64,000 nt of DNA from Streptomyces venezuelae (GTDB lineage Bacteria; Actinomycetota; Actinomycetes; Streptomycetales; Streptomycetaceae). Below the pieces are notes generated by a model, which saw nothing but the letters and a program-made list of their open reading frames with translations, searched no databases and was not told the DNA's origin. The position numbers and the translations under genes were made by a program. Shown here in pieces: positions 1 through 64,000 of the stretch (the stretch's first letter is position 1; each line of letters begins with the position of its first letter). The stretch spans positions 5,022,001 through 5,086,000 of the forward strand of contig NZ_CP029192.1 of assembly GCF_008642315.1 (NCBI RefSeq), in the 5' to 3' direction.

Positions 1-1073
1 CAGCGGTGCTCGCCGTGGCCGAAGGAGAAGTGGGCGCTGTTGCCGCCGGTCAGGGCGGAGCCGTCGGTGCGGACCTGCGGGTCGGCGTTGGCGGCGGCGA
101 GGCCGAGCAGGAGCAGGTCGCCGGAGTTGATGCGGCGGCCGCCGAGCTGGGTGTCGCGCGAGGCCCAGCGCCCGGCGACGTTCTGCGTCGGGGTGTCCTC
201 CCACAGGACCTCGTTCATGGCCTCGGCGACGCTGTGCCGGCCGCCGAACAGGGACGCGGCGAAGCGGTCGTCGGTCAGCATCAGGCGCAGCGAGTTGCCG
301 ATCCAGTCCGCGGTCGGCTGGTGGCCCGCGGCCATCATCACCATCAGGTCCTGGGCGATCTCCTCGTCCGTGAAGACGTCGGCACCGGCCGCCTCGTCGG
401 CGGCCTGCGTCTCCAGCATGTACGAGGCCACGTCCGCGTCCGGCCGCACGTGCTTGTCGGCGATGAGCCGCGCCATCGACTCGGCGAGGTGCTGGGCGCC
501 AGCCAGGGCCCGCTCACGGCCGTCGATCATGTCGTTCATGGCGGTGACGAGGCCGGGGCCCTGCTCGTCGGAGAATCCGTAGATGCGGGCGAGGACACGG
601 ACGGGGAGCAGCATCGCGTACTCGGCGACGATGTCCGTGGTCCCCTTGCCGCAGAAGCGGTCGATGAGCTCGTCCGCGAACTGTTCGGCGTGCGCCTTGA
701 GTTCGAAGGGGTCGACCGCTTCGAGGGCGTGCGCGATCATCGCGGCCCGCCGGGTGTGGCGCTCGCCGACGGTGTAGAGGATCGACGGCTGCTTGTGGCC
801 GATCATCGGGAGCAGTGGCCAGTCGGCGGGGATGTTCGGCCACTGGTTCCACAGCTCGGAGTCGCGGCTGTAGAGGACCGGGTCGCCGGTGACCTGGTGC
901 AGTTCGCGGTAGCCGAGGACCAGCCAGGCCGGTATGTCGCCGTCGAGCAGGACGGGGGCGACGGGGCCGTGGTCGCGGCGCATCTCCCGGTACAGCCGGG
1001 TGGGCTCGGTGGCGAACCGCGGTCCGGACAGCGGTACGGGCGCGGCGCCGGTGCCGGTAACGGGGCAGGTCAC
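1..1073 (-). CDS. cvnE: Cytochrome P450, CYP157-like, conservon member (3' end beyond window)
   Basis: The last gene of the conservon operon; its GTG start overlaps the GTPase stop (GTGA). About 357 residues are visible, and the window ends inside the heme loop: FGHGEHR is read and the heme-ligand Cys codon is cut. The I-helix reads AAGHQPTADW (about 247-256), without the usual acid-threonine pair. The K-helix reads NEVLW (287-291), so the normally invariant ExxR has Trp in place of Arg. Known of the family: CYP157 enzymes, typical of Streptomyces conservons, lack ExxR, and their substrates are mostly unknown. Inference: a soluble heme protein working with or controlled by the CvnA-D membrane complex. 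It is partial only because of the window edge. Confidence 0.9.
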   Translation of the reverse strand, partial: MTCPVTGTGAAPVPLSGPRFATEPTRLYREMRRDHGPVAPVLLDGDIPAWLVLGYRELHQVTGDPVLYSRDSELWNQWPNIPADWPLLPMIGHKQPSILYTVGERHTRRAAMIAHALEAVDPFELKAHAEQFADELIDRFCGKGTTDIVAEYAMLLPVRVLARIYGFSDEQGPGLVTAMNDMIDGRERALAGAQHLAESMARLIADKHVRPDADVASYMLETQAADEAAGADVFTDEEIAQDLMVMMAAGHQPTADWIGNSLRLMLTDDRFAASLFGGRHSVAEAMNEVLWEDTPTQNVAGRWASRDTQLGGRRINSGDLLLLGLAAANADPQVRTDGSALTGGNSAHFSFGHGEHR

Positions 1074-1726
1074 TGGGCGGTCTCCTGAAGGGCGTTGCGC
1101 TGGTCTGCGTACAGCGACTGGAGGTGTTCGACGAGCGTGATCAGCACGTTCTTGCTGGACTCGCGCGAGCGGGCGTCGCAGTCGACGAGCGGCACGCCCG
1201 GGTCCAGGTCGAGTGCCTCGCGCAGCTGCTCGGGGGTGTGCGCGGCGTTGCCGAAGTCGTTGCGGGCCACGATGAACGGCGTGCCGTGGTGCTCCAGGCG
1301 GTCGATCGCGTACCAGGAGTCCTCCAGGCGGCGGGTGTCGACGAGGACGACCGCGCCGAGCGTGCCGGAGAAGAGGCGGTCCCACAGGAACCAGAAGCGT
1401 TCCTGGCCGGGGGCGCCGAACAGATAGAGGATGTTGTGCGCGTCGAGCGTGATGCGGCCGAAGTCGAAGGCGACGGTCGTGGACGTCTTGCCGCCGAGGC
1501 CTTCGAGGCCGCCCGTCTCGTCGATGCCCTGCCCGGCCTGCGTCATCGTCTCCTCGGTGTTGAGGGGACGGATCTCGCTGACGGAACGGACCAGCGTCGT
1601 CTTGCCGACGCCGAAGCCGCCGACCACGACGATCTTCAGACCGTTGTCGGCGGTCGCGGTCAGTTCGGTTCGGGCGGCCCCGGCGGCGGCCCCGGTAGCG
1701 CTGCGTTCAGAGGTTGCGGAGTCCAA
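1070..1726 (-). CDS. cvnD: Conservon GTPase (MglA/Ras-like ATP/GTP-binding protein)
   Basis: A 218-residue small GTPase. The P-loop GGFGVGKTT lies near residues 36-44 and the G3-type motif GAPGQERF near 104-111; the usual NKxD is replaced by ARNDF, as is common in conservon GTPases. The start chosen is TTG at 1726, inside the end of cvnC (20-nt overlap), with GGAG a few bases upstream. In characterised conservons CvnD sits in a membrane-associated complex with CvnA-C that resembles a eukaryotic G-protein system; CvnB is the likely regulator of nucleotide state. The downstream P450 overlaps its stop codon, so the two are translationally coupled. Confidence 0.93.
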   Translation of the reverse strand: MDSATSERSATGAAAGAARTELTATADNGLKIVVVGGFGVGKTTLVRSVSEIRPLNTEETMTQAGQGIDETGGLEGLGGKTSTTVAFDFGRITLDAHNILYLFGAPGQERFWFLWDRLFSGTLGAVVLVDTRRLEDSWYAIDRLEHHGTPFIVARNDFGNAAHTPEQLREALDLDPGVPLVDCDARSRESSKNVLITLVEHLQSLYADQRNALQETAQ

Positions 1727-2063
1727 CGAGCACCTGCTCCAGGATGTCGGGGTCGGGAAGGCTGTGGTCGGCGGCCGCGCGCGGGTGGCGGGCGCTGATC
1801 CGGCCCGCGTCGAGCAGGTCGGACAGCAGGATGCGGGTGATGCTCACCGGCAGGCCGAGTTCGGCGGCGATCTCCACCGTGGCGGTCGGCAGGTGGCACA
1901 GGCGCAGGATCGCGGCGTGTTCGGACTGCATGCCCGGCACCGGGCCGGACTCGGCGACGACGAGGGTCACCAGGTCGAAGGGGGCGTCGGGCGCCGACCG
2001 GCTGCGTCCCCCGGTGAGGGTGTACAGCCGGTCGGGGGAGTCGTCCCGGCCGGGGCGGCTCAT
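1707..2063 (-). CDS. cvnC: DUF742 winged-helix protein of the conservon
   Basis: A 118-residue protein with the compact DUF742 fold. It has an N-terminal basic segment, the LYTLTGGRSR motif near residues 13-22, then a helix-turn-helix-like stretch (HLPTATVEIAAELGLPVSI) and a final LVGLRNL. Its ATG overlaps the stop of cvnB (ATGA). DUF742 proteins occur almost only in this four-gene module in actinobacteria. The winged-helix appearance suggests DNA or protein binding, but the molecular role is not established. Identity is certain from family and position. Confidence 0.92.
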   Translation of the reverse strand: MSRPGRDDSPDRLYTLTGGRSRSAPDAPFDLVTLVVAESGPVPGMQSEHAAILRLCHLPTATVEIAAELGLPVSITRILLSDLLDAGRISARHPRAAADHSLPDPDILEQVLVGLRNL

Positions 2064-2578
2064 GACGCGGGCAGCGTGCGGGGGCCGCCCTCGGCGCGGG
2101 GTGCGGCGCGCAGGTGCTCACCGAGCTGCTCCACCAGCTCGCTCATGGTGTGGCCGACGAGGCCCGCGTCGGCGTCCTCGGCGGCGATGACGGCTAGGTG
2201 CGCGCCCTCGCCGGCCTCGACGATGAAGAGGATGCCGCCGTAGAACTCCGCCATCGCCGAGCGGACGCCGCCGCTGCCGTCACCGAACTCGGCGGACGCG
2301 CCGTGCGACAGGGACTGGATGCCGGCGGCTATCGCGGCGAGCTGGTCGGCCTGGTCGACGGAGAGCTCGGGGGTGCGGCAGAGCTTCAGGCCGTCACGGG
2401 AGAGCACGAGGGCGTGGCGCGCGCCGGGGGTGCGCTCCAGGAGGCCTTCGAGCAGCCAGGTGAGCTTGGCGTCCGTGGTGCTGCCGGGGGCGGGAGCGGG
2501 GCCGGGGGCCGGGGCGGCGGCCGGGGTGGCGCCGGTGGTCGTGCCGGTGGTGGTGCCGTTGGTGGAGCCGGTGGTCAT
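2060..2578 (-). CDS. cvnB: Roadblock/LC7-domain protein of the conservon
   Basis: A 172-residue protein. The first 35 residues are a Thr/Gly- then Pro/Ala-rich leader (tandem GTTTGTTTG and APAPGPAP). The Roadblock/LC7 domain follows: LEGLLERTPGARHALVLSRD, then a central region ending in YGGILFIVE and a C-terminal amphipathic helix. Roadblock proteins bind and regulate small GTPases, here CvnD. The ATG overlaps the cvnA stop (ATGA), so expression is coupled. The low-complexity leader is longer than in a minimal Roadblock protein and is probably a flexible tether. Confidence 0.92.
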   Translation of the reverse strand: MTTGSTNGTTTGTTTGATPAAAPAPGPAPAPGSTTDAKLTWLLEGLLERTPGARHALVLSRDGLKLCRTPELSVDQADQLAAIAAGIQSLSHGASAEFGDGSGGVRSAMAEFYGGILFIVEAGEGAHLAVIAAEDADAGLVGHTMSELVEQLGEHLRAAPRAEGGPRTLPAS

Positions 2579-4131
2579 CGGGGGGTTTCGCCTTCCGGGT
2601 GCGGGGGTGTTGCGGTGGCGTCCGTGTCCGCTTCCGTGGGCGTGGTGCGGACGGCCTGGCGGAAGCTGCTGAAGCGGGCCGCGGTGTCCGCGGCGGTGGC
2701 GGCGCGGGGCCGCCGGGTCTCTCCCGTGTCGCTGTCGGCGCGGGCTCGTTCCGCGGCGGCGAGGGTGCGGCCTCGGGGACGCTTGGGGAGAGGGGTGTCG
2801 GGGGTGGCGGTGCCGGCGCTCTCTTCCGCCGGGCGCCCCGGGTCCGTCCGTGGGTGCGGGGCCGCGGGGGGATGTCCGTACTCGCCGTCCCTGCGCCGCG
2901 CCGGAAGTTCCTGGACGTCCGGGTTTGCTCGGTGCTCCGTGCGCACATCCCCCCGCGTCCCCTCCGGCGCGCTCGCGGGTGCGGGCGATGCGGCGGTTGC
3001 TGCGGGTGGGAGTGCCGCTGTCGTCGTGGGTGACGCGGCCGTCGGTGTCGTCGGGGCCGGGGTCGTCTCCGAGGGGCGGGAGAGGAGTTCCTGGGGGATC
3101 AGGAGGAGTACGCCCGTGCCGCCTCGGGCCGAGGGGCGGAACGACACCGTGAGGCCGTGCTTTCGGGCCAGCCTGCCGACGACCGCGAGTCCGAGCCGGG
3201 TGCCGGAGAGGCCGCCGAGTCCCTTGGTCTCGCCGGAGACCGCCTGTTCGGCGCGGCGCTGCTGCACGGGGCCCATCACCAGGCCGCTGTCCTCGACGGA
3301 GATGATGACGCCGGCCGCGACCTCCTCGATGTAGACGTGCACCTCGGAGGTGGGCGGCGAGAAGTTGGCGGCGTTGTCGAGGAGTTCGGCGAGGGCGTGC
3401 ATGACGCCCTCGGCGGCGTGGCCCGCGACGGCGACCTCGCTGGCCGAGTGGACGCGCACGCGCTGGTAGCCGCCGATGCGGCCCATCGCGCCGCGCAGGA
3501 TCGACTCCATGACGATGGGGCGGGCCCAGCGGCGGCCCGAGCGGGCGCCGGTGAGCACGGCCACCGAGTCGGCGATGCGGCCGGCCTGCGCGGTCCTGTG
3601 GTCGAGGTGGAGCAGGTCGGTGAGGACGTCCTCGTCCGCGTGCCTGCCCTCCATCTCGCGCAGGTCGGCGAGCATGCCGGTGGCCAGGGCCTGCATGCGG
3701 CCCGCGGCGTTGGCGCTGGCGGCGAGGGCGGCGGCGCGCTCGGACTCGGCGGTGCGGGCGCGCATGGTCAGTTCGTTGCGCTCACGGACGAAGTGCTCGG
3801 TGAGGGCGGTCCGCTCGCGGGTGAACTCCTCGGTGCGGGCGGCCTGTTCCCGTACGAGGCGGCCGGCGTCCTCCTGGACGGCGGCCACACGGCGGCGCAG
3901 CAGGGCGTTGGTGCGTATGGAGTGGAAGGCGAGCGTCACCGTCGCGCTGAGCGCGAGGGACGCGGCGCCCGCGCCCCAGGCCAGCGGGGTCCGCGCGGAG
4001 TCGGGCGCGAGGGCGACGGCGGCTCCGGTGAGCGCCGCTGTGACCAGGGCTGTGGCCAGCAGGACGAACACGGACGGACGCAGCGGAGGTTGCTCCGTCC
4101 CGGGGCGCGCTGGGGGGGTTGGCGCGGTCAT
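2575..4131 (-). CDS. cvnA: Conservon sensor histidine-kinase-like ATPase
   Basis: Start ATG at 4131; a TTG one codon upstream is also possible, and GAGGA lies upstream. 518 residues: two membrane segments (about 20-42 and 51-70), a charged coiled coil (about 80-165), a HATPase_c domain with N-box LDNAANFS (251-258) and glycine-rich loops (VEDSGLVMG, GTRLGLAVVG), and a Pro/Ala/Thr-rich tail from about 350. CvnA proteins anchor the conservon at the membrane and resemble sensor kinases; no separate response regulator is present here. Oddity: residues about 389-427 of the tail are encoded by one copy of a 115-bp repeat (2851-2965) whose other copy is intergenic at 32.3 kb, so this tail appears to have absorbed a mobile or repeated element in frame. 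Confidence 0.92.
   Translation of the reverse strand: MTAPTPPARPGTEQPPLRPSVFVLLATALVTAALTGAAVALAPDSARTPLAWGAGAASLALSATVTLAFHSIRTNALLRRRVAAVQEDAGRLVREQAARTEEFTRERTALTEHFVRERNELTMRARTAESERAAALAASANAAGRMQALATGMLADLREMEGRHADEDVLTDLLHLDHRTAQAGRIADSVAVLTGARSGRRWARPIVMESILRGAMGRIGGYQRVRVHSASEVAVAGHAAEGVMHALAELLDNAANFSPPTSEVHVYIEEVAAGVIISVEDSGLVMGPVQQRRAEQAVSGETKGLGGLSGTRLGLAVVGRLARKHGLTVSFRPSARGGTGVLLLIPQELLSRPSETTPAPTTPTAASPTTTAALPPAATAASPAPASAPEGTRGDVRTEHRANPDVQELPARRRDGEYGHPPAAPHPRTDPGRPAEESAGTATPDTPLPKRPRGRTLAAAERARADSDTGETRRPRAATAADTAARFSSFRQAVRTTPTEADTDATATPPHPEGETPR
2851..2965. repeat. 115-bp structured repeat, copy A (inside cvnA)
   Basis: Aligns without gaps to 32292-32406, with 100 of 115 positions identical by my count. 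The outer arms are inverted: GGGGGGATGT at 2866-2875 pairs with ACATCCCCCC at 2945-2954. Most differences fall in the central loop (about 2901-2928). It is read through in frame by cvnA. Confidence 0.75.
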
Positions 4132-4178
4132 CAATCGGGGTCCTCGATCGGAAGCGACACACTCTGCTCAAGTCGAGA

Positions 4179-4199
4179 TCACTATAGGAGAGTTAGTGA
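4179..4199. promoter_or_regulatory. Inverted repeat in the cvnA / oxidase divergent region
   Basis: TCACTA (4179-4184), nine bases, TAGTGA (4194-4199). On the minus strand it contains TATAGT (4186-4181), a reasonable -10 box that would give a cvnA leader of about 40 nt. No good -35 box is visible. Candidate promoter with overlapping operator; the regulator is unknown. Confidence 0.4.
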
Positions 4200-4288
4200 C
4201 CGGGTTGGGAATCTTCCCGTCCGGATCGTGAAAAAACGGGTGAGGCGGGGTGGCCGGGAGGGGCTCGTGCGGGGGCATCCTGGACTGC

Positions 4289-7222
4289 ATGAGCGATCTC
4301 GACGGCGGCAACGACGGTGACCTCGGCGGTGGCAGCGACGGCGGTCTCGGTGGTGGCAGCGACGGTGACCTCCGCGGTGGGCTCGGCAGAGATCTGCGGG
4401 CCGCCGTCCGCGGTGACGTGGATACCTCCGTCACCGCACGCGCCCTCCACACCATGGACGCCTCCAACTACCGCCGCGTCCCCGCCGCCGTGGTCGCCCC
4501 GCGCGACGGCGACGACGTGGCCGCGGTCCTCGGCGCCTGCCGCGAGCGCGGCGTCCCCGTCGTGGCGCGCGGCGCGGGGACCTCGATCGCCGGGCAGGCC
4601 ACGGGAGTCGGAGTCGTCCTCGACTTCACCCGGCACATGAACCGCATCGTCTCCCTCGACCCCGAGGCGCGTACCGCCGTCGTCCAGCCGGGCGTCGTCC
4701 TGGACGACCTGCGTGCGGCCGCCGCCCGGCACGGACTGACCTTCGGCCCCGACCCCTCCACGCACAGCCGCTGCACCCTCGGCGGCATGATCGGCAACAA
4801 CTCCTGCGGCTCGCACTCGGTCGCCTGGGGCACCACCGCCGACAACGTCGCGGCCCTCACCGTCCTCGACGGCACCGGCACCCGCCGCCGCCTCGCCCGC
4901 GGCTGGGACGGCGCCCCCGAAGGACTGCGCCCCCTCGTCGACGGCGACCTGGCGCTGCTGCGCACCGGCTATCCCGAACTGCCCCGCCGCATCTCCGGAT
5001 ACGCCCTCGACGCGCTGCTCCCCGAGAACGGCACGGACCTCGCCCGCGCCTTCTGCGGCTCCGAGGGCACGCTCGGCGTCCTCACCGAAGCCGACGTACG
5101 CCTCGTCGAGGCGCCCCGCGCGCGGGCGCTCACCGTGCTCGGATACGCCGACGAGAGCGCAGCCGCCGAAGCGGCGGCCGGACTGCTCCCGTACGGCCCG
5201 CTCACCGTCGAGGGCATGGCCGCCGACCTCGTGCGCGAACCCGCGCAGAGGAACGGGCTGCCCAGGGGCGGCGCCTGGCTCTTCGTGGAGACCGGTGGCG
5301 CGAGCCCCGCCGAGGCACGGGCGCGTGCCGAGACGATCGTGCGGGCCGCCGACGCGCTGGACGCCTCGGTCGTCGACGACCCGGCGGGCCAGCGGGCCCT
5401 GTGGCGCGTACGGGAGGACGCCAGCGGCACGGCGACCCGGATGCCCGACGGTGGGGGAGAGGCGTGGCCCGGCTGGGAGGACTGTGCGGTGCCGCCCGCC
5501 CGGCTCGGCGCGTACCTGCGGGACTTCAGGTCGTTGCTCGCCGACCACGACCTGCGCGGCACCCCGTACGGGCACTTCGGGGACGGCTGCATCCACGTGC
5601 GCATCGACTTCGACCTCCTCAGCCGCGAGGGCGTCGCCCGCTTCCGGACCTTCTCCGAGGACCTCGCGGAACTCGTCGTCGCGCACGGCGGCTCGCTCTC
5701 CGGCGAACACGGCGACGGGCAGGCGCGGGCCGAGCTCCTGCCGAAGATGTACGGCCCCGGACTCGTCTCCCTCTTCGAGCGCGTGAAGGACGTGTGGGAC
5801 CCGGCGGGACTGCTCAACCCCGGCATGCTCGTACGGCCCGCGCCCCTCGACGCCGACCTCCGCTTCGCCCCCCTGCCGCGCGAACCCGTCGACGTCGTCT
5901 TCGGCTACCCGCACGACGGCGGCGACTTCTCGGCGGCCGTCAGGCGGTGCGTGGGTGTGGCCAAGTGCCGTACGTCGACGCCGGGTTCGCCGACCGCCGT
6001 GATGTGCCCCTCCTTCCGCGTCACCGGCGAGGAGGAACACTCCACGCGCGGTCGCGCCCGGCTGCTGCACGAGATGCTCGCCGGTGAGGTGGTGACCGAC
6101 GGATGGCGCTCGACGGAGGTCAAGGACGCCCTCGACCTCTGTCTGTCCTGCAAGGGCTGCCGGTCGGACTGCCCGGTGGGCGTCGACATGGCCACGTACA
6201 AGGCGGAGTTCCTGCACCACCACTACGAAGGTCGCCGCAGGCCCGCCGCCCACTACACGATGGGCCGCCTGCCGCGCTGGCTGCGGGTTGTCGCGGCGAC
6301 CCGCACGGCCGGGGTCGTCAACGCCCTCGCGCGCGTCCGCCCGCTGGCCGCGCTCGGCAAGCGGATCGGCGGGATCGCCGCGGAGAGGGACGTCCCGGAG
6401 GTGGCGCCGCAGACGTTCCGGCGGTGGTGGGGGAGGCGGGCGCGCGCGACGGCGGCCGTATCGGCGGGGCGGCCCGATGTCGTCCTGTGGCCCGACACCT
6501 TCACCGACCACCTCTCGCCCTCGGTGGGGCGGGCCGCGGTGGCGGTGTTCGAGGACGCCGGACTCGCCGTCGCGGTGCCGCCGCGTGGCGTGTGCTGCGG
6601 ACTGACCTACGTGTCGACGGGCCAGCTCGACCGGGCCCGCGCGGTGCTGCGCGGCACGCTGGACCGCATGGAGCCGCTCCTGGACGCGGGCACGCCGGTC
6701 GTCGTCCTGGAGCCGAGCTGCGCGGCGGCGCTCCGGACGGACCTGGCCGAACTGCTCGGCGACGACCCGCGCGCGGGTCGGCTCGCCGCGTCCGTCCGCA
6801 CGTTCGCCCAGGCCGTCGAGGAGCTGGCCCCGCGGTGGCAGCCGCCGCGCATCGACCGCGCGGCCGTCGGCCAGACCCACTGCCACCAGCACGCGGTCCT
6901 CGGCGACGCGGCGGAACGACGCCTGCGGACGAAGGCGGGCCTGACGGGCGAGCTGACCGGCGGCTGCTGCGGCCTCGCCGGGAACTTCGGCTTCGAGCGC
7001 GGGCACTACGACGTGTCCAAGGCCTGCGCCGAGGAGCAGCTGCTGCCCGCGGTGACGGCGGCGGGCACGGAAGCGGTGGTCCTGGCGGACGGCTTCTCCT
7101 GCCGGACACAGCTGGAACAGCTCGCGGGGGTACGGGGACGCCACCTGGCGGAGGTGCTGGCGGAAGCAATCGCGGCGCGGGCCACCACGGCCTCCCGGGA
7201 CCAAAGTCCCGGAGACAGATGA
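4289..7222 (+). CDS. FAD-linked oxidase fused to Fe-S oxidoreductase (D-lactate dehydrogenase/GlcD-GlcF type)
   Basis: A 977-residue fusion. An FAD-binding PCMH domain (about 65-250, with GAGTSIAGQATG) is followed by an FAD-oxidase C-terminal domain (about 280-525, ending DPAGLLNPGM). Next come Fe-S motifs, with CLSCKGCRSDCP near 618-629, and two cysteine-rich CCG blocks (VCCGL near 769, GGCCGLAGNFG near 892). Such fusions oxidise 2-hydroxy acids such as D-lactate or glycolate and pass electrons to the membrane quinone pool; the actual substrate is not readable. The start is uncertain: ATG 4289 is used, but GTG 4250 is in frame and has a purine-rich upstream. The N-terminus is odd, with DGDLGGGS-type tandem repeats (about residues 5-30) that are not part of the fold. 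Confidence 0.88.
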   Translation: MSDLDGGNDGDLGGGSDGGLGGGSDGDLRGGLGRDLRAAVRGDVDTSVTARALHTMDASNYRRVPAAVVAPRDGDDVAAVLGACRERGVPVVARGAGTSIAGQATGVGVVLDFTRHMNRIVSLDPEARTAVVQPGVVLDDLRAAAARHGLTFGPDPSTHSRCTLGGMIGNNSCGSHSVAWGTTADNVAALTVLDGTGTRRRLARGWDGAPEGLRPLVDGDLALLRTGYPELPRRISGYALDALLPENGTDLARAFCGSEGTLGVLTEADVRLVEAPRARALTVLGYADESAAAEAAAGLLPYGPLTVEGMAADLVREPAQRNGLPRGGAWLFVETGGASPAEARARAETIVRAADALDASVVDDPAGQRALWRVREDASGTATRMPDGGGEAWPGWEDCAVPPARLGAYLRDFRSLLADHDLRGTPYGHFGDGCIHVRIDFDLLSREGVARFRTFSEDLAELVVAHGGSLSGEHGDGQARAELLPKMYGPGLVSLFERVKDVWDPAGLLNPGMLVRPAPLDADLRFAPLPREPVDVVFGYPHDGGDFSAAVRRCVGVAKCRTSTPGSPTAVMCPSFRVTGEEEHSTRGRARLLHEMLAGEVVTDGWRSTEVKDALDLCLSCKGCRSDCPVGVDMATYKAEFLHHHYEGRRRPAAHYTMGRLPRWLRVVAATRTAGVVNALARVRPLAALGKRIGGIAAERDVPEVAPQTFRRWWGRRARATAAVSAGRPDVVLWPDTFTDHLSPSVGRAAVAVFEDAGLAVAVPPRGVCCGLTYVSTGQLDRARAVLRGTLDRMEPLLDAGTPVVVLEPSCAAALRTDLAELLGDDPRAGRLAASVRTFAQAVEELAPRWQPPRIDRAAVGQTHCHQHAVLGDAAERRLRTKAGLTGELTGGCCGLAGNFGFERGHYDVSKACAEEQLLPAVTAAGTEAVVLADGFSCRTQLEQLAGVRGRHLAEVLAEAIAARATTASRDQSPGDR

Positions 7223-7330
7223 CCTTTGCGGGCCCGACGCGGTGTCCGGTTGCGGCAGGATCGACATGGTTCATGATCATCTGCCGAGGCGTCAGCTCCG
7301 CTGCGCCCGCGAGAAGTCAGGTGTGCCACC

Positions 7331-8992
<1,662 letters not shown>

Positions 8993-9017
8993 CCGCAACG
9001 GCACGAAAGGGAACCAC

Positions 9018-9935
9018 GTGCAGACTCCCCGATTCACCGAAGCCACCCCCGCCGACTGCACCTGCGGACACTGCGCGGCGGCCCCCGGCCCGAGCGGTGC
9101 CGGACAGCAGCACTGCGGCACCGTACGCGGCGCCGTGGTCGCCGCCGTCGGCGCTGCCGTCCTGGTGGGCGCCGCCTCCGGAACGGCCTCGGCGGAGCCC
9201 GCGCCGAGCCACGCGGGCTGGGACGGCTCCAAGTACTGGTACAAGGACGCCACCGGCTGGTGGCGCTGGACCTCGCACTACGACAAGTACGTGGCGCGCG
9301 GCGGTAAGGGAGCCGCCGCCTGGAAGGGAAAGGGAGCCGCGGCCGCCAAGAGCGCGTCCGCCGGTACGCGCAGGTCCGCGTCCGCCGCCGAACCCGTCTT
9401 CCGCGGCCGCCAGGGCTGGGACGCCACCGACCGCGTCTACTGGTACCGGAAGAACGGACACTGGTACTGGACCAGCCACCAGTACAAGTACGAGCGCTAC
9501 ACGGGCCGCTCGGGCACCACCGCACCCGTCACCCCGCCCCGCCCCTCCACCAACCCCGGCACGCCCCGCCGCCACGGCACCGAGGCCGCCATCACGTACG
9601 CCATGCGCCACCTCGGCGACCCCTACGTATGGGGCGGCAACGGCCCGCACGGGTGGGACTGCTCGGGCCTGGTCATGGCGGCGTACCGGCAGGCCGGCAT
9701 CGCCCTGCCCCGCGTCGCCGACGCCCAGTACCGCGCCACGCAGCCCATCTCGCGGGGCCAGCTGCGCCGCGGCGACCTCGTGTTCTGGAGCGGCGACGGC
9801 AGCGCGTCCGGCGTCCACCACGTGGCGATCTACCTGGGCGGCGGCCAGTACCTGGAGGCCCCGCGGCCCGGCAAGAACGTCCGGGTCTCCTCCTTCAGCT
9901 GGTACAACCCGAACCTGTACGGGAGGGTCCGCTAG
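9018..9935 (+). CDS. Secreted NlpC/P60 cell-wall hydrolase
   Basis: GTG start with GAAAGG seven bases upstream; 305 residues. A Cys-containing N-terminal segment precedes a signal-like hydrophobic stretch (VRGAVVAAVGAAVLVGAAS, about 36-55) ending at a likely cleavage after TASA. Two Trp/Tyr-rich repeats follow (about 68-93 and 132-160, each GWD...YWY...W-WTSH-Y-KY), probably wall- or sugar-binding. The NlpC/P60 domain fills the C-terminus, with catalytic Cys in WDCSGLVMAAY and His in GVHHVAIYLGGG. The family cleaves gamma-D-Glu-diaminopimelate or related stem-peptide bonds. The stop overlaps the convergent LysR stop by 4 nt. The long pre-signal segment is unusual and an internal start is possible. 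Confidence 0.88.
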   Translation: MQTPRFTEATPADCTCGHCAAAPGPSGAGQQHCGTVRGAVVAAVGAAVLVGAASGTASAEPAPSHAGWDGSKYWYKDATGWWRWTSHYDKYVARGGKGAAAWKGKGAAAAKSASAGTRRSASAAEPVFRGRQGWDATDRVYWYRKNGHWYWTSHQYKYERYTGRSGTTAPVTPPRPSTNPGTPRRHGTEAAITYAMRHLGDPYVWGGNGPHGWDCSGLVMAAYRQAGIALPRVADAQYRATQPISRGQLRRGDLVFWSGDGSASGVHHVAIYLGGGQYLEAPRPGKNVRVSSFSWYNPNLYGRVR

Positions 9936-10861
9936 AGCCCGCCCCGGCCGCCCCGGCCGTCGTCCCCGCCCGTGACCTCGCGGACCAGGTCGCACAGGAC
10001 CTCCAGGGCCGGATGGCTCGGCGGGCCGTCGCGGCGGGCCAGCAGGACGGGGACGTGCGGGGCGTCGGGCAGCGGGACGTAGACGACTCCGGGGTGCGGG
10101 TGCAGGTCCGCCGTCGCGGTCGTGGTCACGCCGACCGCGCGGGACGCGGCGATCGCCGCCAGCCAGTCGTCCGTGTTGGCGACGGTGATCGTCGCGGTGG
10201 GGCGCGCGCCGACGGGCCAGAGGTCCGTCGTGGTGGTGCCGGACACCGTGTTGAGGGCGATCGTGTGGTCCGTCAGGTCGGCGAGGTCGAGCCGGGCGCG
10301 GGCGGCCGACGGGCTGTCCGCGGGGACGGCGGCCACCCGCGCCTCCGTGCGGAGCAACTCCGTGACCAGGCCCGGAGTGTCGACGTGCCCCCGGAGCAGC
10401 GCGGCGTCCACCGCGCCGCGGGCGAGGCCCGCCGTGCGGTCGTCGATGCGCAGCAGCTCCAGCGGGACGTCGGGGTGCGTCTCGCGCCAGCGGCGCAGGA
10501 GAGGCGTGGTGTACGGACCCGCCGCCGACCACGCGTGCCCGAGCCGCAGCGGGCGGTGCGCCGAACGCCCCGCGTCGAGGGCGTCCTCGAACGCGGCGAC
10601 GGCGACGGCCGCCTTGTCGCGGAAGGCGCGGCCCGCGGGGGTGAGCCGCAGGTGATGCGTGGAGCGGTCCACCAGTTGCGAGCCCAGCGCCTCCTCCAGG
10701 GCGGAGAGCGTGCGGGACACGGCGGGCTGGGTGATGCGCAGGCGCGCGGCGGCGCGGGTGACGCTGCCCTCCTCGGCGACGGCGAGGAAACAGCGCAGGT
10801 GGCGGAGTTCGACGGTGTGACGGTGCGGGTGACGGGCCGGATCGGGCGTCGGACTGGTCAT
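9932..10861 (-). CDS. LysR-family transcriptional regulator
   Basis: 309 residues from ATG 10861; an in-frame ATG at 10894 is the alternative. The N-terminal winged HTH is typical (LRCFLAVAEEGSVTRAAARL, RITQPAVSRTLSALEEALG), followed by a LysR substrate-binding domain (about 95-290). The gene is divergent from the EamA transporter with about 200 bp between, the usual LysR arrangement in which the regulator controls the neighbour in response to the exported or related metabolite. The C-terminal DDGRGGRGGL tail overlaps the convergent NlpC/P60 gene. Confidence 0.88.
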   Translation of the reverse strand: MTSPTPDPARHPHRHTVELRHLRCFLAVAEEGSVTRAAARLRITQPAVSRTLSALEEALGSQLVDRSTHHLRLTPAGRAFRDKAAVAVAAFEDALDAGRSAHRPLRLGHAWSAAGPYTTPLLRRWRETHPDVPLELLRIDDRTAGLARGAVDAALLRGHVDTPGLVTELLRTEARVAAVPADSPSAARARLDLADLTDHTIALNTVSGTTTTDLWPVGARPTATITVANTDDWLAAIAASRAVGVTTTATADLHPHPGVVYVPLPDAPHVPVLLARRDGPPSHPALEVLCDLVREVTGGDDGRGGRGGL

Positions 10862-11065
10862 GCCCGCGGAGCATAACGGGAGCGCAATCGGCATTTCACA
10901 AGCCGTGCGGGGCGCCGTAGCTTCGACATGTGGACGTGGGTTGCGTACAGCAGCGTAGGGCCGTCACAATCCTGTCTCAGTGCACTGCTTTGGACGATGA
11001 AGTCCACGAAACTAAACCACTCGACCGCGCCGCGACGCGCCGCACCGCATCCGGAAAGGCTCCCC

Positions 11066-12193
11066 GTGAACGTCTCCCGCAGCGACCAGGCACCACCCGC
11101 CGCGACCCCTGGGGGGACTGCGGGCGTCCGCGGCCGCATCGGCGCACTCGGCCCCGTCGGGCTCGTCCTCGCGGGCGGCATCTCCGTGCAGTTCGGCGGC
11201 GCGGTCGCCGTCAGCGTGATGCCGAGGGTCGGCGCGGTCGGCATCGTGGCGCTGCGGCTCCTCTTCGCCGCGCTCGTGCTCGTCGCGGTCTGCCGGCCGA
11301 AGGTGCGGGGGTACGCGCGGGCCGACTGGGGCACGGTCGTCGCGTTCGGCGTGGCCATGGCCGGCATGAACGGGCTCTTCTACCAGTCCGTCGCCCGTAT
11401 CCCGATGGGCCCCGCCGTCACCCTCGAAGTCCTCGGCCCGCTCGCGCTCTCCGTCCTCGCCTCGCGCCGCGCGGTGAACCTGATCTGGGCCGGACTCGCC
11501 CTGTGCGGTGTCTTCCTGCTCGGCGGCGGGGGCGGCTTCGACGGCCTCGACCCGGTCGGTGTGGCCTACGCCCTCGGGGCCGGCGCGATGTGGGCGACGT
11601 ACATCCTGTTCAGCGCGCGCACCGGGCGGCGCTTCCCGCAGGCCGACGGCCTGGCCCTCGCGATGGTCGTCGCGGCGGTGCTGTTCCTGCCGCTCGGGAT
11701 CGCCGTGTCCGGGCCGAAGCTGATCGAGCCGGGCACGCTGGCGCTCGGCGCGGCGGTCGCGGTGATGTCGTCCGTGCTGCCGTACACCCTCGAACTCCTC
11801 GCGCTGCGGCGGCTGCCCGCGCACACCTTCGCGATCCTGATGAGCCTGGAACCGGCCATCGCATCGGTCGCCGGGTTCCTGGTCCTGAGCCAGGCCCTGT
11901 CCCTCGTCGAGGCGCTGGCGATCGCGCTGGTCATCGCGGCGAGCATGGGTGCGGTGCGGACGCAGGTGGGGCGGCGCGGGGATCGCGGGGCGCGTGAGGC
12001 GCGTGAGGGTGGGGATCCGGTGACGGAGGCGGTGGCGGGACCGGCCGCGGCGGTCGACGTCGACACGGAACACGCCCCGGACCTGGCCTCGCCCCACGCC
12101 TCGAACGACACCTCGCCCCACGCCTCGAACGACACCTCGCCCCACACCCCGGAACCCATCCCGGAGCCCGCCCCGGAGCCGTCCGGAAAGTAA
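11066..12193 (+). CDS. EamA/RhtA-type drug/metabolite exporter
   Basis: GTG 11066 is chosen because GGAAAGG lies about six bases upstream; an in-frame ATG at 10928 exists but has poor context. 375 residues with about ten hydrophobic segments arranged as two EamA repeats (RVGAVGIVALRLLFAALVLV; MWATYILFSARTGRRFPQAD; LEPAIASVAGFLVLSQ). The RhtA-like sequence suggests amino-acid or small-metabolite efflux at the cytoplasmic membrane. After the last helix (about residue 295) is a hydrophilic tail with two near-identical HASNDTSP units encoded by a DNA duplication at about 12097-12142. Divergent from the LysR gene, which is its probable regulator. Confidence 0.88.
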   Translation: MNVSRSDQAPPAATPGGTAGVRGRIGALGPVGLVLAGGISVQFGGAVAVSVMPRVGAVGIVALRLLFAALVLVAVCRPKVRGYARADWGTVVAFGVAMAGMNGLFYQSVARIPMGPAVTLEVLGPLALSVLASRRAVNLIWAGLALCGVFLLGGGGGFDGLDPVGVAYALGAGAMWATYILFSARTGRRFPQADGLALAMVVAAVLFLPLGIAVSGPKLIEPGTLALGAAVAVMSSVLPYTLELLALRRLPAHTFAILMSLEPAIASVAGFLVLSQALSLVEALAIALVIAASMGAVRTQVGRRGDRGAREAREGGDPVTEAVAGPAAAVDVDTEHAPDLASPHASNDTSPHASNDTSPHTPEPIPEPAPEPSGK

Positions 12194-12194
12194 T

Positions 12195-12208
12195 GCAAGC
12201 ACGCTTGC
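12195..12208. promoter_or_regulatory. Perfect 14-bp palindrome upstream of the carboxylase operon
   Basis: GCAAGC-AC-GCTTGC, about 58 bp before the first gene of the 12.3-21.1 kb operon. The TetR gene at the end of that operon is the natural candidate to bind it. Inference only: no second copy was found in the window. Confidence 0.5.
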
Positions 12209-12266
12209 TTGTTTCTGTGAGCGCTGCCATGCTCCCAGGCACACCGTGCCGCGAGGGGAGCGTTCC

Positions 12267-13076
12267 GTGTCCGATGCCCTGCCCGTGCTCGACGACCTGC
12301 GCAGCGAGAGCGAGGAACTCGACGCTCTCGTCGCGGAGTTGAGCGAGGAGAAGTGGTCCCTCGCGACGCCCGCGCCCGGCTGGACCGTCGCCCACCAGAT
12401 CGCGCACCTCACCTGGACGGACCGGGCGGCCCTGCTCGCCGCCACCGACCCGGACGCGTTCGCCGACGAGGTCGAGAAGGCGGCCGCGGCACCCGGCTCG
12501 TTCGTGGACGAGGGCGCGGCGGAGGGCGCGGCGCTGCCGCCCGCCGAGCTGCTCGCCCGCTGGCGGGCGGGCCGCGACGACCTGTGGCGGGCTCTGAGCG
12601 AGGCGCCGGCCGGCACGCGACTGCCCTGGTACGGGCCGCCGATGGCCGTCCCGTCCATGGTGACCGCGCGGCTCATGGAGACGTGGGCGCACGGCCAGGA
12701 CGTGGCGGACGCGCTCGGCGCGACGCGGGCGCCGACGGACCGGCTGCGGCACGTGGCACGGATCGGGGTACGGGCCCGTGACTTCGCCTTCGCCGTACGT
12801 GGACTGAGCGCTCCGGGCGAGGAGTTCCGGGTCGAGCTGACGTCGCCCGTGACGGGGGAGGTCTGGGCGTACGGCCCCGAGGGCGCGGCCCAGCGCGTGA
12901 CGGGACCCGGCCTCGACTTCTGCCTCCTGGTCACCCAGCGGGCCCACCGCTCGGACCTGGCGGTACGGGCGGAGGGCCCCGACGCGGACCGCTGGCTGAA
13001 CATCGCCCAGGCCTTCGCGGGGCCACCGGGTGCGGGGCGGCGGGCGAAGGCGGACGGCGCGGGGGACCACCGATGA
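12267..13076 (+). CDS. TIGR03084-family DinB-fold protein (mycothiol-dependent enzyme superfamily)
   Basis: GTG 12267 preceded by GAGGGGAG at six bases; the in-frame GTG 12246 lacks this. 269 residues. The N-terminal four-helix DinB/MDMPI fold carries the family signature WTVAHQIAHLTWTD (about 42-55) and METWAHGQDVADALG (about 141-155), whose His residues form the metal site of this superfamily; a C-terminal SCP2-like part follows. Known of the family: metal-dependent, often mycothiol-linked transferases or isomerases of unknown substrate. It is the first gene of the carboxylase operon, and its stop overlaps the next start (ATGA). Confidence 0.82.
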   Translation: MSDALPVLDDLRSESEELDALVAELSEEKWSLATPAPGWTVAHQIAHLTWTDRAALLAATDPDAFADEVEKAAAAPGSFVDEGAAEGAALPPAELLARWRAGRDDLWRALSEAPAGTRLPWYGPPMAVPSMVTARLMETWAHGQDVADALGATRAPTDRLRHVARIGVRARDFAFAVRGLSAPGEEFRVELTSPVTGEVWAYGPEGAAQRVTGPGLDFCLLVTQRAHRSDLAVRAEGPDADRWLNIAQAFAGPPGAGRRAKADGAGDHR

Positions 13077-13312
13077 CCTCGACGACCTGCGGCCCTTTGC
13101 CCGAACCCGCCCTTCCAGGCCGCACCGGGGCTGCTCGTCCCGGCCGCATCGAACCTGCACTCCCCGGCCCCACCGAACCCGCCCTCCCCGGCCGTGTCGA
13201 GCAGCACAGCCCCGGCCGTTCCGCGCTCGCCGCGCCGTCGGCCGCGAGCGTGCCTCCGGCCATCGCCGCGCCGCCTTCCGCCGGACTTGGCTCTACGGGA
13301 GGTGGAGAGTGA
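13073..13312 (+). CDS. Small Pro/Ala/Gly-rich bridging ORF
   Basis: 79 residues starting ATG 13073 (ATGA with the previous stop) and stopping inside the GTG of the next gene (GTGA). The peptide contains imperfect repeats of EPALPG and PGR units and then Ala/Ser/Pro residues; no domain is recognisable. It may be translated mainly to carry ribosomes across a 230-nt gap between two genes of one operon, or may be a chance frame in GC-rich spacer DNA. The exact coupling at both ends is the only support for it being real. Confidence 0.4.
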   Translation: MTSTTCGPLPEPALPGRTGAARPGRIEPALPGPTEPALPGRVEQHSPGRSALAAPSAASVPPAIAAPPSAGLGSTGGGE

Positions 13313-15024
13313 CCCGGCGAACACGCCCCCTCCGCATCGGCAACGCCTCCGGTTTCTACGGGGACCGGTTCGGCGCCATGCGCGAGATGCTCACCGGTGG
13401 GGAGCTTGACGTGCTCACCGGGGACTATCTCGCCGAGCTCACCATGCTCATCCTCGGCCGTGACCGGCTCAAGGACCCCGCGCGCGGGTACGCCAAGACC
13501 TTCCTGCGGCAGCTGGAGGAGTGCCTCGGGCTCGCCCGGGAGCGCGGCGTCCGCATCGTCGCCAACGCGGGCGGGCTCAACCCTGCCGGGCTCGCCGGGG
13601 CCGTGCGGGAGCTCGCCGGGCGGCTCGGGATCGACGTGCGGGTCGCGCACGTCGAGGGCGACGGTCTCGGCGACCGCTTCCCCCGCGCCCTCACCGCCAA
13701 CGCCTACCTCGGCGGCGCCGGCATCGCCGCCTGTCTGGACGCGGGCGCCGACATCGTCCTCACCGGGCGCGTCACCGACGCCGCCCTCGTCACCGGGCCC
13801 GCCGCCGCGCACTTCGGATGGGCCCCGGACGCGTACGACGAGCTCGCAGGGGCCGTCGTCGCCGGGCACGTGCTGGAGTGCGGACCGCAGGCCACCGGCG
13901 GCAACTACGCCTTCTTCGCCGAGCAGCAGGCGAAGCGCGGCGCGGACGTCCTGCGGCACCCCGGCTATCCCCTCGCCGAGATCCACGAGGACGGCTCCTC
14001 CGTCATCACCAAGCACGACGGCACCGGCGGCTTCGTCGATGTCGGCACGGTCACCGCGCAGCTCCTCTACGAGACGCAGGGCGCCCGGTACGCGGGCCCC
14101 GACGTCACCGCGCGCCTCGACACCGTCGCCCTCACCCAGGTGGGACCCGACCGCGTCCGCATCGACGGCGTGCGCGGCGAGGCGCCGCCCCCGACGCTCA
14201 AAGTGGGCCTCAACCGCCTCGGCGGCTTCCGCAACGAAGTCGTCTTCGTGCTGACCGGACTCGACATCGAGGCCAAGGCCGCGCTCGCCCGCGCCCAGAT
14301 CGAGGACGCCCTCGACCGCGCCAAGTCCCGCCCCGCCGAGGTGCGGTGGGAGCTGGCCCGCACCGACCGCCCGGACGCCCCGACCGAGGAGTGCGCCAGC
14401 GCCCTGCTGCGGCTCGTCGTGCGGGACGCCGACGCGGACACCGTCGGCCGCGCCCTCAGCGGCGCCGCGATCGAACTCGCCCTGGCCGGCTACCCCGGCT
14501 TCCACGTGACGGCCCCGCCCGGCAAGGGCTCCCCGTACGGGGTGTTCGAGGCCGCGTACGTCGAGCGCGACACCGTCGAGCAGGTGGCCGTGCTGCCCGA
14601 CGGGCAGCGCAGAGCCGTGTCGCACGGCGCCGTCACCCGCGTACTCGAGGACCCGGACCCCGCGCCCCTGCCCCCGCCCCTGCCGCCGGGACCCACCTGC
14701 CGCGCCCCCCTCGGTCTCGTCGCCGGAGCCCGCAGCGGCGACAAGGGCGGTGACGCCAACGTCGGCGTATGGGTGCGGTCCGACGACGCCTGGCGGTGGC
14801 TCGCCCACGAACTCACCGTCGAGCGGCTGCGCCAGCTCCTCCCGGAGGCCGCCGGCCTGCGCGTCGTCCGTCACGACCTGCCCAACCTGCGCGCCCTGAA
14901 CTTCGTCGTCGAGGGCCTGCTCGGCGAGGGCGTGGCCGCACAGGCCCGCTTCGACCCGCAGGCCAAGGGCCTCGGCGAGTGGCTGCGCGCCCGCCATCTC
15001 GACATACCGGAGGTACTGCTGTGA
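13309..15024 (+). CDS. AtuA/DUF1446 family protein
   Basis: GTG 13309 with GGGAGGTGGAGA upstream; 571 residues. It begins RIGNASGFYGDR and carries the DUF1446 core (TGDYLAELTMLILGRDR, NAGGLNPAGLAGAV, LTGRVTDAALVTGP) and a C-terminal AtuA-like domain (GARSGDKGGDANVGVW, LPNLRALNFVVEGLLG). AtuA is required for acyclic terpene utilisation in Pseudomonas, beside the geranyl-CoA carboxylase genes, but its reaction is not settled. Here it also directly precedes the two carboxylase subunits. In actinobacteria the same association is common, so a geranyl-CoA substrate should not be assumed; a branched or terpenoid-derived acyl-CoA is a fair inference. Confidence 0.85.
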   Translation: MTRRTRPLRIGNASGFYGDRFGAMREMLTGGELDVLTGDYLAELTMLILGRDRLKDPARGYAKTFLRQLEECLGLARERGVRIVANAGGLNPAGLAGAVRELAGRLGIDVRVAHVEGDGLGDRFPRALTANAYLGGAGIAACLDAGADIVLTGRVTDAALVTGPAAAHFGWAPDAYDELAGAVVAGHVLECGPQATGGNYAFFAEQQAKRGADVLRHPGYPLAEIHEDGSSVITKHDGTGGFVDVGTVTAQLLYETQGARYAGPDVTARLDTVALTQVGPDRVRIDGVRGEAPPPTLKVGLNRLGGFRNEVVFVLTGLDIEAKAALARAQIEDALDRAKSRPAEVRWELARTDRPDAPTEECASALLRLVVRDADADTVGRALSGAAIELALAGYPGFHVTAPPGKGSPYGVFEAAYVERDTVEQVAVLPDGQRRAVSHGAVTRVLEDPDPAPLPPPLPPGPTCRAPLGLVAGARSGDKGGDANVGVWVRSDDAWRWLAHELTVERLRQLLPEAAGLRVVRHDLPNLRALNFVVEGLLGEGVAAQARFDPQAKGLGEWLRARHLDIPEVLL

Positions 15025-15067
15025 CGCCGGAGGCACTGCTGTCGACGCGGGAGGTATCGCTGTGACC
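15007..15067 (+). repeat. Three tandem copies of a ~20-bp ribosome-binding-site unit
   Basis: Three consecutive units start at 15007, 15027 and 15048. Each has the pattern CSGGAGGYAYYGCTGT followed by a short GAC-type end, so each carries a GGAG core followed by a possible GTG. The duplications create the 14-codon bridge ORF. Confidence 0.8.
15021..15065 (+). CDS. 14-codon bridge ORF
   Basis: Encodes MTPEALLSTREVSL. Its GTG overlaps the stop of the AtuA gene (GTGA at 15021-15024) and its TGA overlaps the GTG of the carboxylase beta gene (15062-15065). It has its own GGAGG (15009-15013). Inference: a translational-coupling mini-ORF made by duplication of the ribosome-binding site; a functional peptide is less likely. 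Confidence 0.45.
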   Translation: MTPEALLSTREVSL

Positions 15068-16666
15068 GTCCTCGCCTCCGCGCTCGACCCCGCGAGCGCC
15101 GAGTACGCCGAGCACCGCCAGGCCATGCTGGACCGGCTCGCCGAGCTCGGCACCGAACAGAACAAGGCGCTCGCGGGCGGCGGCGAGAAGTACGTCGCCC
15201 GGCACCGCGAGCGCGGCAAACTCCTCGCCCGGGAGCGCATCGAGCTGCTCCTCGACCCGGACACCCCGTTCCTGGAGCTGTCGCCGCTCGCCGCCTGGGG
15301 CAGCGACTACCCCGTCGGCGCCTCCATGGTCACCGGCATCGGTGTCGTCGAGGGCGTGGAGTGCCTGATCACGGCGAACGATCCGACGGTCCGGGGCGGC
15401 GCCTCCAACCCCTGGACGCTGAAGAAGGCCTTCCGGGCGCACGAGATCGGGCACGCCAACCGGCTGCCGTCCATTCACCTCGTGGAGTCCGGGGGCGCGG
15501 ATCTCCCCTCCCAGAAGGAGATCTTCATCCCGGGCGGTGCGCTCTTCAAGCACCTCACGCAGTCCTCGGCCGCCGGCATTCCCACCATCGCCGTCGTCTT
15601 CGGCAACTCCACCGCGGGCGGAGCCTACGTACCCGGCATGAGCGACCACGTGATCATGGTCAAGGAGCGCGCGAAGGTCTTCCTCGGCGGCCCGCCCCTG
15701 GTGAAGATGGCCACCGGCGAGGAGAGCGACGACGAGTCGCTCGGCGGCGCCGAGATGCACGCCCGCACCTCAGGCCTCGCCGACTATCTGGCCGAGGACG
15801 AACGCGACGCGCTGCGCCAGGCCCGCCGGGTCGTCTCGCGCCTCAACTGGCGCAAGGCGTACGCCGATCCGGACCCGGTGTCCGTCGCGGCGCCCGAGTA
15901 CGACGAGGACGAGCTCCTCGGCATCGTCCCCGGCGACCTGAAGAAGCCCTTCGACCCGCGCGAGGTCATCGCCCGCATCGTCGACGGTTCCGACTTCGAC
16001 GAGTTCAAGCCGCTGTACGGGAGCTCGCTCGTCACCGGGTGGGCCGCCCTGCACGGCTACCCCGTCGGCGTCCTCGCCAACGCGCAGGGCGTCCTGTTCA
16101 GCGAGGAGTCGCAGAAGGCCGCCCAGTTCATCCAGCTGGCCAACCAGCGCGACATCCCGCTGCTCTTCCTGCACAACACCACCGGCTACATGGTCGGCAA
16201 GGAGTACGAGCAGGGCGGCATCATCAAGCACGGCGCGATGATGATCAACGCGGTCAGCAACTCGCGGGTGCCGCACCTGTCCGTGCTCATGGGCGCCAGC
16301 TACGGCGCCGGGCACTACGGCATGTGCGGCCGTGCCTACGACCCCCGCTTCCTCTTCGCCTGGCCCAGCGCCAAGTCCGCGGTCATGGGCCCGCAGCAGC
16401 TCGCGGGCGTCCTGTCGATCGTCGCCCGCGCCTCCGCCGCCGCGAAGGGACAGCCCTACGACGATGAGGCGGACGCCGGTCTGCGCGCCATGGTCGAGCA
16501 GCAGATCGAGGCCGAGTCGCTGCCGATGTTCCTGTCCGGGCGGCTCTACGACGACGGGGTCATCGACCCGCGCGACACCCGCACCGTCCTCGGCCTCTGC
16601 CTCTCCGCGATCCACACCGCCCCCTACGAGGGCGCGCGCGGCGGCTTCGGCGTCTTCCGGATGTGA
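15062..16666 (+). CDS. Acyl-CoA carboxylase beta (carboxyltransferase) subunit
   Basis: 534 residues, GTG start with GGGAGG upstream. Both carboxyltransferase halves are present: the N-terminal half with GGASNPWTLKKAFRAHEIG and an acyl-CoA oxyanion loop (GNSTAGGAYVPGMSD), and the C-terminal half with the biotin-side loop (MGASYGAGHYGMCGRAYDP). The sequence type is that of methylcrotonyl-/geranyl-CoA carboxylase rather than propionyl-CoA carboxylase. It transfers CO2 from carboxybiotin on the alpha subunit to a (probably 3-methyl-branched, alpha,beta-unsaturated) acyl-CoA. It is coupled upstream through the bridge ORF; the alpha subunit starts 12 nt downstream. Confidence 0.93.
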   Translation: MTVLASALDPASAEYAEHRQAMLDRLAELGTEQNKALAGGGEKYVARHRERGKLLARERIELLLDPDTPFLELSPLAAWGSDYPVGASMVTGIGVVEGVECLITANDPTVRGGASNPWTLKKAFRAHEIGHANRLPSIHLVESGGADLPSQKEIFIPGGALFKHLTQSSAAGIPTIAVVFGNSTAGGAYVPGMSDHVIMVKERAKVFLGGPPLVKMATGEESDDESLGGAEMHARTSGLADYLAEDERDALRQARRVVSRLNWRKAYADPDPVSVAAPEYDEDELLGIVPGDLKKPFDPREVIARIVDGSDFDEFKPLYGSSLVTGWAALHGYPVGVLANAQGVLFSEESQKAAQFIQLANQRDIPLLFLHNTTGYMVGKEYEQGGIIKHGAMMINAVSNSRVPHLSVLMGASYGAGHYGMCGRAYDPRFLFAWPSAKSAVMGPQQLAGVLSIVARASAAAKGQPYDDEADAGLRAMVEQQIEAESLPMFLSGRLYDDGVIDPRDTRTVLGLCLSAIHTAPYEGARGGFGVFRM

Positions 16667-16678
16667 GGAGAACCCCCC

Positions 16679-18583
16679 ATGATTTCCACTCTGCTGGTGG
16701 CCAACCGGGGCGAGATCGCCTGCCGTGTCTTCCGCACCTGCCGCGAGCTCGGGATCGCCACGGTCGCCGTGTACTCCGACGCCGACGCGGACGCCCTGCA
16801 CGTACGGGAGGCGGACCACGCCGTACGGCTGCCGGGTGCGGCGCCCGCCGACACGTATCTGCGCGGTGACCTCGTCGTGAAGGCCGCGCAGGCCGCGGGC
16901 GCCGACGCGATCCACCCCGGCTACGGCTTCCTCTCCGAGAACGCGGGCTTCGCGCGCGCCGTCCTGGACGCCGGGCTCGTCTGGATCGGGCCGCCGCCCG
17001 GGGCGATCGAGGCGATGGCGTCGAAGACGCGCGCCAAGGAGCTGATGGGCATCGAGCCGCTCGGCGAGGTCACCGAGGCCGACCTGCCGGTCCTGGTGAA
17101 GGCGGCGGCCGGGGGCGGCGGGCGCGGCATGCGCGTCGTACGCGAACTGGCGCGGCTGGACGACGAGTTGGCGGCCGCGCGGTCCGAGGCCGCCAGTGCC
17201 TTCGGGGACGGGGAGGTGTTCGTCGAGCCGTACGTCGAGGGCGGCCGGCACGTCGAGGTGCAGATCATGGCCGACGCGCACGGCACCGTGTGGCCGCTCG
17301 GCACCCGCGACTGCAGCCTCCAGCGCAGACACCAGAAGGTCATCGAGGAGTCCCCGGCCCCGGGCCTCGCCCCGCGGCTCGTCGACGAACTGCACGAGCA
17401 GGCGGTGCGCGCCGCGCGCGTCACCGACTACCGCGGCGCCGGCACCGTCGAGTTCCTGGTGGCGGGGGAGCGCGCGCACTTCCTTGAGATGAACACCCGC
17501 CTCCAGGTCGAACACCCCGTGACGGAGGCGGTGTTCGGGCTCGACCTCGTCGCCCTGCAGATCCGGATCGCCGAGGGCGACGCCCTGGAGAAGGACCCGC
17601 CGGCCGCCCACGGGCACGCCGTCGAGGCCCGCCTCTACGCCGAGGACCCCGCCGCCGACTGGGCCCCGCAGACCGGCACCCTGCACCGCGTCGACGTACC
17701 CGGCGCCGTCCGCCTCGACAGCGGATACGCGGCGGGCGACACCGTCGGCGTGCACTACGACGCCATGCTCGCCAAGGCCGTCGCGTACGCGCCGACCCGC
17801 GCCGAGGCCGTCCGCAAACTGGCGGGCGCCCTGGCACGCGCCGCCGTCCACGGCCCCGTCACCAACCGCGACCTGCTCGTACGCTCCCTGCGGCACCCCG
17901 AGTTCACCGGGGCCCGCATGGACACCGGCTTCTACGACCGGCACGCCGAAGCCCTCACGGCCCCCGCCCCCGACCCGCACGCCCCGCTGGCCGCGGCGCT
18001 CGTCGACGCGCACGGACGGTCCCGGTTCGGCGGCTGGCGCAACCTCCGCTCGCAGCCCCACCTCAAGCGGTACCGCACCGAGCCCGACGGCACGGAGCAC
18101 GAGGTCCGCTACCACCACACCCGGCAGGGCCCGACCGCCGACGGCGTCACCGTGCTGGACGTGAGCCCAGGTCTCGTCGTCCTCGAAGTCGACGGCGTAC
18201 GCCGGCAGTTCACGGTCAGCCGTTACGGCGACCGCGTCCACGTCGGCACACCCGCCGGAGACACCGCGCTCACCGCGCTGCCCCTGCTCCCCGAACCCAC
18301 CACCCGCCGCGCACCCGGCTCCCTGCTCGCCCCCATGCCCGGCACGGTCGTACGCGTCGCGGACGGCCTCGCCGAGGGGCAGCAGGTCACCGCCGGGCAG
18401 CCGCTCGTCTGGCTGGAGGCCATGAAGATGGAGCACCGCATCTGCGCCCCCGCCTCCGGAACGCTCACCGCCCTGCACGCCGTGCCCGGCCGCCAGGTCG
18501 AGGTCGGCGCGCTGCTCGCCGTCGTGCAAGAGGTCGCACAAGAGGTCTCACAAGAGGTCGTACAAGAGGGAGAGTCGTCATGA
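16679..18583 (+). CDS. Acyl-CoA carboxylase alpha subunit (biotin carboxylase + BCCP)
   Basis: 634 residues. Biotin carboxylase N-domain (LLVANRGEIACRVFRTCREL), ATP-grasp domain (KAAAGGGGRGMRVV; EMNTRLQVEHPVTE), BC C-domain, then a BCCP domain with the biotinyl Lys in EAMKMEH near residue 582. Oddity: between the first ATP-grasp helix (SKTRAKELM) and PVLVKA there are about 14 residues where biotin carboxylases such as E. coli AccC have about 31, so the hinge is shortened. The extreme C-terminus is a 12-bp DNA repeat (about 18528-18570) giving QEVAQEVSQEV. It overlaps the acyl-CoA dehydrogenase start (ATGA). Confidence 0.93.
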   Translation: MISTLLVANRGEIACRVFRTCRELGIATVAVYSDADADALHVREADHAVRLPGAAPADTYLRGDLVVKAAQAAGADAIHPGYGFLSENAGFARAVLDAGLVWIGPPPGAIEAMASKTRAKELMGIEPLGEVTEADLPVLVKAAAGGGGRGMRVVRELARLDDELAAARSEAASAFGDGEVFVEPYVEGGRHVEVQIMADAHGTVWPLGTRDCSLQRRHQKVIEESPAPGLAPRLVDELHEQAVRAARVTDYRGAGTVEFLVAGERAHFLEMNTRLQVEHPVTEAVFGLDLVALQIRIAEGDALEKDPPAAHGHAVEARLYAEDPAADWAPQTGTLHRVDVPGAVRLDSGYAAGDTVGVHYDAMLAKAVAYAPTRAEAVRKLAGALARAAVHGPVTNRDLLVRSLRHPEFTGARMDTGFYDRHAEALTAPAPDPHAPLAAALVDAHGRSRFGGWRNLRSQPHLKRYRTEPDGTEHEVRYHHTRQGPTADGVTVLDVSPGLVVLEVDGVRRQFTVSRYGDRVHVGTPAGDTALTALPLLPEPTTRRAPGSLLAPMPGTVVRVADGLAEGQQVTAGQPLVWLEAMKMEHRICAPASGTLTALHAVPGRQVEVGALLAVVQEVAQEVSQEVVQEGESS

Positions 18584-19788
18584 GCACCGCTCGCAGCACC
18601 GTCCTCGAAACCGATGAGCATCAGGCCCTGCGCGCCGCGGTCGCCGCGCTCGGGCGCCGGTACGGCCGCGACTACCTGGCCAAGGTCGCAGGCAGCGGAG
18701 GTCACCCCGACGAACTGTGGGCGGACGCCGCCAAGCTCGGCTACCTGGGCGTGAACCTGCCCGAGGAGTACGGCGGAGGGGGCGGCGGCATCGCGGAACT
18801 CTCCATAGTCCTCGAGGAGTTGGGCGCGGCAGGCTGCCCGCTCCTCATGATGGTCGTCTCGCCCGCGATCTGCGGCACGGTCATCGCCCGCTTCGGCACC
18901 GAGGAGCAGAAGCGCACCTGGCTGCCGGGGCTCGCCGACGGCACCCGCACCATGGCGTTCGGGATCACCGAGCCCGACGCGGGCTCCAACTCGCACCGCA
19001 TCACCACCACCGCACGCCGCGACCCGGACTCCGGCGACTGGCTGCTCAACGGCCGCAAGGTCTTCATCTCCGGAGTCGACATCGCCGACGCGACGCTCAT
19101 CGTGGGCCGTACGTCCGACGCGCGGACCGGCAACCTCAAACCGTGCCTGTTCATCGTCCCGCGCGACGCCCCCGGCTTCGAGCGGCGACAGATCGACATG
19201 GAACTCCAGGCAGCGGAGAAGCAGTTCGAACTGACCCTCGACGACGTACGGCTCCCGGCGGACGCGCTCGTCGGTGGGGGCCCCTCCCACGCTTTCGGCA
19301 GTGGGGGAGAGGACGCGGGCCTGCTCCAGCTCTTCGCGGGCCTCAACCCCGAACGCATCATGACGGCCGCCTTCGCGCTCGGCATGGGGCGGTACGCGCT
19401 GTCCCGCGCCGTCGAGTACGCGAAGGAACGCAGCGTCTGGAAGTCCCCGATCGGCGCCCACCAAGCGATCGCGCACCCCCTCGCCCAGTCCCACGTGGAG
19501 ATCGAACTGGCCCGTCTGATGATGCAGAAGGCCGCCAGGCTCTACGACGAGGGCGACGACGTCGGCGCGGGCGAGGCGGCCAACATGGCGAAGCTCGCCG
19601 CCGCCGACGCGTGCGTGAAGGCCGTCGACCAGTCCGTGCACACGTTGGGCGGCAACGGCCTGACCAAGGAGTTCGGGCTCGCGTCGTTGATCGTCGCGTC
19701 CCGCGTGGCACGGATCGCCCCGGTGAGCCGGGAAATGATCCTGAACTACGTCTCGCACCAGACGCTGGGCCTGCCGAAGTCCTACTGA
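18580..19788 (+). CDS. Acyl-CoA dehydrogenase
   Basis: 402 residues with N-terminal, middle (FGITEPDAGSNSHRITTTA) and C-terminal FAD domains (RNPERIMTAAFALGMGRYAL-like segment near 255-275; VHTLGGNGLTKEFG). It catalyses alpha,beta-desaturation of an acyl-CoA with FAD and passes electrons to ETF. The region where many family members have YEGT(S/A), with the catalytic Glu, reads IAPVSREM, so the base must come from elsewhere, as in isovaleryl-CoA and long-chain types. A 14-residue Gly/Ser/His-rich insertion (GGGPSHAFGSGGED, about 228-241) lies after the middle domain. Start ATGA-coupled to the carboxylase. It would supply the unsaturated substrate for carboxylation. Confidence 0.9.
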   Translation: MSTARSTVLETDEHQALRAAVAALGRRYGRDYLAKVAGSGGHPDELWADAAKLGYLGVNLPEEYGGGGGGIAELSIVLEELGAAGCPLLMMVVSPAICGTVIARFGTEEQKRTWLPGLADGTRTMAFGITEPDAGSNSHRITTTARRDPDSGDWLLNGRKVFISGVDIADATLIVGRTSDARTGNLKPCLFIVPRDAPGFERRQIDMELQAAEKQFELTLDDVRLPADALVGGGPSHAFGSGGEDAGLLQLFAGLNPERIMTAAFALGMGRYALSRAVEYAKERSVWKSPIGAHQAIAHPLAQSHVEIELARLMMQKAARLYDEGDDVGAGEAANMAKLAAADACVKAVDQSVHTLGGNGLTKEFGLASLIVASRVARIAPVSREMILNYVSHQTLGLPKSY

Positions 19789-19812
19789 AGTCACAGCAAG
19801 GAGCCCTGACCC

Positions 19813-20547
19813 GTGAGTCTCACCGTCTCTTCCCCGGCCCGCGGCATCACGACCGTCACCTTGGACGCGCCCGAGCGCCGGAACGCGCTCTCGGCGGACC
19901 TGGTGAAGGCCCTCGCCGAGGCACTGGCAGACCTCGGCGAGGACGGCGAGACACGCGCCGTCCTCCTCACCCACACGGGGGCGACGTTCTGCTCCGGCGC
20001 CGACCTGAAGGCACCGCCGGACCCGGCGGTGTTCGTCGCGTTGCTCCGGCAGCTGGTGGCGCTGCCCAAGCCGGTGATCGCACGGGTCGACGGCCACGTG
20101 CGTGCGGGCGGGCTCGGACTGCTCGGCGCGTGCGACCTGGCGGCGGCGGGACCGGCGTCGTCCTTCGCGTTCACGGAGGTGCACATAGGAGTGGCCCCGG
20201 CCGTCATCTCCCTCCCGCTCCTCCCCCGCCTCGACCCGAGCGCGGCCGCCCGCTACTACCTCACCGGCGAACGCTTCGACGCGGCGGAAGCGGCCCGCAT
20301 CGGCCTGGTCACGGTCGCGGGCCCGGACGTGGACGCCACGGTCGAACCCCTGCTGGAAGGCCTCCGCCGGGCGGCGCCGGGAGCCCTGGCCGAGACGAAG
20401 AAGCTGCTCACGGCTAAGGTGCTCGACGCATTCGACGACCAAACGGACGCCCTCACGGCCCTGTCCGCGCGGCTCTTCGGCTCCGCCGAGGCGCGCGAGG
20501 GAATGACGGCGTTCCTCGAACGACGGGAGCGCCCATGGGTGCTGTGA
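19813..20547 (+). CDS. Enoyl-CoA hydratase/isomerase
   Basis: GTG start with AAGGAG nine bases upstream; 244 residues of crotonase fold. The oxyanion-hole segments are visible (CSGADLKAPPDP; DGHVRAGGLGLLGACDLA) as is the C-terminal helix region. At the second catalytic position the sequence reads HIGVAPAVISLPLLP, which lacks the paired Glu of classical hydratases, so it may be an isohexenylglutaconyl-/methylglutaconyl-type hydratase or another crotonase reaction. It follows the carboxylase and dehydrogenase in the order of a leucine- or terpenoid-type pathway: desaturate, carboxylate, hydrate. Confidence 0.88.
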   Translation: MSLTVSSPARGITTVTLDAPERRNALSADLVKALAEALADLGEDGETRAVLLTHTGATFCSGADLKAPPDPAVFVALLRQLVALPKPVIARVDGHVRAGGLGLLGACDLAAAGPASSFAFTEVHIGVAPAVISLPLLPRLDPSAAARYYLTGERFDAAEAARIGLVTVAGPDVDATVEPLLEGLRRAAPGALAETKKLLTAKVLDAFDDQTDALTALSARLFGSAEAREGMTAFLERRERPWVL

Positions 20548-21128
20548 CCGCCGCCGACCGGGCACCCAAGCAGGACCGCAGCCGCGCGACCCGGCAGAAA
20601 CTCCTGGAGGCCGCGGTGTCCTGCCTCGCCGAACACGGCTGGGCGGGCTCCACGGTCTCGGTGGTCGCCGAGCGGGCGGGCGTCTCGCGGGGGGCGGCGC
20701 AGCACCACTTCCCGACGCGGGAGGACCTGTTCACGGCGGCCGTGGAGTACGTCGCCGAGCAGCGCTCCACGGCGCTGCGCGCCCTGCCCGCGCAGGACAG
20801 GGCCTCCGTGGTCGCGGCCCTCGTCGACCTCTACACCGGCCCGCTGTTCCGCGCGGCACTCCACCTGTGGGTGGCCGCGTCGAACGAGCCCGCGCTGGGT
20901 TCGCGGGTGACGGAACTGGAGTCCCGCGTGGGCCGCGAGACGCACCGCATCGCGGTGGAACTCCTCGACGCGGACGAGTCCCGCCCCGGCGTCCGCGAGA
21001 CCATCCAGGGACTCCTGGACATGGCGCGCGGCCTGGGCCTCGCGAACCTCCTGACGGACGACGGGGCGCGGCGGGAGCGGGTGGTGGCGCAGTGGACGGT
21101 GCTGGTGGAGTCGTCGCTGCGGGCCTGA
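20535..21128 (+). CDS. TetR-family regulator, last gene of the carboxylase operon
   Basis: 197 residues. The N-terminal HTH is clear (RATRQKLLEAAVSCLAEHGW, STVSVVAERAGVSRGAAQHH), and the C-terminal ligand-binding helices are unassigned. It overlaps the hydratase by 13 nt from ATG 20535; GTG 20544 would make a GTGA overlap instead. Being the final gene of the operon, it is likely an autoregulating repressor responsive to an acyl-CoA of the pathway. The palindrome at 12195-12208 is its most plausible site. Confidence 0.88.
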   Translation: MGAVTAADRAPKQDRSRATRQKLLEAAVSCLAEHGWAGSTVSVVAERAGVSRGAAQHHFPTREDLFTAAVEYVAEQRSTALRALPAQDRASVVAALVDLYTGPLFRAALHLWVAASNEPALGSRVTELESRVGRETHRIAVELLDADESRPGVRETIQGLLDMARGLGLANLLTDDGARRERVVAQWTVLVESSLRA

Positions 21129-21131
21129 GCC

Positions 21132-21304
21132 TTCCCCGACCCCGCCCCTTCCCGAAACCAAGGGGCTCCGCCCCCTGGACCCCCGCACATCGCCCTCCGG
21201 GCTCGTCCTCAAACGCCGGACGGGCTGATGTCCAGCCCCTCCGGCGTTTGAGGAGCGGGGTCTGGGGCGGAGCCCCAGTTCCGGGAAGGGGCGGGGTCGG
21301 GGAG
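21132..21304. terminator. Long imperfect hairpin between convergent genes (bidirectional terminator, dispersed repeat)
   Basis: The left end CCCCGACCCCGCCCCTTCCC (from 21134) is complementary to GGGAAGGGGCGGGGTCGGGG (to about 21302). Inside are a second pair (GGGGCTCCGCCCC with GGGGCGGAGCCCC) and a third pair (TCCTCAAACGCCGGA with TCCGGCGTTTGAGGA). The whole space between the TetR and citrate synthase genes is therefore one nested stem. A shortened relative of the core lies at 23454-23476. Confidence 0.75.
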
Positions 21305-21325
21305 AAAACCGCCGGAGGCCCGACC

Positions 21326-22426
21326 TCAGCCCGCGATGTCCCCGTAACCGTCGATCTCGCGCGGGTTCCGCGACCCGGGCCCGATGTACCGCGCGGAGGG
21401 CCGAACAAGCCGCCCCGTCCGCTTCTGCTCAAGAATGTGCGCCGACCACCCCGCGGTCCGCGCACACGTGAACATCGACGTGAACATGTGCGCCGGCACC
21501 TCCGCGAAGTCCAGCACGATCGCCGCCCAGAACTCCACGTTCGTGGCGAGGACACGGTCGGGCCTGCGGGCGTGCAACTCGTCGAGGGCCGCCTTCTCCA
21601 GCGCCTCGGCGACCTCGAACCGCGGCGCCCCCAACTCCCGCGCCGTGCGCCGCAGCACCCGCGCCCGCGGGTCCTCGGCCCGGTACACCCGGTGCCCGAA
21701 GCCCATCAGCCGCTCGCCCTTGTCCAGCGCCTGCTTCACGTACGCCACCGCGTCCCCCGTGCGCTCGATCTCCTCGATCATGCCGAGGACCCGGGAGGGC
21801 GCGCCGCCGTGCAGCGGCCCGGACATCGCGCCGACCGCCCCGCTGAGTGCCGCCGCCACGTCCGCGCCGGTGGAGGCGATGACGCGGGCGGTGAACGTGG
21901 ACGCGTTCATGCCGTGTTCGGCGGCCGACGTCCAGTACGCGTCGACGGCCTGGACGTGCTTGGGGTCCGGCTCGCCGCGCCACCGCTTCATGAACCGCTC
22001 GACGACCGTCTCCGCCTTGTCGATCTCCCGCTGCGGGACCATCGGCAGGCCCTGCCCGCGGGCCGACTGGGCCACGTACGAGAGCGCCATGACGGCGGCC
22101 CGCGCCAGGTCCTCGCGGGCGCGCTCCTCGCTGATGTCGAGCAGCGGCCGCAGGCCCCAGACGGGCGCGAGCATGGCGAGCGCGGACTGCACGTCGACGC
22201 GGATGTCACCGGAGTGCACGGGGATCGGGAAGGGTTCGGCGGGCGGCAGCCCGGGGTTGAACGCGCCGTCGACGAGCAGGCCCCACACGTTCCCGAAGGA
22301 GACGTGGCCGACCAGGTCCTCGATGTCGACGCCCCGGTAGCGGAGCGCGCCGCCTTCCTTGTCCGGTTCGGCGATCTCCGTCTCGAACGCGACGACTCCT
22401 TCAAGGCCAGGTACGAAGTCGGACAT
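21326..22426 (-). CDS. Citrate synthase (second, actinobacterial type)
   Basis: 366 residues, ATG start. Catalytic residues are readable: His in SAAEHGMNASTF, His in LMGFGHRVYRAEDPRA and Asp in EFWAAIVLDFAEVP. It condenses oxaloacetate with acetyl-CoA to citrate in the cytoplasm. The length and sequence match the short citrate synthase 2 group of Streptomyces, which also includes methylcitrate synthase-like members, so propionyl-CoA use cannot be excluded. It is divergent from pdxH, with 334 bp between. In S. coelicolor the same pair is adjacent, as far as I recall. Confidence 0.9.
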   Translation of the reverse strand: MSDFVPGLEGVVAFETEIAEPDKEGGALRYRGVDIEDLVGHVSFGNVWGLLVDGAFNPGLPPAEPFPIPVHSGDIRVDVQSALAMLAPVWGLRPLLDISEERAREDLARAAVMALSYVAQSARGQGLPMVPQREIDKAETVVERFMKRWRGEPDPKHVQAVDAYWTSAAEHGMNASTFTARVIASTGADVAAALSGAVGAMSGPLHGGAPSRVLGMIEEIERTGDAVAYVKQALDKGERLMGFGHRVYRAEDPRARVLRRTARELGAPRFEVAEALEKAALDELHARRPDRVLATNVEFWAAIVLDFAEVPAHMFTSMFTCARTAGWSAHILEQKRTGRLVRPSARYIGPGSRNPREIDGYGDIAG

Positions 22427-22750
22427 CAGGCGGCTCCTCGTGATGAGTTCGACATGATGGTGGCGAGAGATGGGTTGCGATCAGCTCATGACCATGTGTC
22501 AAAAGTGGGCGGTTCCGGCCCGGTTCCACGGTCGTGTCCGCCGATGTGCGGCGAATCCGGCGACTCGCGGTCCGGAACGGTCTTCCCGGTATGCCCCGTG
22601 AGGCTGGTGGTCACCCAACCGATGCGGCAGCAGGACGATATCTGTTGGTGCCACCTTTGGCGATGGAATGCGGCACTCAGTGCCACATGTCACCTCTCCG
22701 TGAACCGGTGTGCCCCTTCGGGCAACCCGGCGGCCACGGCAAATACGGCA
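22427..22750. other. Intergenic region between citrate synthase and pdxH
   Basis: About 330 bp of divergent promoter region, a little less GC-rich than its neighbours (for example ACGATATCTGTTGG at about 22635). I see no convincing -35/-10 pair, known operator or small gene. It ends in the tandem duplication at 22751-22780. Confidence 0.5.
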
Positions 22751-22780
22751 AGATGACCGCGTGACAGATGACCGCGTGAC
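22751..22780 (+). repeat. Perfect 15-bp tandem duplication at the pdxH start
   Basis: AGATGACCGCGTGAC occurs twice in succession (22751-22765, 22766-22780). Each copy contains a GTG in the pdxH frame (22761 and 22776), giving two equivalent start codons five codons apart. Confidence 0.9.
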
Positions 22781-23450
22781 CGAGTCCAGTGCCCCCGTCC
22801 CGGAACCGGCCGACATGCGGGAGCAGTACGCCACCGGCGGGCTCTCCGAGACCGAGCTGCCCGCCGCGCCCATGGACCAGTTCGCGCTCTGGTTCAAGGA
22901 GGCGGCGCGCGACGGGGACGCCGTGCACGAGCCGAACGCCATGGTCGTCTCCACGGCCGACGCGGCGGGCCGGTCCAGCTCCCGCACGGTCCTGCTCAAG
23001 GGCTTCGACGAGCGGGGCTTCGTCTTCTTCACCAACTACGAGTCCCGCAAGGCCCGCGAGCTCGACGCGAACCCGTACGTCTCGCTGCTCTTCCCGTGGC
23101 ACGCGGTGGCCCGTCAGGTGATCGTCTCGGGCGCGGCGGAGCGCGTCGCCCGCGAGGAGACGGTGGCCTACTTCCGCACCCGCCCGCACGGCTCCCAGCT
23201 CGGCGCCTGGGCCAGCGCCCAGTCCTCGGTGCTCGCCTCACGCATCGAACTCGACCGTGCCTACGCCGACCTCGCGTCGCGCTACCCCGAGGGCGAACAG
23301 GTCCCGGTGCCCCCGCACTGGGGCGGCTACCGCGTCCGCCCCCGGGCGGTGGAGTTCTGGCAGGGCAGAGCGGACCGCCTGCACGACCGCCTGCGATACG
23401 TGTGGGACGAGGGCGACCGGTCCTGGCGGGTGGAACGCCTGAGCCCATGA
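22761..23450 (+). CDS. pdxH: Pyridoxamine 5'-phosphate oxidase
   Basis: 229 residues from GTG 22761 (or 224 from GTG 22776, created by a 15-bp duplication). The FMN-binding split-barrel is complete: [54 protein letters not shown], and the C-terminal [20 protein letters not shown] with WRVERLSP. It oxidises pyridoxamine or pyridoxine 5'-phosphate to PLP in the last step of vitamin B6 synthesis or salvage. No clear ribosome-binding site is seen before either GTG. Confidence 0.95.
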
Positions 23451-23453
23451 CAG

Positions 23454-23476
23454 CCCGTCCGGCGATTGAGGACGGG
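23454..23476. terminator. Hairpin between pdxH and the hydrolase
   Basis: CCCGTCC (23454-23460), nine-base loop, GGACGGG (23470-23476), located between two convergent stops. It shares the GTCCGGCG...TTGAGGA core with the longer hairpin at 21132-21304. Confidence 0.65.
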
Positions 23477-23524
23477 TGGGCCGAAGGCCACGATCAGACG
23501 GCGCCCCACGCACAGGGCAACGAC

Positions 23525-24388
23525 TCACCGCGATAGGACCCCGTCCAGAAACGGTTCGACGGCGGCCCGCCACGCCTCCGGCTGGTCGTAGTGCACGAGG
23601 TGTCCCGCGTCGGCCACCTCCGCGTACTCCCCGCGGGGCAGCACGCGCACCATCTCCTGGGACTCCGCCCGGCCGAGCTCGCCGTCCTGGCCGCGCACGA
23701 CGAGCGCCGGGCAGCGGACCTGGATCAGCTCCTCCCAGTGCGCGTCGTGCACCCACGTCTCGCGGGAGCTGAGCATCTGGGCGCGGTCGAAGACGGGCCG
23801 CCAGCCGTCGGAGCCCTCCGACATCACCTCGGCGAAGAACTCCCCGCGCGCGGGGTTGGGCCGCTCCACCCAGGGGTCGTCCTCGCCGAACCACTTGCGC
23901 ACGTCGGCGAGCGTCGCGAACGGGACGGGCCAGGACTTGAACCAGTCCTCCCACTCCCGCTGGGAGGCGGCCCCGAGCGCGGAGGCCCGCATGTCGCAGA
24001 TGATGAGGCCCCGGACGAGGTCCGGGCGGCGCGCGGCGAGCTGCCAGGCGGTCAGGGCGCCCATGGAGTGGCCGATGAGGACGGCGGGCGCGAGGTCGAG
24101 CTGGACGAGGGCGGCTTCCGCGTCGTCCACGTAGGCATCGCGGGTGTAGGGGCCGTCGGTGGGCTTCTCGCTCCTGCCGTGGCCCCGCTGGTCGAGGGCG
24201 ACCGCGCGGTGCCGCTCGGCGAGCCAGCGGGCCGTGCCCGTCCAGTGGGAGGCGCGGCCCATCAGACCGTGCAGTAACAGCACCCCTCCGGGTGCCGCGT
24301 CGGCCTCCCTGAGTTTGGGAGGGTCGGCGTACTCCCATGCGGCGAGGCGTACGCCACCCGCGCCCGTCACGTCGATGCGCCGCACCAT
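23525..24388 (-). CDS. Alpha/beta-fold hydrolase
   Basis: 287 residues from ATG 24388 (a GTG four codons upstream at 24400 is possible). The oxyanion HG motif (LLLHGLMGRASHWTG), nucleophile elbow GHSMGA (Ser near residue 103), acid region (VRGQDGELG) and C-terminal catalytic His (VADAGHLVHYD) complete the triad. The cap domain is Trp-rich (WEDWFKSWPVP). The substrate cannot be read; esters, lactones or ring-cleavage products are typical for this group. It stands alone between two hairpin-containing spacers. Confidence 0.85.
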   Translation of the reverse strand: MVRRIDVTGAGGVRLAAWEYADPPKLREADAAPGGVLLLHGLMGRASHWTGTARWLAERHRAVALDQRGHGRSEKPTDGPYTRDAYVDDAEAALVQLDLAPAVLIGHSMGALTAWQLAARRPDLVRGLIICDMRASALGAASQREWEDWFKSWPVPFATLADVRKWFGEDDPWVERPNPARGEFFAEVMSEGSDGWRPVFDRAQMLSSRETWVHDAHWEELIQVRCPALVVRGQDGELGRAESQEMVRVLPRGEYAEVADAGHLVHYDQPEAWRAAVEPFLDGVLSR

Positions 24389-24884
24389 GATTCCTGGCAC
24401 CCCCCTTGGTTCCGCCCGGGTTTCACGCCTGGTACTGCTTCACACCCCCGCACGCTATCGAACCTGCTTTCGAAAGCGGCCGGTTCGTCGATAACACCCC
24501 TCGTTCGGGTGACCACACTCAAGGATTGACCGTCGTGGCCGAGGGGAGATCTTCAACGGGAGGCGGGCCGCTCGGGGAAACCGGCCCGTGGGGAATGACC
24601 CTGGGAGCTCGGGGCTCCGGGTCAGCACAGGGGAGGACAGGCCCCGGCGCTCTCGAGCGCCGGGGCCCTCGCCTTGTTCGCGCTCACCAGACGGGCACAT
24701 CCTCCAGCCCCTTCCGAGCCCTCAGGTCATATGCCTCTCGCGACAGCCTGGCACGCGAAACGCTCGGCCGCTGCGATTCCGCACACTGAATCTTCGATTC
24801 CGCAAGATCTGGCGCGGCTCACGGAGCCTTGTCAACTACCCCTGGGGCAACGGCAGTTGACCGGCTCCTCAGCTGACCGGCTCC
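24389..24884. other. 496-bp spacer with consecutive hairpins and a palindrome
   Basis: Holds a perfect 12-bp palindrome GCTTTCGAAAGC (24466-24477), about 78 bp upstream of the hydrolase start, and three consecutive strong stems at 24564-24588, 24597-24623 and 24640-24667. No coding frame looks genuine. It could be the dmdR1 terminator region plus the hydrolase promoter, or a small RNA. Confidence 0.5.
24564..24667. ncRNA. Candidate structured RNA / terminator cluster
   Basis: Stem 1 CGGGCCG/CGGCCCG (loop 11), stem 2 GACCC-GGAGC/GCTCC-GGGTC (24597-24623), stem 3 with 12 perfect pairs GGCCCCGGCGCT/AGCGCCGGGGCC and a CTCG loop, followed on the plus strand by CTCGCCTTGTT. Three stems in 104 bp suggest either a terminator array or a small RNA; the strand is not determined. 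Confidence 0.3.
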
Positions 24885-25577
24885 TCAGCGCTTGGCGACG
24901 AACACGTGCGACGCGGTCTCCGCGGTGAGCTCGGCGGCCTCGCCGCTGCTCCCCACCAGGACACCGCCCGCGGACTCCGTCACGCTCACCACGGAACCCG
25001 GCTGCACGCCGGCCCGCCGCAGCGTGTACATCAGCTGGGCGTCCGTCTGGATCGGCTCGCCGATGCGGCGCACCACGACCGTCTTGCCCTCGGCGCCCGG
25101 GTCGAGCTCCGACAGGGAGACCATGCCCTCGTCCAGGAACGGGTCCGCGCCGTCCTTCTCGCCCAGCTCCTCAAGGCCCGGGATCGGGTTGCCGTACGGA
25201 GACTCGGTGGGGTGGCGCAGGAGCTCCAGGACGCGGCGCTCCACGGCCTCGCTCATCACATGCTCCCAGCGGCAGGCCTCGGCGTGCACCTGCTCCCATT
25301 CGAGCCCGATCACGTCGACGAGCAGGCACTCCGCCAGGCGGTGCTTGCGCATCACGCGCGTGGCGAGCCGGCGGCCCTCCTCGGTGAGCTCCAGGTGGCG
25401 GTCGCTCGCGACGGCCACCAGGCCGTCACGCTCCATGCGCGCCACGGTCTGGCTCACGGTCGGTCCGCTCTGGTCCAGCCGCTCCGCGATCCGGGCGCGC
25501 ATGGGGACCACACCTTCCTCCTCCAGCTCGAGGATGGTGCGCAAATACATCTCAGTGGTGTCAATCAGCCCCGACAT
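24885..25577 (-). CDS. dmdR1: DtxR/IdeR-family iron-dependent repressor
   Basis: 230 residues; ATG with GAGGGG five bases upstream. The N-terminal winged HTH is diagnostic (DTTEMYLRTILELEEEGVVP, LDQSGPTVSQTVARMERDGL). The metal-binding dimerisation domain follows (RHRLAECLLVDVIGLEW, HAEACRWEHVMSEAVERR), then a C-terminal SH3/FeoA-like domain (about 150-228). With Fe(II) it represses siderophore and iron-uptake genes through iron boxes. The neighbour SIS gene and a DasR-type site between them match the S. coelicolor dmdR1 locus (SCO4394) as I remember it, supporting the symbol. Confidence 0.93.
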   Translation of the reverse strand: MSGLIDTTEMYLRTILELEEEGVVPMRARIAERLDQSGPTVSQTVARMERDGLVAVASDRHLELTEEGRRLATRVMRKHRLAECLLVDVIGLEWEQVHAEACRWEHVMSEAVERRVLELLRHPTESPYGNPIPGLEELGEKDGADPFLDEGMVSLSELDPGAEGKTVVVRRIGEPIQTDAQLMYTLRRAGVQPGSVVSVTESAGGVLVGSSGEAAELTAETASHVFVAKR

Positions 25578-25626
25578 GGGTGCCCCTCAGAATTCGCTCG
25601 TGCGCTGGCCCTGCCCTCAATTCTGA
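24892..25626 (+). other. Open frame fully antiparallel to dmdR1 (adm-like)
   Basis: A 244-codon Ser/Arg-rich open frame covers dmdR1 on the opposite strand. In S. coelicolor a protein gene, adm, has been reported antiparallel to dmdR1. GC-rich DNA readily gives such frames, and the composition (Ser, Arg, Thr) is typical of artefacts, so it is listed only because of that precedent. Confidence 0.2.
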
Positions 25627-25690
25627 CGCATACCACTGACAACCGTGCCGCGCCGGTGGAATTCCCGCCCAGTACCGGCCTGTGGCGGTG

Positions 25691-25720
25691 TTGACAGGGC
25701 ACTGGTCCAGACCGCAACGT
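25691..25720 (+). promoter_or_regulatory. Probable promoter of the SIS gene (leaderless)
   Basis: TTGACA at 25691-25696 is a full -35 consensus; CAACGT (25715-25720), 18 bp on, is a weak -10. Transcription would start at about 25728, the ATG itself, and no ribosome-binding site precedes any start, so a leaderless mRNA is likely. Confidence 0.5.
25701..25716. promoter_or_regulatory. DasR-responsive element (dre) between dmdR1 and the SIS gene
   Basis: ACTGGTCCAGACCGCA closely matches the palindromic dre consensus ACTGGTCTAGACCAST and lies between the -35 and -10 of the SIS promoter. DasR is the GntR-type GlcNAc-responsive global regulator of Streptomyces, and regulation of dmdR1 by DasR has been reported in S. 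coelicolor. Confidence 0.7.
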
Positions 25721-25727
25721 GATGCGA

Positions 25728-26519
25728 ATGAGCTCGAAGAGCGGGAGCAGCGAGAGCAGTGTGAGCGGCGAGAGCAAGACGGCGGGCCGGTATTTCGACG
25801 CCGCCATCGGGCTGCTCCAGAAGGTGCGCGACGAGGAGTCCGGCAGCGTGGCCGCCGCGGGCACCCTGCTCGCCGACGCCGTCGAGTCCGGCGGCCGGCT
25901 CTTCGCCTTCGGCGCCGGGCACTCCTCGCTGGCCGCCCAGGACGTCGTCTACCGCGCGGGCGGCCTCGGCCTCATCAACCTCCTCGCCGTGCCCGGAGTG
26001 GTCGGCGTGGACGTGATGCCTGCCACGCTGGGCTCCGCCCTGGAACGGGTCCCCGGGCTCGCGGGCGCGGTCCTCGACTCCTCGCCGGCCCGCCCCGGCG
26101 ACGTCCTCGTGATCATCTCGCTCTCCGGGCGGAACTCGCTGCCCGTCGAGATGGCCATGAACGCCCGCGCCCTCGGCCTGAAGGTCATCGGCGTGACATC
26201 GGTGGCGTACGCGACGGAGACCCGCTCCCGGCACGTCTCCGGCACCTTCCTGAAGGACCACTGCGACGTGATCATCGACTCCAAGGTGAGTGTCGGCGAC
26301 GCGGAGCTCTCCCTCGACGGGGTCGACGCCCCGTTCGGGCCCGCGTCGAGCGTCGTCACCAACGCGCTGATGCAGGCCATGACGGCCGCGGCGATCGAGA
26401 AGCTCGCCGAGCGCGGCATCCAGCCGCCCGTGCTGCGCTCCGGGAACGTGGACGGCGGACACGACTGGAACGGCCGGGTCTTCCAGGAGTACGGGGACCG
26501 CATCTTCTACCGGCACTGA
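25728..26519 (+). CDS. SIS-domain sugar-phosphate isomerase-like protein
   Basis: 263 residues from ATG 25728; GTG 25719 and ATG 25722 are also in frame. One SIS domain is visible (GGRLFAFGAGHSSLAAQDVV, PGDVLVIISLSGRNSLPVEM, AMNARALGLKVIGVTS), with a C-terminal HDWNGRVFQEYGDRIFY. SIS domains bind phosphosugars and include GlcNAc-6-P/GlcN-6-P isomerases and etherases. A dre site in its promoter fits a role in aminosugar metabolism. It belongs to the UPF0309-like group, whose exact reaction is unknown. Divergent from dmdR1. Confidence 0.88.
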   Translation: MSSKSGSSESSVSGESKTAGRYFDAAIGLLQKVRDEESGSVAAAGTLLADAVESGGRLFAFGAGHSSLAAQDVVYRAGGLGLINLLAVPGVVGVDVMPATLGSALERVPGLAGAVLDSSPARPGDVLVIISLSGRNSLPVEMAMNARALGLKVIGVTSVAYATETRSRHVSGTFLKDHCDVIIDSKVSVGDAELSLDGVDAPFGPASSVVTNALMQAMTAAAIEKLAERGIQPPVLRSGNVDGGHDWNGRVFQEYGDRIFYRH

Positions 26520-26524
26520 GTGCC

Positions 26525-27778
26525 TCACGGGGCCGGGTCCGGGGCGGAGGCCCGGGCAGGGTCGAAGACCACCCGTACCGTCAGGCCGCCGCCCGCACCG
26601 TTCGCCTCCGCCGTCACCTCCGCCTCGTGCGCCCGCGCGATCGCCGACACGATCGACAGGCCGAGGCCCGCTCCCTCACCCCGCGCGTGCGTCCGCTCGT
26701 GCAGCCGCCGGAAGGGCTCGAAGAGGTGCGGGACGGTGTCCGGCGGCACCTCCGGGCCCGTGTTGGTGACCTCCAGCGTCCCGTCGCGGCCGACGACGAC
26801 GCTCACCAGGCCCTCGGGAACGTTGTAGCGCACCGCGTTCGCCACCAGGTTGTGGACCAGCCGGTCCAGGAGCACGCCGTCGCCCGTCACCGTCAGCGGC
26901 TCCGCCCGCACGGACACCGCCACGCCCCGCCCTTCCGCCTCGTCGGCGAGACCGTCCGCGACGGCGTGCGCCAGGACGTCCACCGCGACCGGCTCGCTGC
27001 GCTCGAGCCCCTGCTCGGAGTCGGCGAGCAGCAGCAGCCCCTCGACGAGGTGCTCGCTGTCGTCGGCGACGGAGATGAGTTTCGTACGGATCCTCGCGAC
27101 GCGTTCCGGGTCCGGGGCACCGGCGAGACCGATCTCCGCGGCCGCCCGCTGCACGGCCAGCGGCGTGCGCAGCTCGTGCGCCGCGTTGGCCGCGAACCGC
27201 TGCTGGGCGCCGACCAGACGCTCTATGCGGTCCAGCATCTCGTCGAAGGTGTCCGCGAGGTGCTTCAGCTCGCCCGGGGGCGCGTCCAGCGCGATCCGCT
27301 CGTGCAGATTGGCGCCGGAGAGCCGCCGCGCGATGTTGGTGATCACCGCGACGGGGCGCAGCACCCGGCCCGCCATCCACCAGGCGAGGGCGATCGACAG
27401 GACGGCGTACACGGTGAAGACGATCACCGAGACCGTCAGGAGGCGGCTGAGCGCCGCCTCGCCCGCGAGGTCGCTGATCTTCGTCACGGCCAGGCCGCGC
27501 TTGTCGATGTCCATCGTCGTGCCCTGGAGGCGCTGCGCGGGCACGGCAGACGCCACCGGGAACGGGGAGGCGTGCCGCCACGGCGGCATCGGGTCGCGCG
27601 GCACCGCCGTGGTCACGGCCGAGCTGATCGACGTGTACAGCCCCTGCTGCACCAGCAGGTACACGAGCCCGGTCAGGAGCGCGCCCGCCAGCACGAGCAG
27701 CCCTCCGTAGAGGGCGGTCAGCCTGGCCCGCTCGCTGTCCATCCGCGACCCGGGCGGACGCGGCGCGCGCCCGCTCAC
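26525..27778 (-). CDS. Sensor histidine kinase of an OmpR-type two-component system
   Basis: GTG 27778 is chosen because it overlaps the response-regulator stop (GTGA); ATG 27742 is internal. 417 residues: membrane helix about 23-43, extracytoplasmic loop (44-112), second helix 113-135, HAMP about 136-188, HisKA with phospho-His201 in NAAHELRTPL, and HATPase_c (NLVANAVRYN; GEGAGLGLSIVSAIARAH). It autophosphorylates and passes phosphate to the upstream regulator. The stimulus is unknown; the divergent lipoprotein/MacAB-like operon just beyond suggests envelope stress or a toxic compound. Confidence 0.92.
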   Translation of the reverse strand: MSGRAPRPPGSRMDSERARLTALYGGLLVLAGALLTGLVYLLVQQGLYTSISSAVTTAVPRDPMPPWRHASPFPVASAVPAQRLQGTTMDIDKRGLAVTKISDLAGEAALSRLLTVSVIVFTVYAVLSIALAWWMAGRVLRPVAVITNIARRLSGANLHERIALDAPPGELKHLADTFDEMLDRIERLVGAQQRFAANAAHELRTPLAVQRAAAEIGLAGAPDPERVARIRTKLISVADDSEHLVEGLLLLADSEQGLERSEPVAVDVLAHAVADGLADEAEGRGVAVSVRAEPLTVTGDGVLLDRLVHNLVANAVRYNVPEGLVSVVVGRDGTLEVTNTGPEVPPDTVPHLFEPFRRLHERTHARGEGAGLGLSIVSAIARAHEAEVTAEANGAGGGLTVRVVFDPARASAPDPAP

Positions 27779-28443
27779 CGGGACGGCCCCGCGATCCGGT
27801 ACCCGGCCCCCGGCACCGTCTCCACCACCGGCGGCTCGCCCAGCTTCGCGCGGAGCTTGGAGAGGGTGACGCGGACCGCGTTGGTGCGGTAGCTGGTGTC
27901 CTCCTCCCATACCTGCTCGATGAGGTCCTCGCCGCTGACCACCGCGCCGTCCGCCCGCAGCAGCGCCTCAAGCACCGCGAACTCCTTGCGGGACAGCGCA
28001 AGGTGCTTGCCGTCCCTGCTGGCCTGGCGGCGCGCGGTGTCCAGGACGAGACCGGCCCGTTCGATCACCGGCGGCAGCGCGGGCCGGGCCCGGCGGCCGA
28101 GGGCGAGCACGCGGGCGAGCAGTTCGTCGTACGCGAACGGCTTGGTCAGATAGTCGTCCGCGCCGAGCCCCAGACCCGCCACCCGGTCACGCACCGTGCC
28201 CGCCGCCGTCAGCATCAGGACCCGGGTCAGGAGCCGCTGCTCGACGACCCTGCGGCACACCTCGTCGCCGTGCACGCCCGGCAGGTCGCGGTCGAGGATC
28301 AGCACGTCGTACTCGCCGAGCTGCAGTTTCCGCAGCGCGGTGAGGCCATCGGCGGCCACGTCGACGGCGAGCGCGTCGCGGCGCAGCCCGTCGGCGATCA
28401 TCTCGGCCAGGAAATCCTCGTCCTCCACCAGCAGTACGCGCAT
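27775..28443 (-). CDS. OmpR-family response regulator
   Basis: 222 residues, ATG start. The receiver domain has acidic pocket Glu-Asp (VEDED), phospho-acceptor Asp51 in LILDRDLPG and Lys in LTKPF; the winged-HTH domain follows (LALSRKEFAVLEALL, YRTNAVRVTLSKLRAKLG, VPGAGYRI). It is first in the two-gene operon with the kinase. It is divergent from the lipoprotein/efflux operon with 121 bp between, so that operon is the obvious target. Confidence 0.93.
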   Translation of the reverse strand: MRVLLVEDEDFLAEMIADGLRRDALAVDVAADGLTALRKLQLGEYDVLILDRDLPGVHGDEVCRRVVEQRLLTRVLMLTAAGTVRDRVAGLGLGADDYLTKPFAYDELLARVLALGRRARPALPPVIERAGLVLDTARRQASRDGKHLALSRKEFAVLEALLRADGAVVSGEDLIEQVWEEDTSYRTNAVRVTLSKLRAKLGEPPVVETVPGAGYRIAGPSR

Positions 28444-28564
28444 GCCGCCCTGTGTACCCGAGAGTGACCTTTCGCCGGTGTAAGCGTCTCCGTTGAGAGA
28501 AACGAAACCCGGCTCCCCGCCAGCCTGTGCGCGTCAGTCACGCCACATGTGAAGGGGAAGCCTC

Positions 28565-29092
28565 ATGAGGACCGCCCGTCCGACCCGCCCCACCCGTCCG
28601 ACCCGCGTCCGCTCGGTGGCCTTCGCGTCGGGATTCGCCGCGCTCGCCCTGTTCGCCGGTGCCTGCTCCAACGACTCCGGCTCGGACTCCGCGTCCGGCT
28701 CGTCGTCGGACAGCGCCGACGGCGGCAAGGGCGCCGACGCCGACAAGGCGTTCAAGGAGCGCGAGTGCCTGCGCAAGCAGGGCCTCAAGGTGCCCGAACC
28801 CAAGTCCGGCGAGGACGTCCGCGGCATCACCATCGGCGGCGACATGAGCAAGGAGAAGATGGAGGCCGCCCTGAAGAAGTGCGGCGCGGGCGGCGGCCGG
28901 CCGGGCAAGGGCCCCTCGCAGGCCGACAAGGACAAGATGCTCAAGTACGCCCAGTGCATGCGCAAGAACGGGTTCAACATGCCCGACCCGAAGTTCGACG
29001 GCGGCGCGATGCAGGCCCAGCCCATGCCGAAGGGCGCCGAGGCCAAGAAGATGGAGAAGGCCGCCGAGGCGTGCAAGGGCATCGTCAAGTGA
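28565..29092 (+). CDS. Lipoprotein with duplicated Cys motif
   Basis: 175 residues; AAGGGGAAG precedes the ATG. A basic N-terminus (RPTRPTRPTR), a hydrophobic stretch and lipobox LFAGAC predict a membrane-anchored lipoprotein with the lipid Cys near residue 34. The mature part has a Ser/Asp/Gly linker, then two related units: ECLRKQGLKVPEPK (about 67-80) and QCMRKNGFNMPDPK (about 129-142), each followed downstream by another Cys (KKCGAG; EACKGI), so disulfide-linked repeats are likely. No characterised function is known to me. GTGA-coupled to the efflux adaptor, so it is probably an accessory of that system. Confidence 0.85.
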   Translation: MRTARPTRPTRPTRVRSVAFASGFAALALFAGACSNDSGSDSASGSSSDSADGGKGADADKAFKERECLRKQGLKVPEPKSGEDVRGITIGGDMSKEKMEAALKKCGAGGGRPGKGPSQADKDKMLKYAQCMRKNGFNMPDPKFDGGAMQAQPMPKGAEAKKMEKAAEACKGIVK

Positions 29093-30159
29093 GGCGCCGT
29101 ACCGCCGTCGTCGCCACCGTCGTCGCCCTCCTCGCCGTCACCGGCGGCGGGATCGCCGTCAGCGCGCTCGCCGACGCGGGCGGCAAGGAGAACGCCGACC
29201 ACCGCGAGGCGGGTCTGCCGCCGGCCACCGCGTCCGTCGAGCGCGGCGACCTCAGCAGCGGCACACAGGTCGACGGCACCCTCGGCTACGCCAAGGAACG
29301 CAAGATCAACGCCGGTGCGACGGGCACGCTGACCTGGGCCCCCGACACCGGCTCCACCATCGGGCGCGACGGGCGGCTCTACGAGGTCAACGGCGCGCCC
29401 GTCCGCCTCATGTACGGCACCGAGCCCATGTACCGCACGCTGAAGAGCGGCGACAAGGGCAACGACGTGCGCCAGCTCGAAGAGAACCTGGTCGCGCTGG
29501 GGTACGGCAGCGGACTCGCGGTCGACGACACGTACACGGACGGCACCGCCGCCGCCGTCAAGCGGTGGCAGAAGGCCCACGACCGCAAGCAGACCGGCCG
29601 CGTCGGCCCCGACCAGATCTCCTTCCAGCCCTCCGCGGTCCGCGTGAAGTCCGCGGGCTCGTCCGTCGGCGACCAGGTCGCCCCGGGCAGGCCGGTCCTC
29701 TCGACGACCGGCTCCGAACGCGTCGTACGCGTCCAGCTCGACGTGGCCGAGGGCGACTCGGCGAAGAAGGGCACGAAGGTCACCGTGACGCTCCCGGACG
29801 GCACCACCGTCGACGGCAAGGTCGCCTCCGTCGGAAAGACGGCCAAGCCGGGCGACGACCCCAGCGACAAGACCCCCAAGATCCCCGTCACCGTCACCTT
29901 CGACGACCCCGGCGAGGTCGACGGCTTCGACCAGTCGCCGGTCACCGTGAACCTCACCGGCGAGACCCGGAAGAACGTCCTCTCCGTCCCCGTCAACGCG
30001 CTCCTCGCGCTGCCCGGCGGCGGCTTCGGCGTCCAGGTCGTCGAGGGCGGCCGCACCCGCGACGTCAAGGTCGAGCTCGGCATGTTCGGGCAGGGCAGGG
30101 TCGAGGTCAGCGGCGGAGGGCTGCGGGAGGGCGCGAAGGTCGGGGTGCCGAAGGCATGA
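29089..30159 (+). CDS. Membrane-fusion/adaptor protein with peptidoglycan-binding domain
   Basis: 356 residues, GTG start in a GTGA overlap. N-terminal signal or anchor (AVVATVVALLAVTGGGIAVS), then HlyD-like parts around a PG_binding_1 domain (about 120-165: GDKGNDVRQLEENLVALGYG, VKRWQKAHDRKQTGRV). A beta-barrel and C-terminal NVLSVPVNALLALPGGGFGV follow. In Gram-positives such adaptors accompany MacB-like ABC permeases and may couple them to the wall. It overlaps the ATPase start (ATGA). Confidence 0.88.
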   Translation: MRRRTAVVATVVALLAVTGGGIAVSALADAGGKENADHREAGLPPATASVERGDLSSGTQVDGTLGYAKERKINAGATGTLTWAPDTGSTIGRDGRLYEVNGAPVRLMYGTEPMYRTLKSGDKGNDVRQLEENLVALGYGSGLAVDDTYTDGTAAAVKRWQKAHDRKQTGRVGPDQISFQPSAVRVKSAGSSVGDQVAPGRPVLSTTGSERVVRVQLDVAEGDSAKKGTKVTVTLPDGTTVDGKVASVGKTAKPGDDPSDKTPKIPVTVTFDDPGEVDGFDQSPVTVNLTGETRKNVLSVPVNALLALPGGGFGVQVVEGGRTRDVKVELGMFGQGRVEVSGGGLREGAKVGVPKA

Positions 30160-30911
30160 ACGAGCCCTGCGCGCCTGCGGGCGCACCGTCCACCGAGCCC
30201 TGCGCGCCCGCGGGCGCACCGTCCACCGCCGTCGTGGAACTGGCCGGCGTCACCAAGGAGTACCCGGGCGGGGTCGCCGCCCTCCGCGGTGTCGACCTGA
30301 CCGTCGACGCCGGTGAACTCCTCGCCATCGTCGGCCCGTCCGGCTCCGGCAAGTCGACGCTCCTGCACATTGTCGGCACCCTGGACCGGCCCACGGCGGG
30401 CTCCGTCGCCATCGCAGGCCATGACATCGCGACGCTCACCGACCGCAGCCTCTCCGCCCTCCGGGCCCGGCACATAGGCTTCGTCTTCCAGGCGTTCCAC
30501 CTGGTCCCCGGCATCAGCGCCCGCGACAACGTCGCCGAGGGCCTGCTCTACTCCGGTCTCCCGCGCGCGGAACGCCGCCGCAGGGCCGCGTACGCCCTGG
30601 AACGCGTCGGCCTCGCCGACCGCATGCGGCACCGCCCGCACGAACTCTCCGGCGGCCAGAAACAGCGCGTCGCCATCGCCCGCGCCGTCGTCGGCGAACC
30701 CGACCTGCTCCTCGCCGACGAACCCACCGGCGCGCTCGACTCCGAATCCGGCGAGGCCGTCATGGCCCTGCTGCACGACCTCAACGCGGAGGGCGCGACC
30801 ATCGCCGTCATCACCCACGACACGGAGATCGCCGAACGGCTGCCGCGGCAGGTGCGGATCAGGGACGGGCGGGTCGTCGCGGACACGCGGGGCGCGGAGG
30901 TCGCGGCGTGA
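30156..30911 (+). CDS. ABC transporter ATP-binding protein (MacB/LolD type)
   Basis: 251 residues. Walker A GPSGSGKST, Q-loop FVFQAFHL, signature LSGGQKQRVAIARA, Walker B LLLADEPTGALD and H-loop THD are all intact, so it is an active ATPase. The N-terminus carries two copies of EPCAPAGAPST encoded by a 33-bp direct repeat (30162-30194 and 30195-30227) with a single mismatch, placed before the domain proper. Both ends overlap neighbours (ATGA, GTGA). Confidence 0.93.
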   Translation: MNEPCAPAGAPSTEPCAPAGAPSTAVVELAGVTKEYPGGVAALRGVDLTVDAGELLAIVGPSGSGKSTLLHIVGTLDRPTAGSVAIAGHDIATLTDRSLSALRARHIGFVFQAFHLVPGISARDNVAEGLLYSGLPRAERRRRAAYALERVGLADRMRHRPHELSGGQKQRVAIARAVVGEPDLLLADEPTGALDSESGEAVMALLHDLNAEGATIAVITHDTEIAERLPRQVRIRDGRVVADTRGAEVAA

Positions 30912-32134
30912 CGGCACGGAACGGCGGGCGGGCGCGCGGGCGCCGCGCCCTGCGGGCGGCGCGGCTCGGCCCCCGGGACATCCTGCACGTGGGCTCGGCG
31001 GGCCTGCGCAGCCGCCCGGTGCGGGTGGTCCTGTCGGCGCTCGGCATCGCGATAGGCATCGCGACGATGGTGGCGGTGGTCGGGATCTCGGCGTCGAGCA
31101 AAGCCCAACTCATGCGCGAGCTGGACGAGCTGGGCACGAACATGCTGGTGGCGTCGCCGGGGGAGGCGATGTTCTCCGGCGAGAAGGTGACGCTGCCGCG
31201 CGACGCGGCGGGGCGGGTCGGCAGGGTCGACGGGGTCGAGTCCGTGGGCGCGACCGGCGACCTGGAGCGCTCGGTCCGGCGCAGCGAGAAGATCCCGAAG
31301 GACGAGACCGGCGGCATCTCGGTCCGTGCCTCCACGGAAGGCCTGCTGAAGGTGTTGCGGGGCCGGATGGCGCACGGCAGCTGGTTCAACGCGGCGAACA
31401 GCCGCTACCCGTCGGTGGTCCTCGGCCACGTCGCGGCCAAGCGCCTGGGCATCGTCGCGCCCGGCCAGCAGGTCTGGCTGGACGACCGCTACTTCACCGT
31501 GATCGGCATCCTCGACCCGCTGCCGCTCGCGCCGGACATCGAACGGTCGGCGCTGGCGGGATGGGAGGCCTCGAAGAAGTTCCTCGACTTCGACGGCCAC
31601 CCGACGTCGGTGTACGAACGCTCCACCGACGCCACGGTCAACAGCGTCCGCAAGCTTCTCGCCGCGTCCATCGACCCGGAGAACCCGCGCAACGTCCAGG
31701 TCACGGACCCGTCGGCGGCGCTGCAGGCGAAGGCGGCGACGGAGGGAGCGTTCTCGACACTCCTCCTGGGCCTGGGCGGCATCGCCCTGCTGGTGGGCGG
31801 CGTGGGCGTCGCCAACACCATGATCATCTCGGTCCTGGAACGCCGCTACGAGATAGGCCTGCGCCGCTCCCTGGGCGCGACGCGGGGCCAGATCCGCGTC
31901 CAGTTCGTCACGGAGTCCCTGATGCTGTCGGGGCTGGGCGGTGCGGCGGGGGTGGCGCTGGGGGCGGCGGCGACGGCGGCGTACGCGCTCTCGGGCGGCC
32001 TTCCGTGGGTGGTCCCGCCCTGGGCCATGGCGGGCGGCTTCGCGGCGACGCTGGCGATCGGTACGGTGGCGGGCCTGTACCCGGCGGTCCGGGCATCCCG
32101 CTTGTCCCCGACGCTGGCGCTGCACGCGGTGTGA
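30908..32134 (+). CDS. MacB/FtsX-family ABC permease
   Basis: 408 residues, GTG start in a GTGA overlap. First helix after RPVRVVLSALGIAIGIATMV, a large extracytoplasmic MacB-PCD domain (about 60-275), then the FtsX core of three helices (GGIALLVGGVGVANTMIIS, RRSLGATRGQIRVQFVTES, LAIGTVAGLYPAVRASR). With the ATPase and adaptor it forms an ATP-driven export or mechanotransmission machine for peptides, lipids or antibiotics. Control by the divergent two-component system is likely. Confidence 0.92.
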   Translation: MTARNGGRARGRRALRAARLGPRDILHVGSAGLRSRPVRVVLSALGIAIGIATMVAVVGISASSKAQLMRELDELGTNMLVASPGEAMFSGEKVTLPRDAAGRVGRVDGVESVGATGDLERSVRRSEKIPKDETGGISVRASTEGLLKVLRGRMAHGSWFNAANSRYPSVVLGHVAAKRLGIVAPGQQVWLDDRYFTVIGILDPLPLAPDIERSALAGWEASKKFLDFDGHPTSVYERSTDATVNSVRKLLAASIDPENPRNVQVTDPSAALQAKAATEGAFSTLLLGLGGIALLVGGVGVANTMIISVLERRYEIGLRRSLGATRGQIRVQFVTESLMLSGLGGAAGVALGAAATAAYALSGGLPWVVPPWAMAGGFAATLAIGTVAGLYPAVRASRLSPTLALHAV

Positions 32135-32159
32135 CGCGGCGGTCCGCCTACGCTCCGCC

Positions 32160-32280
32160 CGTCTGTGGGTGGGGGCGGTGGGGGCCGGGGGGTCTGCGGT
32201 CCGTCTGTGGGTGGGGGCGGTGGGGGCCGGGGGGTCCGCGGTCCGTTTGTGGGTGCGGGGCGGTGAGGGTCGGGGCGCCT
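32160..32280. repeat. 42-bp tandem repeat, two full and one partial copy
   Basis: Copies at 32160-32201 and 32202-32243 differ at one position (GGGTCTGCGG versus GGGTCCGCGG); a diverged third copy begins at 32244. G-rich on the plus strand with several GGGGG runs. Confidence 0.85.
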
Positions 32281-32291
32281 GTTGCTCGTCT

Positions 32292-32406
32292 TGGGTGCGG
32301 GGCCGCGGGGGTATGTCCGTACTCGCCATCCCTGCGCCGCGCCCGACGTTTCCGGCCGCTATGGCTGGCTCGGTGCTCCGTGCGCACATACCCCCACGTC
32401 CCCTCC
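32292..32406. repeat. 115-bp structured repeat, copy B
   Basis: Equal in length to copy A at 2851-2965 and about 87% identical. Arms GGGGGTATGT (32307-32316) and ACATACCCCC (32386-32395). Relative to copy A, the sixth pair has changed from G:C to T:A on both sides, which preserves the stem. Confidence 0.75.
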
Positions 32407-32500
32407 CGTTTCGTGCGCGACTGCGGCCCGGTGGGGTCCGGGCCCCCACCGGGCGCTGAGGGTCGCCCCTGTCGGGCGCTGGGGCTTCCCACCCACTCCC

Positions 32501-32617
32501 TCGGTGGGTGCTGGGGTTTCCCACCCCCCTCGGTGGGTGCTGGGGGTTTGCCACCCCCCCCTCGGTGGGTGCTGGGGGTTTGCCACCCCCCCTCGGTGGG
32601 TGCTGGGGTTTGCCACC
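32501..32617. repeat. 30-33-bp tandem repeat, four copies
   Basis: The unit begins TCGGTGGGTGCTGGGG and ends in a C-run. Length differences are confined to the G and C homopolymers. Runs into a CCACCCGC tract. Confidence 0.85.
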
Positions 32618-32652
32618 CGCCCACCCGCCCACCCGCCCACCCGCCCACCCGC

Positions 32653-32812
32653 CCCTACTCCCGCTGGACGTCGCGGGGCAAACGGGTGGGCGGGTGGGGA
32701 CCATCCGCCGCGGAGCGGCGGGTTCGGCGCCCCTACTCCCGCAGGGCGTTGCGGGGTGAACGGGAGGGTGGGTGGGAGTGATCCGCCGCGGAGCGGCGGG
32801 GTAGGAGGGGCG
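32653..32812. repeat. ~80-bp direct repeat with paired hairpins
   Basis: Each copy starts CCCTACTCCCGC and contains CCGCCGC-GGA-GCGGCGG, a 7-bp perfect stem. The position just beyond the stop of the PAS-protein gene suggests a terminator that has been duplicated. Confidence 0.7.
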
Positions 32813-32819
32813 CCCCGCC

Positions 32820-34199
32820 CTAAGAGGAGAGGACCTGGGACAGGTCGAGGAAGACGGCGACGCGCGCCGCGACGCTCTCCGCGTACGCCGCGTCCGAGTG
32901 ATCGAACACCCCCCGCCCCGTCCCACGGAGAAACGTCACGACGCCCAACGTACGGCCCCTGCTCCGCAGGACGACACAGAGCGCGTGGACGGAGTCCTCG
33001 GGCCACTGCCGGGCCGCCGCCCACTCCCGCGCCCGCTCGGCCGGCACCCCCACCCCCGCGCTGGCCCGCACGGACCCCACCCGCTCCACGCACTGCGGCG
33101 CGGGATGCCCTTCGGGGTAGCGGACGGGGATGCCCGCCGTGGCCACGGGACGGCAGGGCCCCGGCGGTCCCGCCGGTGTCGCCGCCGCACGGACCAGACG
33201 TACCGGATTCTCGCCCGCCAGGAGATCCACCAGCGCATGGTCGGCGAACCCGGCGAGCGCGAAGTCCAGCTGGACCGTCGCCGCCTCCGTCGGGTCCTCG
33301 CACTCCGCGGTGGCGCGCGCCGCCCGGTGCAACTGCTGCGAGCGGAACCGCAGTTGCGCCGCGAGCTGCTCCGTCTGCTTGGCCTCCGTGATGTCGAGGA
33401 ACAGCCAGCCGACGCCCAGGGGCACGGGCTCCTCCGCGAGCGGCGAGGCGAGCCGGAGGAAGCCGCTGCGCCAGCACCGGCGCGCGTCCCCGTCGTCCTC
33501 CCCGCCCACGGGCGCCCGCACCGTCACCCACATCTCCGCGGGCGCGGGCGGTGTCCCCTCGGCGAGGACGTGCGTCAGGGCGCTCTCCAGCTCCTCGACG
33601 CCCTGTCCGAGGAGGTCGGCGAGCGGCCGCCCGAGGACGGCGCTGCGGCCCACCCCGAAGGCGCGGGCCGCGTGTTCGTTGACGACGGCGGGCCTGAGGT
33701 CCGCGTCGACGAGGACCACGCCCCACGACGCCGTCTCGAACAGCGCCTCGCTCAGCGCGATGGACCGCTCCAGGTCGATCTGCGCGTGGACCTCGCTGAA
33801 GGCGCAGTACACCCCCGAGGACTTCCCGTCCCCGCCCCGCACGGACGCCGACTGCATCCGCACGAGCACCCGCCCGCCGTCCTTGGTGACGAGGGCGAAC
33901 TCGTGCACCTGCCGCCCCGGCGCGTCCATCGCGGACAGCAGCCGCTCCTCGACGTCCCCGGCGTCGGCGGGCCGTACGGCCCACCCGGTGAACCCGTGCC
34001 GCCCGACGGCCTCCGCCGCCGTCCACCCGAGGATCCGCTCGGCCTCGCGGTTCCAGTGCGTCACCACGCCGTCGGCGTCGAAGGCGCAGAGCGCGGCGTC
34101 CATCCCGTCGAGGAGCGCCGCGAGCAGCTCGGCGCTCCCGGGCTCGGGTTCCTCAGGACCAAGTTCGTCAGTGGTTCCGCTCTGCCGCGAAGCACTCAC
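32820..34199 (-). CDS. PAS-domain sensor/signalling protein with GAF-like C-terminus
   Basis: GTG 34199 is preferred, with AGGGGGT seven bases upstream; ATG 34241 is in frame but without a site. 459 residues: PAS 1 (about 30-140: ALCAFDADGVVTHWNREAER, WTAAEAVGRHGF), PAS 2 (about 150-290: WGVVLVDADLRPAVVNEHAA), and a C-terminal region ending in a GAF-like domain (VHALCVVLRSRGRTLGVVTF). No kinase, phosphatase or cyclase domain is present, so the output partner is elsewhere. Cytosolic. The cofactor and ligand are unknown. Confidence 0.85.
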   Translation of the reverse strand: MSASRQSGTTDELGPEEPEPGSAELLAALLDGMDAALCAFDADGVVTHWNREAERILGWTAAEAVGRHGFTGWAVRPADAGDVEERLLSAMDAPGRQVHEFALVTKDGGRVLVRMQSASVRGGDGKSSGVYCAFSEVHAQIDLERSIALSEALFETASWGVVLVDADLRPAVVNEHAARAFGVGRSAVLGRPLADLLGQGVEELESALTHVLAEGTPPAPAEMWVTVRAPVGGEDDGDARRCWRSGFLRLASPLAEEPVPLGVGWLFLDITEAKQTEQLAAQLRFRSQQLHRAARATAECEDPTEAATVQLDFALAGFADHALVDLLAGENPVRLVRAAATPAGPPGPCRPVATAGIPVRYPEGHPAPQCVERVGSVRASAGVGVPAERAREWAAARQWPEDSVHALCVVLRSRGRTLGVVTFLRGTGRGVFDHSDAAYAESVAARVAVFLDLSQVLSS

Positions 34200-34334
34200 G
34201 TGGCACCCCCTACAGGCCTGCGCGATCTGCCCGTACCGCATGTCAGATCATTCAACTGGAACGTGACGCAGCCCACAGGAACTTCCCGGAAGTTGGAGAG
34301 AAATCGTTGTGCGCCCGCGTACCCGAAAAATCGG
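34200..34334. other. Intergenic left part between PAS protein and mini-gene
   Basis: Contains the upstream region of the PAS gene. Nothing recognisable apart from A-rich patches (34302-34312, 34325-34332) that may belong to the divergent promoter region. Confidence 0.4.
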
Positions 34335-34363
34335 TTGAGCCGCCCGACGCCGCTTCCTAAGGT
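34335..34363 (+). promoter_or_regulatory. Sigma-70/HrdB-type promoter of the mini-gene
   Basis: TTGAGC (34335-34340), exactly 17 bp, TAAGGT (34358-34363). Start of transcription expected near 34370, giving a leader of under 30 nt before the GTG at 34397. Confidence 0.6.
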
Positions 34364-34376
34364 GTTTATCACTCGA

Positions 34377-34392
34377 AGAAAGGAGGTGATCC
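34377..34392 (+). promoter_or_regulatory. Extended Shine-Dalgarno with 16-nt complementarity to the 16S rRNA 3' end
   Basis: AGAAAGGAGGTGATCC is the complete reverse complement of the last 16 nt of typical Streptomyces 16S rRNA (GGATCACCTCCTTTCT). Ordinary sites in this window match 4-7 nt. Confidence 0.75.
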
Positions 34393-34396
34393 GGCA

Positions 34397-34435
34397 GTGA
34401 TTTCATTGCGGACGCGAGAGGTGGCTGCGGGCTAG
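34397..34435 (+). CDS. 12-codon mini-ORF behind the maximal ribosome-binding site
   Basis: GTG ... TAG encoding MISLRTREVAAG, ten bases after AGGAGG. A stem GGTGGC/GCCACC (34420-34425 with 34442-34447) covers its stop codon. Downstream is a 12-bp perfect inverted repeat (34517-34528 with 34576-34587). No protein gene follows on this strand, so the unit looks like an independent short RNA with a peptide, a decoy for 30S subunits, or a remnant leader. Function unknown. Confidence 0.5.
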   Translation: MISLRTREVAAG

Positions 34436-34516
34436 CGGCCTGCCACCACACCCAGTGCGGTGCCGGACCAGCACGAGTGACGAGCGTGCAGCCGGCCCAA
34501 ACCCGAGCAGTCACCC

Positions 34517-34620
34517 GACCCGCGAGCCGCCGGTACGTCCGGCCGGCTCCCTCCGCCTCAGGCGGCTGGGACCCAGGCTCGCGGGTCGTCTGCGTTCCCT
34601 GCCGTGCGCGGGACGCGCAC
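34517..34620. terminator. Nested hairpins ending the mini-gene / ABC permease region
   Basis: GACCCGCGAGCC (34517-34528) pairs with GGCTCGCGGGTC (34576-34587) and encloses CCGCC-TCA-GGCGG (34553-34565). A separate stem GTGCGCG-GGA-CGCGCAC (34604-34620) abuts the stop of the minus-strand permease. Likely terminators for both directions. Confidence 0.6.
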
Positions 34621-34621
34621 G

Positions 34622-36247
34622 TCAGCCCCTGCTGACCGCCGTGAGGATCTCCGGCAGCCGCCTCGCGAGCCGCGGCGCCGCGAGCCGCAGCCCCGCCTCG
34701 GTGACCGCTCCTCCGTAGACCGCGCCGAGCGGCAGCAGCAGCCAGGTCCACGACGTCGCGCCCGAGGCGTGCAGCCAGATCGTGAGGGCCAGGACCGGCG
34801 CGCACAGCAGGGCCGCCGCGACCATGCCGCCGACGATGGAGATCCAGGCGAGGCCCGCCTGACCGGGGGCGACGTTCTTGTAGCCCTCCTGCGGGATGGA
34901 GTACGGGAAGCGGGCCGATGACCACGCGCCCGTGGCCAGCATCGCGCCGAGCAGGGCGAAGGAGAGGCCGATGACCTCCGGCAGGGCCGGCCAGTCGCCG
35001 AGCAGCGCGGTCGTCAGGACGGTGACGAGAGCGGCGTACGGGAGGGTGATCAGGAGGAGCGCGAGGGCCCGCCCGCGCAGCTCCACGTACGCGTCGCGGG
35101 GCGACGAGATCGTCATCGCCACCATCCAGAACGCCGAGGTGTCCTGCCCGAACTGGTTGTACATGAGGACGCCGAGCATGCCCGCCGCGAAGCAGGCGAA
35201 GTAGACGGATCCGGTGCCCTGGAGGGCGTTGAAGAGCGGCACGATCAGGCCGATGGCGAGGGACGTGACCCAGGCCGCCTTGGTCTTCGGGTCGCGCCAG
35301 ACGTAGCGGAGGCTGCGTTCCATGACCGTGCCGGTGCGCCCCGCGGGCAGCAGCCCGCCGAGGGCGCCCGACGTGCGGGACGTGCCCTTGTCCGGCTCGG
35401 CGGCCGCGATCGTGGAGCCGTCCGGTGCCGTCATCAGCCGGGTCAGGCTCCGCTGCCAGAGGGTGAGGAGAGCGAGGAGGGCCCCGGCGGTCAGGATCAG
35501 TTGGGCCGCCGCCGTCGCGTACGCACCCCGGCTGACCGAGTCGACCGCGCCGAGCGCCGCGCACGGCGGGATCCAGCGCACGACGTCCGCCGCCGGGTCG
35601 AGCGTGGACAGGCCGGAGGAACCGAGCTTCTGCGCGCCGAAGTTGACGACCTGCGCGCCGACCGCGATGACCAGGCCGCTGAGGACGGCGAGGTCGCGTC
35701 CCTTGCGGCTGGTGAGCAGGCGGATGTTGGCGGCGGCGACCGCGCGGGCCAGCGCCACGCAGACGAGGAGGGTGAGGACGACGGCGACGACACCGGTGAC
35801 CGCCGCCGCGGCGCCGTGGGCCAGGGCCACCGCCGCGCCCGCCGCGAGGCAGAGCGTGAACAGCGGGCCGATGCCCACGAGCGAGGCGGCGAGCAGCGCC
35901 CGTACGAGCGGTCGTGGCCGCAGCGGCAGCATCACCAGGCGCGTCGGATCGAGGGTCTCGTCGCCGCTCGGGAAGAACAGCGGCATGACCGCCCAGCCGA
36001 GGGCGAGCACCCCGACGAGCAGGACGCAGACCGTCGCGGCGTGCGTGTTGCCGCGCAGCGCGATCAGCCCGAGGAGCTGGAGGGCGGCGAAGAGGAGCGC
36101 GACGGTGACGGACGCGATGTACGCGGCGCGACGGCCCGTGGACTGGCGCAGGCCGTTGCGCAGGAGTGACAGCTTCAGGCGGATGAGGACGGGCGCGATC
36201 GCCGAGGGGGCGGCGGGGCGCGCGGTCGTGGAGCGGGCCGTGGTCAT
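34622..36247 (-). CDS. ABC-2-type exporter permease
   Basis: 541 residues with about 12 hydrophobic helices. The N-terminal part includes VTVALLFAALQLLGLIAL and VLLVGVLALGWAVMPLFFP, then the sequence DETLDPTRLVMLPLRPR typical of large actinobacterial ABC permeases. The C-terminal half repeats the layout (YFACFAAGMLGVLMYNQFGQD, WMVAMTISSPRDAYVELRGR). ATG overlaps the ATPase stop (ATGA). With that ATPase it forms an exporter; the substrate is unknown. Confidence 0.88.
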   Translation of the reverse strand: MTTARSTTARPAAPSAIAPVLIRLKLSLLRNGLRQSTGRRAAYIASVTVALLFAALQLLGLIALRGNTHAATVCVLLVGVLALGWAVMPLFFPSGDETLDPTRLVMLPLRPRPLVRALLAASLVGIGPLFTLCLAAGAAVALAHGAAAAVTGVVAVVLTLLVCVALARAVAAANIRLLTSRKGRDLAVLSGLVIAVGAQVVNFGAQKLGSSGLSTLDPAADVVRWIPPCAALGAVDSVSRGAYATAAAQLILTAGALLALLTLWQRSLTRLMTAPDGSTIAAAEPDKGTSRTSGALGGLLPAGRTGTVMERSLRYVWRDPKTKAAWVTSLAIGLIVPLFNALQGTGSVYFACFAAGMLGVLMYNQFGQDTSAFWMVAMTISSPRDAYVELRGRALALLLITLPYAALVTVLTTALLGDWPALPEVIGLSFALLGAMLATGAWSSARFPYSIPQEGYKNVAPGQAGLAWISIVGGMVAAALLCAPVLALTIWLHASGATSWTWLLLPLGAVYGGAVTEAGLRLAAPRLARRLPEILTAVSRG

Positions 36248-37044
36248 CGGGGGCCGCCGCCCAGCCAGTCGAGGTCGGTTCCCGTGGTGCGGCCGTGCGC
36301 GCCGACGAGTTCGAGGAACGCCTGTTGCAGCGAGGGCGCGGCGCCCCGCACCTCGGCGAGGGTGCCGTGCGCGCGGATGCGGCCCGCCGCCATGACGGCG
36401 ACCCAGTCGCAGAGGGACTCGACGAGCTCCATGACGTGCGAGGAGAAGACGACGGTGGCGCCGGACGCGGTGTACCGCTCCAGGACGCCGCGGATCGTCT
36501 GCGCGGAGACGGGGTCGACGCCTTCGAACGGTTCGTCGAGGAAGAGGACTTCGGGGTTGTGGAGCAGCGCGGCGGCCAGGCCGATCTTCTTGCGCATGCC
36601 GGTCGAGTAGTCGACGACGAGTTTGTGCTGGGCGCCCGCGAGGTCGAGTACGTCGAGGAGCTGTGTGGCCCGCTTGTCGACCTCGCCGCCGGGCAGCCCG
36701 CGCAGCCTCCCGGTGTACGCGAGGAGTTCGCGGCCCGAGAGCCGCTCGAAGAGGCGGAGGCCCTCGGGGAGCACGCCGATGCGGGCCTTGACCTCGACGG
36801 GGTCGCGCCACACGTCGTGGCCGACGACCTCGACGGTGCCCTGGTCGGGCCGGAGGAGGCCGGTGACCATGGAGAGGGTGGTGGTCTTCCCCGCGCCGTT
36901 GGGGCCGACCAGGCCGATGAACTTGCCCGCGGGCAGGGACAGATCGATCCCGGCGACGGCGACCTGCTCGCCGAACCGCTTCCAGAGCCCCCGGATCCGT
37001 ACCGCCGCCGCTCCCGGCTCCGCTTCCGTCCCTGCTGCCGTCAC
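36244..37044 (-). CDS. ABC transporter ATP-binding protein (exporter)
   Basis: 266 residues from GTG 37044, which has GGAGG nine bases upstream; frames extending further upstream are spacer. Walker A GPNGAGKTTT, signature STGMRKKIGLAAAL (a YSTGM variant of LSGGQ, usual in this subgroup), Walker B VLFLDEPFEGVD, H-loop FSSHVMELVE. Drives the downstream permease. Confidence 0.92.
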   Translation of the reverse strand: MTAAGTEAEPGAAAVRIRGLWKRFGEQVAVAGIDLSLPAGKFIGLVGPNGAGKTTTLSMVTGLLRPDQGTVEVVGHDVWRDPVEVKARIGVLPEGLRLFERLSGRELLAYTGRLRGLPGGEVDKRATQLLDVLDLAGAQHKLVVDYSTGMRKKIGLAAALLHNPEVLFLDEPFEGVDPVSAQTIRGVLERYTASGATVVFSSHVMELVESLCDWVAVMAAGRIRAHGTLAEVRGAAPSLQQAFLELVGAHGRTTGTDLDWLGGGPR

Positions 37045-37147
37045 CGTGCCGCCCTCCGCCGTGCCCGCCGTGTCCGTGGTGTCCCGCCGTGTCCGCACGA
37101 TACGTCGGCGGTGGGCACGGGGGAGGTCAGCGGCTCGGAGCCCGTCG

Positions 37148-37831
37148 TCAGCGGCGCGCTTCCCTGCCGCACGCGTAGGCCAGCGGGGAGATGATCTCCT
37201 CCGCGTCCGGCAGCCAGCGGTTGGCGGCGGTGGGGCGGCAGGCCCACTGGACGGCGCCGATGGCACCGAAGCGGGTCGGGGGCCCGGCCACGTACGTCCC
37301 CTCGCCGAGGGCGATCAGGTCGATGGCGGCCGGCGGCCAGCCCAGCTTGCGCACCAGGTCGGGGACCTTGGCCGTGGCGCCGGGCAGCACGAAGAACTGC
37401 ATGCGGCGGTCGGGGGTGCAGGTCACGGGGCCGAGGGTGAGCTCCATCCGCTCCATGCGGGCGAGCGCGAGGAAGCCGGCCGTCTCGGGCACGTCGATCG
37501 CGTCGAACGTGCGCCCGGTGGGGAGCAGGATCGACGCCTTGGGCTGCTTCTGCCAGAGCCGTCGGGCCACGGTCGCGCTGCCGGTGGCCTGGGTCGCCCA
37601 GTCCTCGCGGGCGGGGTGTGCGCCGGGCGCGTCGCACGCGGTGTCCCCGCACGAGCACTGCTCGACGCCCTCGACGGACTCGAGCCAGGTCCCCGGGAAC
37701 ACGTCCCAGTGACGCTCCTCCGCGTACCGCACGGCCGTGTCGAGCAAGGCTTCTCCGCGCTGCTTCGGGATCTGCGCGGCTGACGTGACTCCGATGGTCT
37801 CTTCCACGAACTTCTCAACTCTTGGTGCCAC
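37148..37831 (-). CDS. Stand-alone Prim-Pol family protein, probably catalytically degenerate
   Basis: 227 residues from GTG 37831 (GTG 37807 is an alternative). The family signature CSCGDTACDAPGAHPAREDW (59-78) and IDLIALGEGTYVAGPPT identify the bifunctional primase/polymerase N-domain. In active members an Asp-x-Asp pair and a His in an HLYF-like strand bind metal and nucleotide. Here the corresponding places read AIDVPE (111-116) and MQFF (144-147), so one acid and the His appear lost. There is no helicase or primase C-domain. A regulatory or DNA/nucleotide-binding role is more likely than priming. Divergent from the HTH/TPR regulator. Confidence 0.8.
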   Translation of the reverse strand: MAPRVEKFVEETIGVTSAAQIPKQRGEALLDTAVRYAEERHWDVFPGTWLESVEGVEQCSCGDTACDAPGAHPAREDWATQATGSATVARRLWQKQPKASILLPTGRTFDAIDVPETAGFLALARMERMELTLGPVTCTPDRRMQFFVLPGATAKVPDLVRKLGWPPAAIDLIALGEGTYVAGPPTRFGAIGAVQWACRPTAANRWLPDAEEIISPLAYACGREARR

Positions 37832-38133
37832 CTCGGGTTACGGGCGCACGCGAGGGCGGGGGAGGAGCATCGATCCTGCGAGTGGGGCGCATGGGTGCAT
37901 GGGCGGGGGCGCGCATGGGGATTGGCTCCCGGGTGCGGGTAGCCAGGACTCGGGCAACAAGAGGACGCCCGGAGGAAGCCCGGACCGTACAGTTTTGCAC
38001 TTGTAGTTCTTTATGGGTTCTTTTGCTTCTTTTGTGGCGCATCTTCGCTCTGTCCCAAGGGCATTGATCACCCTGAGGCGGTCCACGGCGGCCGCCCGTT
38101 CCGATGGTCCACGGTGCACACAGGGGGTACGCC
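37832..38133. other. Divergent promoter region with AT-rich tract
   Basis: About 300 bp. Positions 37990-38036 are strikingly AT-rich for this window (TTGCACTTGTAGTTCTTT and following), likely holding the divergent promoters, but no -35/-10 pair is convincing. Short GCATGG/GGGCGCAT repeats lie at 37885-37920. Confidence 0.5.
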
Positions 38134-39522
38134 ATGGCCGCAAGGCCACTCGTCGCGCGACAGCCCAACGAACGGCTGCAGGCGCTCATTCAGGAAGCCG
38201 GCTGTTCCAACGCCGGTCTGGCCCGCAGGGTCAACATGTGTGGCGCGGAGCACGGCCTCGACCTGCGCTACGACAAGACGTCCGTGGCCCGCTGGCTGCG
38301 CGGGCAGCAGCCGCGCGGCCGGGCGCCCGGCATCATCGCGGAGGCGCTCGGCCGCAAACTGGGCCGTACCGTCACCATCGACGAGATCGGCATGGCGAAC
38401 GGCAAGAACCTCGCCTCCGGCGTCGGCCTGCAGTTCTCGCCGACCGTCCTTGGCGCCATCGAGCAGGTCTGCGAGCTGTGGCGCAGCGACGTCGGCCGCC
38501 GCGACTTCCTCTCCGGATCGTCCGTGGCCGCGTCCGCGCTCGTCGAGCCGAGCCGCGACTGGCTGATCTCCTCGCCGGACTCGCAGGTCGGCAGGTCCGC
38601 GGGGCCGCGCGTCGGCATGGCGGACGTGGCGGCGGTCAAGGCGATGACGGAGGCGCTGACCCAGCTGGACCACCAGTTCGGCAGCGGTCATGTGCGGCCG
38701 GTCGTCGTGCACTACCTCAACTCCGTGGTCTCCGGACTGCTCGCGGGCTCCTACCGGGAGTCGGTCGGGCGCGAACTCTTCGCCGCGGTCGCCCGGTTGA
38801 CGGAACTCGCCGGATACATGGCCGTCGACACGGGGCAGCCGGGCCTCGCCCAGCGCTACTACATCCAGGCGCTCCGGCTGGCCCAGGCCGCGGGCGACAG
38901 GGGGTACGGAGGGTACGTACTCGCGGCGTCGATGAGTCACCTCGCCGCGCAGCTCGGGAACCCGCGCGAGATCGCGCAGTTGGCGCGGGCCGCACAGGAG
39001 GGGACACGTGGGAGGGTCACGCCCCGCGCGGAGGCAATGTTCTACGCCGCCGAGGCCCGCGGACACGCGCTCCTCGGGGACGTACGGGCCACGCAGGTCG
39101 TGGCGGGGCGGGCGGTGGAGGCGATGGACCGGGCATCCGGATCCGAGGACTCCGGCGACGACCCGGTCTGGATCCGGCACTTCGACCACGCGTATCTGGC
39201 CGATGAAATGGCGCATTGTCACCGGGACTTGGGCCAGGCCGACGCGGCGGCGCGCAGTGCCCAGGAATCCCTGGACGGCCATCCGGAGACGCGGGCGCGC
39301 CGCCGGGCGATCGGCCTGGTCCTCCTGGCCACGGCGCAGGTGCAGCGGCGCGAGGTGGAACAGGCCTGCCACACGGGCCTGAAGGCCGTCGAACTCCTCG
39401 GCACGCTGCGGTCGAACCGCGGCGCGGAGTACCTGGAGGACTTCCAGGAGCGGCTCCACCCCTACCGCGAGGAGCCGGTGGTACGGGAGTTCGGGGCGCG
39501 CCTGGACGTCCAGGCGGCCTGA
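38134..39522 (+). CDS. XRE-like HTH regulator with TPR-type C-terminal region (NsdA-related)
   Basis: ATG 38134 with GGGGGT upstream; 462 residues. N-terminal HTH-like region (NERLQALIQEAGCSNAGLAR, YDKTSVARWLRGQQPRGRAP), a conserved linker (MANGKNLASGVGLQFSPTV) and helical TPR-like repeats (about 190-450: GQPGLAQRYYIQALRLAQAA, HCHRDLGQADAAARSAQESL). The architecture matches Streptomyces regulators such as NsdA that affect antibiotic production and sporulation; which one is not claimed. The ligand is unknown. Divergent from the Prim-Pol gene, with the same neighbourhood in several Streptomyces as I recall. Confidence 0.85.
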   Translation: MAARPLVARQPNERLQALIQEAGCSNAGLARRVNMCGAEHGLDLRYDKTSVARWLRGQQPRGRAPGIIAEALGRKLGRTVTIDEIGMANGKNLASGVGLQFSPTVLGAIEQVCELWRSDVGRRDFLSGSSVAASALVEPSRDWLISSPDSQVGRSAGPRVGMADVAAVKAMTEALTQLDHQFGSGHVRPVVVHYLNSVVSGLLAGSYRESVGRELFAAVARLTELAGYMAVDTGQPGLAQRYYIQALRLAQAAGDRGYGGYVLAASMSHLAAQLGNPREIAQLARAAQEGTRGRVTPRAEAMFYAAEARGHALLGDVRATQVVAGRAVEAMDRASGSEDSGDDPVWIRHFDHAYLADEMAHCHRDLGQADAAARSAQESLDGHPETRARRRAIGLVLLATAQVQRREVEQACHTGLKAVELLGTLRSNRGAEYLEDFQERLHPYREEPVVREFGARLDVQAA

Positions 39523-39681
39523 GATCCTCCCGTCCCGCCCGAGAACAGCGTCTGACAGGGAGGTTTTGTTACTGCCGCCACCGTGCGGAGGGCGGCGTTC
39601 TGAGCTGCGTGGCAGAGGGATGTGGCGACCCGGTAGCGTGACCCGACGGTTCCGTAGGTCCCCCCAGGTGTAGGAGTCCCG

Positions 39682-42141
39682 GTGACGCAGCAGAGCGGTC
39701 AGGGCGCTGCTTCTTCCGATCCGCAGCAGCGGCCCGCCCACGAGGGCGTGGTGCTGCCCGCGGACGGCAGCGAGCCGCTGTTCCCCGGCACCGCGGGCAG
39801 GCACACCGCCCCGGCGGGCGGCACGCCGTGGGGCGAGCCGTGGGGCCCCGCCTCGGCGGGTCCGCCCTCCTCGGGCCAGGGCCAGGAGTGGTCCACACCC
39901 TCTGCCCAGCCCCTCCCGCCGGAGAACGACCACGCCCAGCCGGACCCGTCGTACGGCGGCCACCAGCAGCCCGGCTACGGCACGCACGCCCCCGGCCAGG
40001 GAATACCCCAGCCGGGCCAGGGAACCCAGCAGCCCGGCTACGGCTACCCGCAGACCGCCCCTGGCGGCCGGCACTCCGATTACGGCACCGCTCAGCCCGC
40101 CCCCGGCGGCCAGTACGGGTACGACGCCCAGCAGCCCGCCCCCAGCGGCCGCCCAGGTCACGGCACCCCGCAGCCCGGCTATGGCTCCCAGCCCCCGGCC
40201 GCCGACGCCCAGCAGCCAGGCCCTGGCGGCCCGCAGCCCGGCTACGGCTACCCGCAGTCGGGCCCTGACGCCTCGCAGCCCGGCCCCGGCCCCGGCGCCG
40301 CCCAGCCCGGACAGGGCTACCCCCAGCCGAGCCCGGCCGGCCAGCAGCCCGGTTACGGCGCCCAGCAGCCCGGCTTCGGAGCCCCACAAACCGGCCCCGG
40401 CGCGGCCCAGCCCGGCTACGGCTACCCGCAGACCGGCCCCGGTGGCCCGCAGACGGGTTACGGTGCCTCGCAGGCCGGTCAGGGCTACTCGCAGTCGGGC
40501 CCCGGCGCCCAGCAGCCCGACCCCAACACCTCCGAGCCCGGCTACGGCTACCCGCATTCGGCCCCTGGCGCCTCGCAGCCCGGCCGCGGCGCCGCCCAGC
40601 CCGGACAGGGCTACCCCCAGCCGAGCCCGGCCGGCCAGCAGCCCGGTTACGGCGCCCAGCAGCCCGGCTCCGCCCAGCCCGGCTACGGCTACCCGCAGAC
40701 CGGCCCCGGTGGCCCGCAGGGGCAACCCGGCCCCGCTGGTCCGCAGCCCCCCGCCGATCAGCCCGGCTACGGCTACCCCCAGACCGGCCCCGGCGCCCCG
40801 CAAGGACAACCCGGCCCCTACGGGCAGGGGCAAGCCGGAGGTGCGGGCCACGGTGCGCATGCCGGCCCGCAGGGGCAGGGCGCGCACGGGGCGCAGCAGG
40901 CGCACGGGGCTCACGCCGCGCCGCGCCCCGAGCAGCCGCAGCCTCCCTCGTCGCAGCCCAGACACGGCGCACACGCCGCGCCGCAGCAGGCGCAGGGTGC
41001 CCACGCCGCGCTGCCACCCGCCGGGCAGAGCGCTCCGCTGCCGCCCGTCGCCGCGCCCGGTGCCGGTTCCGACAGTGATGCCACGCAGTACATACCTCCC
41101 GTCGCCGCCGACGAGGGGGTCACGCAGTACATACCTCCCGTGGGGCCCGGCGCCCTGCCGCCCGAGGCTCCCGCCGCCGACGCCACGCAGTTCCTGGGGC
41201 GGGCCGGCGGGCCGGCGGCCGGGTCCGACAGTGATCCCACCCAGTTCATCGCGCCCGTCCCCGCGGGGCCCGCGGGGACGCCAGGGCCCGCCGCGCCGCC
41301 CGAGCCCGCAGGCGCCCCCTACGGCATCCGCCCCGGCGCCCCCGGCGACCGGCAGCCGCCCGCCGAGTTCGACAGTCTCTTCCGTACCGAGCCGGAGGCC
41401 GAGGGTCCCGCCTCGACCCAGCAGATGCCGCGCGTCCAGGCCCAGGGCCCGGCACCCGCACCCGCCCCGGAGCCCGCGGGCGGCGGTCACGGCGGCGGGG
41501 GCCGGCGGACCCGCACCGGATCGAAGGTGCCGCTGATCGCCGCCGTCGGCGTCGGCATCGCCGTGCTCGGCATCGGCGCGGGCGCGCTCCTCAGCGCGGG
41601 CGGCGGCGAGGACGACGCGAAGGACGACGGCCGGCCCGTCTCCGCCTCCGGCGAGCCCGACGAGCGGCCGTCGCCGAGCGCCGACCCCGCCAAGGACCAG
41701 GCCGTCGCCCTGGACAAGCTGCTCGCCGACAGCAACAACAGCCGTGACTCGGTCATCGCCGCCGTACGCAACGTCGGCAAGTGCCAGAACCTGGGCCAGT
41801 CGGCGAAGGACCTCCGCGCCGCCGCCAAGCAGCGCGACGGCCTCGTCACCCGGCTCGCCGGCCTGAAGGTCGACAAGCTGCCCGCCAACGACCAGCTGAC
41901 GGCCTCGCTCAACAAGGCCTGGAAGGCCTCCGCCGCGGCCGACAACCACTACGCCGCCTGGGCGGACCAGGTCGCGGGCAAGAGGGGCTGCAAGAAGGGC
42001 CACGCCCGCGCCACCCCGCAGGCCGCGGCGGGCAACCGCGAGAGCGGCACGGCGACCACCGCCAAGGAGCAGGCCGCGAACCACTGGAACGCGATCGCCC
42101 GGAAGTACAGCCTCACCGAGCGCAACAAGACCCAGCTGTAG
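39682..42141 (+). CDS. Membrane protein with long Pro/Gln/Gly/Tyr repeat region
   Basis: GTG start with GTAGGAG upstream; 819 residues. About 80-390 is a repeat array built on QPGYG(Y/A)PQ and (T/S)GPG(G/A), followed by His/Ala/Gln-rich sequence (AHGAHAAPQ). Four Thr-Gln motifs follow at about 470-520 (DATQYIPPV, GVTQYIPPV, DATQFLGR, DPTQFIAPV). A membrane helix (VPLIAAVGVGIAVLGIGAGA, about 616-636) precedes an extracellular helical domain of about 180 residues with two Cys (KCQNL, KRGCKKG). Topology: disordered cytoplasmic repeats, external C-domain. The TQ(Y/F)I motifs fit FHA-binding phosphothreonine sites (Ile at +3), suggesting Ser/Thr-kinase signalling. Function unknown. Confidence 0.82.
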   Translation: MTQQSGQGAASSDPQQRPAHEGVVLPADGSEPLFPGTAGRHTAPAGGTPWGEPWGPASAGPPSSGQGQEWSTPSAQPLPPENDHAQPDPSYGGHQQPGYGTHAPGQGIPQPGQGTQQPGYGYPQTAPGGRHSDYGTAQPAPGGQYGYDAQQPAPSGRPGHGTPQPGYGSQPPAADAQQPGPGGPQPGYGYPQSGPDASQPGPGPGAAQPGQGYPQPSPAGQQPGYGAQQPGFGAPQTGPGAAQPGYGYPQTGPGGPQTGYGASQAGQGYSQSGPGAQQPDPNTSEPGYGYPHSAPGASQPGRGAAQPGQGYPQPSPAGQQPGYGAQQPGSAQPGYGYPQTGPGGPQGQPGPAGPQPPADQPGYGYPQTGPGAPQGQPGPYGQGQAGGAGHGAHAGPQGQGAHGAQQAHGAHAAPRPEQPQPPSSQPRHGAHAAPQQAQGAHAALPPAGQSAPLPPVAAPGAGSDSDATQYIPPVAADEGVTQYIPPVGPGALPPEAPAADATQFLGRAGGPAAGSDSDPTQFIAPVPAGPAGTPGPAAPPEPAGAPYGIRPGAPGDRQPPAEFDSLFRTEPEAEGPASTQQMPRVQAQGPAPAPAPEPAGGGHGGGGRRTRTGSKVPLIAAVGVGIAVLGIGAGALLSAGGGEDDAKDDGRPVSASGEPDERPSPSADPAKDQAVALDKLLADSNNSRDSVIAAVRNVGKCQNLGQSAKDLRAAAKQRDGLVTRLAGLKVDKLPANDQLTASLNKAWKASAAADNHYAAWADQVAGKRGCKKGHARATPQAAAGNRESGTATTAKEQAANHWNAIARKYSLTERNKTQL
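39960..40830 (+). repeat. Coding repeat array (QPGYG-PQ units)
   Basis: Degenerate in-frame units of about 27-45 bp containing CAGCCCGGCTACGGC or CAGCCCGGTTACGGC, including two long near-identical blocks around 40282-40372 and 40579-40665. Likely to vary in copy number between strains. Confidence 0.85.
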
Positions 42142-42172
42142 AGGGCAGCGCGGAAGCGGCAGAAGCGGCGGG

Positions 42173-43447
42173 CTACGCCGTCTGTTCCAGCGTCTTCTCC
42201 ACGTTGACGAAGCCCTCGCGCGCCGGGACGAGCCGCCCGTCGCGCACCGTCTGGAACGTGACGCCCGAGTTGATCAGGCGCGGGAACTCGCTGGCCGCGA
42301 GGAGGTCCTCGAAGCGCCAGCTCAGCGGCGGTGTGAGGCCGCCCGTCTCGACGCGGAGGCCGCCGTCGAGGGCGCGGCGCACCGTGCGGGCCGACACCTC
42401 GCCGCCGTCGAGCGACTCGACGGCCTGCTTCAGGACGGTGTACGCGATCCACGTCGTCTGGACGCCCGCGTCCGAGGGGTCGACCCGGTTGTCGCCGAAC
42501 GCCTGCTCACGGATCACGTCCCGCATCCGGTCCCACCGCGCGTCGCCCGCCGCCGGGTACCAGCCGGTGACGTACGCCCCTTCGTAGGGCCCGCTCGCGC
42601 CGCCGGTGCGGTCTATCAGGGACTGGTCGACGCTGCCGAGCACGGAGGAGATGCGGACCGGCGGGTAGTCGTCCCTGGTGCGCCGGAACGAGTCGTAGAA
42701 CGTGTCCGTGCGCGCCCCGAGCGCCGCCGTCACACAGCCGTTGTCCGCCCCCGCGTCCCGCAGCGCCCGCTCGGCCTGCGGCGTGAGGTCGGTGCCGTCC
42801 TCGGGGGCGCGGATGTCGGAGACGGGCTTGTGGTGGCCGTCGGCGAGGCCCTGGTTGAGCAGCTTGGGGAGCTCGTCCCCGGCGAGGGTGTCGGGCCGTA
42901 CGAGGGAGACCCGGTCGCAGCGCGCGGCGAGCTGCCGGCCGTTGCCCGCGAGGAGGGCCGGTTCGCCGCCGTTGACGGGGTACGAGAGGGGGCTGCTGAA
43001 CTCGTCGTCGGTGACGCCGTAGCCGCCGATGTAGGGGATGCCCGCGACTTCGAGGGGGCCGAGGAAGGAGCGGCCGTGCTGGCTGTACGCGCCGACGACC
43101 GCCACCACGTCGTTGTCGACGGCCTGCTGCGCGCACTCGGCGGCACCGACGGAGTCGTTGTGGTCGTTGCAGGTGAGGACCTTGAGCTCGCGGCCGCCGA
43201 GGCCGCCGTGGGCGTTGACCCAGCGGGCGTAGGCCTGCGCCATGGCGGGGACGCCGGGCTTGTTGGTGGCCTTGGTCTTCTCGGGGGCCCAGGTCATGAC
43301 GGTGATGGGGTCGTCCCCGGAACCCCCCGTGGTTCCAGGGATGACCCCGCAACCGGATATCAGCGACGCACACGCCGCCACGGCGGCCGCCGAGAGCGCT
43401 GCGGTTCGGGAGGGGCGGGGGAGGAAGGTGCGTCGCCAGCCGGTCAT
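42173..43447 (-). CDS. Branched-chain-amino-acid-type periplasmic-binding lipoprotein
   Basis: 424 residues from ATG 43447. Signal peptide with lipobox LISGC (Cys near residue 33). The Leu/Ile/Val-binding fold (Peripla_BP_6) follows: ARWVNAHGGLGGRELKVLTC, AVVGAYSQHGRSFLGPLEVA, GIPYIGGYGVTDDEFSSPLS, AYVTGWYPAAGDARWDRM. No ABC permease or ATPase lies beside it, so it is an orphan receptor, as is common in Streptomyces; the ligand may be an amino acid, amide or other small molecule. Confidence 0.87.
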   Translation of the reverse strand: MTGWRRTFLPRPSRTAALSAAAVAACASLISGCGVIPGTTGGSGDDPITVMTWAPEKTKATNKPGVPAMAQAYARWVNAHGGLGGRELKVLTCNDHNDSVGAAECAQQAVDNDVVAVVGAYSQHGRSFLGPLEVAGIPYIGGYGVTDDEFSSPLSYPVNGGEPALLAGNGRQLAARCDRVSLVRPDTLAGDELPKLLNQGLADGHHKPVSDIRAPEDGTDLTPQAERALRDAGADNGCVTAALGARTDTFYDSFRRTRDDYPPVRISSVLGSVDQSLIDRTGGASGPYEGAYVTGWYPAAGDARWDRMRDVIREQAFGDNRVDPSDAGVQTTWIAYTVLKQAVESLDGGEVSARTVRRALDGGLRVETGGLTPPLSWRFEDLLAASEFPRLINSGVTFQTVRDGRLVPAREGFVNVEKTLEQTA

Positions 43448-43565
43448 GTCCCTGCACGATTCCGTTGCGCGGCCAACCGCGGAGTGACTCGCACTCAACG
43501 GACAGTGACATGAAAGTGAACGGGCGGGGTCCGGTTCGCGTGCGTCGAGTGGGAACGTACGATCC

Positions 43566-44066
43566 ATGACCGTGCAAGATTCGGAGAAGTCTTCCCGTCG
43601 CGGCCGTCGCTCCAGCACCATGGGCGGCATGCCGACCAACGACATGCCGTGGTGGCGCTGGCGCAGCAACGTGCGCTCGGCGCTGCACATGCTCTCCGAC
43701 CCCGACTTCCAGCGGGAGTGCTGGCTCGCGGGGCGCGAGGAGTACGGGGACGTGACCGACGCCGTGTACCGGCTGGTCGAGGACACGTGGCTGGACAACT
43801 GGTCCGCGGAGAAATACGTCGGGACGATCTTCCGTGACCCGCAGGAGGCGGCGCTCGTCGACACGGCCGTGCTGCGGGTGCTTCGGATCATGCACGAGGT
43901 GGGGCCCGACGCGCTGGTCTCCGTCTATCTGGACCACCCGGGGTGGCCCGAGGCGGTCCGCGCGGCCCGCGACGCGCACGTGCGGCTGGCCGCCGGTGAC
44001 GGCGAGGACCCGGACGTACCGCCGCAGACGCTCGAAGTGCTGCGGATCATGACGCGCTCCGCCTGA
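43566..44066 (+). CDS. Conserved hypothetical protein
   Basis: 166 residues, not recognised. A basic Ser/Arg-rich start (SSRRGRRSST), then a compact Trp-rich helical protein (MPWWRWRSNVRSALHMLSDP, WLAGREEYGDVTDAVYRLVED, WPEAVRAARDAHVRLA). No signal peptide or membrane segment. Monocistronic, between the divergent binding lipoprotein and purU. Codon pattern and composition look like a real gene. I assign no function. Confidence 0.75.
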   Translation: MTVQDSEKSSRRGRRSSTMGGMPTNDMPWWRWRSNVRSALHMLSDPDFQRECWLAGREEYGDVTDAVYRLVEDTWLDNWSAEKYVGTIFRDPQEAALVDTAVLRVLRIMHEVGPDALVSVYLDHPGWPEAVRAARDAHVRLAAGDGEDPDVPPQTLEVLRIMTRSA

Positions 44067-44154
44067 GGACCGGTCCGCCCGACGGGTCGGTCCGACAGGT
44101 CCGCCTGGCGGGACGATTGCCGTCGGCGGTGTCCGCTGTGGGAACCTTGGCCGC

Positions 44155-45036
44155 ATGAACGAGCAGTCCGCCGCGCCCGCCGCCCCCGCTGAGCAGTACG
44201 TCCTCACCCTCTCGTGCCCCGACAAGCAGGGCATCGTGCACGCCGTGTCGAGCTACCTCTTCATGACGGGCTGCAACATCGAGGACAGCCAGCAGTTCGG
44301 CGACCACGACACCGGACTGTTCTTCATGCGCGTCCACTTCTCGGCCGAGGCCCCGGTGACCGTCGAGAAGCTGCGGGCGAGCTTCGCCGCGATCGGCGAC
44401 TCCTTCCACATGGACTGGCAGATCCACCGCGCCGAGGACAAGATGCGCGTGGTCCTGCTGGTGTCGAAGTTCGGGCACTGCCTGAACGACCTGCTGTTCC
44501 GCTCCCGGATCGGCGCGCTGCCCGTGGAGATCGCCGCGGTCGTCTCCAACCACAAGGACTTCGCCGAGCTCGTCGCCTCGTACGACATCCCCTTCCACCA
44601 CATTCCGGTGACGAAGGAGAACAAGCCCGAGGCCGAGGCGCAGCTGCTCGAACTCGTGCGCTCCCTGGACGTGGAGCTCGTCGTCCTCGCCCGCTACATG
44701 CAGGTCCTCTCGGACGACCTGTGCAAGGAGCTCAGCGGGCGGATCATCAACATCCACCACTCGTTCCTGCCGAGCTTCAAGGGCGCGAAGCCGTACCACC
44801 AGGCGCACGCCCGCGGCGTGAAGCTGATCGGCGCGACCGCGCACTACGTGACGGCCGACCTCGACGAGGGCCCGATCATCGAGCAGGAGGTCGAGCGGGT
44901 CGGTCACGGCGTCACCCCGGACCAGCTGGTCGCGATCGGCCGTGACGTGGAGTGCCAGGCGCTGGCGCGGGCCGTGAAGTGGCACGCGGAGCGCCGCATC
45001 CTCCTGAACGGCCGCCGCACGGTCGTCTTCGCCTGA
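44155..45036 (+). CDS. purU: Formyltetrahydrofolate deformylase
   Basis: 293 residues. N-terminal ACT domain (about 12-90: LTLSCPDKQGIVHAVSSYLF) and C-terminal formyltransferase-fold domain with the catalytic set Asn/His/Asp in NIHHSFLPSFKGAKPYHQAH and TAHYVTADLDEGPIIEQ. It hydrolyses 10-formyl-THF to formate and THF, balancing the one-carbon pool and feeding PurT-type purine synthesis. Monocistronic, ending at a strong bidirectional hairpin. Confidence 0.95.
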   Translation: MNEQSAAPAAPAEQYVLTLSCPDKQGIVHAVSSYLFMTGCNIEDSQQFGDHDTGLFFMRVHFSAEAPVTVEKLRASFAAIGDSFHMDWQIHRAEDKMRVVLLVSKFGHCLNDLLFRSRIGALPVEIAAVVSNHKDFAELVASYDIPFHHIPVTKENKPEAEAQLLELVRSLDVELVVLARYMQVLSDDLCKELSGRIINIHHSFLPSFKGAKPYHQAHARGVKLIGATAHYVTADLDEGPIIEQEVERVGHGVTPDQLVAIGRDVECQALARAVKWHAERRILLNGRRTVVFA

Positions 45037-45050
45037 GAGCCTGTCTTTGA

Positions 45051-45079
45051 GCGGAGTCCGGGGGAACCCCGGACTCCGC
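45051..45079. terminator. Bidirectional terminator hairpin
   Basis: A perfect 13-bp stem GCGGAGTCCGGGG / CCCCGGACTCCGC with a GAA loop, exactly between the convergent stops of purU (45036) and the anti-sigma gene (45079). Confidence 0.85.
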
Positions 45080-46383
45080 TACATCCGGCTCAGCGACGCC
45101 GCCGCGAACAGCACGTCCCGGATCGCCTCGCGGTCGCCGTCCTGTCCCGCGGCCGCCTCCTCCGGCGACACGTGGCCCGCGGCGAGGCGGCAGAACTCGA
45201 CGCCGTCCAGCGCCACATGCGCCACCTCGTGCTCCCGCGAGCCGGTGGCCGCGGGGGAGTCGAGCGGGATGAGCCACTCGCCGCCGCCGAGCCCCTCGAT
45301 CTCCAGACGCAGGCTGCGGCCCGGCGCGCCCGCCGCGACCAGGCGGCGCGGCGGGGTGGCGAGTCCGGAGCGGCGGCGCTCGGCGAGCGTGCCGGGGAGC
45401 AGCCGGGCGGCGAGGTCGATCATGCGGTGGAGGTGCCGGGGCGCGGGCGGCGCGTACGGATAGTCGACCGCGTCGGCGATGTCGCCCGCGTGGATCCAGC
45501 ACTCGAAGGCGCGGTCCACCATCGAGTCCCGCAGCGGCAGCTCGATGGCCTGCTCCTGTTCGGGTCCTGTGCCGCCGGGGACGGGCACCGTTCCGTACGG
45601 CACGGGGAGGCGGCCGGAGCCCCCGCCCGCGAACGAGACGGTGCGGATCAGTTCGTGCGTCTGCTCGCGCCACGGGGTGCGGACCGCGCGGGTGGGCGGG
45701 AAGTGCGACGCCCGCCAGTACGCCTCCGTGCGGTGGGAGGGGTCCCGGGGGACCCTGACCTCCGGGCCGAGCGGGTCGTCGAGGCCGAGGGCGAGCCCGA
45801 CCATGCCGTCGACCGCCAGGAGGTGCGAGATGACCCCGGCGACGGTCGTCTTCCTGCTGACGGGCCCTTCGTCGTCGAACCAGCGGAGCCGCACCGGCGC
45901 GTGCCATTCCGCGTCGCCGATGTCCTGCAGCAGGGCGTCGAGGCGCGCGGTCTCCGCGTCGTACGGAACGGCCCACTCCGGCACCGGGATGCGCGGCGGA
46001 CGTCTGCCGAGGCAGCTCTCCAGGACGCGGGTGCGCAGGCCGGGGTCGAGGTCGAGGCTCTCCTCGGGGTGGAGCAGGCCGACGGCGTCGCGCAGCCGGA
46101 GCGCTTCCTCCGCGCACGGGCCGCAGTCGCCCAGGTGTTCCTCGACGGCGGTGGCCTCCTCCGCGGAGCAGGCGGCGAGTGCCCAGGCGCCGAGCAGGGA
46201 TTTCAGGACGCGGTGCTCCAGGACGAGCGGCTCGGGTGCCGGCGGCGGGTCGGGCAGGGTCTGTCCGGTGTCCTCGACGGAGGCGCGCGGCAGCGGTATG
46301 CGCGGCGCGCGGCCGTCCGTGTGGTCCGCGCGGTCCCGGCGGTCGGGCTCTTCGTGCGGTCCGGGGCGGTCGGTGCCGGTCAC
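45079..46383 (-). CDS. Anti-sigma factor: zinc-finger (zf-HC2-like) fused to MDMPI-type domain
   Basis: 434 residues, GTG overlapping the sigma-factor stop (GTGA). Disordered N-terminus (1-55), then the zinc-finger segment LLGAWALAACSAEEATAVEE with HLGDCGPC (about 62-90), which binds ECF sigma factors. The large C-terminal part is a mycothiol-dependent maleylpyruvate-isomerase (DinB) fold: GDAEWHAPVRLRWFD, TTVAGVISHLLAVDGMVG, FECWIHAGDIADAVDYP. The enzyme-like domain may sense thiols or a small ligand, or may only be structural. No transmembrane helix, so the pair is cytosolic. Confidence 0.88.
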   Translation of the reverse strand: MTGTDRPGPHEEPDRRDRADHTDGRAPRIPLPRASVEDTGQTLPDPPPAPEPLVLEHRVLKSLLGAWALAACSAEEATAVEEHLGDCGPCAEEALRLRDAVGLLHPEESLDLDPGLRTRVLESCLGRRPPRIPVPEWAVPYDAETARLDALLQDIGDAEWHAPVRLRWFDDEGPVSRKTTVAGVISHLLAVDGMVGLALGLDDPLGPEVRVPRDPSHRTEAYWRASHFPPTRAVRTPWREQTHELIRTVSFAGGGSGRLPVPYGTVPVPGGTGPEQEQAIELPLRDSMVDRAFECWIHAGDIADAVDYPYAPPAPRHLHRMIDLAARLLPGTLAERRRSGLATPPRRLVAAGAPGRSLRLEIEGLGGGEWLIPLDSPAATGSREHEVAHVALDGVEFCRLAAGHVSPEEAAAGQDGDREAIRDVLFAAASLSRM

Positions 46384-46976
46384 AGCGCGGCTCCGGGGCC
46401 GGGCGAGGTGTCGTGGATGCGGGGGGCGGGCGGGGCGCCGGTGTCGTTGGCCGTGGAGAGGAGCTGCAGGCCGAGGCGGAGTCTGCGGCGGGCCTCGTCC
46501 TCGGTGACGCCGAGGTCGGCGGCCGTCTGGCGGTAGTCGCGGCGTTGGAAGTAGGCCAGCTCCAGGGCGGCGCGCAGCGGGGTGGGCATGGCCGTGACGA
46601 TGTAGTCCGCGCGGGCGGCCGCGGAGGCGCGGCGGACCTTGCGCTCCAGGTCCTCCTTGGTGCCCTCGCCGCCGCGGGCGAGCGCCGCGGACTCGGTCTG
46701 GCGGAGCCGGTGCACGGCCCGTTGGTGGGTGAGCGTGGCGATCCAGGAGCGGAGCGGGCCCTGCCGCGGGTCGTACGCGTCGGGGTTCTCCCAGACGTGG
46801 CCGAAGACCTCGCGGGTGATGCGGTCGGCGGCGCTCTCGTCGCCGAGGACGCGGTGGGCCAGGCCATGCACCAGCGAGGCGAACCTGTCGTACAGCTCGC
46901 CCAGCGCGGCGGCCTCCCCGTGCGCGAGCCGCTGCTGCATGCGGCGGTCCCAGCGCCGCGGCGCGTCCTTCGGCAT
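46380..46976 (-). CDS. ECF-type RNA polymerase sigma factor
   Basis: 198 residues. Region 2 (ALGELYDRFASLVHGLAHRV, ADRITREVFGHVWENPDAYD, GPLRSWIATLTHQRAVHRLR) and region 4 (MPTPLRAALELAYFQRRDYR, TAADLGVTEDEARRRLRLGL) are both complete. First gene of the two-gene operon with its anti-sigma factor; divergent from the STAS gene across 287 bp that should carry an autoregulated promoter, though I cannot assign its boxes. Confidence 0.9.
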   Translation of the reverse strand: MPKDAPRRWDRRMQQRLAHGEAAALGELYDRFASLVHGLAHRVLGDESAADRITREVFGHVWENPDAYDPRQGPLRSWIATLTHQRAVHRLRQTESAALARGGEGTKEDLERKVRRASAAARADYIVTAMPTPLRAALELAYFQRRDYRQTAADLGVTEDEARRRLRLGLQLLSTANDTGAPPAPRIHDTSPGPGAAL

Positions 46977-47263
46977 GCGGCCCCCTCGTGCGCTTGCCTC
47001 GTGCTGCTTCTGCTGCCTACTCGAACGGTACTTCGGGTTCCTGCCCTCTTCGAATGTAGTCGGCGCCGCTGACAGCGCACTCCTGTTTGCGGCAAAGCGC
47101 GCACTCCGCCGGAGGCCGGATGATATTGACGGCGGCCCGCTGGTGTTTCATGGGAGGCAGGTGGGGCAGCTGAAGCAGAACGAAACGTAAGGACTGCTTC
47201 CGGATCACACCGCAATCACTCCGCAGGCGCGGAGCAGGCAACGGCGAGCGAGAGGCGTGGCGC

Positions 47264-47638
47264 GTGACGCTCAAGGTGACCGTGGGCGAGCAGGAGGGCT
47301 GGGCCGTGCTGTGCGTCTCCGGCGAGATGGACCTGCTGACCTCGCCCGTGCTGCGTCAGCGCGTGCACGACGCTGTCGCCGACGGCCGCCGCCGCATCGT
47401 GCTCGACCTCTCCGAAGTGCTGTTCTGCGACTCCAGCGGCGTCGGCGTGCTGATCGCCACGCGCCGTCTCATCCGGTCCTTCCAGGGCAGGCTGCGGCTG
47501 ATACTGCCCGCCAAGGGCGCCGAGGACGGCTCGCACGTGAACCGCGTCCTCGCGGCGCTCGGCGTACGCCGCCTCTTCGAGGTCTTCCCCGACGTGCCGG
47601 CGGCCCTGGACGACGGCGCCACCCCGCTCTCCGCGTAG
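47264..47638 (+). CDS. STAS-domain anti-sigma factor antagonist
   Basis: 124 residues, GTG start. SpoIIAA/RsbV fold with the phosphorylatable Ser region VLFCDSSGVGVLIATRRLI (Ser near 57-58) preceded by VSGEMDLLTSPVLRQRV. It is released from, or binds, an RsbW-type kinase according to phosphorylation, freeing a sigma factor. No kinase is adjacent; the SpoIIAB-like ATPase at 53.0 kb is a possible but unproven partner. Confidence 0.9.
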   Translation: MTLKVTVGEQEGWAVLCVSGEMDLLTSPVLRQRVHDAVADGRRRIVLDLSEVLFCDSSGVGVLIATRRLIRSFQGRLRLILPAKGAEDGSHVNRVLAALGVRRLFEVFPDVPAALDDGATPLSA

Positions 47639-47641
47639 GCC

Positions 47642-48106
47642 CTAGCCCACGTGCCGCTTCGCCGCGGCCACGAAGGAGTTGATGGCGTCGCGCGAGACGC
47701 GGCGCCGCTCGGCCAGCGCGTCCCTGTCGTCCGCCCGGTGCACGTCCGCCACGTGGTCGAGGGTCTCCCAGGCGAGCCGCACCAGTTCCTCGTCGTTGGT
47801 GAGCAGCTGCACGCGGAACAGCGCCTCCTGCGCGTCGGACCTCATCTCGTACGAACGGAAGCGCAACTCCTCGATCTCCTCGTGCCGGTTCTCCGCCCTG
47901 CTGAACCAGCGGTCGACCAGGATCCGCCGGTAGTTGACCAGTGCCCCGGCATACGCGCAGTACGCGTCTATGCGCTCCTGTCGCAGTTTCTCCCCGCGGG
48001 TGAACCGTTCCGTCCGCTCGATCGCCCTCCGCTGAAAGGAGTGGGTGAGCCCCGCACCCAGGAGAGTTCCCAGCACCGCTATGACACTTGCCGCCACCGC
48101 TTCCAC
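47642..48106 (-). CDS. Conserved small membrane-anchored protein
   Basis: 154 residues from GTG 48106. An N-terminal membrane helix (VAASVIAVLGTLLGAGLTHS) is followed by a charged coiled-coil-rich domain (ERFTRGEKLRQERIDAYCAY, ENRHEEIEELRFRSYEMRSD, DEELVRLAWETLDHVADVHR). Helical and probably cytoplasmic after a single anchor. No known function. Convergent with the STAS gene, with 3 nt between stops. Confidence 0.78.
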   Translation of the reverse strand: MEAVAASVIAVLGTLLGAGLTHSFQRRAIERTERFTRGEKLRQERIDAYCAYAGALVNYRRILVDRWFSRAENRHEEIEELRFRSYEMRSDAQEALFRVQLLTNDEELVRLAWETLDHVADVHRADDRDALAERRRVSRDAINSFVAAAKRHVG

Positions 48107-48279
48107 GCAGCACAGTGCAGCACATCACACCCGTGGAACACTCTTGTCCCGGATTTCCGGCGGTCTTGACACAAGCACCGCTTTCCCGCCTCCGGGCGGC
48201 CGTCAGCACGTACGCTCGCAGCTGGGGAAACAGCCCCTGAACACGTACCCAACCGCGGAAGTGAGGCGGCCCGAAGATC

Positions 48280-48792
48280 ATGGACAGTGCCGAGTACGAG
48301 CGTAGGATCGCGGCCCGGTTCGCCACCTTCGACCAGGACGGCAACGGCTACATCTCCCGTGAGGACTTCAGCACGGCGGCAGCCGCCCTGTGCGCGGAGT
48401 TCGACGCCACGGCGCGGTCCGAGAAGGGGCAGGCCCTCTACATCGGGGCCGAGGCGTTCTGGCAGGGCATGGCGGGGATCGCGGACCGTGACGGCGACCA
48501 GCGGATCACCCGCGACGAGTTCGTGGGCGGCGCGGTGAAGCGGCTGCGCGACAACCCGGAGCGGTTCGCGGAGATCGCGCGGCCGTTCCTGCACGCCGCG
48601 ATCGGCGTCGCGGGCGCCGGCACGGACGGCACGGTGGCCCCGGCCGAGGCCGGGCGCGCGCTGAAGGCGCTGGGCGTGCCCGAGGACGTCGCGACCGCGG
48701 TGGCCGACGCCCTGGACGCGGACGGCGACGGCCGCGTCTCGGAGCAGGAGGTCGTCACGGCCTTCGCGCAGTACTTCACCGTTCCCGAGTAG
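48280..48792 (+). CDS. EF-hand calcium-binding protein (calerythrin-like)
   Basis: 170 residues. Three canonical 12-residue EF loops are readable: DQDGNGYISRED (18-29), DRDGDQRITRDE (69-80) and DADGDGRVSEQE (146-157). A degenerate loop lies near 111-122 (GAGTDGTVAPAE). This matches four-EF-hand sarcoplasmic-type proteins of Streptomyces, which buffer or sense cytosolic Ca2+. Its 3' end overlaps the convergent CoA-ligase gene by 17 nt. Confidence 0.93.
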   Translation: MDSAEYERRIAARFATFDQDGNGYISREDFSTAAAALCAEFDATARSEKGQALYIGAEAFWQGMAGIADRDGDQRITRDEFVGGAVKRLRDNPERFAEIARPFLHAAIGVAGAGTDGTVAPAEAGRALKALGVPEDVATAVADALDADGDGRVSEQEVVTAFAQYFTVPE

Positions 48793-50368
48793 CGGAGAAG
48801 CGCTCCCGCAGCTTGTACTTGAGGACCTTGCGCAGGGTCTCGTTGCGGGGAAGCGCCTCGACCAGCTCCAGTTGCTCCGGCAGCTTGTAGGTGGAGAGGC
48901 CTTCCCCGCGCAGGTACGAGGTGACCGCCTCCAGGGTCAACGTGCCGGTGCCCGCGCGCTGTTCGACGACCGCGCAGACGCGTTCCCCGCGTTCGGGGTC
49001 GGGCAGGCCGATGACGGCCGCCTCACCGACGGCCGGGTGCTGGTGGAGCAGATCCTCGATCTCCTTGGCGGAGATGTTCTCCCCCTTGCGGATGATGATG
49101 TCCTTCGCCCGCCCGGTGAGGACGAGATGGCCGGTCTTCCTGAGGTGGCCGAGGTCCCCGGTGATCAGGAACCCGTCGGCGTCGAAGACGTCCGCGCTCT
49201 GTGCCGGGTCCAGGTAGCCCCGGCAGACGGCCTCCCCGCGCAGCCGCACCTCGCCGTCCGTGTCGGGCGGCAGCTCGTTGCCGTCCGCGTCCGTGATGCG
49301 GATCTCCATGCCCTCGGGGGGCAGCCCTTCCGTCGTCGCGAGGTTCTCCGCCGTGTCGTCGGGGGCGCCCATGGTGATCATCGGCACCTCTGTCATGCCG
49401 TACCCGTGCGTGAGCTGACACCCGATCTCGCGTACCACCGCGTGGTAGACCTCCGGCGGCTTGGGCGCGCCGCCGCCCGCGAGCAGGCGCAGCGTCGGGA
49501 TGACCTTCTGCCCTTCGGGCAGTTGGCGCTGTTCGGTGAGGAACATCGAGTAGAACGCCGTCGAGCCGCCCGCCACGGTCACGCCGTGGCGCCGGTAGCC
49601 GTCGAGCGACGCGGGCAGCGCGAAGTGCTCGAACATGACGGCGGGGAAGCCGTAGAGCAGCAGCATCACGGTGTAGTCGGGGCCCGCGATGTGGGCGAAG
49701 GGGAACGCCATCGAGCCGACGTCCGACGCGTCGAGACGCAGGGCGTGGGCCAGGCACGAGCCGCCCGCGATCAGTGAACGGTCGGTGTGCAGAACGCCCT
49801 TGGGGTCGGATGTGGTGCCCGAGGTCCAGTAGATCCAGCGCACCGCCGTGCCGTCGGAGGGCGGCGGGGGGAGCACGGCCGGGTCGGCCTCGGGCAGCGA
49901 CGCGTACGCCTCGAAGACCTCGATCTCCCTCTCGCCCTCCGTGGTGAGTCGGCGGGCCATCTCCGTGTGGTCGAAACCGCGCCAGACGCCCGGCACGGCG
50001 AAGAACTCCGCCTCGGACTCCCGGAGTGCGTAGCCGACCTCGCGGTCCCGCAGGAAGGGGATCAGGGGCGACTGGACGGCGCCCAGGCGGGCGAGCGCGA
50101 AGGAGAGCAGGGCGGTCTCGATGCGGGTGGGCAGCTGCCAGGCGACGACCGTGCCGGGCCGTACGCCCCTCTCGTACAGTCCGGCGGCGACGCGCTCGGA
50201 GCGGTCCCGCAGCTCACCGAAGGTGAGCGTCCGGTCGGCGGAGGGCTCGGCGGCCGCCTCCACGAGGACGGGCCCCTCGGGGGTGAGGTCGGCGCGGCGC
50301 GCGATGAGCTCCCAGAGGGTGTTGGACTCTCCCAGTGCGTACGCGGTCTCGTTCACCGAGGTCCTCAT
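48776..50368 (-). CDS. Acyl-CoA ligase (cyclohexanecarboxylate/fatty-acid type, AMP-forming)
   Basis: 530 residues; ATG with GGGAGGGG upstream. ANL motifs: P-loop YWTSGTTSDPKGVLHTD, HGYGMTEVPM, GDLGHLRKTGHLVLTGRAKD and the C-terminal catalytic Lys in RNETLRKVLKYKLRE. It activates a carboxylic acid to its CoA thioester. The closest familiar group is alicyclic/aromatic or medium-chain acid ligases. Its promoter region, shared with the acyl-CoA dehydrogenase pair, holds two CTGACG-type operators. Confidence 0.9.
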   Translation of the reverse strand: MRTSVNETAYALGESNTLWELIARRADLTPEGPVLVEAAAEPSADRTLTFGELRDRSERVAAGLYERGVRPGTVVAWQLPTRIETALLSFALARLGAVQSPLIPFLRDREVGYALRESEAEFFAVPGVWRGFDHTEMARRLTTEGEREIEVFEAYASLPEADPAVLPPPPSDGTAVRWIYWTSGTTSDPKGVLHTDRSLIAGGSCLAHALRLDASDVGSMAFPFAHIAGPDYTVMLLLYGFPAVMFEHFALPASLDGYRRHGVTVAGGSTAFYSMFLTEQRQLPEGQKVIPTLRLLAGGGAPKPPEVYHAVVREIGCQLTHGYGMTEVPMITMGAPDDTAENLATTEGLPPEGMEIRITDADGNELPPDTDGEVRLRGEAVCRGYLDPAQSADVFDADGFLITGDLGHLRKTGHLVLTGRAKDIIIRKGENISAKEIEDLLHQHPAVGEAAVIGLPDPERGERVCAVVEQRAGTGTLTLEAVTSYLRGEGLSTYKLPEQLELVEALPRNETLRKVLKYKLRERFSATRER

Positions 50369-50397
50369 GCGATCCCCTCCCGGGCGCACACCTCGAC

Positions 50398-50412
50398 CTG
50401 ACGCCTCGTCAG
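50398..50412. promoter_or_regulatory. Operator CTGACG-CCT-CGTCAG
   Basis: A perfect 15-bp palindrome 30 bp upstream of the CoA-ligase start. One of five related sites in the right part of the window. Confidence 0.7.
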
Positions 50413-50475
50413 ATCGTGCCGAGAGCGTAAGCCCCGGCGCCTTGTCGGTCCAGATGCGCGGGGCTAGCCTGCCGT

Positions 50476-50490
50476 CTGACGGGTCATCAG
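50476..50490. promoter_or_regulatory. Operator CTGACG-GGT-CATCAG
   Basis: A one-mismatch palindrome 56 bp upstream of the acyl-CoA dehydrogenase start, second site of the divergent ligase/dehydrogenase promoter. Confidence 0.68.
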
Positions 50491-50545
50491 ATACGGGTCG
50501 GACACCCCATGCCGTGTGACGACCGAGGCCGGAGGGACGCACCGC

Positions 50546-51688
50546 ATGGACCTCACGTACACCGACGAGGAGGAAGCCTTCCGGGCCGGGCTGCGCGACT
50601 GGCTCTCGCTCGTGCTGCCCGAGCTCCCCGCCAAGCCCTCGCCCCAGGACTGGCCGGGACGCCGCGCCTACGACACCGCGTGGCAGCGCCTGCTGTACGA
50701 CGCGGGCTACGGAGAGGTCCACTGGGACGCCTCCCCGACACAGCGCCTCATCTTCCTGGAGGAGACGGAAAAGGCGGGCGCCCCCTACGTAGGGGCCAAT
50801 TTCGTGGGCCTGCTCCACGCGGGCCCCACCATCGCCTCCGAAGGCACGCCGGAACAGCGCGACCGGTGGCTGCCGCCCGTCCTGCGCGGCGACGAGGTGT
50901 GGTGCCAGGGCTTCAGCGAGCCCGACGCGGGATCCGACCTCGCGTCGCTGCGCACGCGCGCGTGGCGGGACGGCGACCACTACGTGGTGAGCGGCTCCAA
51001 GATCTGGACCTCCCACGCGGAGGTCGCCGACTGGTGCGAGCTCCTGGTGCGGACGGCACTCGTCAGCGAGGCCGTGCCGAAGCACCGGGGCATCACCTGG
51101 CTCGCGATGCCGATGGACGCCCCCGGCATCACCGTGCGGCCGCTGCGCACGCTCGCGGGGTCCACGGAGTTCGCCGAGATGTTCCTCGACGACGTGCGCG
51201 TCCCCGTGGCGAACCGGGTCGGCGAGGAGAACGACGGCTGGCGCGTGACGATGGTGACCCTGTCGTACGAGCGGGGCACCGCCTTCGTGGGGGAGGTGGT
51301 GGCCTGCCGGCGCGTCCTCGGCGAGCTGGCCCGCGAGGCCCGCGGGAACGGCCGCTGGGGCGACCCGGCGCTGCGGCGCAGGCTCGGCCGGCTGAGCGCC
51401 GAGTTCTCGGCGCTGTGGCGGCTCACGCAGTGGAACGTGAGCGAGGCGCAGCGCACCGGCGGCGTCCCCGGGGTGGGCGGCTCGGTCTTCAAGCTGCGCT
51501 ACTCGCACGCGCGCCAGGAGCTGTACGACGCCGCCGCCGAGGTGCTCGGCGCGGGCTCGCTCGACCTCGCCCACGAGTGGACCCTCGACCGCCTCTCCTC
51601 GCTCTCGTACACGATCGCCGCGGGGACCTCGCAGATCCAGCAGAACATCGTGGCCGAGCGCATCCTCGGCCTCCCGAAGGGCCGGTGA
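50546..51688 (+). CDS. Acyl-CoA dehydrogenase, large partner of a two-subunit enzyme
   Basis: ATG 50546 with GGAGGG nine bases upstream; 380 residues. FAD/substrate motifs: WCQGFSEPDAGSDLASLRTR, SGSKIWTSHAEVADWCELL, and C-terminal AAGTSQIQQNIVAERILGLP. The C-terminal motif lacks a catalytic Glu. The next gene is a second, short ACAD overlapping by GTGA. Adjacent unequal ACAD pairs in actinobacteria (for example FadE26-27, FadE28-29) form alpha2beta2 enzymes acting on bulky, often steroid or ring-bearing, acyl-CoAs. Confidence 0.9.
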   Translation: MDLTYTDEEEAFRAGLRDWLSLVLPELPAKPSPQDWPGRRAYDTAWQRLLYDAGYGEVHWDASPTQRLIFLEETEKAGAPYVGANFVGLLHAGPTIASEGTPEQRDRWLPPVLRGDEVWCQGFSEPDAGSDLASLRTRAWRDGDHYVVSGSKIWTSHAEVADWCELLVRTALVSEAVPKHRGITWLAMPMDAPGITVRPLRTLAGSTEFAEMFLDDVRVPVANRVGEENDGWRVTMVTLSYERGTAFVGEVVACRRVLGELAREARGNGRWGDPALRRRLGRLSAEFSALWRLTQWNVSEAQRTGGVPGVGGSVFKLRYSHARQELYDAAAEVLGAGSLDLAHEWTLDRLSSLSYTIAAGTSQIQQNIVAERILGLPKGR

Positions 51689-52548
51689 GGGTTCGCGTGG
51701 ACTTCCAACTCGACGACGACCAGCGGGCCTTGCGGGCCGGCATGCGACAGCTCCTGGAGGGCCGGTTCTCGCTGCGGGATGCCACGGACCGGCTCGACCG
51801 CGCGCTCTGGCGCGAGCTGGGGGAGGCGGGCTTCTTCTCCCTCGCGCTGCCCGAGGCGGAGGGCGGGGTCGGACTGGGGCTCCCGGAGGCCGTGTTGGTC
51901 TTCGAGGAGGCGGGGCGGGTGCTGCTGCCCGGGCCCGCAGTCGCGACGTTCCTTGCGGCGGGGGTGGTGCCCGGCGCCGCGACGGGGGAGGCCGTGGTCA
52001 CCGCGGTCGACGGCGCGCTGGTGCCGTGGCTGGACGAGGCGGACGTGGTCCAGGGCGAGGCGGCCGGCGCCGTCCCCCTGCGGTCCGTCGACCCGCTGAC
52101 ACCGCTGCACCGCGTTCCGGACGCGGGCGGCCTCGACCGCGGGGCGCTTCTCTATGCGGCGGAACAGCTCGGCAGCGCCGTACGCACCTGCGAGACGGCC
52201 GTCCAATACGCACGGCGACGCAAGCAGTTCGGGCAGCCGATCGGCGCGTTCCAGGCGGTGAAGCACCTCTGCGCGCAGATGCTCGTACGCGCCGAGCTCG
52301 CCCGCGCCGCGGTGTACGCGGCGGCCGTCACCGGGGACCGCCTGGACGCGTCCGCCGCCAAGCTGCTGGCCGACGACGCGGCCGTGCGCAATGCGCGGGA
52401 CTGTCTTCAGGTGCACGGCGGCATGGGGTTCACCTGGGAGTCGGACGTCCATCTGCACCTCAAGCGGGCCTGGGTGCGGGCGGAGCTCGGGAGGTCGGCG
52501 CGGGCCGCCGAGGAGGAGCTCGCCGAGGCGCTCATCGAGGCTCCCTGA
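51685..52548 (+). CDS. Acyl-CoA dehydrogenase, short partner subunit
   Basis: 287 residues, GTG in a GTGA overlap. It keeps the N-terminal helical domain (DDDQRALRAGMRQLLEGRFS, LGEAGFFSLALPEAEGGVG) and the C-terminal four-helix domain (YARRRKQFGQPIGAFQAVKH, LQVHGGMGFTWESDVHLHLK), but the middle beta-domain is strongly reduced. Too short to act alone; it most likely completes the active site of the upstream subunit. Confidence 0.88.
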   Translation: MRVRVDFQLDDDQRALRAGMRQLLEGRFSLRDATDRLDRALWRELGEAGFFSLALPEAEGGVGLGLPEAVLVFEEAGRVLLPGPAVATFLAAGVVPGAATGEAVVTAVDGALVPWLDEADVVQGEAAGAVPLRSVDPLTPLHRVPDAGGLDRGALLYAAEQLGSAVRTCETAVQYARRRKQFGQPIGAFQAVKHLCAQMLVRAELARAAVYAAAVTGDRLDASAAKLLADDAAVRNARDCLQVHGGMGFTWESDVHLHLKRAWVRAELGRSARAAEEELAEALIEAP

Positions 52549-52990
52549 AAAATTGGTCTGTCCGATATCGTGCGCTTTGCCCGTTGTTTCGTCCCTCTGG
52601 TGCCGCCCGGACGGGGACTACTCAGCGTCGATATCGGGTTGTGTCCTACGCGTGACTCGTCACGGCACGGAGTCGGTGTCCGGCTCGGGTACCTTGTGTG
52701 AGATGCGAGTGGTCCTGAGGCCGAACCATGCCGGAGTTGCCCATGTGGTGGCGCCGGATCCGGCGATGCGCACCGCTCGCGGCGCAGGGCGGGGCTCGGC
52801 CGCCGCCTGTTCGACCCCCCACGGTGCGCGTCGCACAGTATGCAGTACGCGTACTCCTTCGCGCTGGAATATGCCCGAAGCGCTTGTTGGGGTGACTGAA
52901 CGTCAATCATGCTGTCTCCCAAGGGGATCACGTTCGGTGACCCTGTGGAGTCGCGAGGCGATGTGTCCGCCGGTTCGGATGGTGTGAGCG
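52549..52990. other. 442-bp spacer upstream of the ATPase gene
   Basis: Less GC-biased in parts (ATGCAGTACGCGTACTCC near 52839). Contains two 13-bp palindromes close to the gene: TGACTGAACGTCA (52893-52905) and the BldD-like box (52928-52940). No credible gene. Confidence 0.5.
52928..52940. promoter_or_regulatory. BldD-box-like palindrome
   Basis: TCACGTTCGGTGA fits the TNAC-N5-GTNA arms of the BldD box about 50 bp upstream of the GTG at 52991. The centre differs from consensus. BldD represses many developmental genes in Streptomyces vegetative growth. Confidence 0.4.
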
Positions 52991-53737
52991 GTGCAGGTGC
53001 TTCAAGTTCAGCTGGAGGTCGGGGCCGATCCCGCGGAGGTGGGGCGGGCCAGACGATGGGCGCGGTCCAGGCTCGCGGGCTCCGGGATAGAGGCCGATGA
53101 GCCGGTCGCCGAGACGCTGATCCTGCTGATCTCGGAACTCGTCACCAACGCCGTTGTGCACACCGGCTGTCCGGCTGTGCTGCGCATGCTGCTCCCGCGC
53201 GTCCTCGCCGACGCCCCCGGGACGGTCAGGGTCGAGGTGGCCGACAGGAGCGCCCGTCCGCCCGCCCAGCGGCACGCGGACGGCGACGACACCAACGGCC
53301 GCGGCCTGGAGCTGGTCGACGGCCTCGCCGACCGCTGGGGCTGGCAGCCCGAGGGTGCGGGCAAGAGCATCTGGTGCGAGGTCGACCGGTGCGAGCCGGG
53401 CGTCGCGGCGGTGGAGTTCGAGGGCACGACCCACGACGGGCAGGCGTACGACGGACAGGCCTGTGCGGGACAGGGCTACGGACAGGCCCACGACGAGGCG
53501 GCCTGCGCTCCGTCGGTGCGCGGCTCGGCGGGCAGCCTGGTGCAGGACCCCGCGCACGGTCCGGCCCGCCATCTGGCGTACGGGGACCTGGCGCATGGAG
53601 GCCTCGCGCACGGGCCGACGGCCTGCGACGCGACGACGCCTCTCGGGGTGACCGCGTGCGACGGCGCGGCGCACGAGAGGGCGCTCCGCAGCCGGGTGGC
53701 TTTCGGGGACGTGGACATCGCCTACGAAGCGGTGTGA
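52991..53737 (+). CDS. SpoIIAB/RsbW-like ATP-binding protein with Cys/His-rich tail
   Basis: 248 residues, GTG start. HATPase_c_2 domain (about 10-135): N-box ISELVTNAVVHTGCP, G1 VEVADRSARPP, G2 NGRGLELVDGLADRWGW. These proteins are anti-sigma kinases or relatives, very numerous in Streptomyces. The remaining 110 residues are unusual: tandem THDGQAYDGQACAGQGYGQ followed by AHG/ACD-rich repeats with several Cys, not part of the fold. Partner sigma factor and antagonist unknown. Confidence 0.85.
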   Translation: MQVLQVQLEVGADPAEVGRARRWARSRLAGSGIEADEPVAETLILLISELVTNAVVHTGCPAVLRMLLPRVLADAPGTVRVEVADRSARPPAQRHADGDDTNGRGLELVDGLADRWGWQPEGAGKSIWCEVDRCEPGVAAVEFEGTTHDGQAYDGQACAGQGYGQAHDEAACAPSVRGSAGSLVQDPAHGPARHLAYGDLAHGGLAHGPTACDATTPLGVTACDGAAHERALRSRVAFGDVDIAYEAV

Positions 53738-54105
53738 CGCTGTCCGCTCGTCCGGCGCGAGGCCTGAGAGCCCGCATGCGCCGTCCTGTGCTGCTGTGCG
53801 CGCTCCCGTGCGCTGGCGGGGCAAAAGGGGCGTAGTTCATTAATCCCCGACACGGTGTTGACGTACCGTGCCCGAATGATCACGCTTGTGGGCAGCGATT
53901 CGCCGTGAGGGGACGTCGAGGGCTCGCAGGCGCGGTGCAGCAGGCGCGGTGCCGCAGGTCCTTGGCGCAACGTGAGTCGCCCTTTCAAAGCCGGTCGGCG
54001 GCGTGCGTGGTGGCGTACTGGGGGCGACATCCGACGCGCCGCCTTCCGTGCAGGACCGTCGAGGTCGATTGCGGCCGGTTCCCCCCCGGTCGCGCTCGCG
54101 CGGGG
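53738..54105. other. 368-bp spacer between convergent ATPase and cyclase genes
   Basis: Holds TTGACG at 53858-53863 and an AT-richer stretch (TTCATTAATCC near 53836) but no matching -10. A 10-codon frame at 53877 is within chance expectation. No hairpin of terminator strength was noted. Confidence 0.45.
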
Positions 54106-55056
54106 TCAGAGGATGGCGACCGGCGCCACCGGAGTGCCCGTGCCGCCTGTGAACGGCTCCGGCATCGCGCACAGCAAGAAGGCGTGGCGGGAGACTTCTG
54201 CACAGGCTGTGGACAAGTTCTCCAGATTCCAGTTCTGTCCCTGGATCATCCCCATCTCGACGAGGTGGAGCGCGTGCACGGGCAGCCACAGGTTCTCGAT
54301 CTCCGGCGGGAAGATCTCGAAGGTCAGGGTGTCGTTCGCGACCGCCGCGACGTCCCGCGCGTGGAACCACTCGGGCGTGCGGACCGAGAGGCCGGGGGAC
54401 GGATGGCCGTACGCGTGCTTGTCGCCCGCGAGATAGACCTGCATCTGCCCCGTGCGCACGAGCACGATGTCGCCCGCGCGGACCGTGACACGCCCGAACT
54501 CCGCCGCCTCGTCCAGGTCTTCGGGCGTGACCGCGTGGTCCCCCGGCAGGCGGTCGAGCCCTTTGGCGCGGGCCACGTCCAGGAGGACGCCGCGCGAGAC
54601 GACGTGCCGGGCCTTGTCGATGCCGCTGAAACGCGCGCCCGCGTGAGCCGTGATGGTGTCCGCGGAGCGGCCGTTGTAGATCTTCCCCGAGTGCGAGGCG
54701 TGAGTGAGGGCGTCCCAGTGGGTCGCCGTCTGCAGCCCCATCGTCACGGCGTCGTCGCTGGTGGCGACGGTGCCGGGTCCGAAGAGCTCCTGGTTGATCT
54801 GCACCATGGTGTGCAGCGGGTTCACGCGCCCGGGGATCAGGCCGGTCTGTACGCCGTCCTCCTTGAGCGGCAGCGCGAGCGGGACGCGGCGGCCGGTGCG
54901 GACTTCCGCGGATGCGGCGCGTACGACGTCGTCGGTGATGAGGTTGAGCGTGCCGATCTCGTCGTCGGCGCCCCAACGGCCCCAGTTCGAGACGCGTTTG
55001 GCGATGTCGTGGAACTCGGGAGGGAGGGCCGGGGGCGGCGTTTCTTCGACTGGCAT
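54106..55056 (-). CDS. Cyclase-family metal-dependent hydrolase (kynurenine formamidase-like)
   Basis: 316 residues. The metal-binding signature of the cyclase family, HWDALTHASH (near 112-121), is complete, with a later His-rich strand (WLPVHALHLVEMGMIQGQNW) and Glu. Such enzymes hydrolyse amides or lactones such as N-formylkynurenine or isatin, or act in ring opening. Here the gene is divergent from the SDR operon and shares its operator region, so a ring-opening or lactone step in the same pathway is likely. Confidence 0.88.
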   Translation of the reverse strand: MPVEETPPPALPPEFHDIAKRVSNWGRWGADDEIGTLNLITDDVVRAASAEVRTGRRVPLALPLKEDGVQTGLIPGRVNPLHTMVQINQELFGPGTVATSDDAVTMGLQTATHWDALTHASHSGKIYNGRSADTITAHAGARFSGIDKARHVVSRGVLLDVARAKGLDRLPGDHAVTPEDLDEAAEFGRVTVRAGDIVLVRTGQMQVYLAGDKHAYGHPSPGLSVRTPEWFHARDVAAVANDTLTFEIFPPEIENLWLPVHALHLVEMGMIQGQNWNLENLSTACAEVSRHAFLLCAMPEPFTGGTGTPVAPVAIL

Positions 55057-55091
55057 GGTCTGGGTCCTCCACGGGGGTTGTCTTCCGGCAT

Positions 55092-55106
55092 CTGACGGGT
55101 CATAAA
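55092..55106. promoter_or_regulatory. Operator half-site CTGACG-GGT-CATAAA
   Basis: Left arm identical to the family motif, right arm weak. 36 bp upstream of the cyclase-family gene. Confidence 0.5.
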
Positions 55107-55108
55107 AT

Positions 55109-55123
55109 CTAACGGTCCGTCAG
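55109..55123. promoter_or_regulatory. Operator CTAACG-GTC-CGTCAG
   Basis: A one-mismatch 15-bp palindrome, about 20 bp upstream of the SDR start, adjacent to the site at 55092. Both would be occupied by one repressor controlling the two divergent units. Confidence 0.68.
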
Positions 55124-55145
55124 AAACCGCGGGAAGGGGCCGGAC

Positions 55146-56057
55146 GTGGGGAACTTCTTGGCAGGCAAGGTGGTCGCCGTGACCGGCGCCGGGCGCGGCA
55201 TCGGCAGGGCCGTCGCCCTGGCCGCGGCGGCCGAGGGGGCGAAGGTCGTCGTCAACGACTACGGCGTCTCCATGGAGGGCGGCGAGCCGGCCAGCGAGGT
55301 GGCCGACGCCGTGGTCAAGGAGATCCAGGCCGCGGGCGGCCAGGCGGTCGCCGTCGCGGACGACATCTCGACCATGGCGGGCGGGCAGCGCATCGTCGAC
55401 GTGGCGCTCGCCGAGTACGGGCGGGTGGACGGCGTGGTGTGCGTCGCCGGGATCCTGCGCGAGCGGATGCTGTTCAACATGTCCGAGGAGGAGTGGGACC
55501 CGGTGGTCGCCACGCACCTCAAGGGCACGTTCACGGTGTTCCGCGCGGTGTCCGCGGTGATGCGGAAGCAGGGCTCGGGCACGCTGATCGGCTTCACCAG
55601 CGGCAACCACCAGGGCTCGGTCGCGCAGGCCAACTACAGCGCGGCGAAGGGCGGGATCATCTCGCTGGTGCGGAGCGCGGCGCTGGGGCTGCACAAGTAC
55701 GGGGTGACCGCGAACGCGGTGGCGCCCGTCGCCCGTACGCGGATGTCGGCGAACGTGCCGATGGAGCTCAAGGAGATCGGCGAGCCCGAGGACGTCGCCG
55801 CGCTCGTCACGTACCTGCTGAGCGACCGTGCACGCGACGAGAAGATCACCGGCCAGGTCTACACGATCGCCGGCCCCAAGATCGCGGTCTGGGCACAGCC
55901 GCGCGAACTGCGTGCGGGGTACGCGGAAGGGGCCTGGACCCCCGAGAAGATCGCGGACTTCCTGCCCGGAACGGTCGGCACCGATCCGATGCCGTTGCTG
56001 ACACAGCTGGAGGCGATGGCCAAGGCGGCGGCGGGGAGGGAGCGGCCCAACGCGTGA
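55146..56057 (+). CDS. Short-chain dehydrogenase/reductase (hydroxyacyl-CoA dehydrogenase type)
   Basis: 303 residues, GTG start with GGGAAGGGG upstream. Rossmann motif VTGAGRGIGRAVA, Ser/Tyr/Lys catalytic set (GFTSGNHQGS, ANYSAAKGG). The VNDYGVSMEGGEPAS segment and C-terminal extension (GYAEGAWTPEKIADFLPG) are those of the (3R)-hydroxyacyl-CoA dehydrogenase part of multifunctional enzyme type 2. It likely oxidises a 3-hydroxyacyl-CoA in the pathway. First gene of an operon with an ACAD and an alcohol dehydrogenase. Confidence 0.9.
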   Translation: MGNFLAGKVVAVTGAGRGIGRAVALAAAAEGAKVVVNDYGVSMEGGEPASEVADAVVKEIQAAGGQAVAVADDISTMAGGQRIVDVALAEYGRVDGVVCVAGILRERMLFNMSEEEWDPVVATHLKGTFTVFRAVSAVMRKQGSGTLIGFTSGNHQGSVAQANYSAAKGGIISLVRSAALGLHKYGVTANAVAPVARTRMSANVPMELKEIGEPEDVAALVTYLLSDRARDEKITGQVYTIAGPKIAVWAQPRELRAGYAEGAWTPEKIADFLPGTVGTDPMPLLTQLEAMAKAAAGRERPNA

Positions 56058-56121
56058 GGTGGAGGTGGGCTGGGTCGGGCCGGACTGGGCTCGGCTGGGG
56101 TGGTGGGAGGGTGGTGGGCTG

Positions 56122-57441
56122 ATGGAGTTCGGGTTCGGGGCCGAGGACGAGGCGTTCCGGGCGGAGGCGCGGGCGTGGCTCGCGGAGCACCTCACCGGGG
56201 AGTTCGCCGCCGCGGTGGGGCGGGGCGGGCCCGGCAGCGAGCACGAGGGCGGTGCGCAGCGGCGGGCCTGGGAACGGGAGTTGGGGCGCGGGGGGTGGAT
56301 CGGGCTCGGCTGGGATGCGGGGGCGGGCTCCGGTGCTGGTGCCGGAGCCGGAGCGCCTGCCGGTGCCGGTGCCAGTGCCAGTGCCGGTGGGTGTGTGGGT
56401 GCGTATGGGAACCGGCGGGCCACCTTGACCCAGCAGGTGGTCTGGGCCGAGGAGTACGCGCGCGTGCGGGCGCCCGGGCGGTACGGGCACATCGGCGAGA
56501 ACCTGCTCGCCCCGACGCTCCTCGCGTACGGGAGCCGGGAGCAGCGGGACGAGTTCCTGCCGCCGATCGCGCGGGGTGAGACGCTGTGGTGCCAGGGGTA
56601 CAGCGAGCCCGGGGCCGGGTCCGATCTCGCGGGGGTGCGGACGCGGGCGGAGCGGGACGACGCGGGCGACTTCCTGGTGACCGGACAGAAGATCTGGACG
56701 TCGCTGGCGCACGAGGCGGACTGGTGCTTCGTGCTGGCGCGTACGGGGGGCGGGACGCGGCCCCACGAGGGGTTGTCGTTCCTGCTCGTGCCCATGGACC
56801 AGCCGGGGCGTGTCGAGGTCCGGCCCATCCGGCAGCTGACCGGGACGAGCGAGTTCAACGAGGTCTTCTTCGACGGTGCACGCGCGCGTGCGGCCCATGT
56901 GGTGGGCGGCGTCGGCAACGGGTGGCGGGTCGCCATGGGGCTCCTCGGCTTCGAGCGGGGCGTGTCCACGCTGGTGCAGCAGATCGGGTTCGCGGAGGAG
57001 CTGGCGGCGGTCGTACGGGAGGCCGTGGCCGGCGGGGCGGTGGACGACCCGGTGGTGCGGGATCGGCTGGTGCGGCAGTGGGGGGAGCTGCGGGTGATGC
57101 GGTGGAACGCGTTGCGGACGTTGGGCAGTGCGGGTGCGGGTGCGGGTGCCGGTGTGGGGGCGGCGGGCGTCGTCGGGGTCGGCTCGCCCAGTGTGGCCAA
57201 GTTGCTCTGGGGGCGGTGGCATCAGCGGCTCGGGGAGCTGGCGATGGCCGTACGGGGGGCGTCGGCGGCGGTCGGGCCGCGCGACTGGTGTGTGGATGCT
57301 CCTTATGAACTCGACCCTCTGCAACGGCTGTTCCTGTTCAGCCGTGCCGACACCGTGTACGGCGGCTCGGACGAAGTGCAGCGGAACATCATCGCCGAGC
57401 GCGTGCTCGGTCTGCCGAGAGAGGCCAGGGGGCCTCGGTGA
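56122..57441 (+). CDS. Acyl-CoA dehydrogenase with microsatellite insertions
   Basis: ATG 56122 with GGGAGG upstream (GTG 56059 is in frame without a site). 439 residues: EPGAGSDLAGVRTRAERD, GQKIWTSLAHEADWCFVLAR, and C-terminal FSRADTVYGGSDEVQRNIIA. Two Gly/Ala-rich inserts interrupt it, about 70-90 (encoded 56331-56390) and about 335-350 (57129-57155), both made from hexanucleotide repeats in places where relatives have surface loops. The rest is a normal FadE-type enzyme. Confidence 0.88.
   Translation: MEFGFGAEDEAFRAEARAWLAEHLTGEFAAAVGRGGPGSEHEGGAQRRAWERELGRGGWIGLGWDAGAGSGAGAGAGAPAGAGASASAGGCVGAYGNRRATLTQQVVWAEEYARVRAPGRYGHIGENLLAPTLLAYGSREQRDEFLPPIARGETLWCQGYSEPGAGSDLAGVRTRAERDDAGDFLVTGQKIWTSLAHEADWCFVLARTGGGTRPHEGLSFLLVPMDQPGRVEVRPIRQLTGTSEFNEVFFDGARARAAHVVGGVGNGWRVAMGLLGFERGVSTLVQQIGFAEELAAVVREAVAGGAVDDPVVRDRLVRQWGELRVMRWNALRTLGSAGAGAGAGVGAAGVVGVGSPSVAKLLWGRWHQRLGELAMAVRGASAAVGPRDWCVDAPYELDPLQRLFLFSRADTVYGGSDEVQRNIIAERVLGLPREARGPR
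56331..56390 (+). repeat. Hexanucleotide repeat (GGTGCC-type) inside the ACAD gene
   Basis: Degenerate GGTGCC/GGAGCC/AGTGCC units encoding Gly-Ala, Ser-Ala. A second tract of GCGGGT units lies at 57129-57155 in the same gene. Confidence 0.8.
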
Positions 57442-57451
57442 GGGGTGCGGG

Positions 57452-58501
57452 ATGAGGGGCGTTGTCTTCGACGGGGCGCGGGTCGAGGTCGTCGACGATC
57501 TGGAGATACGTGCTCCGGGGCCCGGGGAGGTGCTGGTCGCGGTGGCGGCGGCCGGGCTGTGCCACAGCGACCTGTCGGTGATCGACGGGACCATTCCGTT
57601 TCCGCCGCCGGTGGTGCTCGGGCACGAGGGCGCGGGTGTCGTCGAGGCGGTGGGGGCCGGGGTGGTGCACGTGGCGCCCGGGGACCACGTGGCGCTGTCC
57701 ACGATCGCCAACTGCGGCACGTGCGGGGAGTGCCATCGGGGCCGGCCGACGATGTGCCGGAAGGCCATCGGGACGCCCGACCAGCCGTTCACGCGCGGCG
57801 GCAAACCGGTCTACCAGTTCGCGGCGAACTCGTCCTTCGCGGAACGAACGATCGTGAAGGGCGTGCAGGCGGTCAAGATCCCGGACGACATTCCGCTGAC
57901 CTCCGCGGCGCTGATCGGGTGCGCCGTCGTGACGGGGGTGGGCGCGGCGCTGAACCGGGCGAAGGTCGACCGGGGCGACTCGGTGGTGGTGATCGGTACG
58001 GGCGGGATCGGGCTCAACGTGTTGCAGGGGGCGCGGATCGCGGGGGCGGGGGTGATCGTCGCGGTCGACGCCAATCCGGAGAAGGAGGCGGTGGCACGGC
58101 GCTTCGGTGCGACGCACTTCTTCGCGTCGACGGAGGGGGCGCGGGAGGTGTTGCCCCACGGGGTGGACCACGCGTTCGAGTGCGTGGGGCGGGTCGAGCT
58201 GGTGCGGGAGGCGGTGGATCTCCTGGACCGGCATGGCCAGGCCGTGCTGTTGGGGATGCCGGGGGCGACGGCGGAGGCGTCGTTCGTGGTCGCGTCGATG
58301 TTCCTGGACAAGTCGATTCTGGGCTGCCGGTACGGGAGTTCGCGCCCGCAGCGGGATTTCGCGCTGTACGCGGAGCTGTACAGGAACGGTCGCCTGCTCT
58401 TGGACGAACTGGTGACGGCGACGTACCCGGTGGAGGACTTCGAGGTGGCGGTGGGGGACGCGAAGGCGGGGAGGGTGGCGCGGGGGGTCCTCACGTTCTG
58501 A
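57452..58501 (+). CDS. Zinc-dependent alcohol dehydrogenase (class III-like MDR)
   Basis: 349 residues. Catalytic-zinc Cys and His (GLCHSDLSV, LGHEGAGVVEAVG), structural-zinc Cys cluster (NCGTCGECHRGRPTMC), NAD-binding GTGGIGLNVLQGARIAG. Such enzymes oxidise primary or secondary alcohols or thiol-aldehyde adducts (some use mycothiol). Follows the ACAD by 10 nt; same operon. Confidence 0.92.
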   Translation: MRGVVFDGARVEVVDDLEIRAPGPGEVLVAVAAAGLCHSDLSVIDGTIPFPPPVVLGHEGAGVVEAVGAGVVHVAPGDHVALSTIANCGTCGECHRGRPTMCRKAIGTPDQPFTRGGKPVYQFAANSSFAERTIVKGVQAVKIPDDIPLTSAALIGCAVVTGVGAALNRAKVDRGDSVVVIGTGGIGLNVLQGARIAGAGVIVAVDANPEKEAVARRFGATHFFASTEGAREVLPHGVDHAFECVGRVELVREAVDLLDRHGQAVLLGMPGATAEASFVVASMFLDKSILGCRYGSSRPQRDFALYAELYRNGRLLLDELVTATYPVEDFEVAVGDAKAGRVARGVLTF

Positions 58502-58528
58502 GAGCTGGGTCTCGCGGGTCCCTCCGCC

Positions 58529-58607
58529 CCCTCCGCGCGGAAAAGCGGGGGACCCCGGGACCCGCCCCTTCGCTCCCTCCACGCGGAAAAGCAGGGGAAC
58601 CCCGGGT
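58529..58607. repeat. 32-bp direct repeat in the ADH-MFS spacer
   Basis: CCCTCC-CGCGGAAAAGC-GGGGACCCCGGG pattern twice (58529-58560, 58575-58607), each containing a short C/G stem. May act as the terminator of the SDR operon. Confidence 0.65.
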
Positions 58608-58630
58608 GGGCGGGTCGGTAGGTTCGAGGG

Positions 58631-59866
58631 GTGGGGTATTCGGCGGTCAGGTCATGGGACGTGGTGCGGTGGGGCGTTGTCGCCGTGGGGGCGCGGATGC
58701 CCGTCGCGGCGGCGCCGCTCGCGCTGGTGTTTCTCGTACGGGAACGGCCCGGTGGGTACGTGCTCGGTGCCGCGCTCGCCGCCGCGTACGTCGTGGGGGA
58801 GATCATCGGTGCCCCGGTTCTGGGCATGCGGATCCGGGCGGAGCGGGCGCGGGGCGCGCTGGCCGTGGGGCTGGGGGTCGGTGGTCTCGCCTTCGCGGGG
58901 CTCGGGGTGCTGCACGGCGCCCACCCCATCGCACTCGGCGCCTGCGCTTTCGTCGCCGGTGCCGCCCCCGCCGCCGCCCCGGGCGCCCTCCGCACCCTGT
59001 TGACGAGCATCGTGCCGGAGACGGCCGTCGCCCAGGCACTGGCCGTCGAGTCGATGCTGACGTTCGCCATCTGGGCGGTCGCCCCCGCCGCCGTCACGGG
59101 GCTCGCCCTGGGGGTCTCCCCGGCGCTGCCGCTGCTCCTGGCGGGCCTGCTGATGACCGGCTCCGTCGCGGGGCTCTGGATGCTGCCCGCCGGGTGGCAG
59201 GCGGACGCCGACGACCGCGGCGGTGAGTCCATGACGCGGATCCTCGCGCGGGCCTGGCCGCTGTTCGTGACGGGCGCGGCGAGCCTGTCGATGCTGGCGC
59301 TCGCCGAACTCGTGCTGCCCGCACTGCTGGAGCAGCGCGGCATCGACGTCGGCTGGGCGGGCCCGCTGCTGGTGGCGCTCGCGGCCGGCTCGGCGGTGGG
59401 ATCGTTCGTGTACGGGCTGCGTCGCTGGCCGGGGCGGCTGCGTACACAGAGCATGGTGCTGATGTTCGGCGTCTCCGGATGTCTCGCCCTCGTCGCCGTG
59501 CTGCCCGGCGTGGCCTGGCTGTTGGTCGCGCTCGCAGCCGCCGGCGTGCTGCAGGCGGGCGTGATGCTGACCCGGAACCTGTCGCTGCGCGAGGCGCTGC
59601 CGCCCAGCGCGCTCGCCGCGGGCTACTCGGTGATGTACGCGGCCGTCGGCGCCGGCTACGCGGCCAGTGGGTCCCTGGCCGGCGGCCTGCTGAGCGTCGT
59701 GTCGCCGTCCACGGCGATCCTGGCGGGCGTGGGGCTCGGTCTCGTCCTCACGCTGGTGGGGGTGGCGGGGGAGGTGAAGCCCGGGGCGGCGGGGGACGCG
59801 GGGGCGGACTCAGGGCGTGGGGACGTTGCGGAACGTTCGGCGGTAGGCCGTCGGTGTGACCCCTAG
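58631..59866 (+). CDS. MFS transporter
   Basis: 411 residues, GTG start, with about 12 hydrophobic helices (PVAAAPLALVFLVRERPGGY, LGACAFVAGAAPAAAPGALR, YSVMYAAVGAGYAASGSLAG). It lacks a long central loop except WQADADDRGGESMTR. Substrate unknown; efflux or uptake of the pathway compound is possible. Its last 57 nt overlap the convergent regulator gene, so the hydrophilic tail (SGRGDVAERSAVGRRCDP) is the reverse strand of the regulator's HTH end. Confidence 0.88.
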   Translation: MGYSAVRSWDVVRWGVVAVGARMPVAAAPLALVFLVRERPGGYVLGAALAAAYVVGEIIGAPVLGMRIRAERARGALAVGLGVGGLAFAGLGVLHGAHPIALGACAFVAGAAPAAAPGALRTLLTSIVPETAVAQALAVESMLTFAIWAVAPAAVTGLALGVSPALPLLLAGLLMTGSVAGLWMLPAGWQADADDRGGESMTRILARAWPLFVTGAASLSMLALAELVLPALLEQRGIDVGWAGPLLVALAAGSAVGSFVYGLRRWPGRLRTQSMVLMFGVSGCLALVAVLPGVAWLLVALAAAGVLQAGVMLTRNLSLREALPPSALAAGYSVMYAAVGAGYAASGSLAGGLLSVVSPSTAILAGVGLGLVLTLVGVAGEVKPGAAGDAGADSGRGDVAERSAVGRRCDP

Positions 59867-60829
59867 CGCGGCCTGAAGGTGCTGCCGCATCGACTGCGCC
59901 GTCCCGAAGCCCGCGTCCGCCGCGACCTGGTCGACGGAGAGATCCGTCGATTCGAGGAGGTGCCGTGCCCGCTCCACGCGCTGCTGCGTCAGCCACTGTC
60001 CGGGACTGACGCCCACCTCCTCGCGGAACCGCCGCGTGAACGTGCGGACCGACATCGACTCCTGTGCGGCCATGTCGCGCAGCTGCAACGGCCGGTCGAG
60101 CCGCCCCAGCGCCCAGGCACGTGCCGCGCGCGTGGTGGCCACCTGCGGTTCGGGCAGCGGGCGGTGGATGTACTGGGCCTGACCGCCGTCCCTGTGCGGC
60201 GGTACGACGGTACGGCGGGCCACCTCGTTGGCGACGGCGGTGCCGTGGTCACGACGTACGACATGGAGACACAGGTCGATGCCCGCGGCCACGCCCGCCG
60301 ACGTGAGGACGTCGCCGTCGTCGATGAACAGCACGTCGGCGTCGACCTCGACCCGGGGGAAGAGCCGCTGGAAGTGGTCGGCGGACGACCAGTGCGTGGT
60401 GGCGGGCCGGCCGTCCAGGAGGCCCGCGGCGGCCAGTACGTATCCACCCGTGCAGATGGCCATCAGGCGCGTCCCCGGCCTGATGTGAGCCAGGGCGGCG
60501 GTGAGTTCGTCGCTGAGGCGGCCCTCCTCGTACACGGGGCCCAGCTCGTACGACGCCGGGATCACGACCGTGTCCGCGGTGGCCAGCGCCTCGGGCCCGT
60601 GCTCGACGACGATCGCGAAGTCGGCGTCCGTGCGGACGGGGCCCGGCGGACGGACCGAGCAGGTCACCACCTCGTACAACCGTCGCCCCTCCGGAGTGCG
60701 CGCCCCCTTGAAGATCCGTTGCGGAATGCCCAGTTCGAAGGGGATCACGCCGTCCAGGGCGAGGACGACGACGCGGTGGCGCCCCTCGGGGACGGGTGAG
60801 GTGGCTGCGTCGGCGGCTGAATCGGCCAT
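59810..60829 (-). CDS. GlxA-type AraC-family regulator (DJ-1/PfpI + HTH)
   Basis: 339 residues. N-terminal DJ-1/PfpI-like domain with the nucleophile-elbow Cys in AICTGGYVLAAAGLL, then an AraC HTH (MSVRTFTRRFREEVGVSPGQ, STDLSVDQVAADAGFGTAQS). GlxA-type regulators usually bind a metabolite in the first domain. Divergent from the MFS gene at 60900 with 70 bp between, so that transporter is its likely target. Confidence 0.9.
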   Translation of the reverse strand: MADSAADAATSPVPEGRHRVVVLALDGVIPFELGIPQRIFKGARTPEGRRLYEVVTCSVRPPGPVRTDADFAIVVEHGPEALATADTVVIPASYELGPVYEEGRLSDELTAALAHIRPGTRLMAICTGGYVLAAAGLLDGRPATTHWSSADHFQRLFPRVEVDADVLFIDDGDVLTSAGVAAGIDLCLHVVRRDHGTAVANEVARRTVVPPHRDGGQAQYIHRPLPEPQVATTRAARAWALGRLDRPLQLRDMAAQESMSVRTFTRRFREEVGVSPGQWLTQQRVERARHLLESTDLSVDQVAADAGFGTAQSMRQHLQAALGVTPTAYRRTFRNVPTP

Positions 60830-60899
60830 GGCCCGATCCTAGCGAACACTGTCCCTCGGGCCACTCGTTCGAGCGCGGACGATTTTCGATCCTTATGAC

Positions 60900-62237
60900 G
60901 TGACCCAGACAACCGAGACGCCCGCGCCCGCTGCCGGGGACGGCGGCTCCACGCCGCCGGACGCGGCCAGGCGCCGTACTCCCCGTATCCACCGCGCATG
61001 GTTCGTCGCCGCCGTCACGTTCGTGACGATCATCGGCGCCGCCGCGTTCCGTTCGCTCCCCGGGCTGCTCTTCGACCCGCTGAAGGAGGACTTCGGCTGG
61101 TCGCGCGGCACCGTCGGCCTCGCGGTCTCCGTCAATCTCGCGCTGTACGGCCTCACCGCGCCGTTCGCCGCCGCGCTCATGGACCGATTCGGCATCCGCA
61201 AGGTCGTCGCGGTCGCGCTGGTCGTGATCGCTTTCGGCTCGGGTCTGACCGTGTGGATGAACTCCGCGTGGCAACTGCTGCTGTGCTGGGGGCTGCTCGT
61301 CGGGCTCGGGTCGGGCTCGATGGCGCTCGCCTTCGCGGCCACCGTCACCAACCGGTGGTTCACCGAGCGGCGCGGGCTCGTCAGCGGCATCCTCACCGCG
61401 GCATCCGCATCAGGACAGTTGGTCTTCCTGCCGCTGCTCTCCTGGATCGTGGAGACGTACAAGTGGCGGCCGGCCGCCGTGACGGTCGCGCTCGCCGCCC
61501 TCGCGGTCGTCCCGTTCGTCTGGCTGCTGCTGCGGGACCACCCGGCGGACGTCGGCCTGAAGCCGTACGGCTCGCCGGAGTTCGTGCCGAAGCCGCCGCC
61601 CGTCCCGGGCGCGGCACGGCGTGCGATCACCGTGCTGCTCAAGGCTGTTCGCACCGGCCCGTTCTGGCTGCTCGCCGGGTCCTTCGCGATCTGCGGCGCC
61701 TCGACGAACGGGCTCATCCAGACCCACTTCGTGCCCGCCGCGCACGACCACGGCATGGGGGTGCGGGCCGCGGCCTCCCTGCTCGCCGTCATCGGGATCT
61801 TCGACATCGTCGGGACGGTCGCGTCCGGCTGGTTCACGGACCGCTTCGACTCGCGGCGCCTGCTCGCCGTCTATTACGCGCTGCGCGGCGTCTCGCTGCT
61901 CTTCCTGCCGATGCTGCTCGCGCCGGACGTCCGGCCGCCGATGATCTTCTTCATCGTCTTCTACGGCCTGGACTGGGTGGCCACCGTCCCGCCCACGCTG
62001 GCGCTCTGCCGCGAGCAGTACGGCGAGGACAGCGCGATCGTCTTCGGCTGGGTGCTCGCCTCGCACCAGGTGGGCGCGGGTCTCGTCGCGTTCCTCGGCG
62101 GCGTGGCGCGGGACGTCTTCGGCTCGTACGACGTGATCTGGTACGCCTCGGGGGCGCTGTGCGCGGCGGCGGCGCTGATGGTGCTGGTGATCCGGCGGGC
62201 CCGGACGGTACCGGTGGCGGCCGCCGTCAGCGGGTGA
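60900..62237 (+). CDS. MFS transporter, OFA/monocarboxylate type
   Basis: 445 residues, GTG start, 12 helices with an RIHRAWFVAAVTFVTIIGAA start, the MFS loop DRFGIRKVVAVAL and LFDPLKEDFGWSRGTVGLAV. The sequence type is that of monocarboxylate or oxalate/formate-like transporters, fitting import of a carboxylic acid for the nearby CoA ligase. The 3' end overlaps the convergent flavin reductase by 11 nt. Confidence 0.9.
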   Translation: MTQTTETPAPAAGDGGSTPPDAARRRTPRIHRAWFVAAVTFVTIIGAAAFRSLPGLLFDPLKEDFGWSRGTVGLAVSVNLALYGLTAPFAAALMDRFGIRKVVAVALVVIAFGSGLTVWMNSAWQLLLCWGLLVGLGSGSMALAFAATVTNRWFTERRGLVSGILTAASASGQLVFLPLLSWIVETYKWRPAAVTVALAALAVVPFVWLLLRDHPADVGLKPYGSPEFVPKPPPVPGAARRAITVLLKAVRTGPFWLLAGSFAICGASTNGLIQTHFVPAAHDHGMGVRAAASLLAVIGIFDIVGTVASGWFTDRFDSRRLLAVYYALRGVSLLFLPMLLAPDVRPPMIFFIVFYGLDWVATVPPTLALCREQYGEDSAIVFGWVLASHQVGAGLVAFLGGVARDVFGSYDVIWYASGALCAAAALMVLVIRRARTVPVAAAVSG

Positions 62238-62841
62238 AGCGGCCGAACGTTCCCCGGTGGAACAGGAGCGGGTCGGCGTCGTCCTCGGTCGCGCCGAGGG
62301 CGTCCACGCGGCCGATGACGATGAGGTGGTCGCCTCCGGCGTGCACGGCCTGGACCGTGCAGTCGACCCAGGCGGGCGCCCCGGCGAGGCGCGGCGATCC
62401 GGACACCGGCGCCGCGTCGTACGCCACTCCGGCGAACTTGTCCGCGCCGCTCACCGCGAAGCCCCGGCACAGGTCGCCCTGGTCGGCGCCCAGGATGTTG
62501 ACGCAGAAGACACCGGCGCGCGCGATGCGCGGCCACGTCGTCGACGTACGCGCCACCATGAACGAGACCAGGGGCGGGTCCAGGGAGAGCGAGGCGAAGG
62601 ACTGGCAGGCGAAGCCCGCGGGTCCGCCGTCCTCGTCGGACGGGGACGTGATCACGGTGACGCCCGTCGCGAAGTTGCCGAGCACGCGCCGGAACTCGCT
62701 TCTGTCGAGCGGCGCCCGCTCGTCGTCGCCGACCGCGCGCAGCTGAGGGCGCGGTAGGGCGTCGACGGGCGCCGTCGTGGTGCGGGCCCCGACCGACCTG
62801 AGGTATCGAACAGCGGTGGCCGCCATTCCTGCGTGTCCCAT
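62227..62841 (-). CDS. Flavin reductase (HpaC/FMN-binding family)
   Basis: ATG 62841 is used; ATG 62853 and 62826 are in frame. 204 residues. The split-barrel reductase domain is clear: RRVLGNFATGVTVITSP, GFACQSFASLSLDPPLVSFM, and a GDHLIVIGRV strand. It supplies reduced FMN/FAD to a two-component monooxygenase; none is visible in the window. An operator of the CTGACG family lies 18 bp upstream, placing it in the same regulon. Confidence 0.9.
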   Translation of the reverse strand: MGHAGMAATAVRYLRSVGARTTTAPVDALPRPQLRAVGDDERAPLDRSEFRRVLGNFATGVTVITSPSDEDGGPAGFACQSFASLSLDPPLVSFMVARTSTTWPRIARAGVFCVNILGADQGDLCRGFAVSGADKFAGVAYDAAPVSGSPRLAGAPAWVDCTVQAVHAGGDHLIVIGRVDALGATEDDADPLLFHRGTFGRFTR

Positions 62842-62858
62842 CACGCCGTCCATTGAAC

Positions 62859-62873
62859 CTGACGGGGCGTCAG
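62859..62873. promoter_or_regulatory. Operator CTGACG-GGG-CGTCAG
   Basis: A perfect 15-bp palindrome upstream of the flavin reductase. With 50398 it is the strongest of the set. Confidence 0.7.
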
Positions 62874-62997
62874 ATGTGAACCCCGTGGCCGCGGCTTCTG
62901 CCCAGCGGGGCGGCTTCCGGGTGCGGATCCGTTGGGGCTGGGCGCGCAGTTCCCCGCGCCCCTGGAGGGGCATCGGCGTTACCGTGTGCGCGCGGCG

Positions 62998-63876
62998 TCA
63001 GTGGCCTCGGTACGTGGGTGTGCGGCGTTCGACGAAGCTCGCCACGCCCTCCCTCGCGTCCGCCGTCGTCATGTTGATCTCCTGCGCCGCGGCCTCGGCC
63101 GCGAAGGCCGTCGCGCGGTCCGCCTCCAGGGACGCGTTGACCAGCTGTTTCGTCAGGGCGATGGCGCGGGTCGGGCCGACCGCGAGGCGTTCCGCCCACT
63201 CCCGTGCCGCTTTCTCCAACTCCTCCACCGGTACAACGCGGTTGACGAGCCCCATCCTCTCCGCGTCGGCGGCCGGCACCGCGTCGCCGAAGAACATCAG
63301 CTCCTTGGCCCGCTGCGGGCCGATGAGCCGCGGCAGCAGATACGCGCCGCCGCCGTCCGGCACGAGCCCGCGGCGTACGAACACCTCGATGAACCTGGCG
63401 TGTTCGGCGGCGATGACGAGGTCGCAGGCGAACGCGAGGTGGGCGCCGATGCCCGCCGCGGTGCCGTTCACCGCGGCGATCACCGGCTTCTCGCAGTCGA
63501 GGACCGCCGATACGAGCCGCTGGGCGCCCCGCTTGATGGTGCGCGCGACATCACCCGCCACGCGCTCCTGCCCGGCCGTGGCGGGGGCGCCGCGCAGGTC
63601 CGCGCCCGCGCAGAAGCCCTTGCCGACAGCGGTGATCACGACGGCCCGGACGTCGGGGTCGGCGGAGGCTTCGCCGAGCAGCGCGATGACGCGTTCGCGC
63701 TGCTCCCAGGTGAGGGCGTTCATGGCTTCGGGACGGTTGAGCGTGATCCACGAGACCCCGTTGTCAGTGGTGTGCCGTATCAATGTGGTGAGGGGGTCGA
63801 CGGCGGGGTCGGGGTCGGGGGCACGGCCGGGTGCGTGGGTGTTCGGTTCGGTTTCGGGGGCGGGGGAGGCGGTCAT
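62998..63876 (-). CDS. Enoyl-CoA hydratase/isomerase
   Basis: 292 residues, ATG start. Crotonase oxyanion segments (GFCAGADLRGAPATAG; AVNGTAAGIGAHLAFACDLV) and a downstream FVRRGLVPDGGGAYLLPRLI; the second position is Asp-Gly-Gly, so isomerase or other crotonase chemistry is possible. The first 35 residues are Pro/Asp/Thr-rich and unlike the family. Upstream DNA is a GGTGCG-type repeat. Confidence 0.88.
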   Translation of the reverse strand: MTASPAPETEPNTHAPGRAPDPDPAVDPLTTLIRHTTDNGVSWITLNRPEAMNALTWEQRERVIALLGEASADPDVRAVVITAVGKGFCAGADLRGAPATAGQERVAGDVARTIKRGAQRLVSAVLDCEKPVIAAVNGTAAGIGAHLAFACDLVIAAEHARFIEVFVRRGLVPDGGGAYLLPRLIGPQRAKELMFFGDAVPAADAERMGLVNRVVPVEELEKAAREWAERLAVGPTRAIALTKQLVNASLEADRATAFAAEAAAQEINMTTADAREGVASFVERRTPTYRGH

Positions 63877-63898
63877 GGGGGAGTGGCTCCGTTTCGGG

Positions 63899-63960
63899 TG
63901 GGTGTGGGCGCGGGTGCGGGTGCGGGTGTGGGCGCGGGCGCGTGATCGGGTGCGGGTGCG
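63899..63960. repeat. GTGCGG/GGGCGC-type simple repeat upstream of the hydratase
   Basis: Degenerate hexanucleotide tract of the same kind as in the ACAD at 56331 and the SPFH gene at 7721, but here in the 5' region of a gene. Confidence 0.75.
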
Positions 63961-64000
63961 GGATCGCGTGCGTGCGTACGTGGAGCATGCGCGGCGCCGG

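Follow-up and report, generated by a model that had tools for sequence, protein, structure and literature searches.

We find that the 15-bp palindrome CTGACG-N3-CGTCAG (6-3-6; wider form ATCTGACG-N3-CGTCAGAT) is a real, non-random and conserved element in Streptomyces venezuelae, and that the regulon it marks is larger than first reported. Judged from sequence, the palindrome is probably the operator of an SCO4421-type TetR repressor that would govern a ring-acid catabolic regulon. The window, by which we mean the whole stretch of DNA analyzed, comprises 64,000 nt of NZ_CP029192.1 (positions 5,022,001 to 5,086,000, forward strand). Its motif copies and the genes around them, in window coordinates, are as follows:

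7281..7295: extra one-mismatch copy CTGCCGAGGCGTCAG, 59 bp past the end of a called gene (4250-7222, plus strand)
48776..50368, minus strand: acyl-CoA ligase, AMP-binding; top NCBIfam match cyclohexanecarboxylate-CoA ligase, below cut-off
50398..50412: putative operator CTGACGCCTCGTCAG, 0 mismatches; CoA ligase start 29 bp downstream
50476..50490: putative operator CTGACGGGTCATCAG, 1 mismatch; precedes the two-subunit acyl-CoA dehydrogenase (ACAD) operon
50546..51688, plus strand: acyl-CoA dehydrogenase subunit 1; the start may be 50516 or 50546
51697..52548, plus strand: acyl-CoA dehydrogenase subunit 2, IpdE2-like, below cut-off
54106..55056, minus strand: cyclase/hydrolase (PF04199), related to solved structure 5ibz
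55092..55106: half-site CTGACGGGTCATAAA, 3 mismatches; cyclase/SDR intergenic
55109..55123: putative operator CTAACGGTCCGTCAG, 1 mismatch; divergent cyclase/SDR promoter
55146..56057, plus strand: short-chain dehydrogenase (SDR), by family match
56122..57441, plus strand: acyl-CoA dehydrogenase, by family match
57452..58501, plus strand: zinc alcohol dehydrogenase (MDR; ADH), by family match
58664..59866, plus strand: multi-TM protein, MFS-like by eye only (ORF and gene call), directly following the ADH
62227..62826, minus strand: flavin reductase, HsaB-like; HsaB is the top family, at 193.9 bits against an equivalog cut-off of 230
62859..62873: putative operator CTGACGGGGCGTCAG, 0 mismatches; precedes the flavin reductase
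62998..63876, minus strand: enoyl-CoA hydratase; follows the gene of an NDP-forming acyl-CoA synthetase, which lies beyond the window

The four palindromes and the half-site of the original prediction are all present, with 0, 1, 1, 0 and 3 mismatches, and the transcription units that they precede number five (CoA ligase, two-subunit ACAD, cyclase, SDR operon and flavin reductase), one more than first counted. Within the window there are 2 exact copies, or 5 when one mismatch is allowed, against dinucleotide-shuffle means (n = 200) of 0.015 (maximum 1) and 0.61 (maximum 4), respectively. At looser matching the excess disappears from the window, with 5 copies at up to two mismatches versus a shuffled mean of 8.7 and 51 at up to three versus 78, so that only near-exact copies carry weight. 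The copy at 7281 had been overlooked when the motif was noticed nowhere else in the window. It is probably a chance copy, one such being expected, because it lies downstream of a gene and the nearest following called start is ~620 bp away. A 1024-aa ORF beside it was rejected as a target, since the gene caller sets a gene on the opposite strand; a family scan of this ORF gave no match.

A scan of the whole genome, as proposed with the original prediction, recovers 49 copies of the exact core TGACGNNNCGTCA versus 3 for the reversed control, 113 versus 23 for the 15-mer at up to one mismatch and 71 versus 5 for the 19-mer at up to three. A 69-kb block that begins in the window and extends 54 kb past its end contains 17 copies at up to one mismatch; all 17 have a called start no more than 150 bp downstream, which is true of 10.9% of positions, and several serve divergent promoters. 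The notion that the motif is equally frequent at random places thus fails clearly within the cluster. Outside it, of 44 sites in the stretches examined, 21 are intragenic and no more than 16 have a called start in the 150 bp that follow, so not every distal site can be taken for a target. Among the distal one-mismatch sites several were discarded, being intragenic or before HemD and Dak1 genes; the distal site at genome position 4612118 has ACAD, MaoC-OB and ACAD genes behind it.

The site is kept in orthologous Streptomyces promoters (own copy included) of the ligase (30/30), the SDR (29/30) and the flavin reductase (30/30), as compared with 0 in each set for the reversed control and block-shuffled means of 0, 0 and 0.2 of 30. 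The single mismatch of site 50476 (CTGATG, on the other strand) is common to 25 of 30 orthologous promoters, and the CTAACG variant of site 55109 appears in all 29 orthologous SDR sites found; the half-site at 55092 is variable across relatives (12 rows listed). At two of the three promoters the arms carry 1.9-2.0 bits and the spacer 0.36-0.38 bits, and the spacer of the flavin reductase site at 62859 is free to vary among orthologous promoters. The ligase, SDR and flavin reductase are all present in 58 of 81 Streptomyces, all absent in 20 and represented by two in 3, which suggests that the catabolic module is large and co-inherited in the genus. Enrichment, promoter position and conservation together support the earlier idea that a shared operator would unite these units in one catabolic regulon.

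The products of the regulon suggest that its substrate is probably a CoA-activated, ring-containing molecule. Two sites, at genome 5088358 and 5088382, lie in the promoter of the NDP-forming acyl-CoA synthetase, and the gene at genome 5103956-5105554 scores 797.7 bits with the FadD3 NCBIfam equivalog (cut-off 657). A gene of the TIGR03559 (Rv3520c) subfamily also carries the site (434.7 bits; cut-off 335), a PRK07855 lipid-transfer/thiolase match reaches 582 against a cut-off of 469, and ChsH2-type OB-fold proteins occur in four regulon units, one just under one cut-off. Taken with the thiolases and many ACADs, this gene set resembles that for steroid side-chain and C/D-ring catabolism, the operator differing. 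These members outside the window would narrow the cyclic acid first proposed to a steroid-like or polycyclic isoprenoid acid. We put at somewhat below even the chance that the regulon is real but serves an ordinary branched-chain, aromatic or fatty acid: although the amidohydrolases and LLM oxidoreductases are generic and the window's ligase, ACAD, SDR, ADH and flavin reductase all fall below curated cut-offs, the FadD3, Rv3520c-subfamily and PRK07855 scores exceed theirs, and the four ChsH2-type units and a flavin reductase with HsaB as its top family point back to a steroid-like or isoprenoid ring.

The repressor had been predicted to lie outside the window, and our candidate is encoded 11.1 kb beyond its end (genome 5097117-5097764, minus strand). 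In agreement with the claim that no TetR gene lies between 48 and 64 kb, the TetR_N match at 5042601 (window 20601) is followed, among the matches listed, by one that lies 11.6 kb outside the window, at 5097579. The candidate belongs to the TetR family by PF00440 (26.7 bits; cut-off 24) and PF19352 (240.3 bits; cut-off 23.9). The predicted structure of the S. cyaneochromogenes orthologue has ten helices at a mean pLDDT of 91, and the closest solved fold to the TetR model is that of EthR from M. tuberculosis (TMq 0.74-0.79, 15-18% identity), too distant for ligand or operator inference. Beside the gene lie afsR, kbpA and a gene for a Ser/Thr kinase with PQQ-like repeats, a setting like that of SCO4421 in S. 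coelicolor, which is described as a TetR gene near afsK (SCO4423) (PMC3878966); orthology was assigned by this position, without S. coelicolor sequence comparison.

The link between this TetR and the motif is statistical and positional. Five or more exact sites occur in 32 of 43 genomes with an orthologue versus 1 of 203 without (246 genomes, related ones not being independent; the threshold was set after the counts were seen, and four weak matches of 85-98 bits in genus g31 were scored as TetR-lacking), and in 27 of 38 versus 1 of 203 when family f13 is excluded. The remaining 11 of 43 TetR-bearing genomes have fewer than five; five of these have 0-1 (G019, G027, G049, Streptomyces G134 and G213), and in G027 a stop falls within the TetR gene. 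In 9 of 10 loci of families f14 and f16 (genus g53), the orthologue's own promoter has a site of at most one mismatch, 22-51 bp ahead of the called start, with neighboring sites fronting ACAD, ECH and SDR genes; only 1 of 5 f13 TetR loci has a nearby site. A near-exact site at the candidate's own promoter is thus a feature of these two other families, whereas the Streptomyces promoter has only a degenerate, two-mismatch form, CTGACGNCATGACAG, overlapping the ATG and partly coding (74/80 loci; this and a further figure of 26/80 are hand counts).

That degenerate promoter, the existence of at least 119 TetR_N matches in the genome (150 of 322 candidates scored) and the retention of the candidate gene in the 8 of 24 sampled Streptomyces that lack the ligase would all fit an operator belonging to a different TetR, a GntR or another repressor, with the SCO4421-type gene a mere neighbor. 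We consider this improbable, given the sites directly before the orthologue in two other families, the recognition helix GTSPATFYQYF, which is invariant across all 45 orthologue rows aligned (39 distinct sequences), and the way TetR presence and absence follow the motif within f14, where 3 of 3 genomes without TetR have 0-1 sites. The single other TetR inspected, at window 20535-21128 beside a run of acyl-CoA carboxylase, ACAD and ECH genes (by eye), has no near site and a different recognition helix, and was set aside. Presence of the SCO4421-type TetR in all 24 Streptomyces sampled, the ligase-less ones included, implies that it has other targets or is retained for another reason; one ligase-less Streptomyces genome has 15 exact sites. 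Ligase orthologues in f14 and f16 (10 genomes carry one) have no site within 700 bp in the 5 of 5 loci inspected.

A role at the RNA level, with the palindrome folding into an attenuator or terminator hairpin instead of serving as a DNA operator, is very improbable, since the Streptomyces cluster sites are uniformly promoter-proximal, several serve divergent promoters and the conserved CTAACG variant disrupts a stem pair in one strand, even though the 15-mer occurs 109-218 times per genome in five sampled f13 genomes and 9 of 23 copies inspected in one of these, G012, fall between convergent genes (2.1% of sequence). The other G012 copies are intragenic (9) or between tandem genes (5), and six downstream genes scanned encode DUF222 proteins (two), an ABC ATPase, a PNPOx protein, a transposase and one product without a match. 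With sites mostly off promoters and no ACAD among these six genes, we rejected an enlarged regulon as the explanation for the high f13 copy number. As to an SlmA-like nucleoid role in f13, the sites listed, which reach up to 3.0 Mb of 5.5, leave no obvious gap by eye.

For the operator reading, the closest parallels are the mycobacterial steroid regulators, whose structures (KstR and KstR2) are present in the PDB. The KstR2 regulon includes ACADs and thiolases, and Rv3561 is FadD3. KstR is a TetR repressor that binds a 14-bp palindrome near starts, often between divergent genes, controls tens of lipid and steroid genes as well as itself, and targets the Rv3520c/Rv3521 promoter (PMC1995591); here, an Rv3520c-subfamily gene carries the Streptomyces site. 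KstR2 uses a palindrome in divergent promoters adjoining the regulator, including Rv3560c-Rv3561, for a regulon of 15 genes (PMC3068626), as compared with ~17 units here. Neither the KstR operator TnnAACnnGTTnnA nor the KstR2 operator AnCAAGnnCTTGnT has a match in the 163-kb region, and the former has none in the window. A PDB sequence search at E 0.001 returned 11 matches to the candidate (EthR, YvdT and unnamed TetR proteins), none named KstR and none relating it to KstR or KstR2. Sco4385, near SCO4421 by gene number, is reported as a TetR whose small gene cluster also encodes a CoA ligase and an enoyl-CoA hydratase; its published consensus, of 23 bp, differs in length from our motif, and its S. 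coelicolor matches appear only with two mismatches, all coding (PMC12093943). A literature search covering few subscription journals gave no useful lead on the motif, PF19352/TetR_C_38, kbpA with TetR, or the gene combination.

We infer that a TetR dimer would sit on CTGACG-N3-CGTCAG beside the start codon and, until an acyl-CoA intermediate releases it, repress ~17 transcription units served by 11 promoter regions between 5.07 and 5.14 Mb, along with perhaps ten or so distal candidate units. The units would then supply CoA activation, several ACADs (some two-subunit), MaoC, crotonase and ChsH2-type OB-fold proteins, thiolase/aldolases, F420- and flavin-dependent oxidoreductases, amidohydrolases and transporters, and the pathway might degrade a ring-containing, steroid-like or isoprenoid acid. 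The SCO4421-type TetR can thereby be assigned a testable role, with a candidate operator and a list of targets, and a large co-inherited catabolic module comes into view. To our knowledge, Streptomyces is a genus not known for growth on steroids, and a steroid-like signature there offers a concrete starting point for finding enzymes and for connecting nutrition with development. SCO4421 expression is reported as WhiA-dependent and spore-specific, its mutant having no phenotype (PMC3878966). More speculatively, and in our view rather doubtfully, most Streptomyces may hold a KstR-independent regulon that degrades steroid-like or polycyclic isoprenoid acids under an SCO4421-type TetR and a new operator; given the reported spore expression, such catabolism would be tied to sporulation and perhaps recycle an internal terpenoid.

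All of the CTGACG-N3-CGTCAG palindromes that the original prediction had placed ahead of four transcription units were present, at 50398, 50476, 55109 and 62859, with a half-site at 55092. The window holds two exact copies (mean 0.015 and maximum 1 in 200 dinucleotide shuffles) and five copies with at most one mismatch (mean 0.61, maximum 4 in as many shuffles). The fifth of these, at 7281, stands 59 bp past the end of a called gene and probably arose by chance. Allowing up to two or three mismatches gave no excess in the window, so weak matches carry no weight. Across the 8.94 Mb contig, which includes the window bases 5022001-5086000, we counted 113 copies with up to one mismatch versus 23 for the reversed pattern, 49 versus 3 for the exact core TGACGNNNCGTCA, and, at three mismatches or fewer, 71 versus 5 for the wider ATCTGACGNNNCGTCAGAT. 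Seventeen copies fall within the 69 kb between 5.072 and 5.141 Mb (shuffled mean 0.64, maximum 4), and each of the 17 precedes a called gene start by at most 150 bp, as do 10.9% of positions; the genes were called with our own codon-usage script, so start codons are approximate. By our count, this cluster comprises 17 units in 11 promoter regions.

Units of the cluster, one promoter region per line (genome coordinates where given)
CoA ligase, divergent from a two-subunit ACAD
Cyclase, divergent from SDR, ACAD and ADH
Flavin reductase
NDP-forming acyl-CoA synthetase and ECH
FMO-like monooxygenase, divergent from a ChsH2-like OB-fold protein
Thiolase, divergent from ACAD and F420-dependent reductase; sites 5095112 and 5095196
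Lipid-transfer/thiolase, OB-fold and crotonase, divergent from a FadD3-type ligase
Amidohydrolase_2
LLM oxidoreductase and SDR
LLM oxidoreductase, then amidohydrolase_3 and aldehyde dehydrogenase
SDR, divergent from a 303-aa protein without a name (5140445-5141356; L018:15445-16356); exact site between

Scores exceeded the curated family cut-offs for FadD3 (797.7 versus 657), TIGR03559 (434.7 versus 335), PRK07855 (582 versus 469) and the SDR family PRK07890 (346 versus 258), and fell below those for HsaB, cyclohexanecarboxylate-CoA ligase, pimeloyl-CoA dehydrogenase, IpdE2 and CasI. The 303-aa protein, which has no Pfam match at 0.001 and no NCBIfam match at 1e-25, is a possible new pathway enzyme.

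Three of the window's site-bearing units are conserved together. Among 81 Streptomyces searched at strict E-values, the ligase, SDR and flavin reductase occur in 61, 60 and 59 genomes, respectively; 58 have all three, 20 none and three have two. A site with at most one mismatch lies within 300 bp upstream of the ligase in 30 of 30 loci, the SDR in 29 of 30 and the flavin reductase in 30 of 30, versus none for the reversed pattern in each set; these loci, own genome included, are the best 30 of 63, 60 and 59 matches, a choice that favors close relatives. The arms of these sites average 1.88, 2.00 and 1.92 bits, respectively, and the spacers 0.38, 1.51 and 0.36 bits, with the SDR promoter also conserved on its 3' side and the spacer test thus uninformative there. 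Further Streptomyces ligase loci from a 42-genome set (L291-L302) carry the site in 12 of 12 cases. Against the proposed regulon, no site was found within 700 bp of the ligase orthologues in the five loci examined from genome families f14 and f16.

Within 5.05-5.18 Mb, the sole TetR_N match among those listed (5097579-5097677) belongs to the candidate regulator, a 215-aa protein (gene 5097117-5097764, minus strand) that carries PF19352. The gene adjoins kbpA, a PQQ-repeat kinase and afsR, a location consistent with that of SCO4421 in S. coelicolor. An excerpt of PMC3878966 describes SCO4421 as near afsK, WhiA-dependent and spore-specific, with a deletion lacking a phenotype. Orthologues of this gene have a site at their own promoter in 9 of 10 loci from f14 and f16 and in 1 of 5 from f13, counts that leave out the orthologues of genomes G011, G019, G027 and G049, and in f14 the sites neighboring the regulator front ACADs, enoyl-CoA hydratases and one SDR. 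Across 80 named loci (Streptomyces, Kitasatospora, Streptacidiphilus, Actinacidiphila and one Catenulispora) there are 73 sites with at most one mismatch versus 20 for the reversed pattern. By hand count, CTGACGNCATGACAG over the start codon is common to 74 of them, and CTGATGTACCGTCAG lies ~2.4-4.1 kb from the regulator in 26, 24 of which have a second site beside it; the pair matches the thiolase/ACAD promoter here.

Of 246 Actinomycetes genomes, 43 encode the orthologue with a score of at least 116 bits, and at least five exact 15-mers occur in 32 of these 43 versus 1 of the 203 without it. The proportion is 27 of 38 with f13 left out, and 8 of 14, versus the same 1 of 203, outside Streptomyces and f13. 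In f14 the gene is present in five motif-rich genomes and missing from three motif-poor ones. Counting against the link, 11 of the 43 have fewer than five exact sites, and all 24 Streptomyces sampled have the candidate regulator whereas only 16 have the ligase. Exact sites number 10-20 in those 16 and 1-15 in the other 8 (Mann-Whitney p 0.0005).

By analogy, the predicted system would work as KstR and KstR2 do, with a TetR repressor acting at a palindrome near gene starts. Excerpts of PMC1995591 and PMC3068626 describe that arrangement, often at divergent promoters, for lipid and steroid genes. The candidate differs in that neither KstR nor KstR2 operators were found in the 163 kb examined here, and a PDB sequence search with it matched no KstR-named chain. 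The fold nearest to its model is EthR, at an identity (15-18%) that indicates nothing firm about the ligand. Literature searches found neither the motif as written nor the PF19352 name.

Outside the cluster, 35 fetched stretches, mostly picked for holding the exact core, contain 44 sites; the one-mismatch sites covered elsewhere in the genome are those among the matches listed for the 15-mer and the wider pattern. Because 21 of the 44 lie within called genes and 16 precede a called start by at most 150 bp, the distal regulon is less certain. Neither these intragenic sites nor the copy at 7281 affects the evidence from the cluster, from conservation or from the TetR gene.

Distal candidate units (genome coordinate of the site)
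3121595, ABC ATPase
4205396, amidohydrolase_2
4450348, ACAD
4612118, ACAD, MaoC-OB and ACAD
5696453, CasI-like ligase, under cut-off
6280208, Rv3520c-subfamily LLM
6285194, double-length ACAD, divergent from MFS
6294494, MaoC
7526641, OB-fold, one of two domains just under cut-off

Two motif copies, one exact and one with one mismatch, stand 32 bp apart in the first 300 bases of a contig (G000:C1:253-299) and are perhaps telomeric palindromes rather than operators. The f13 genomes G012, G031, G046, G059 and G072 (L086, L101-L120) carry 109-218 copies each (control 0-1) and also encode the regulator with the same recognition helix. In G012, where sequence between convergent genes makes up 2.1% of the total, 23 copies were examined: 9 are located there, another 9 within genes, 5 between genes in tandem and none between divergent genes. 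This repeat may be a terminator-like or chromosome-marking element.

Inside the cluster, an AraC-type regulator that carries a DJ-1/PfpI domain (FtrA-like, under cut-off) and an adjoining MFS transporter (window 59810-60829 and 60900-62237) have no site of their own with at most one mismatch. Elsewhere in the window, 34371-34594 matches Rfam RF02471, the Ms_IGR-5 actinobacterial sRNA, at 71.5 bits versus a cut-off of 45.
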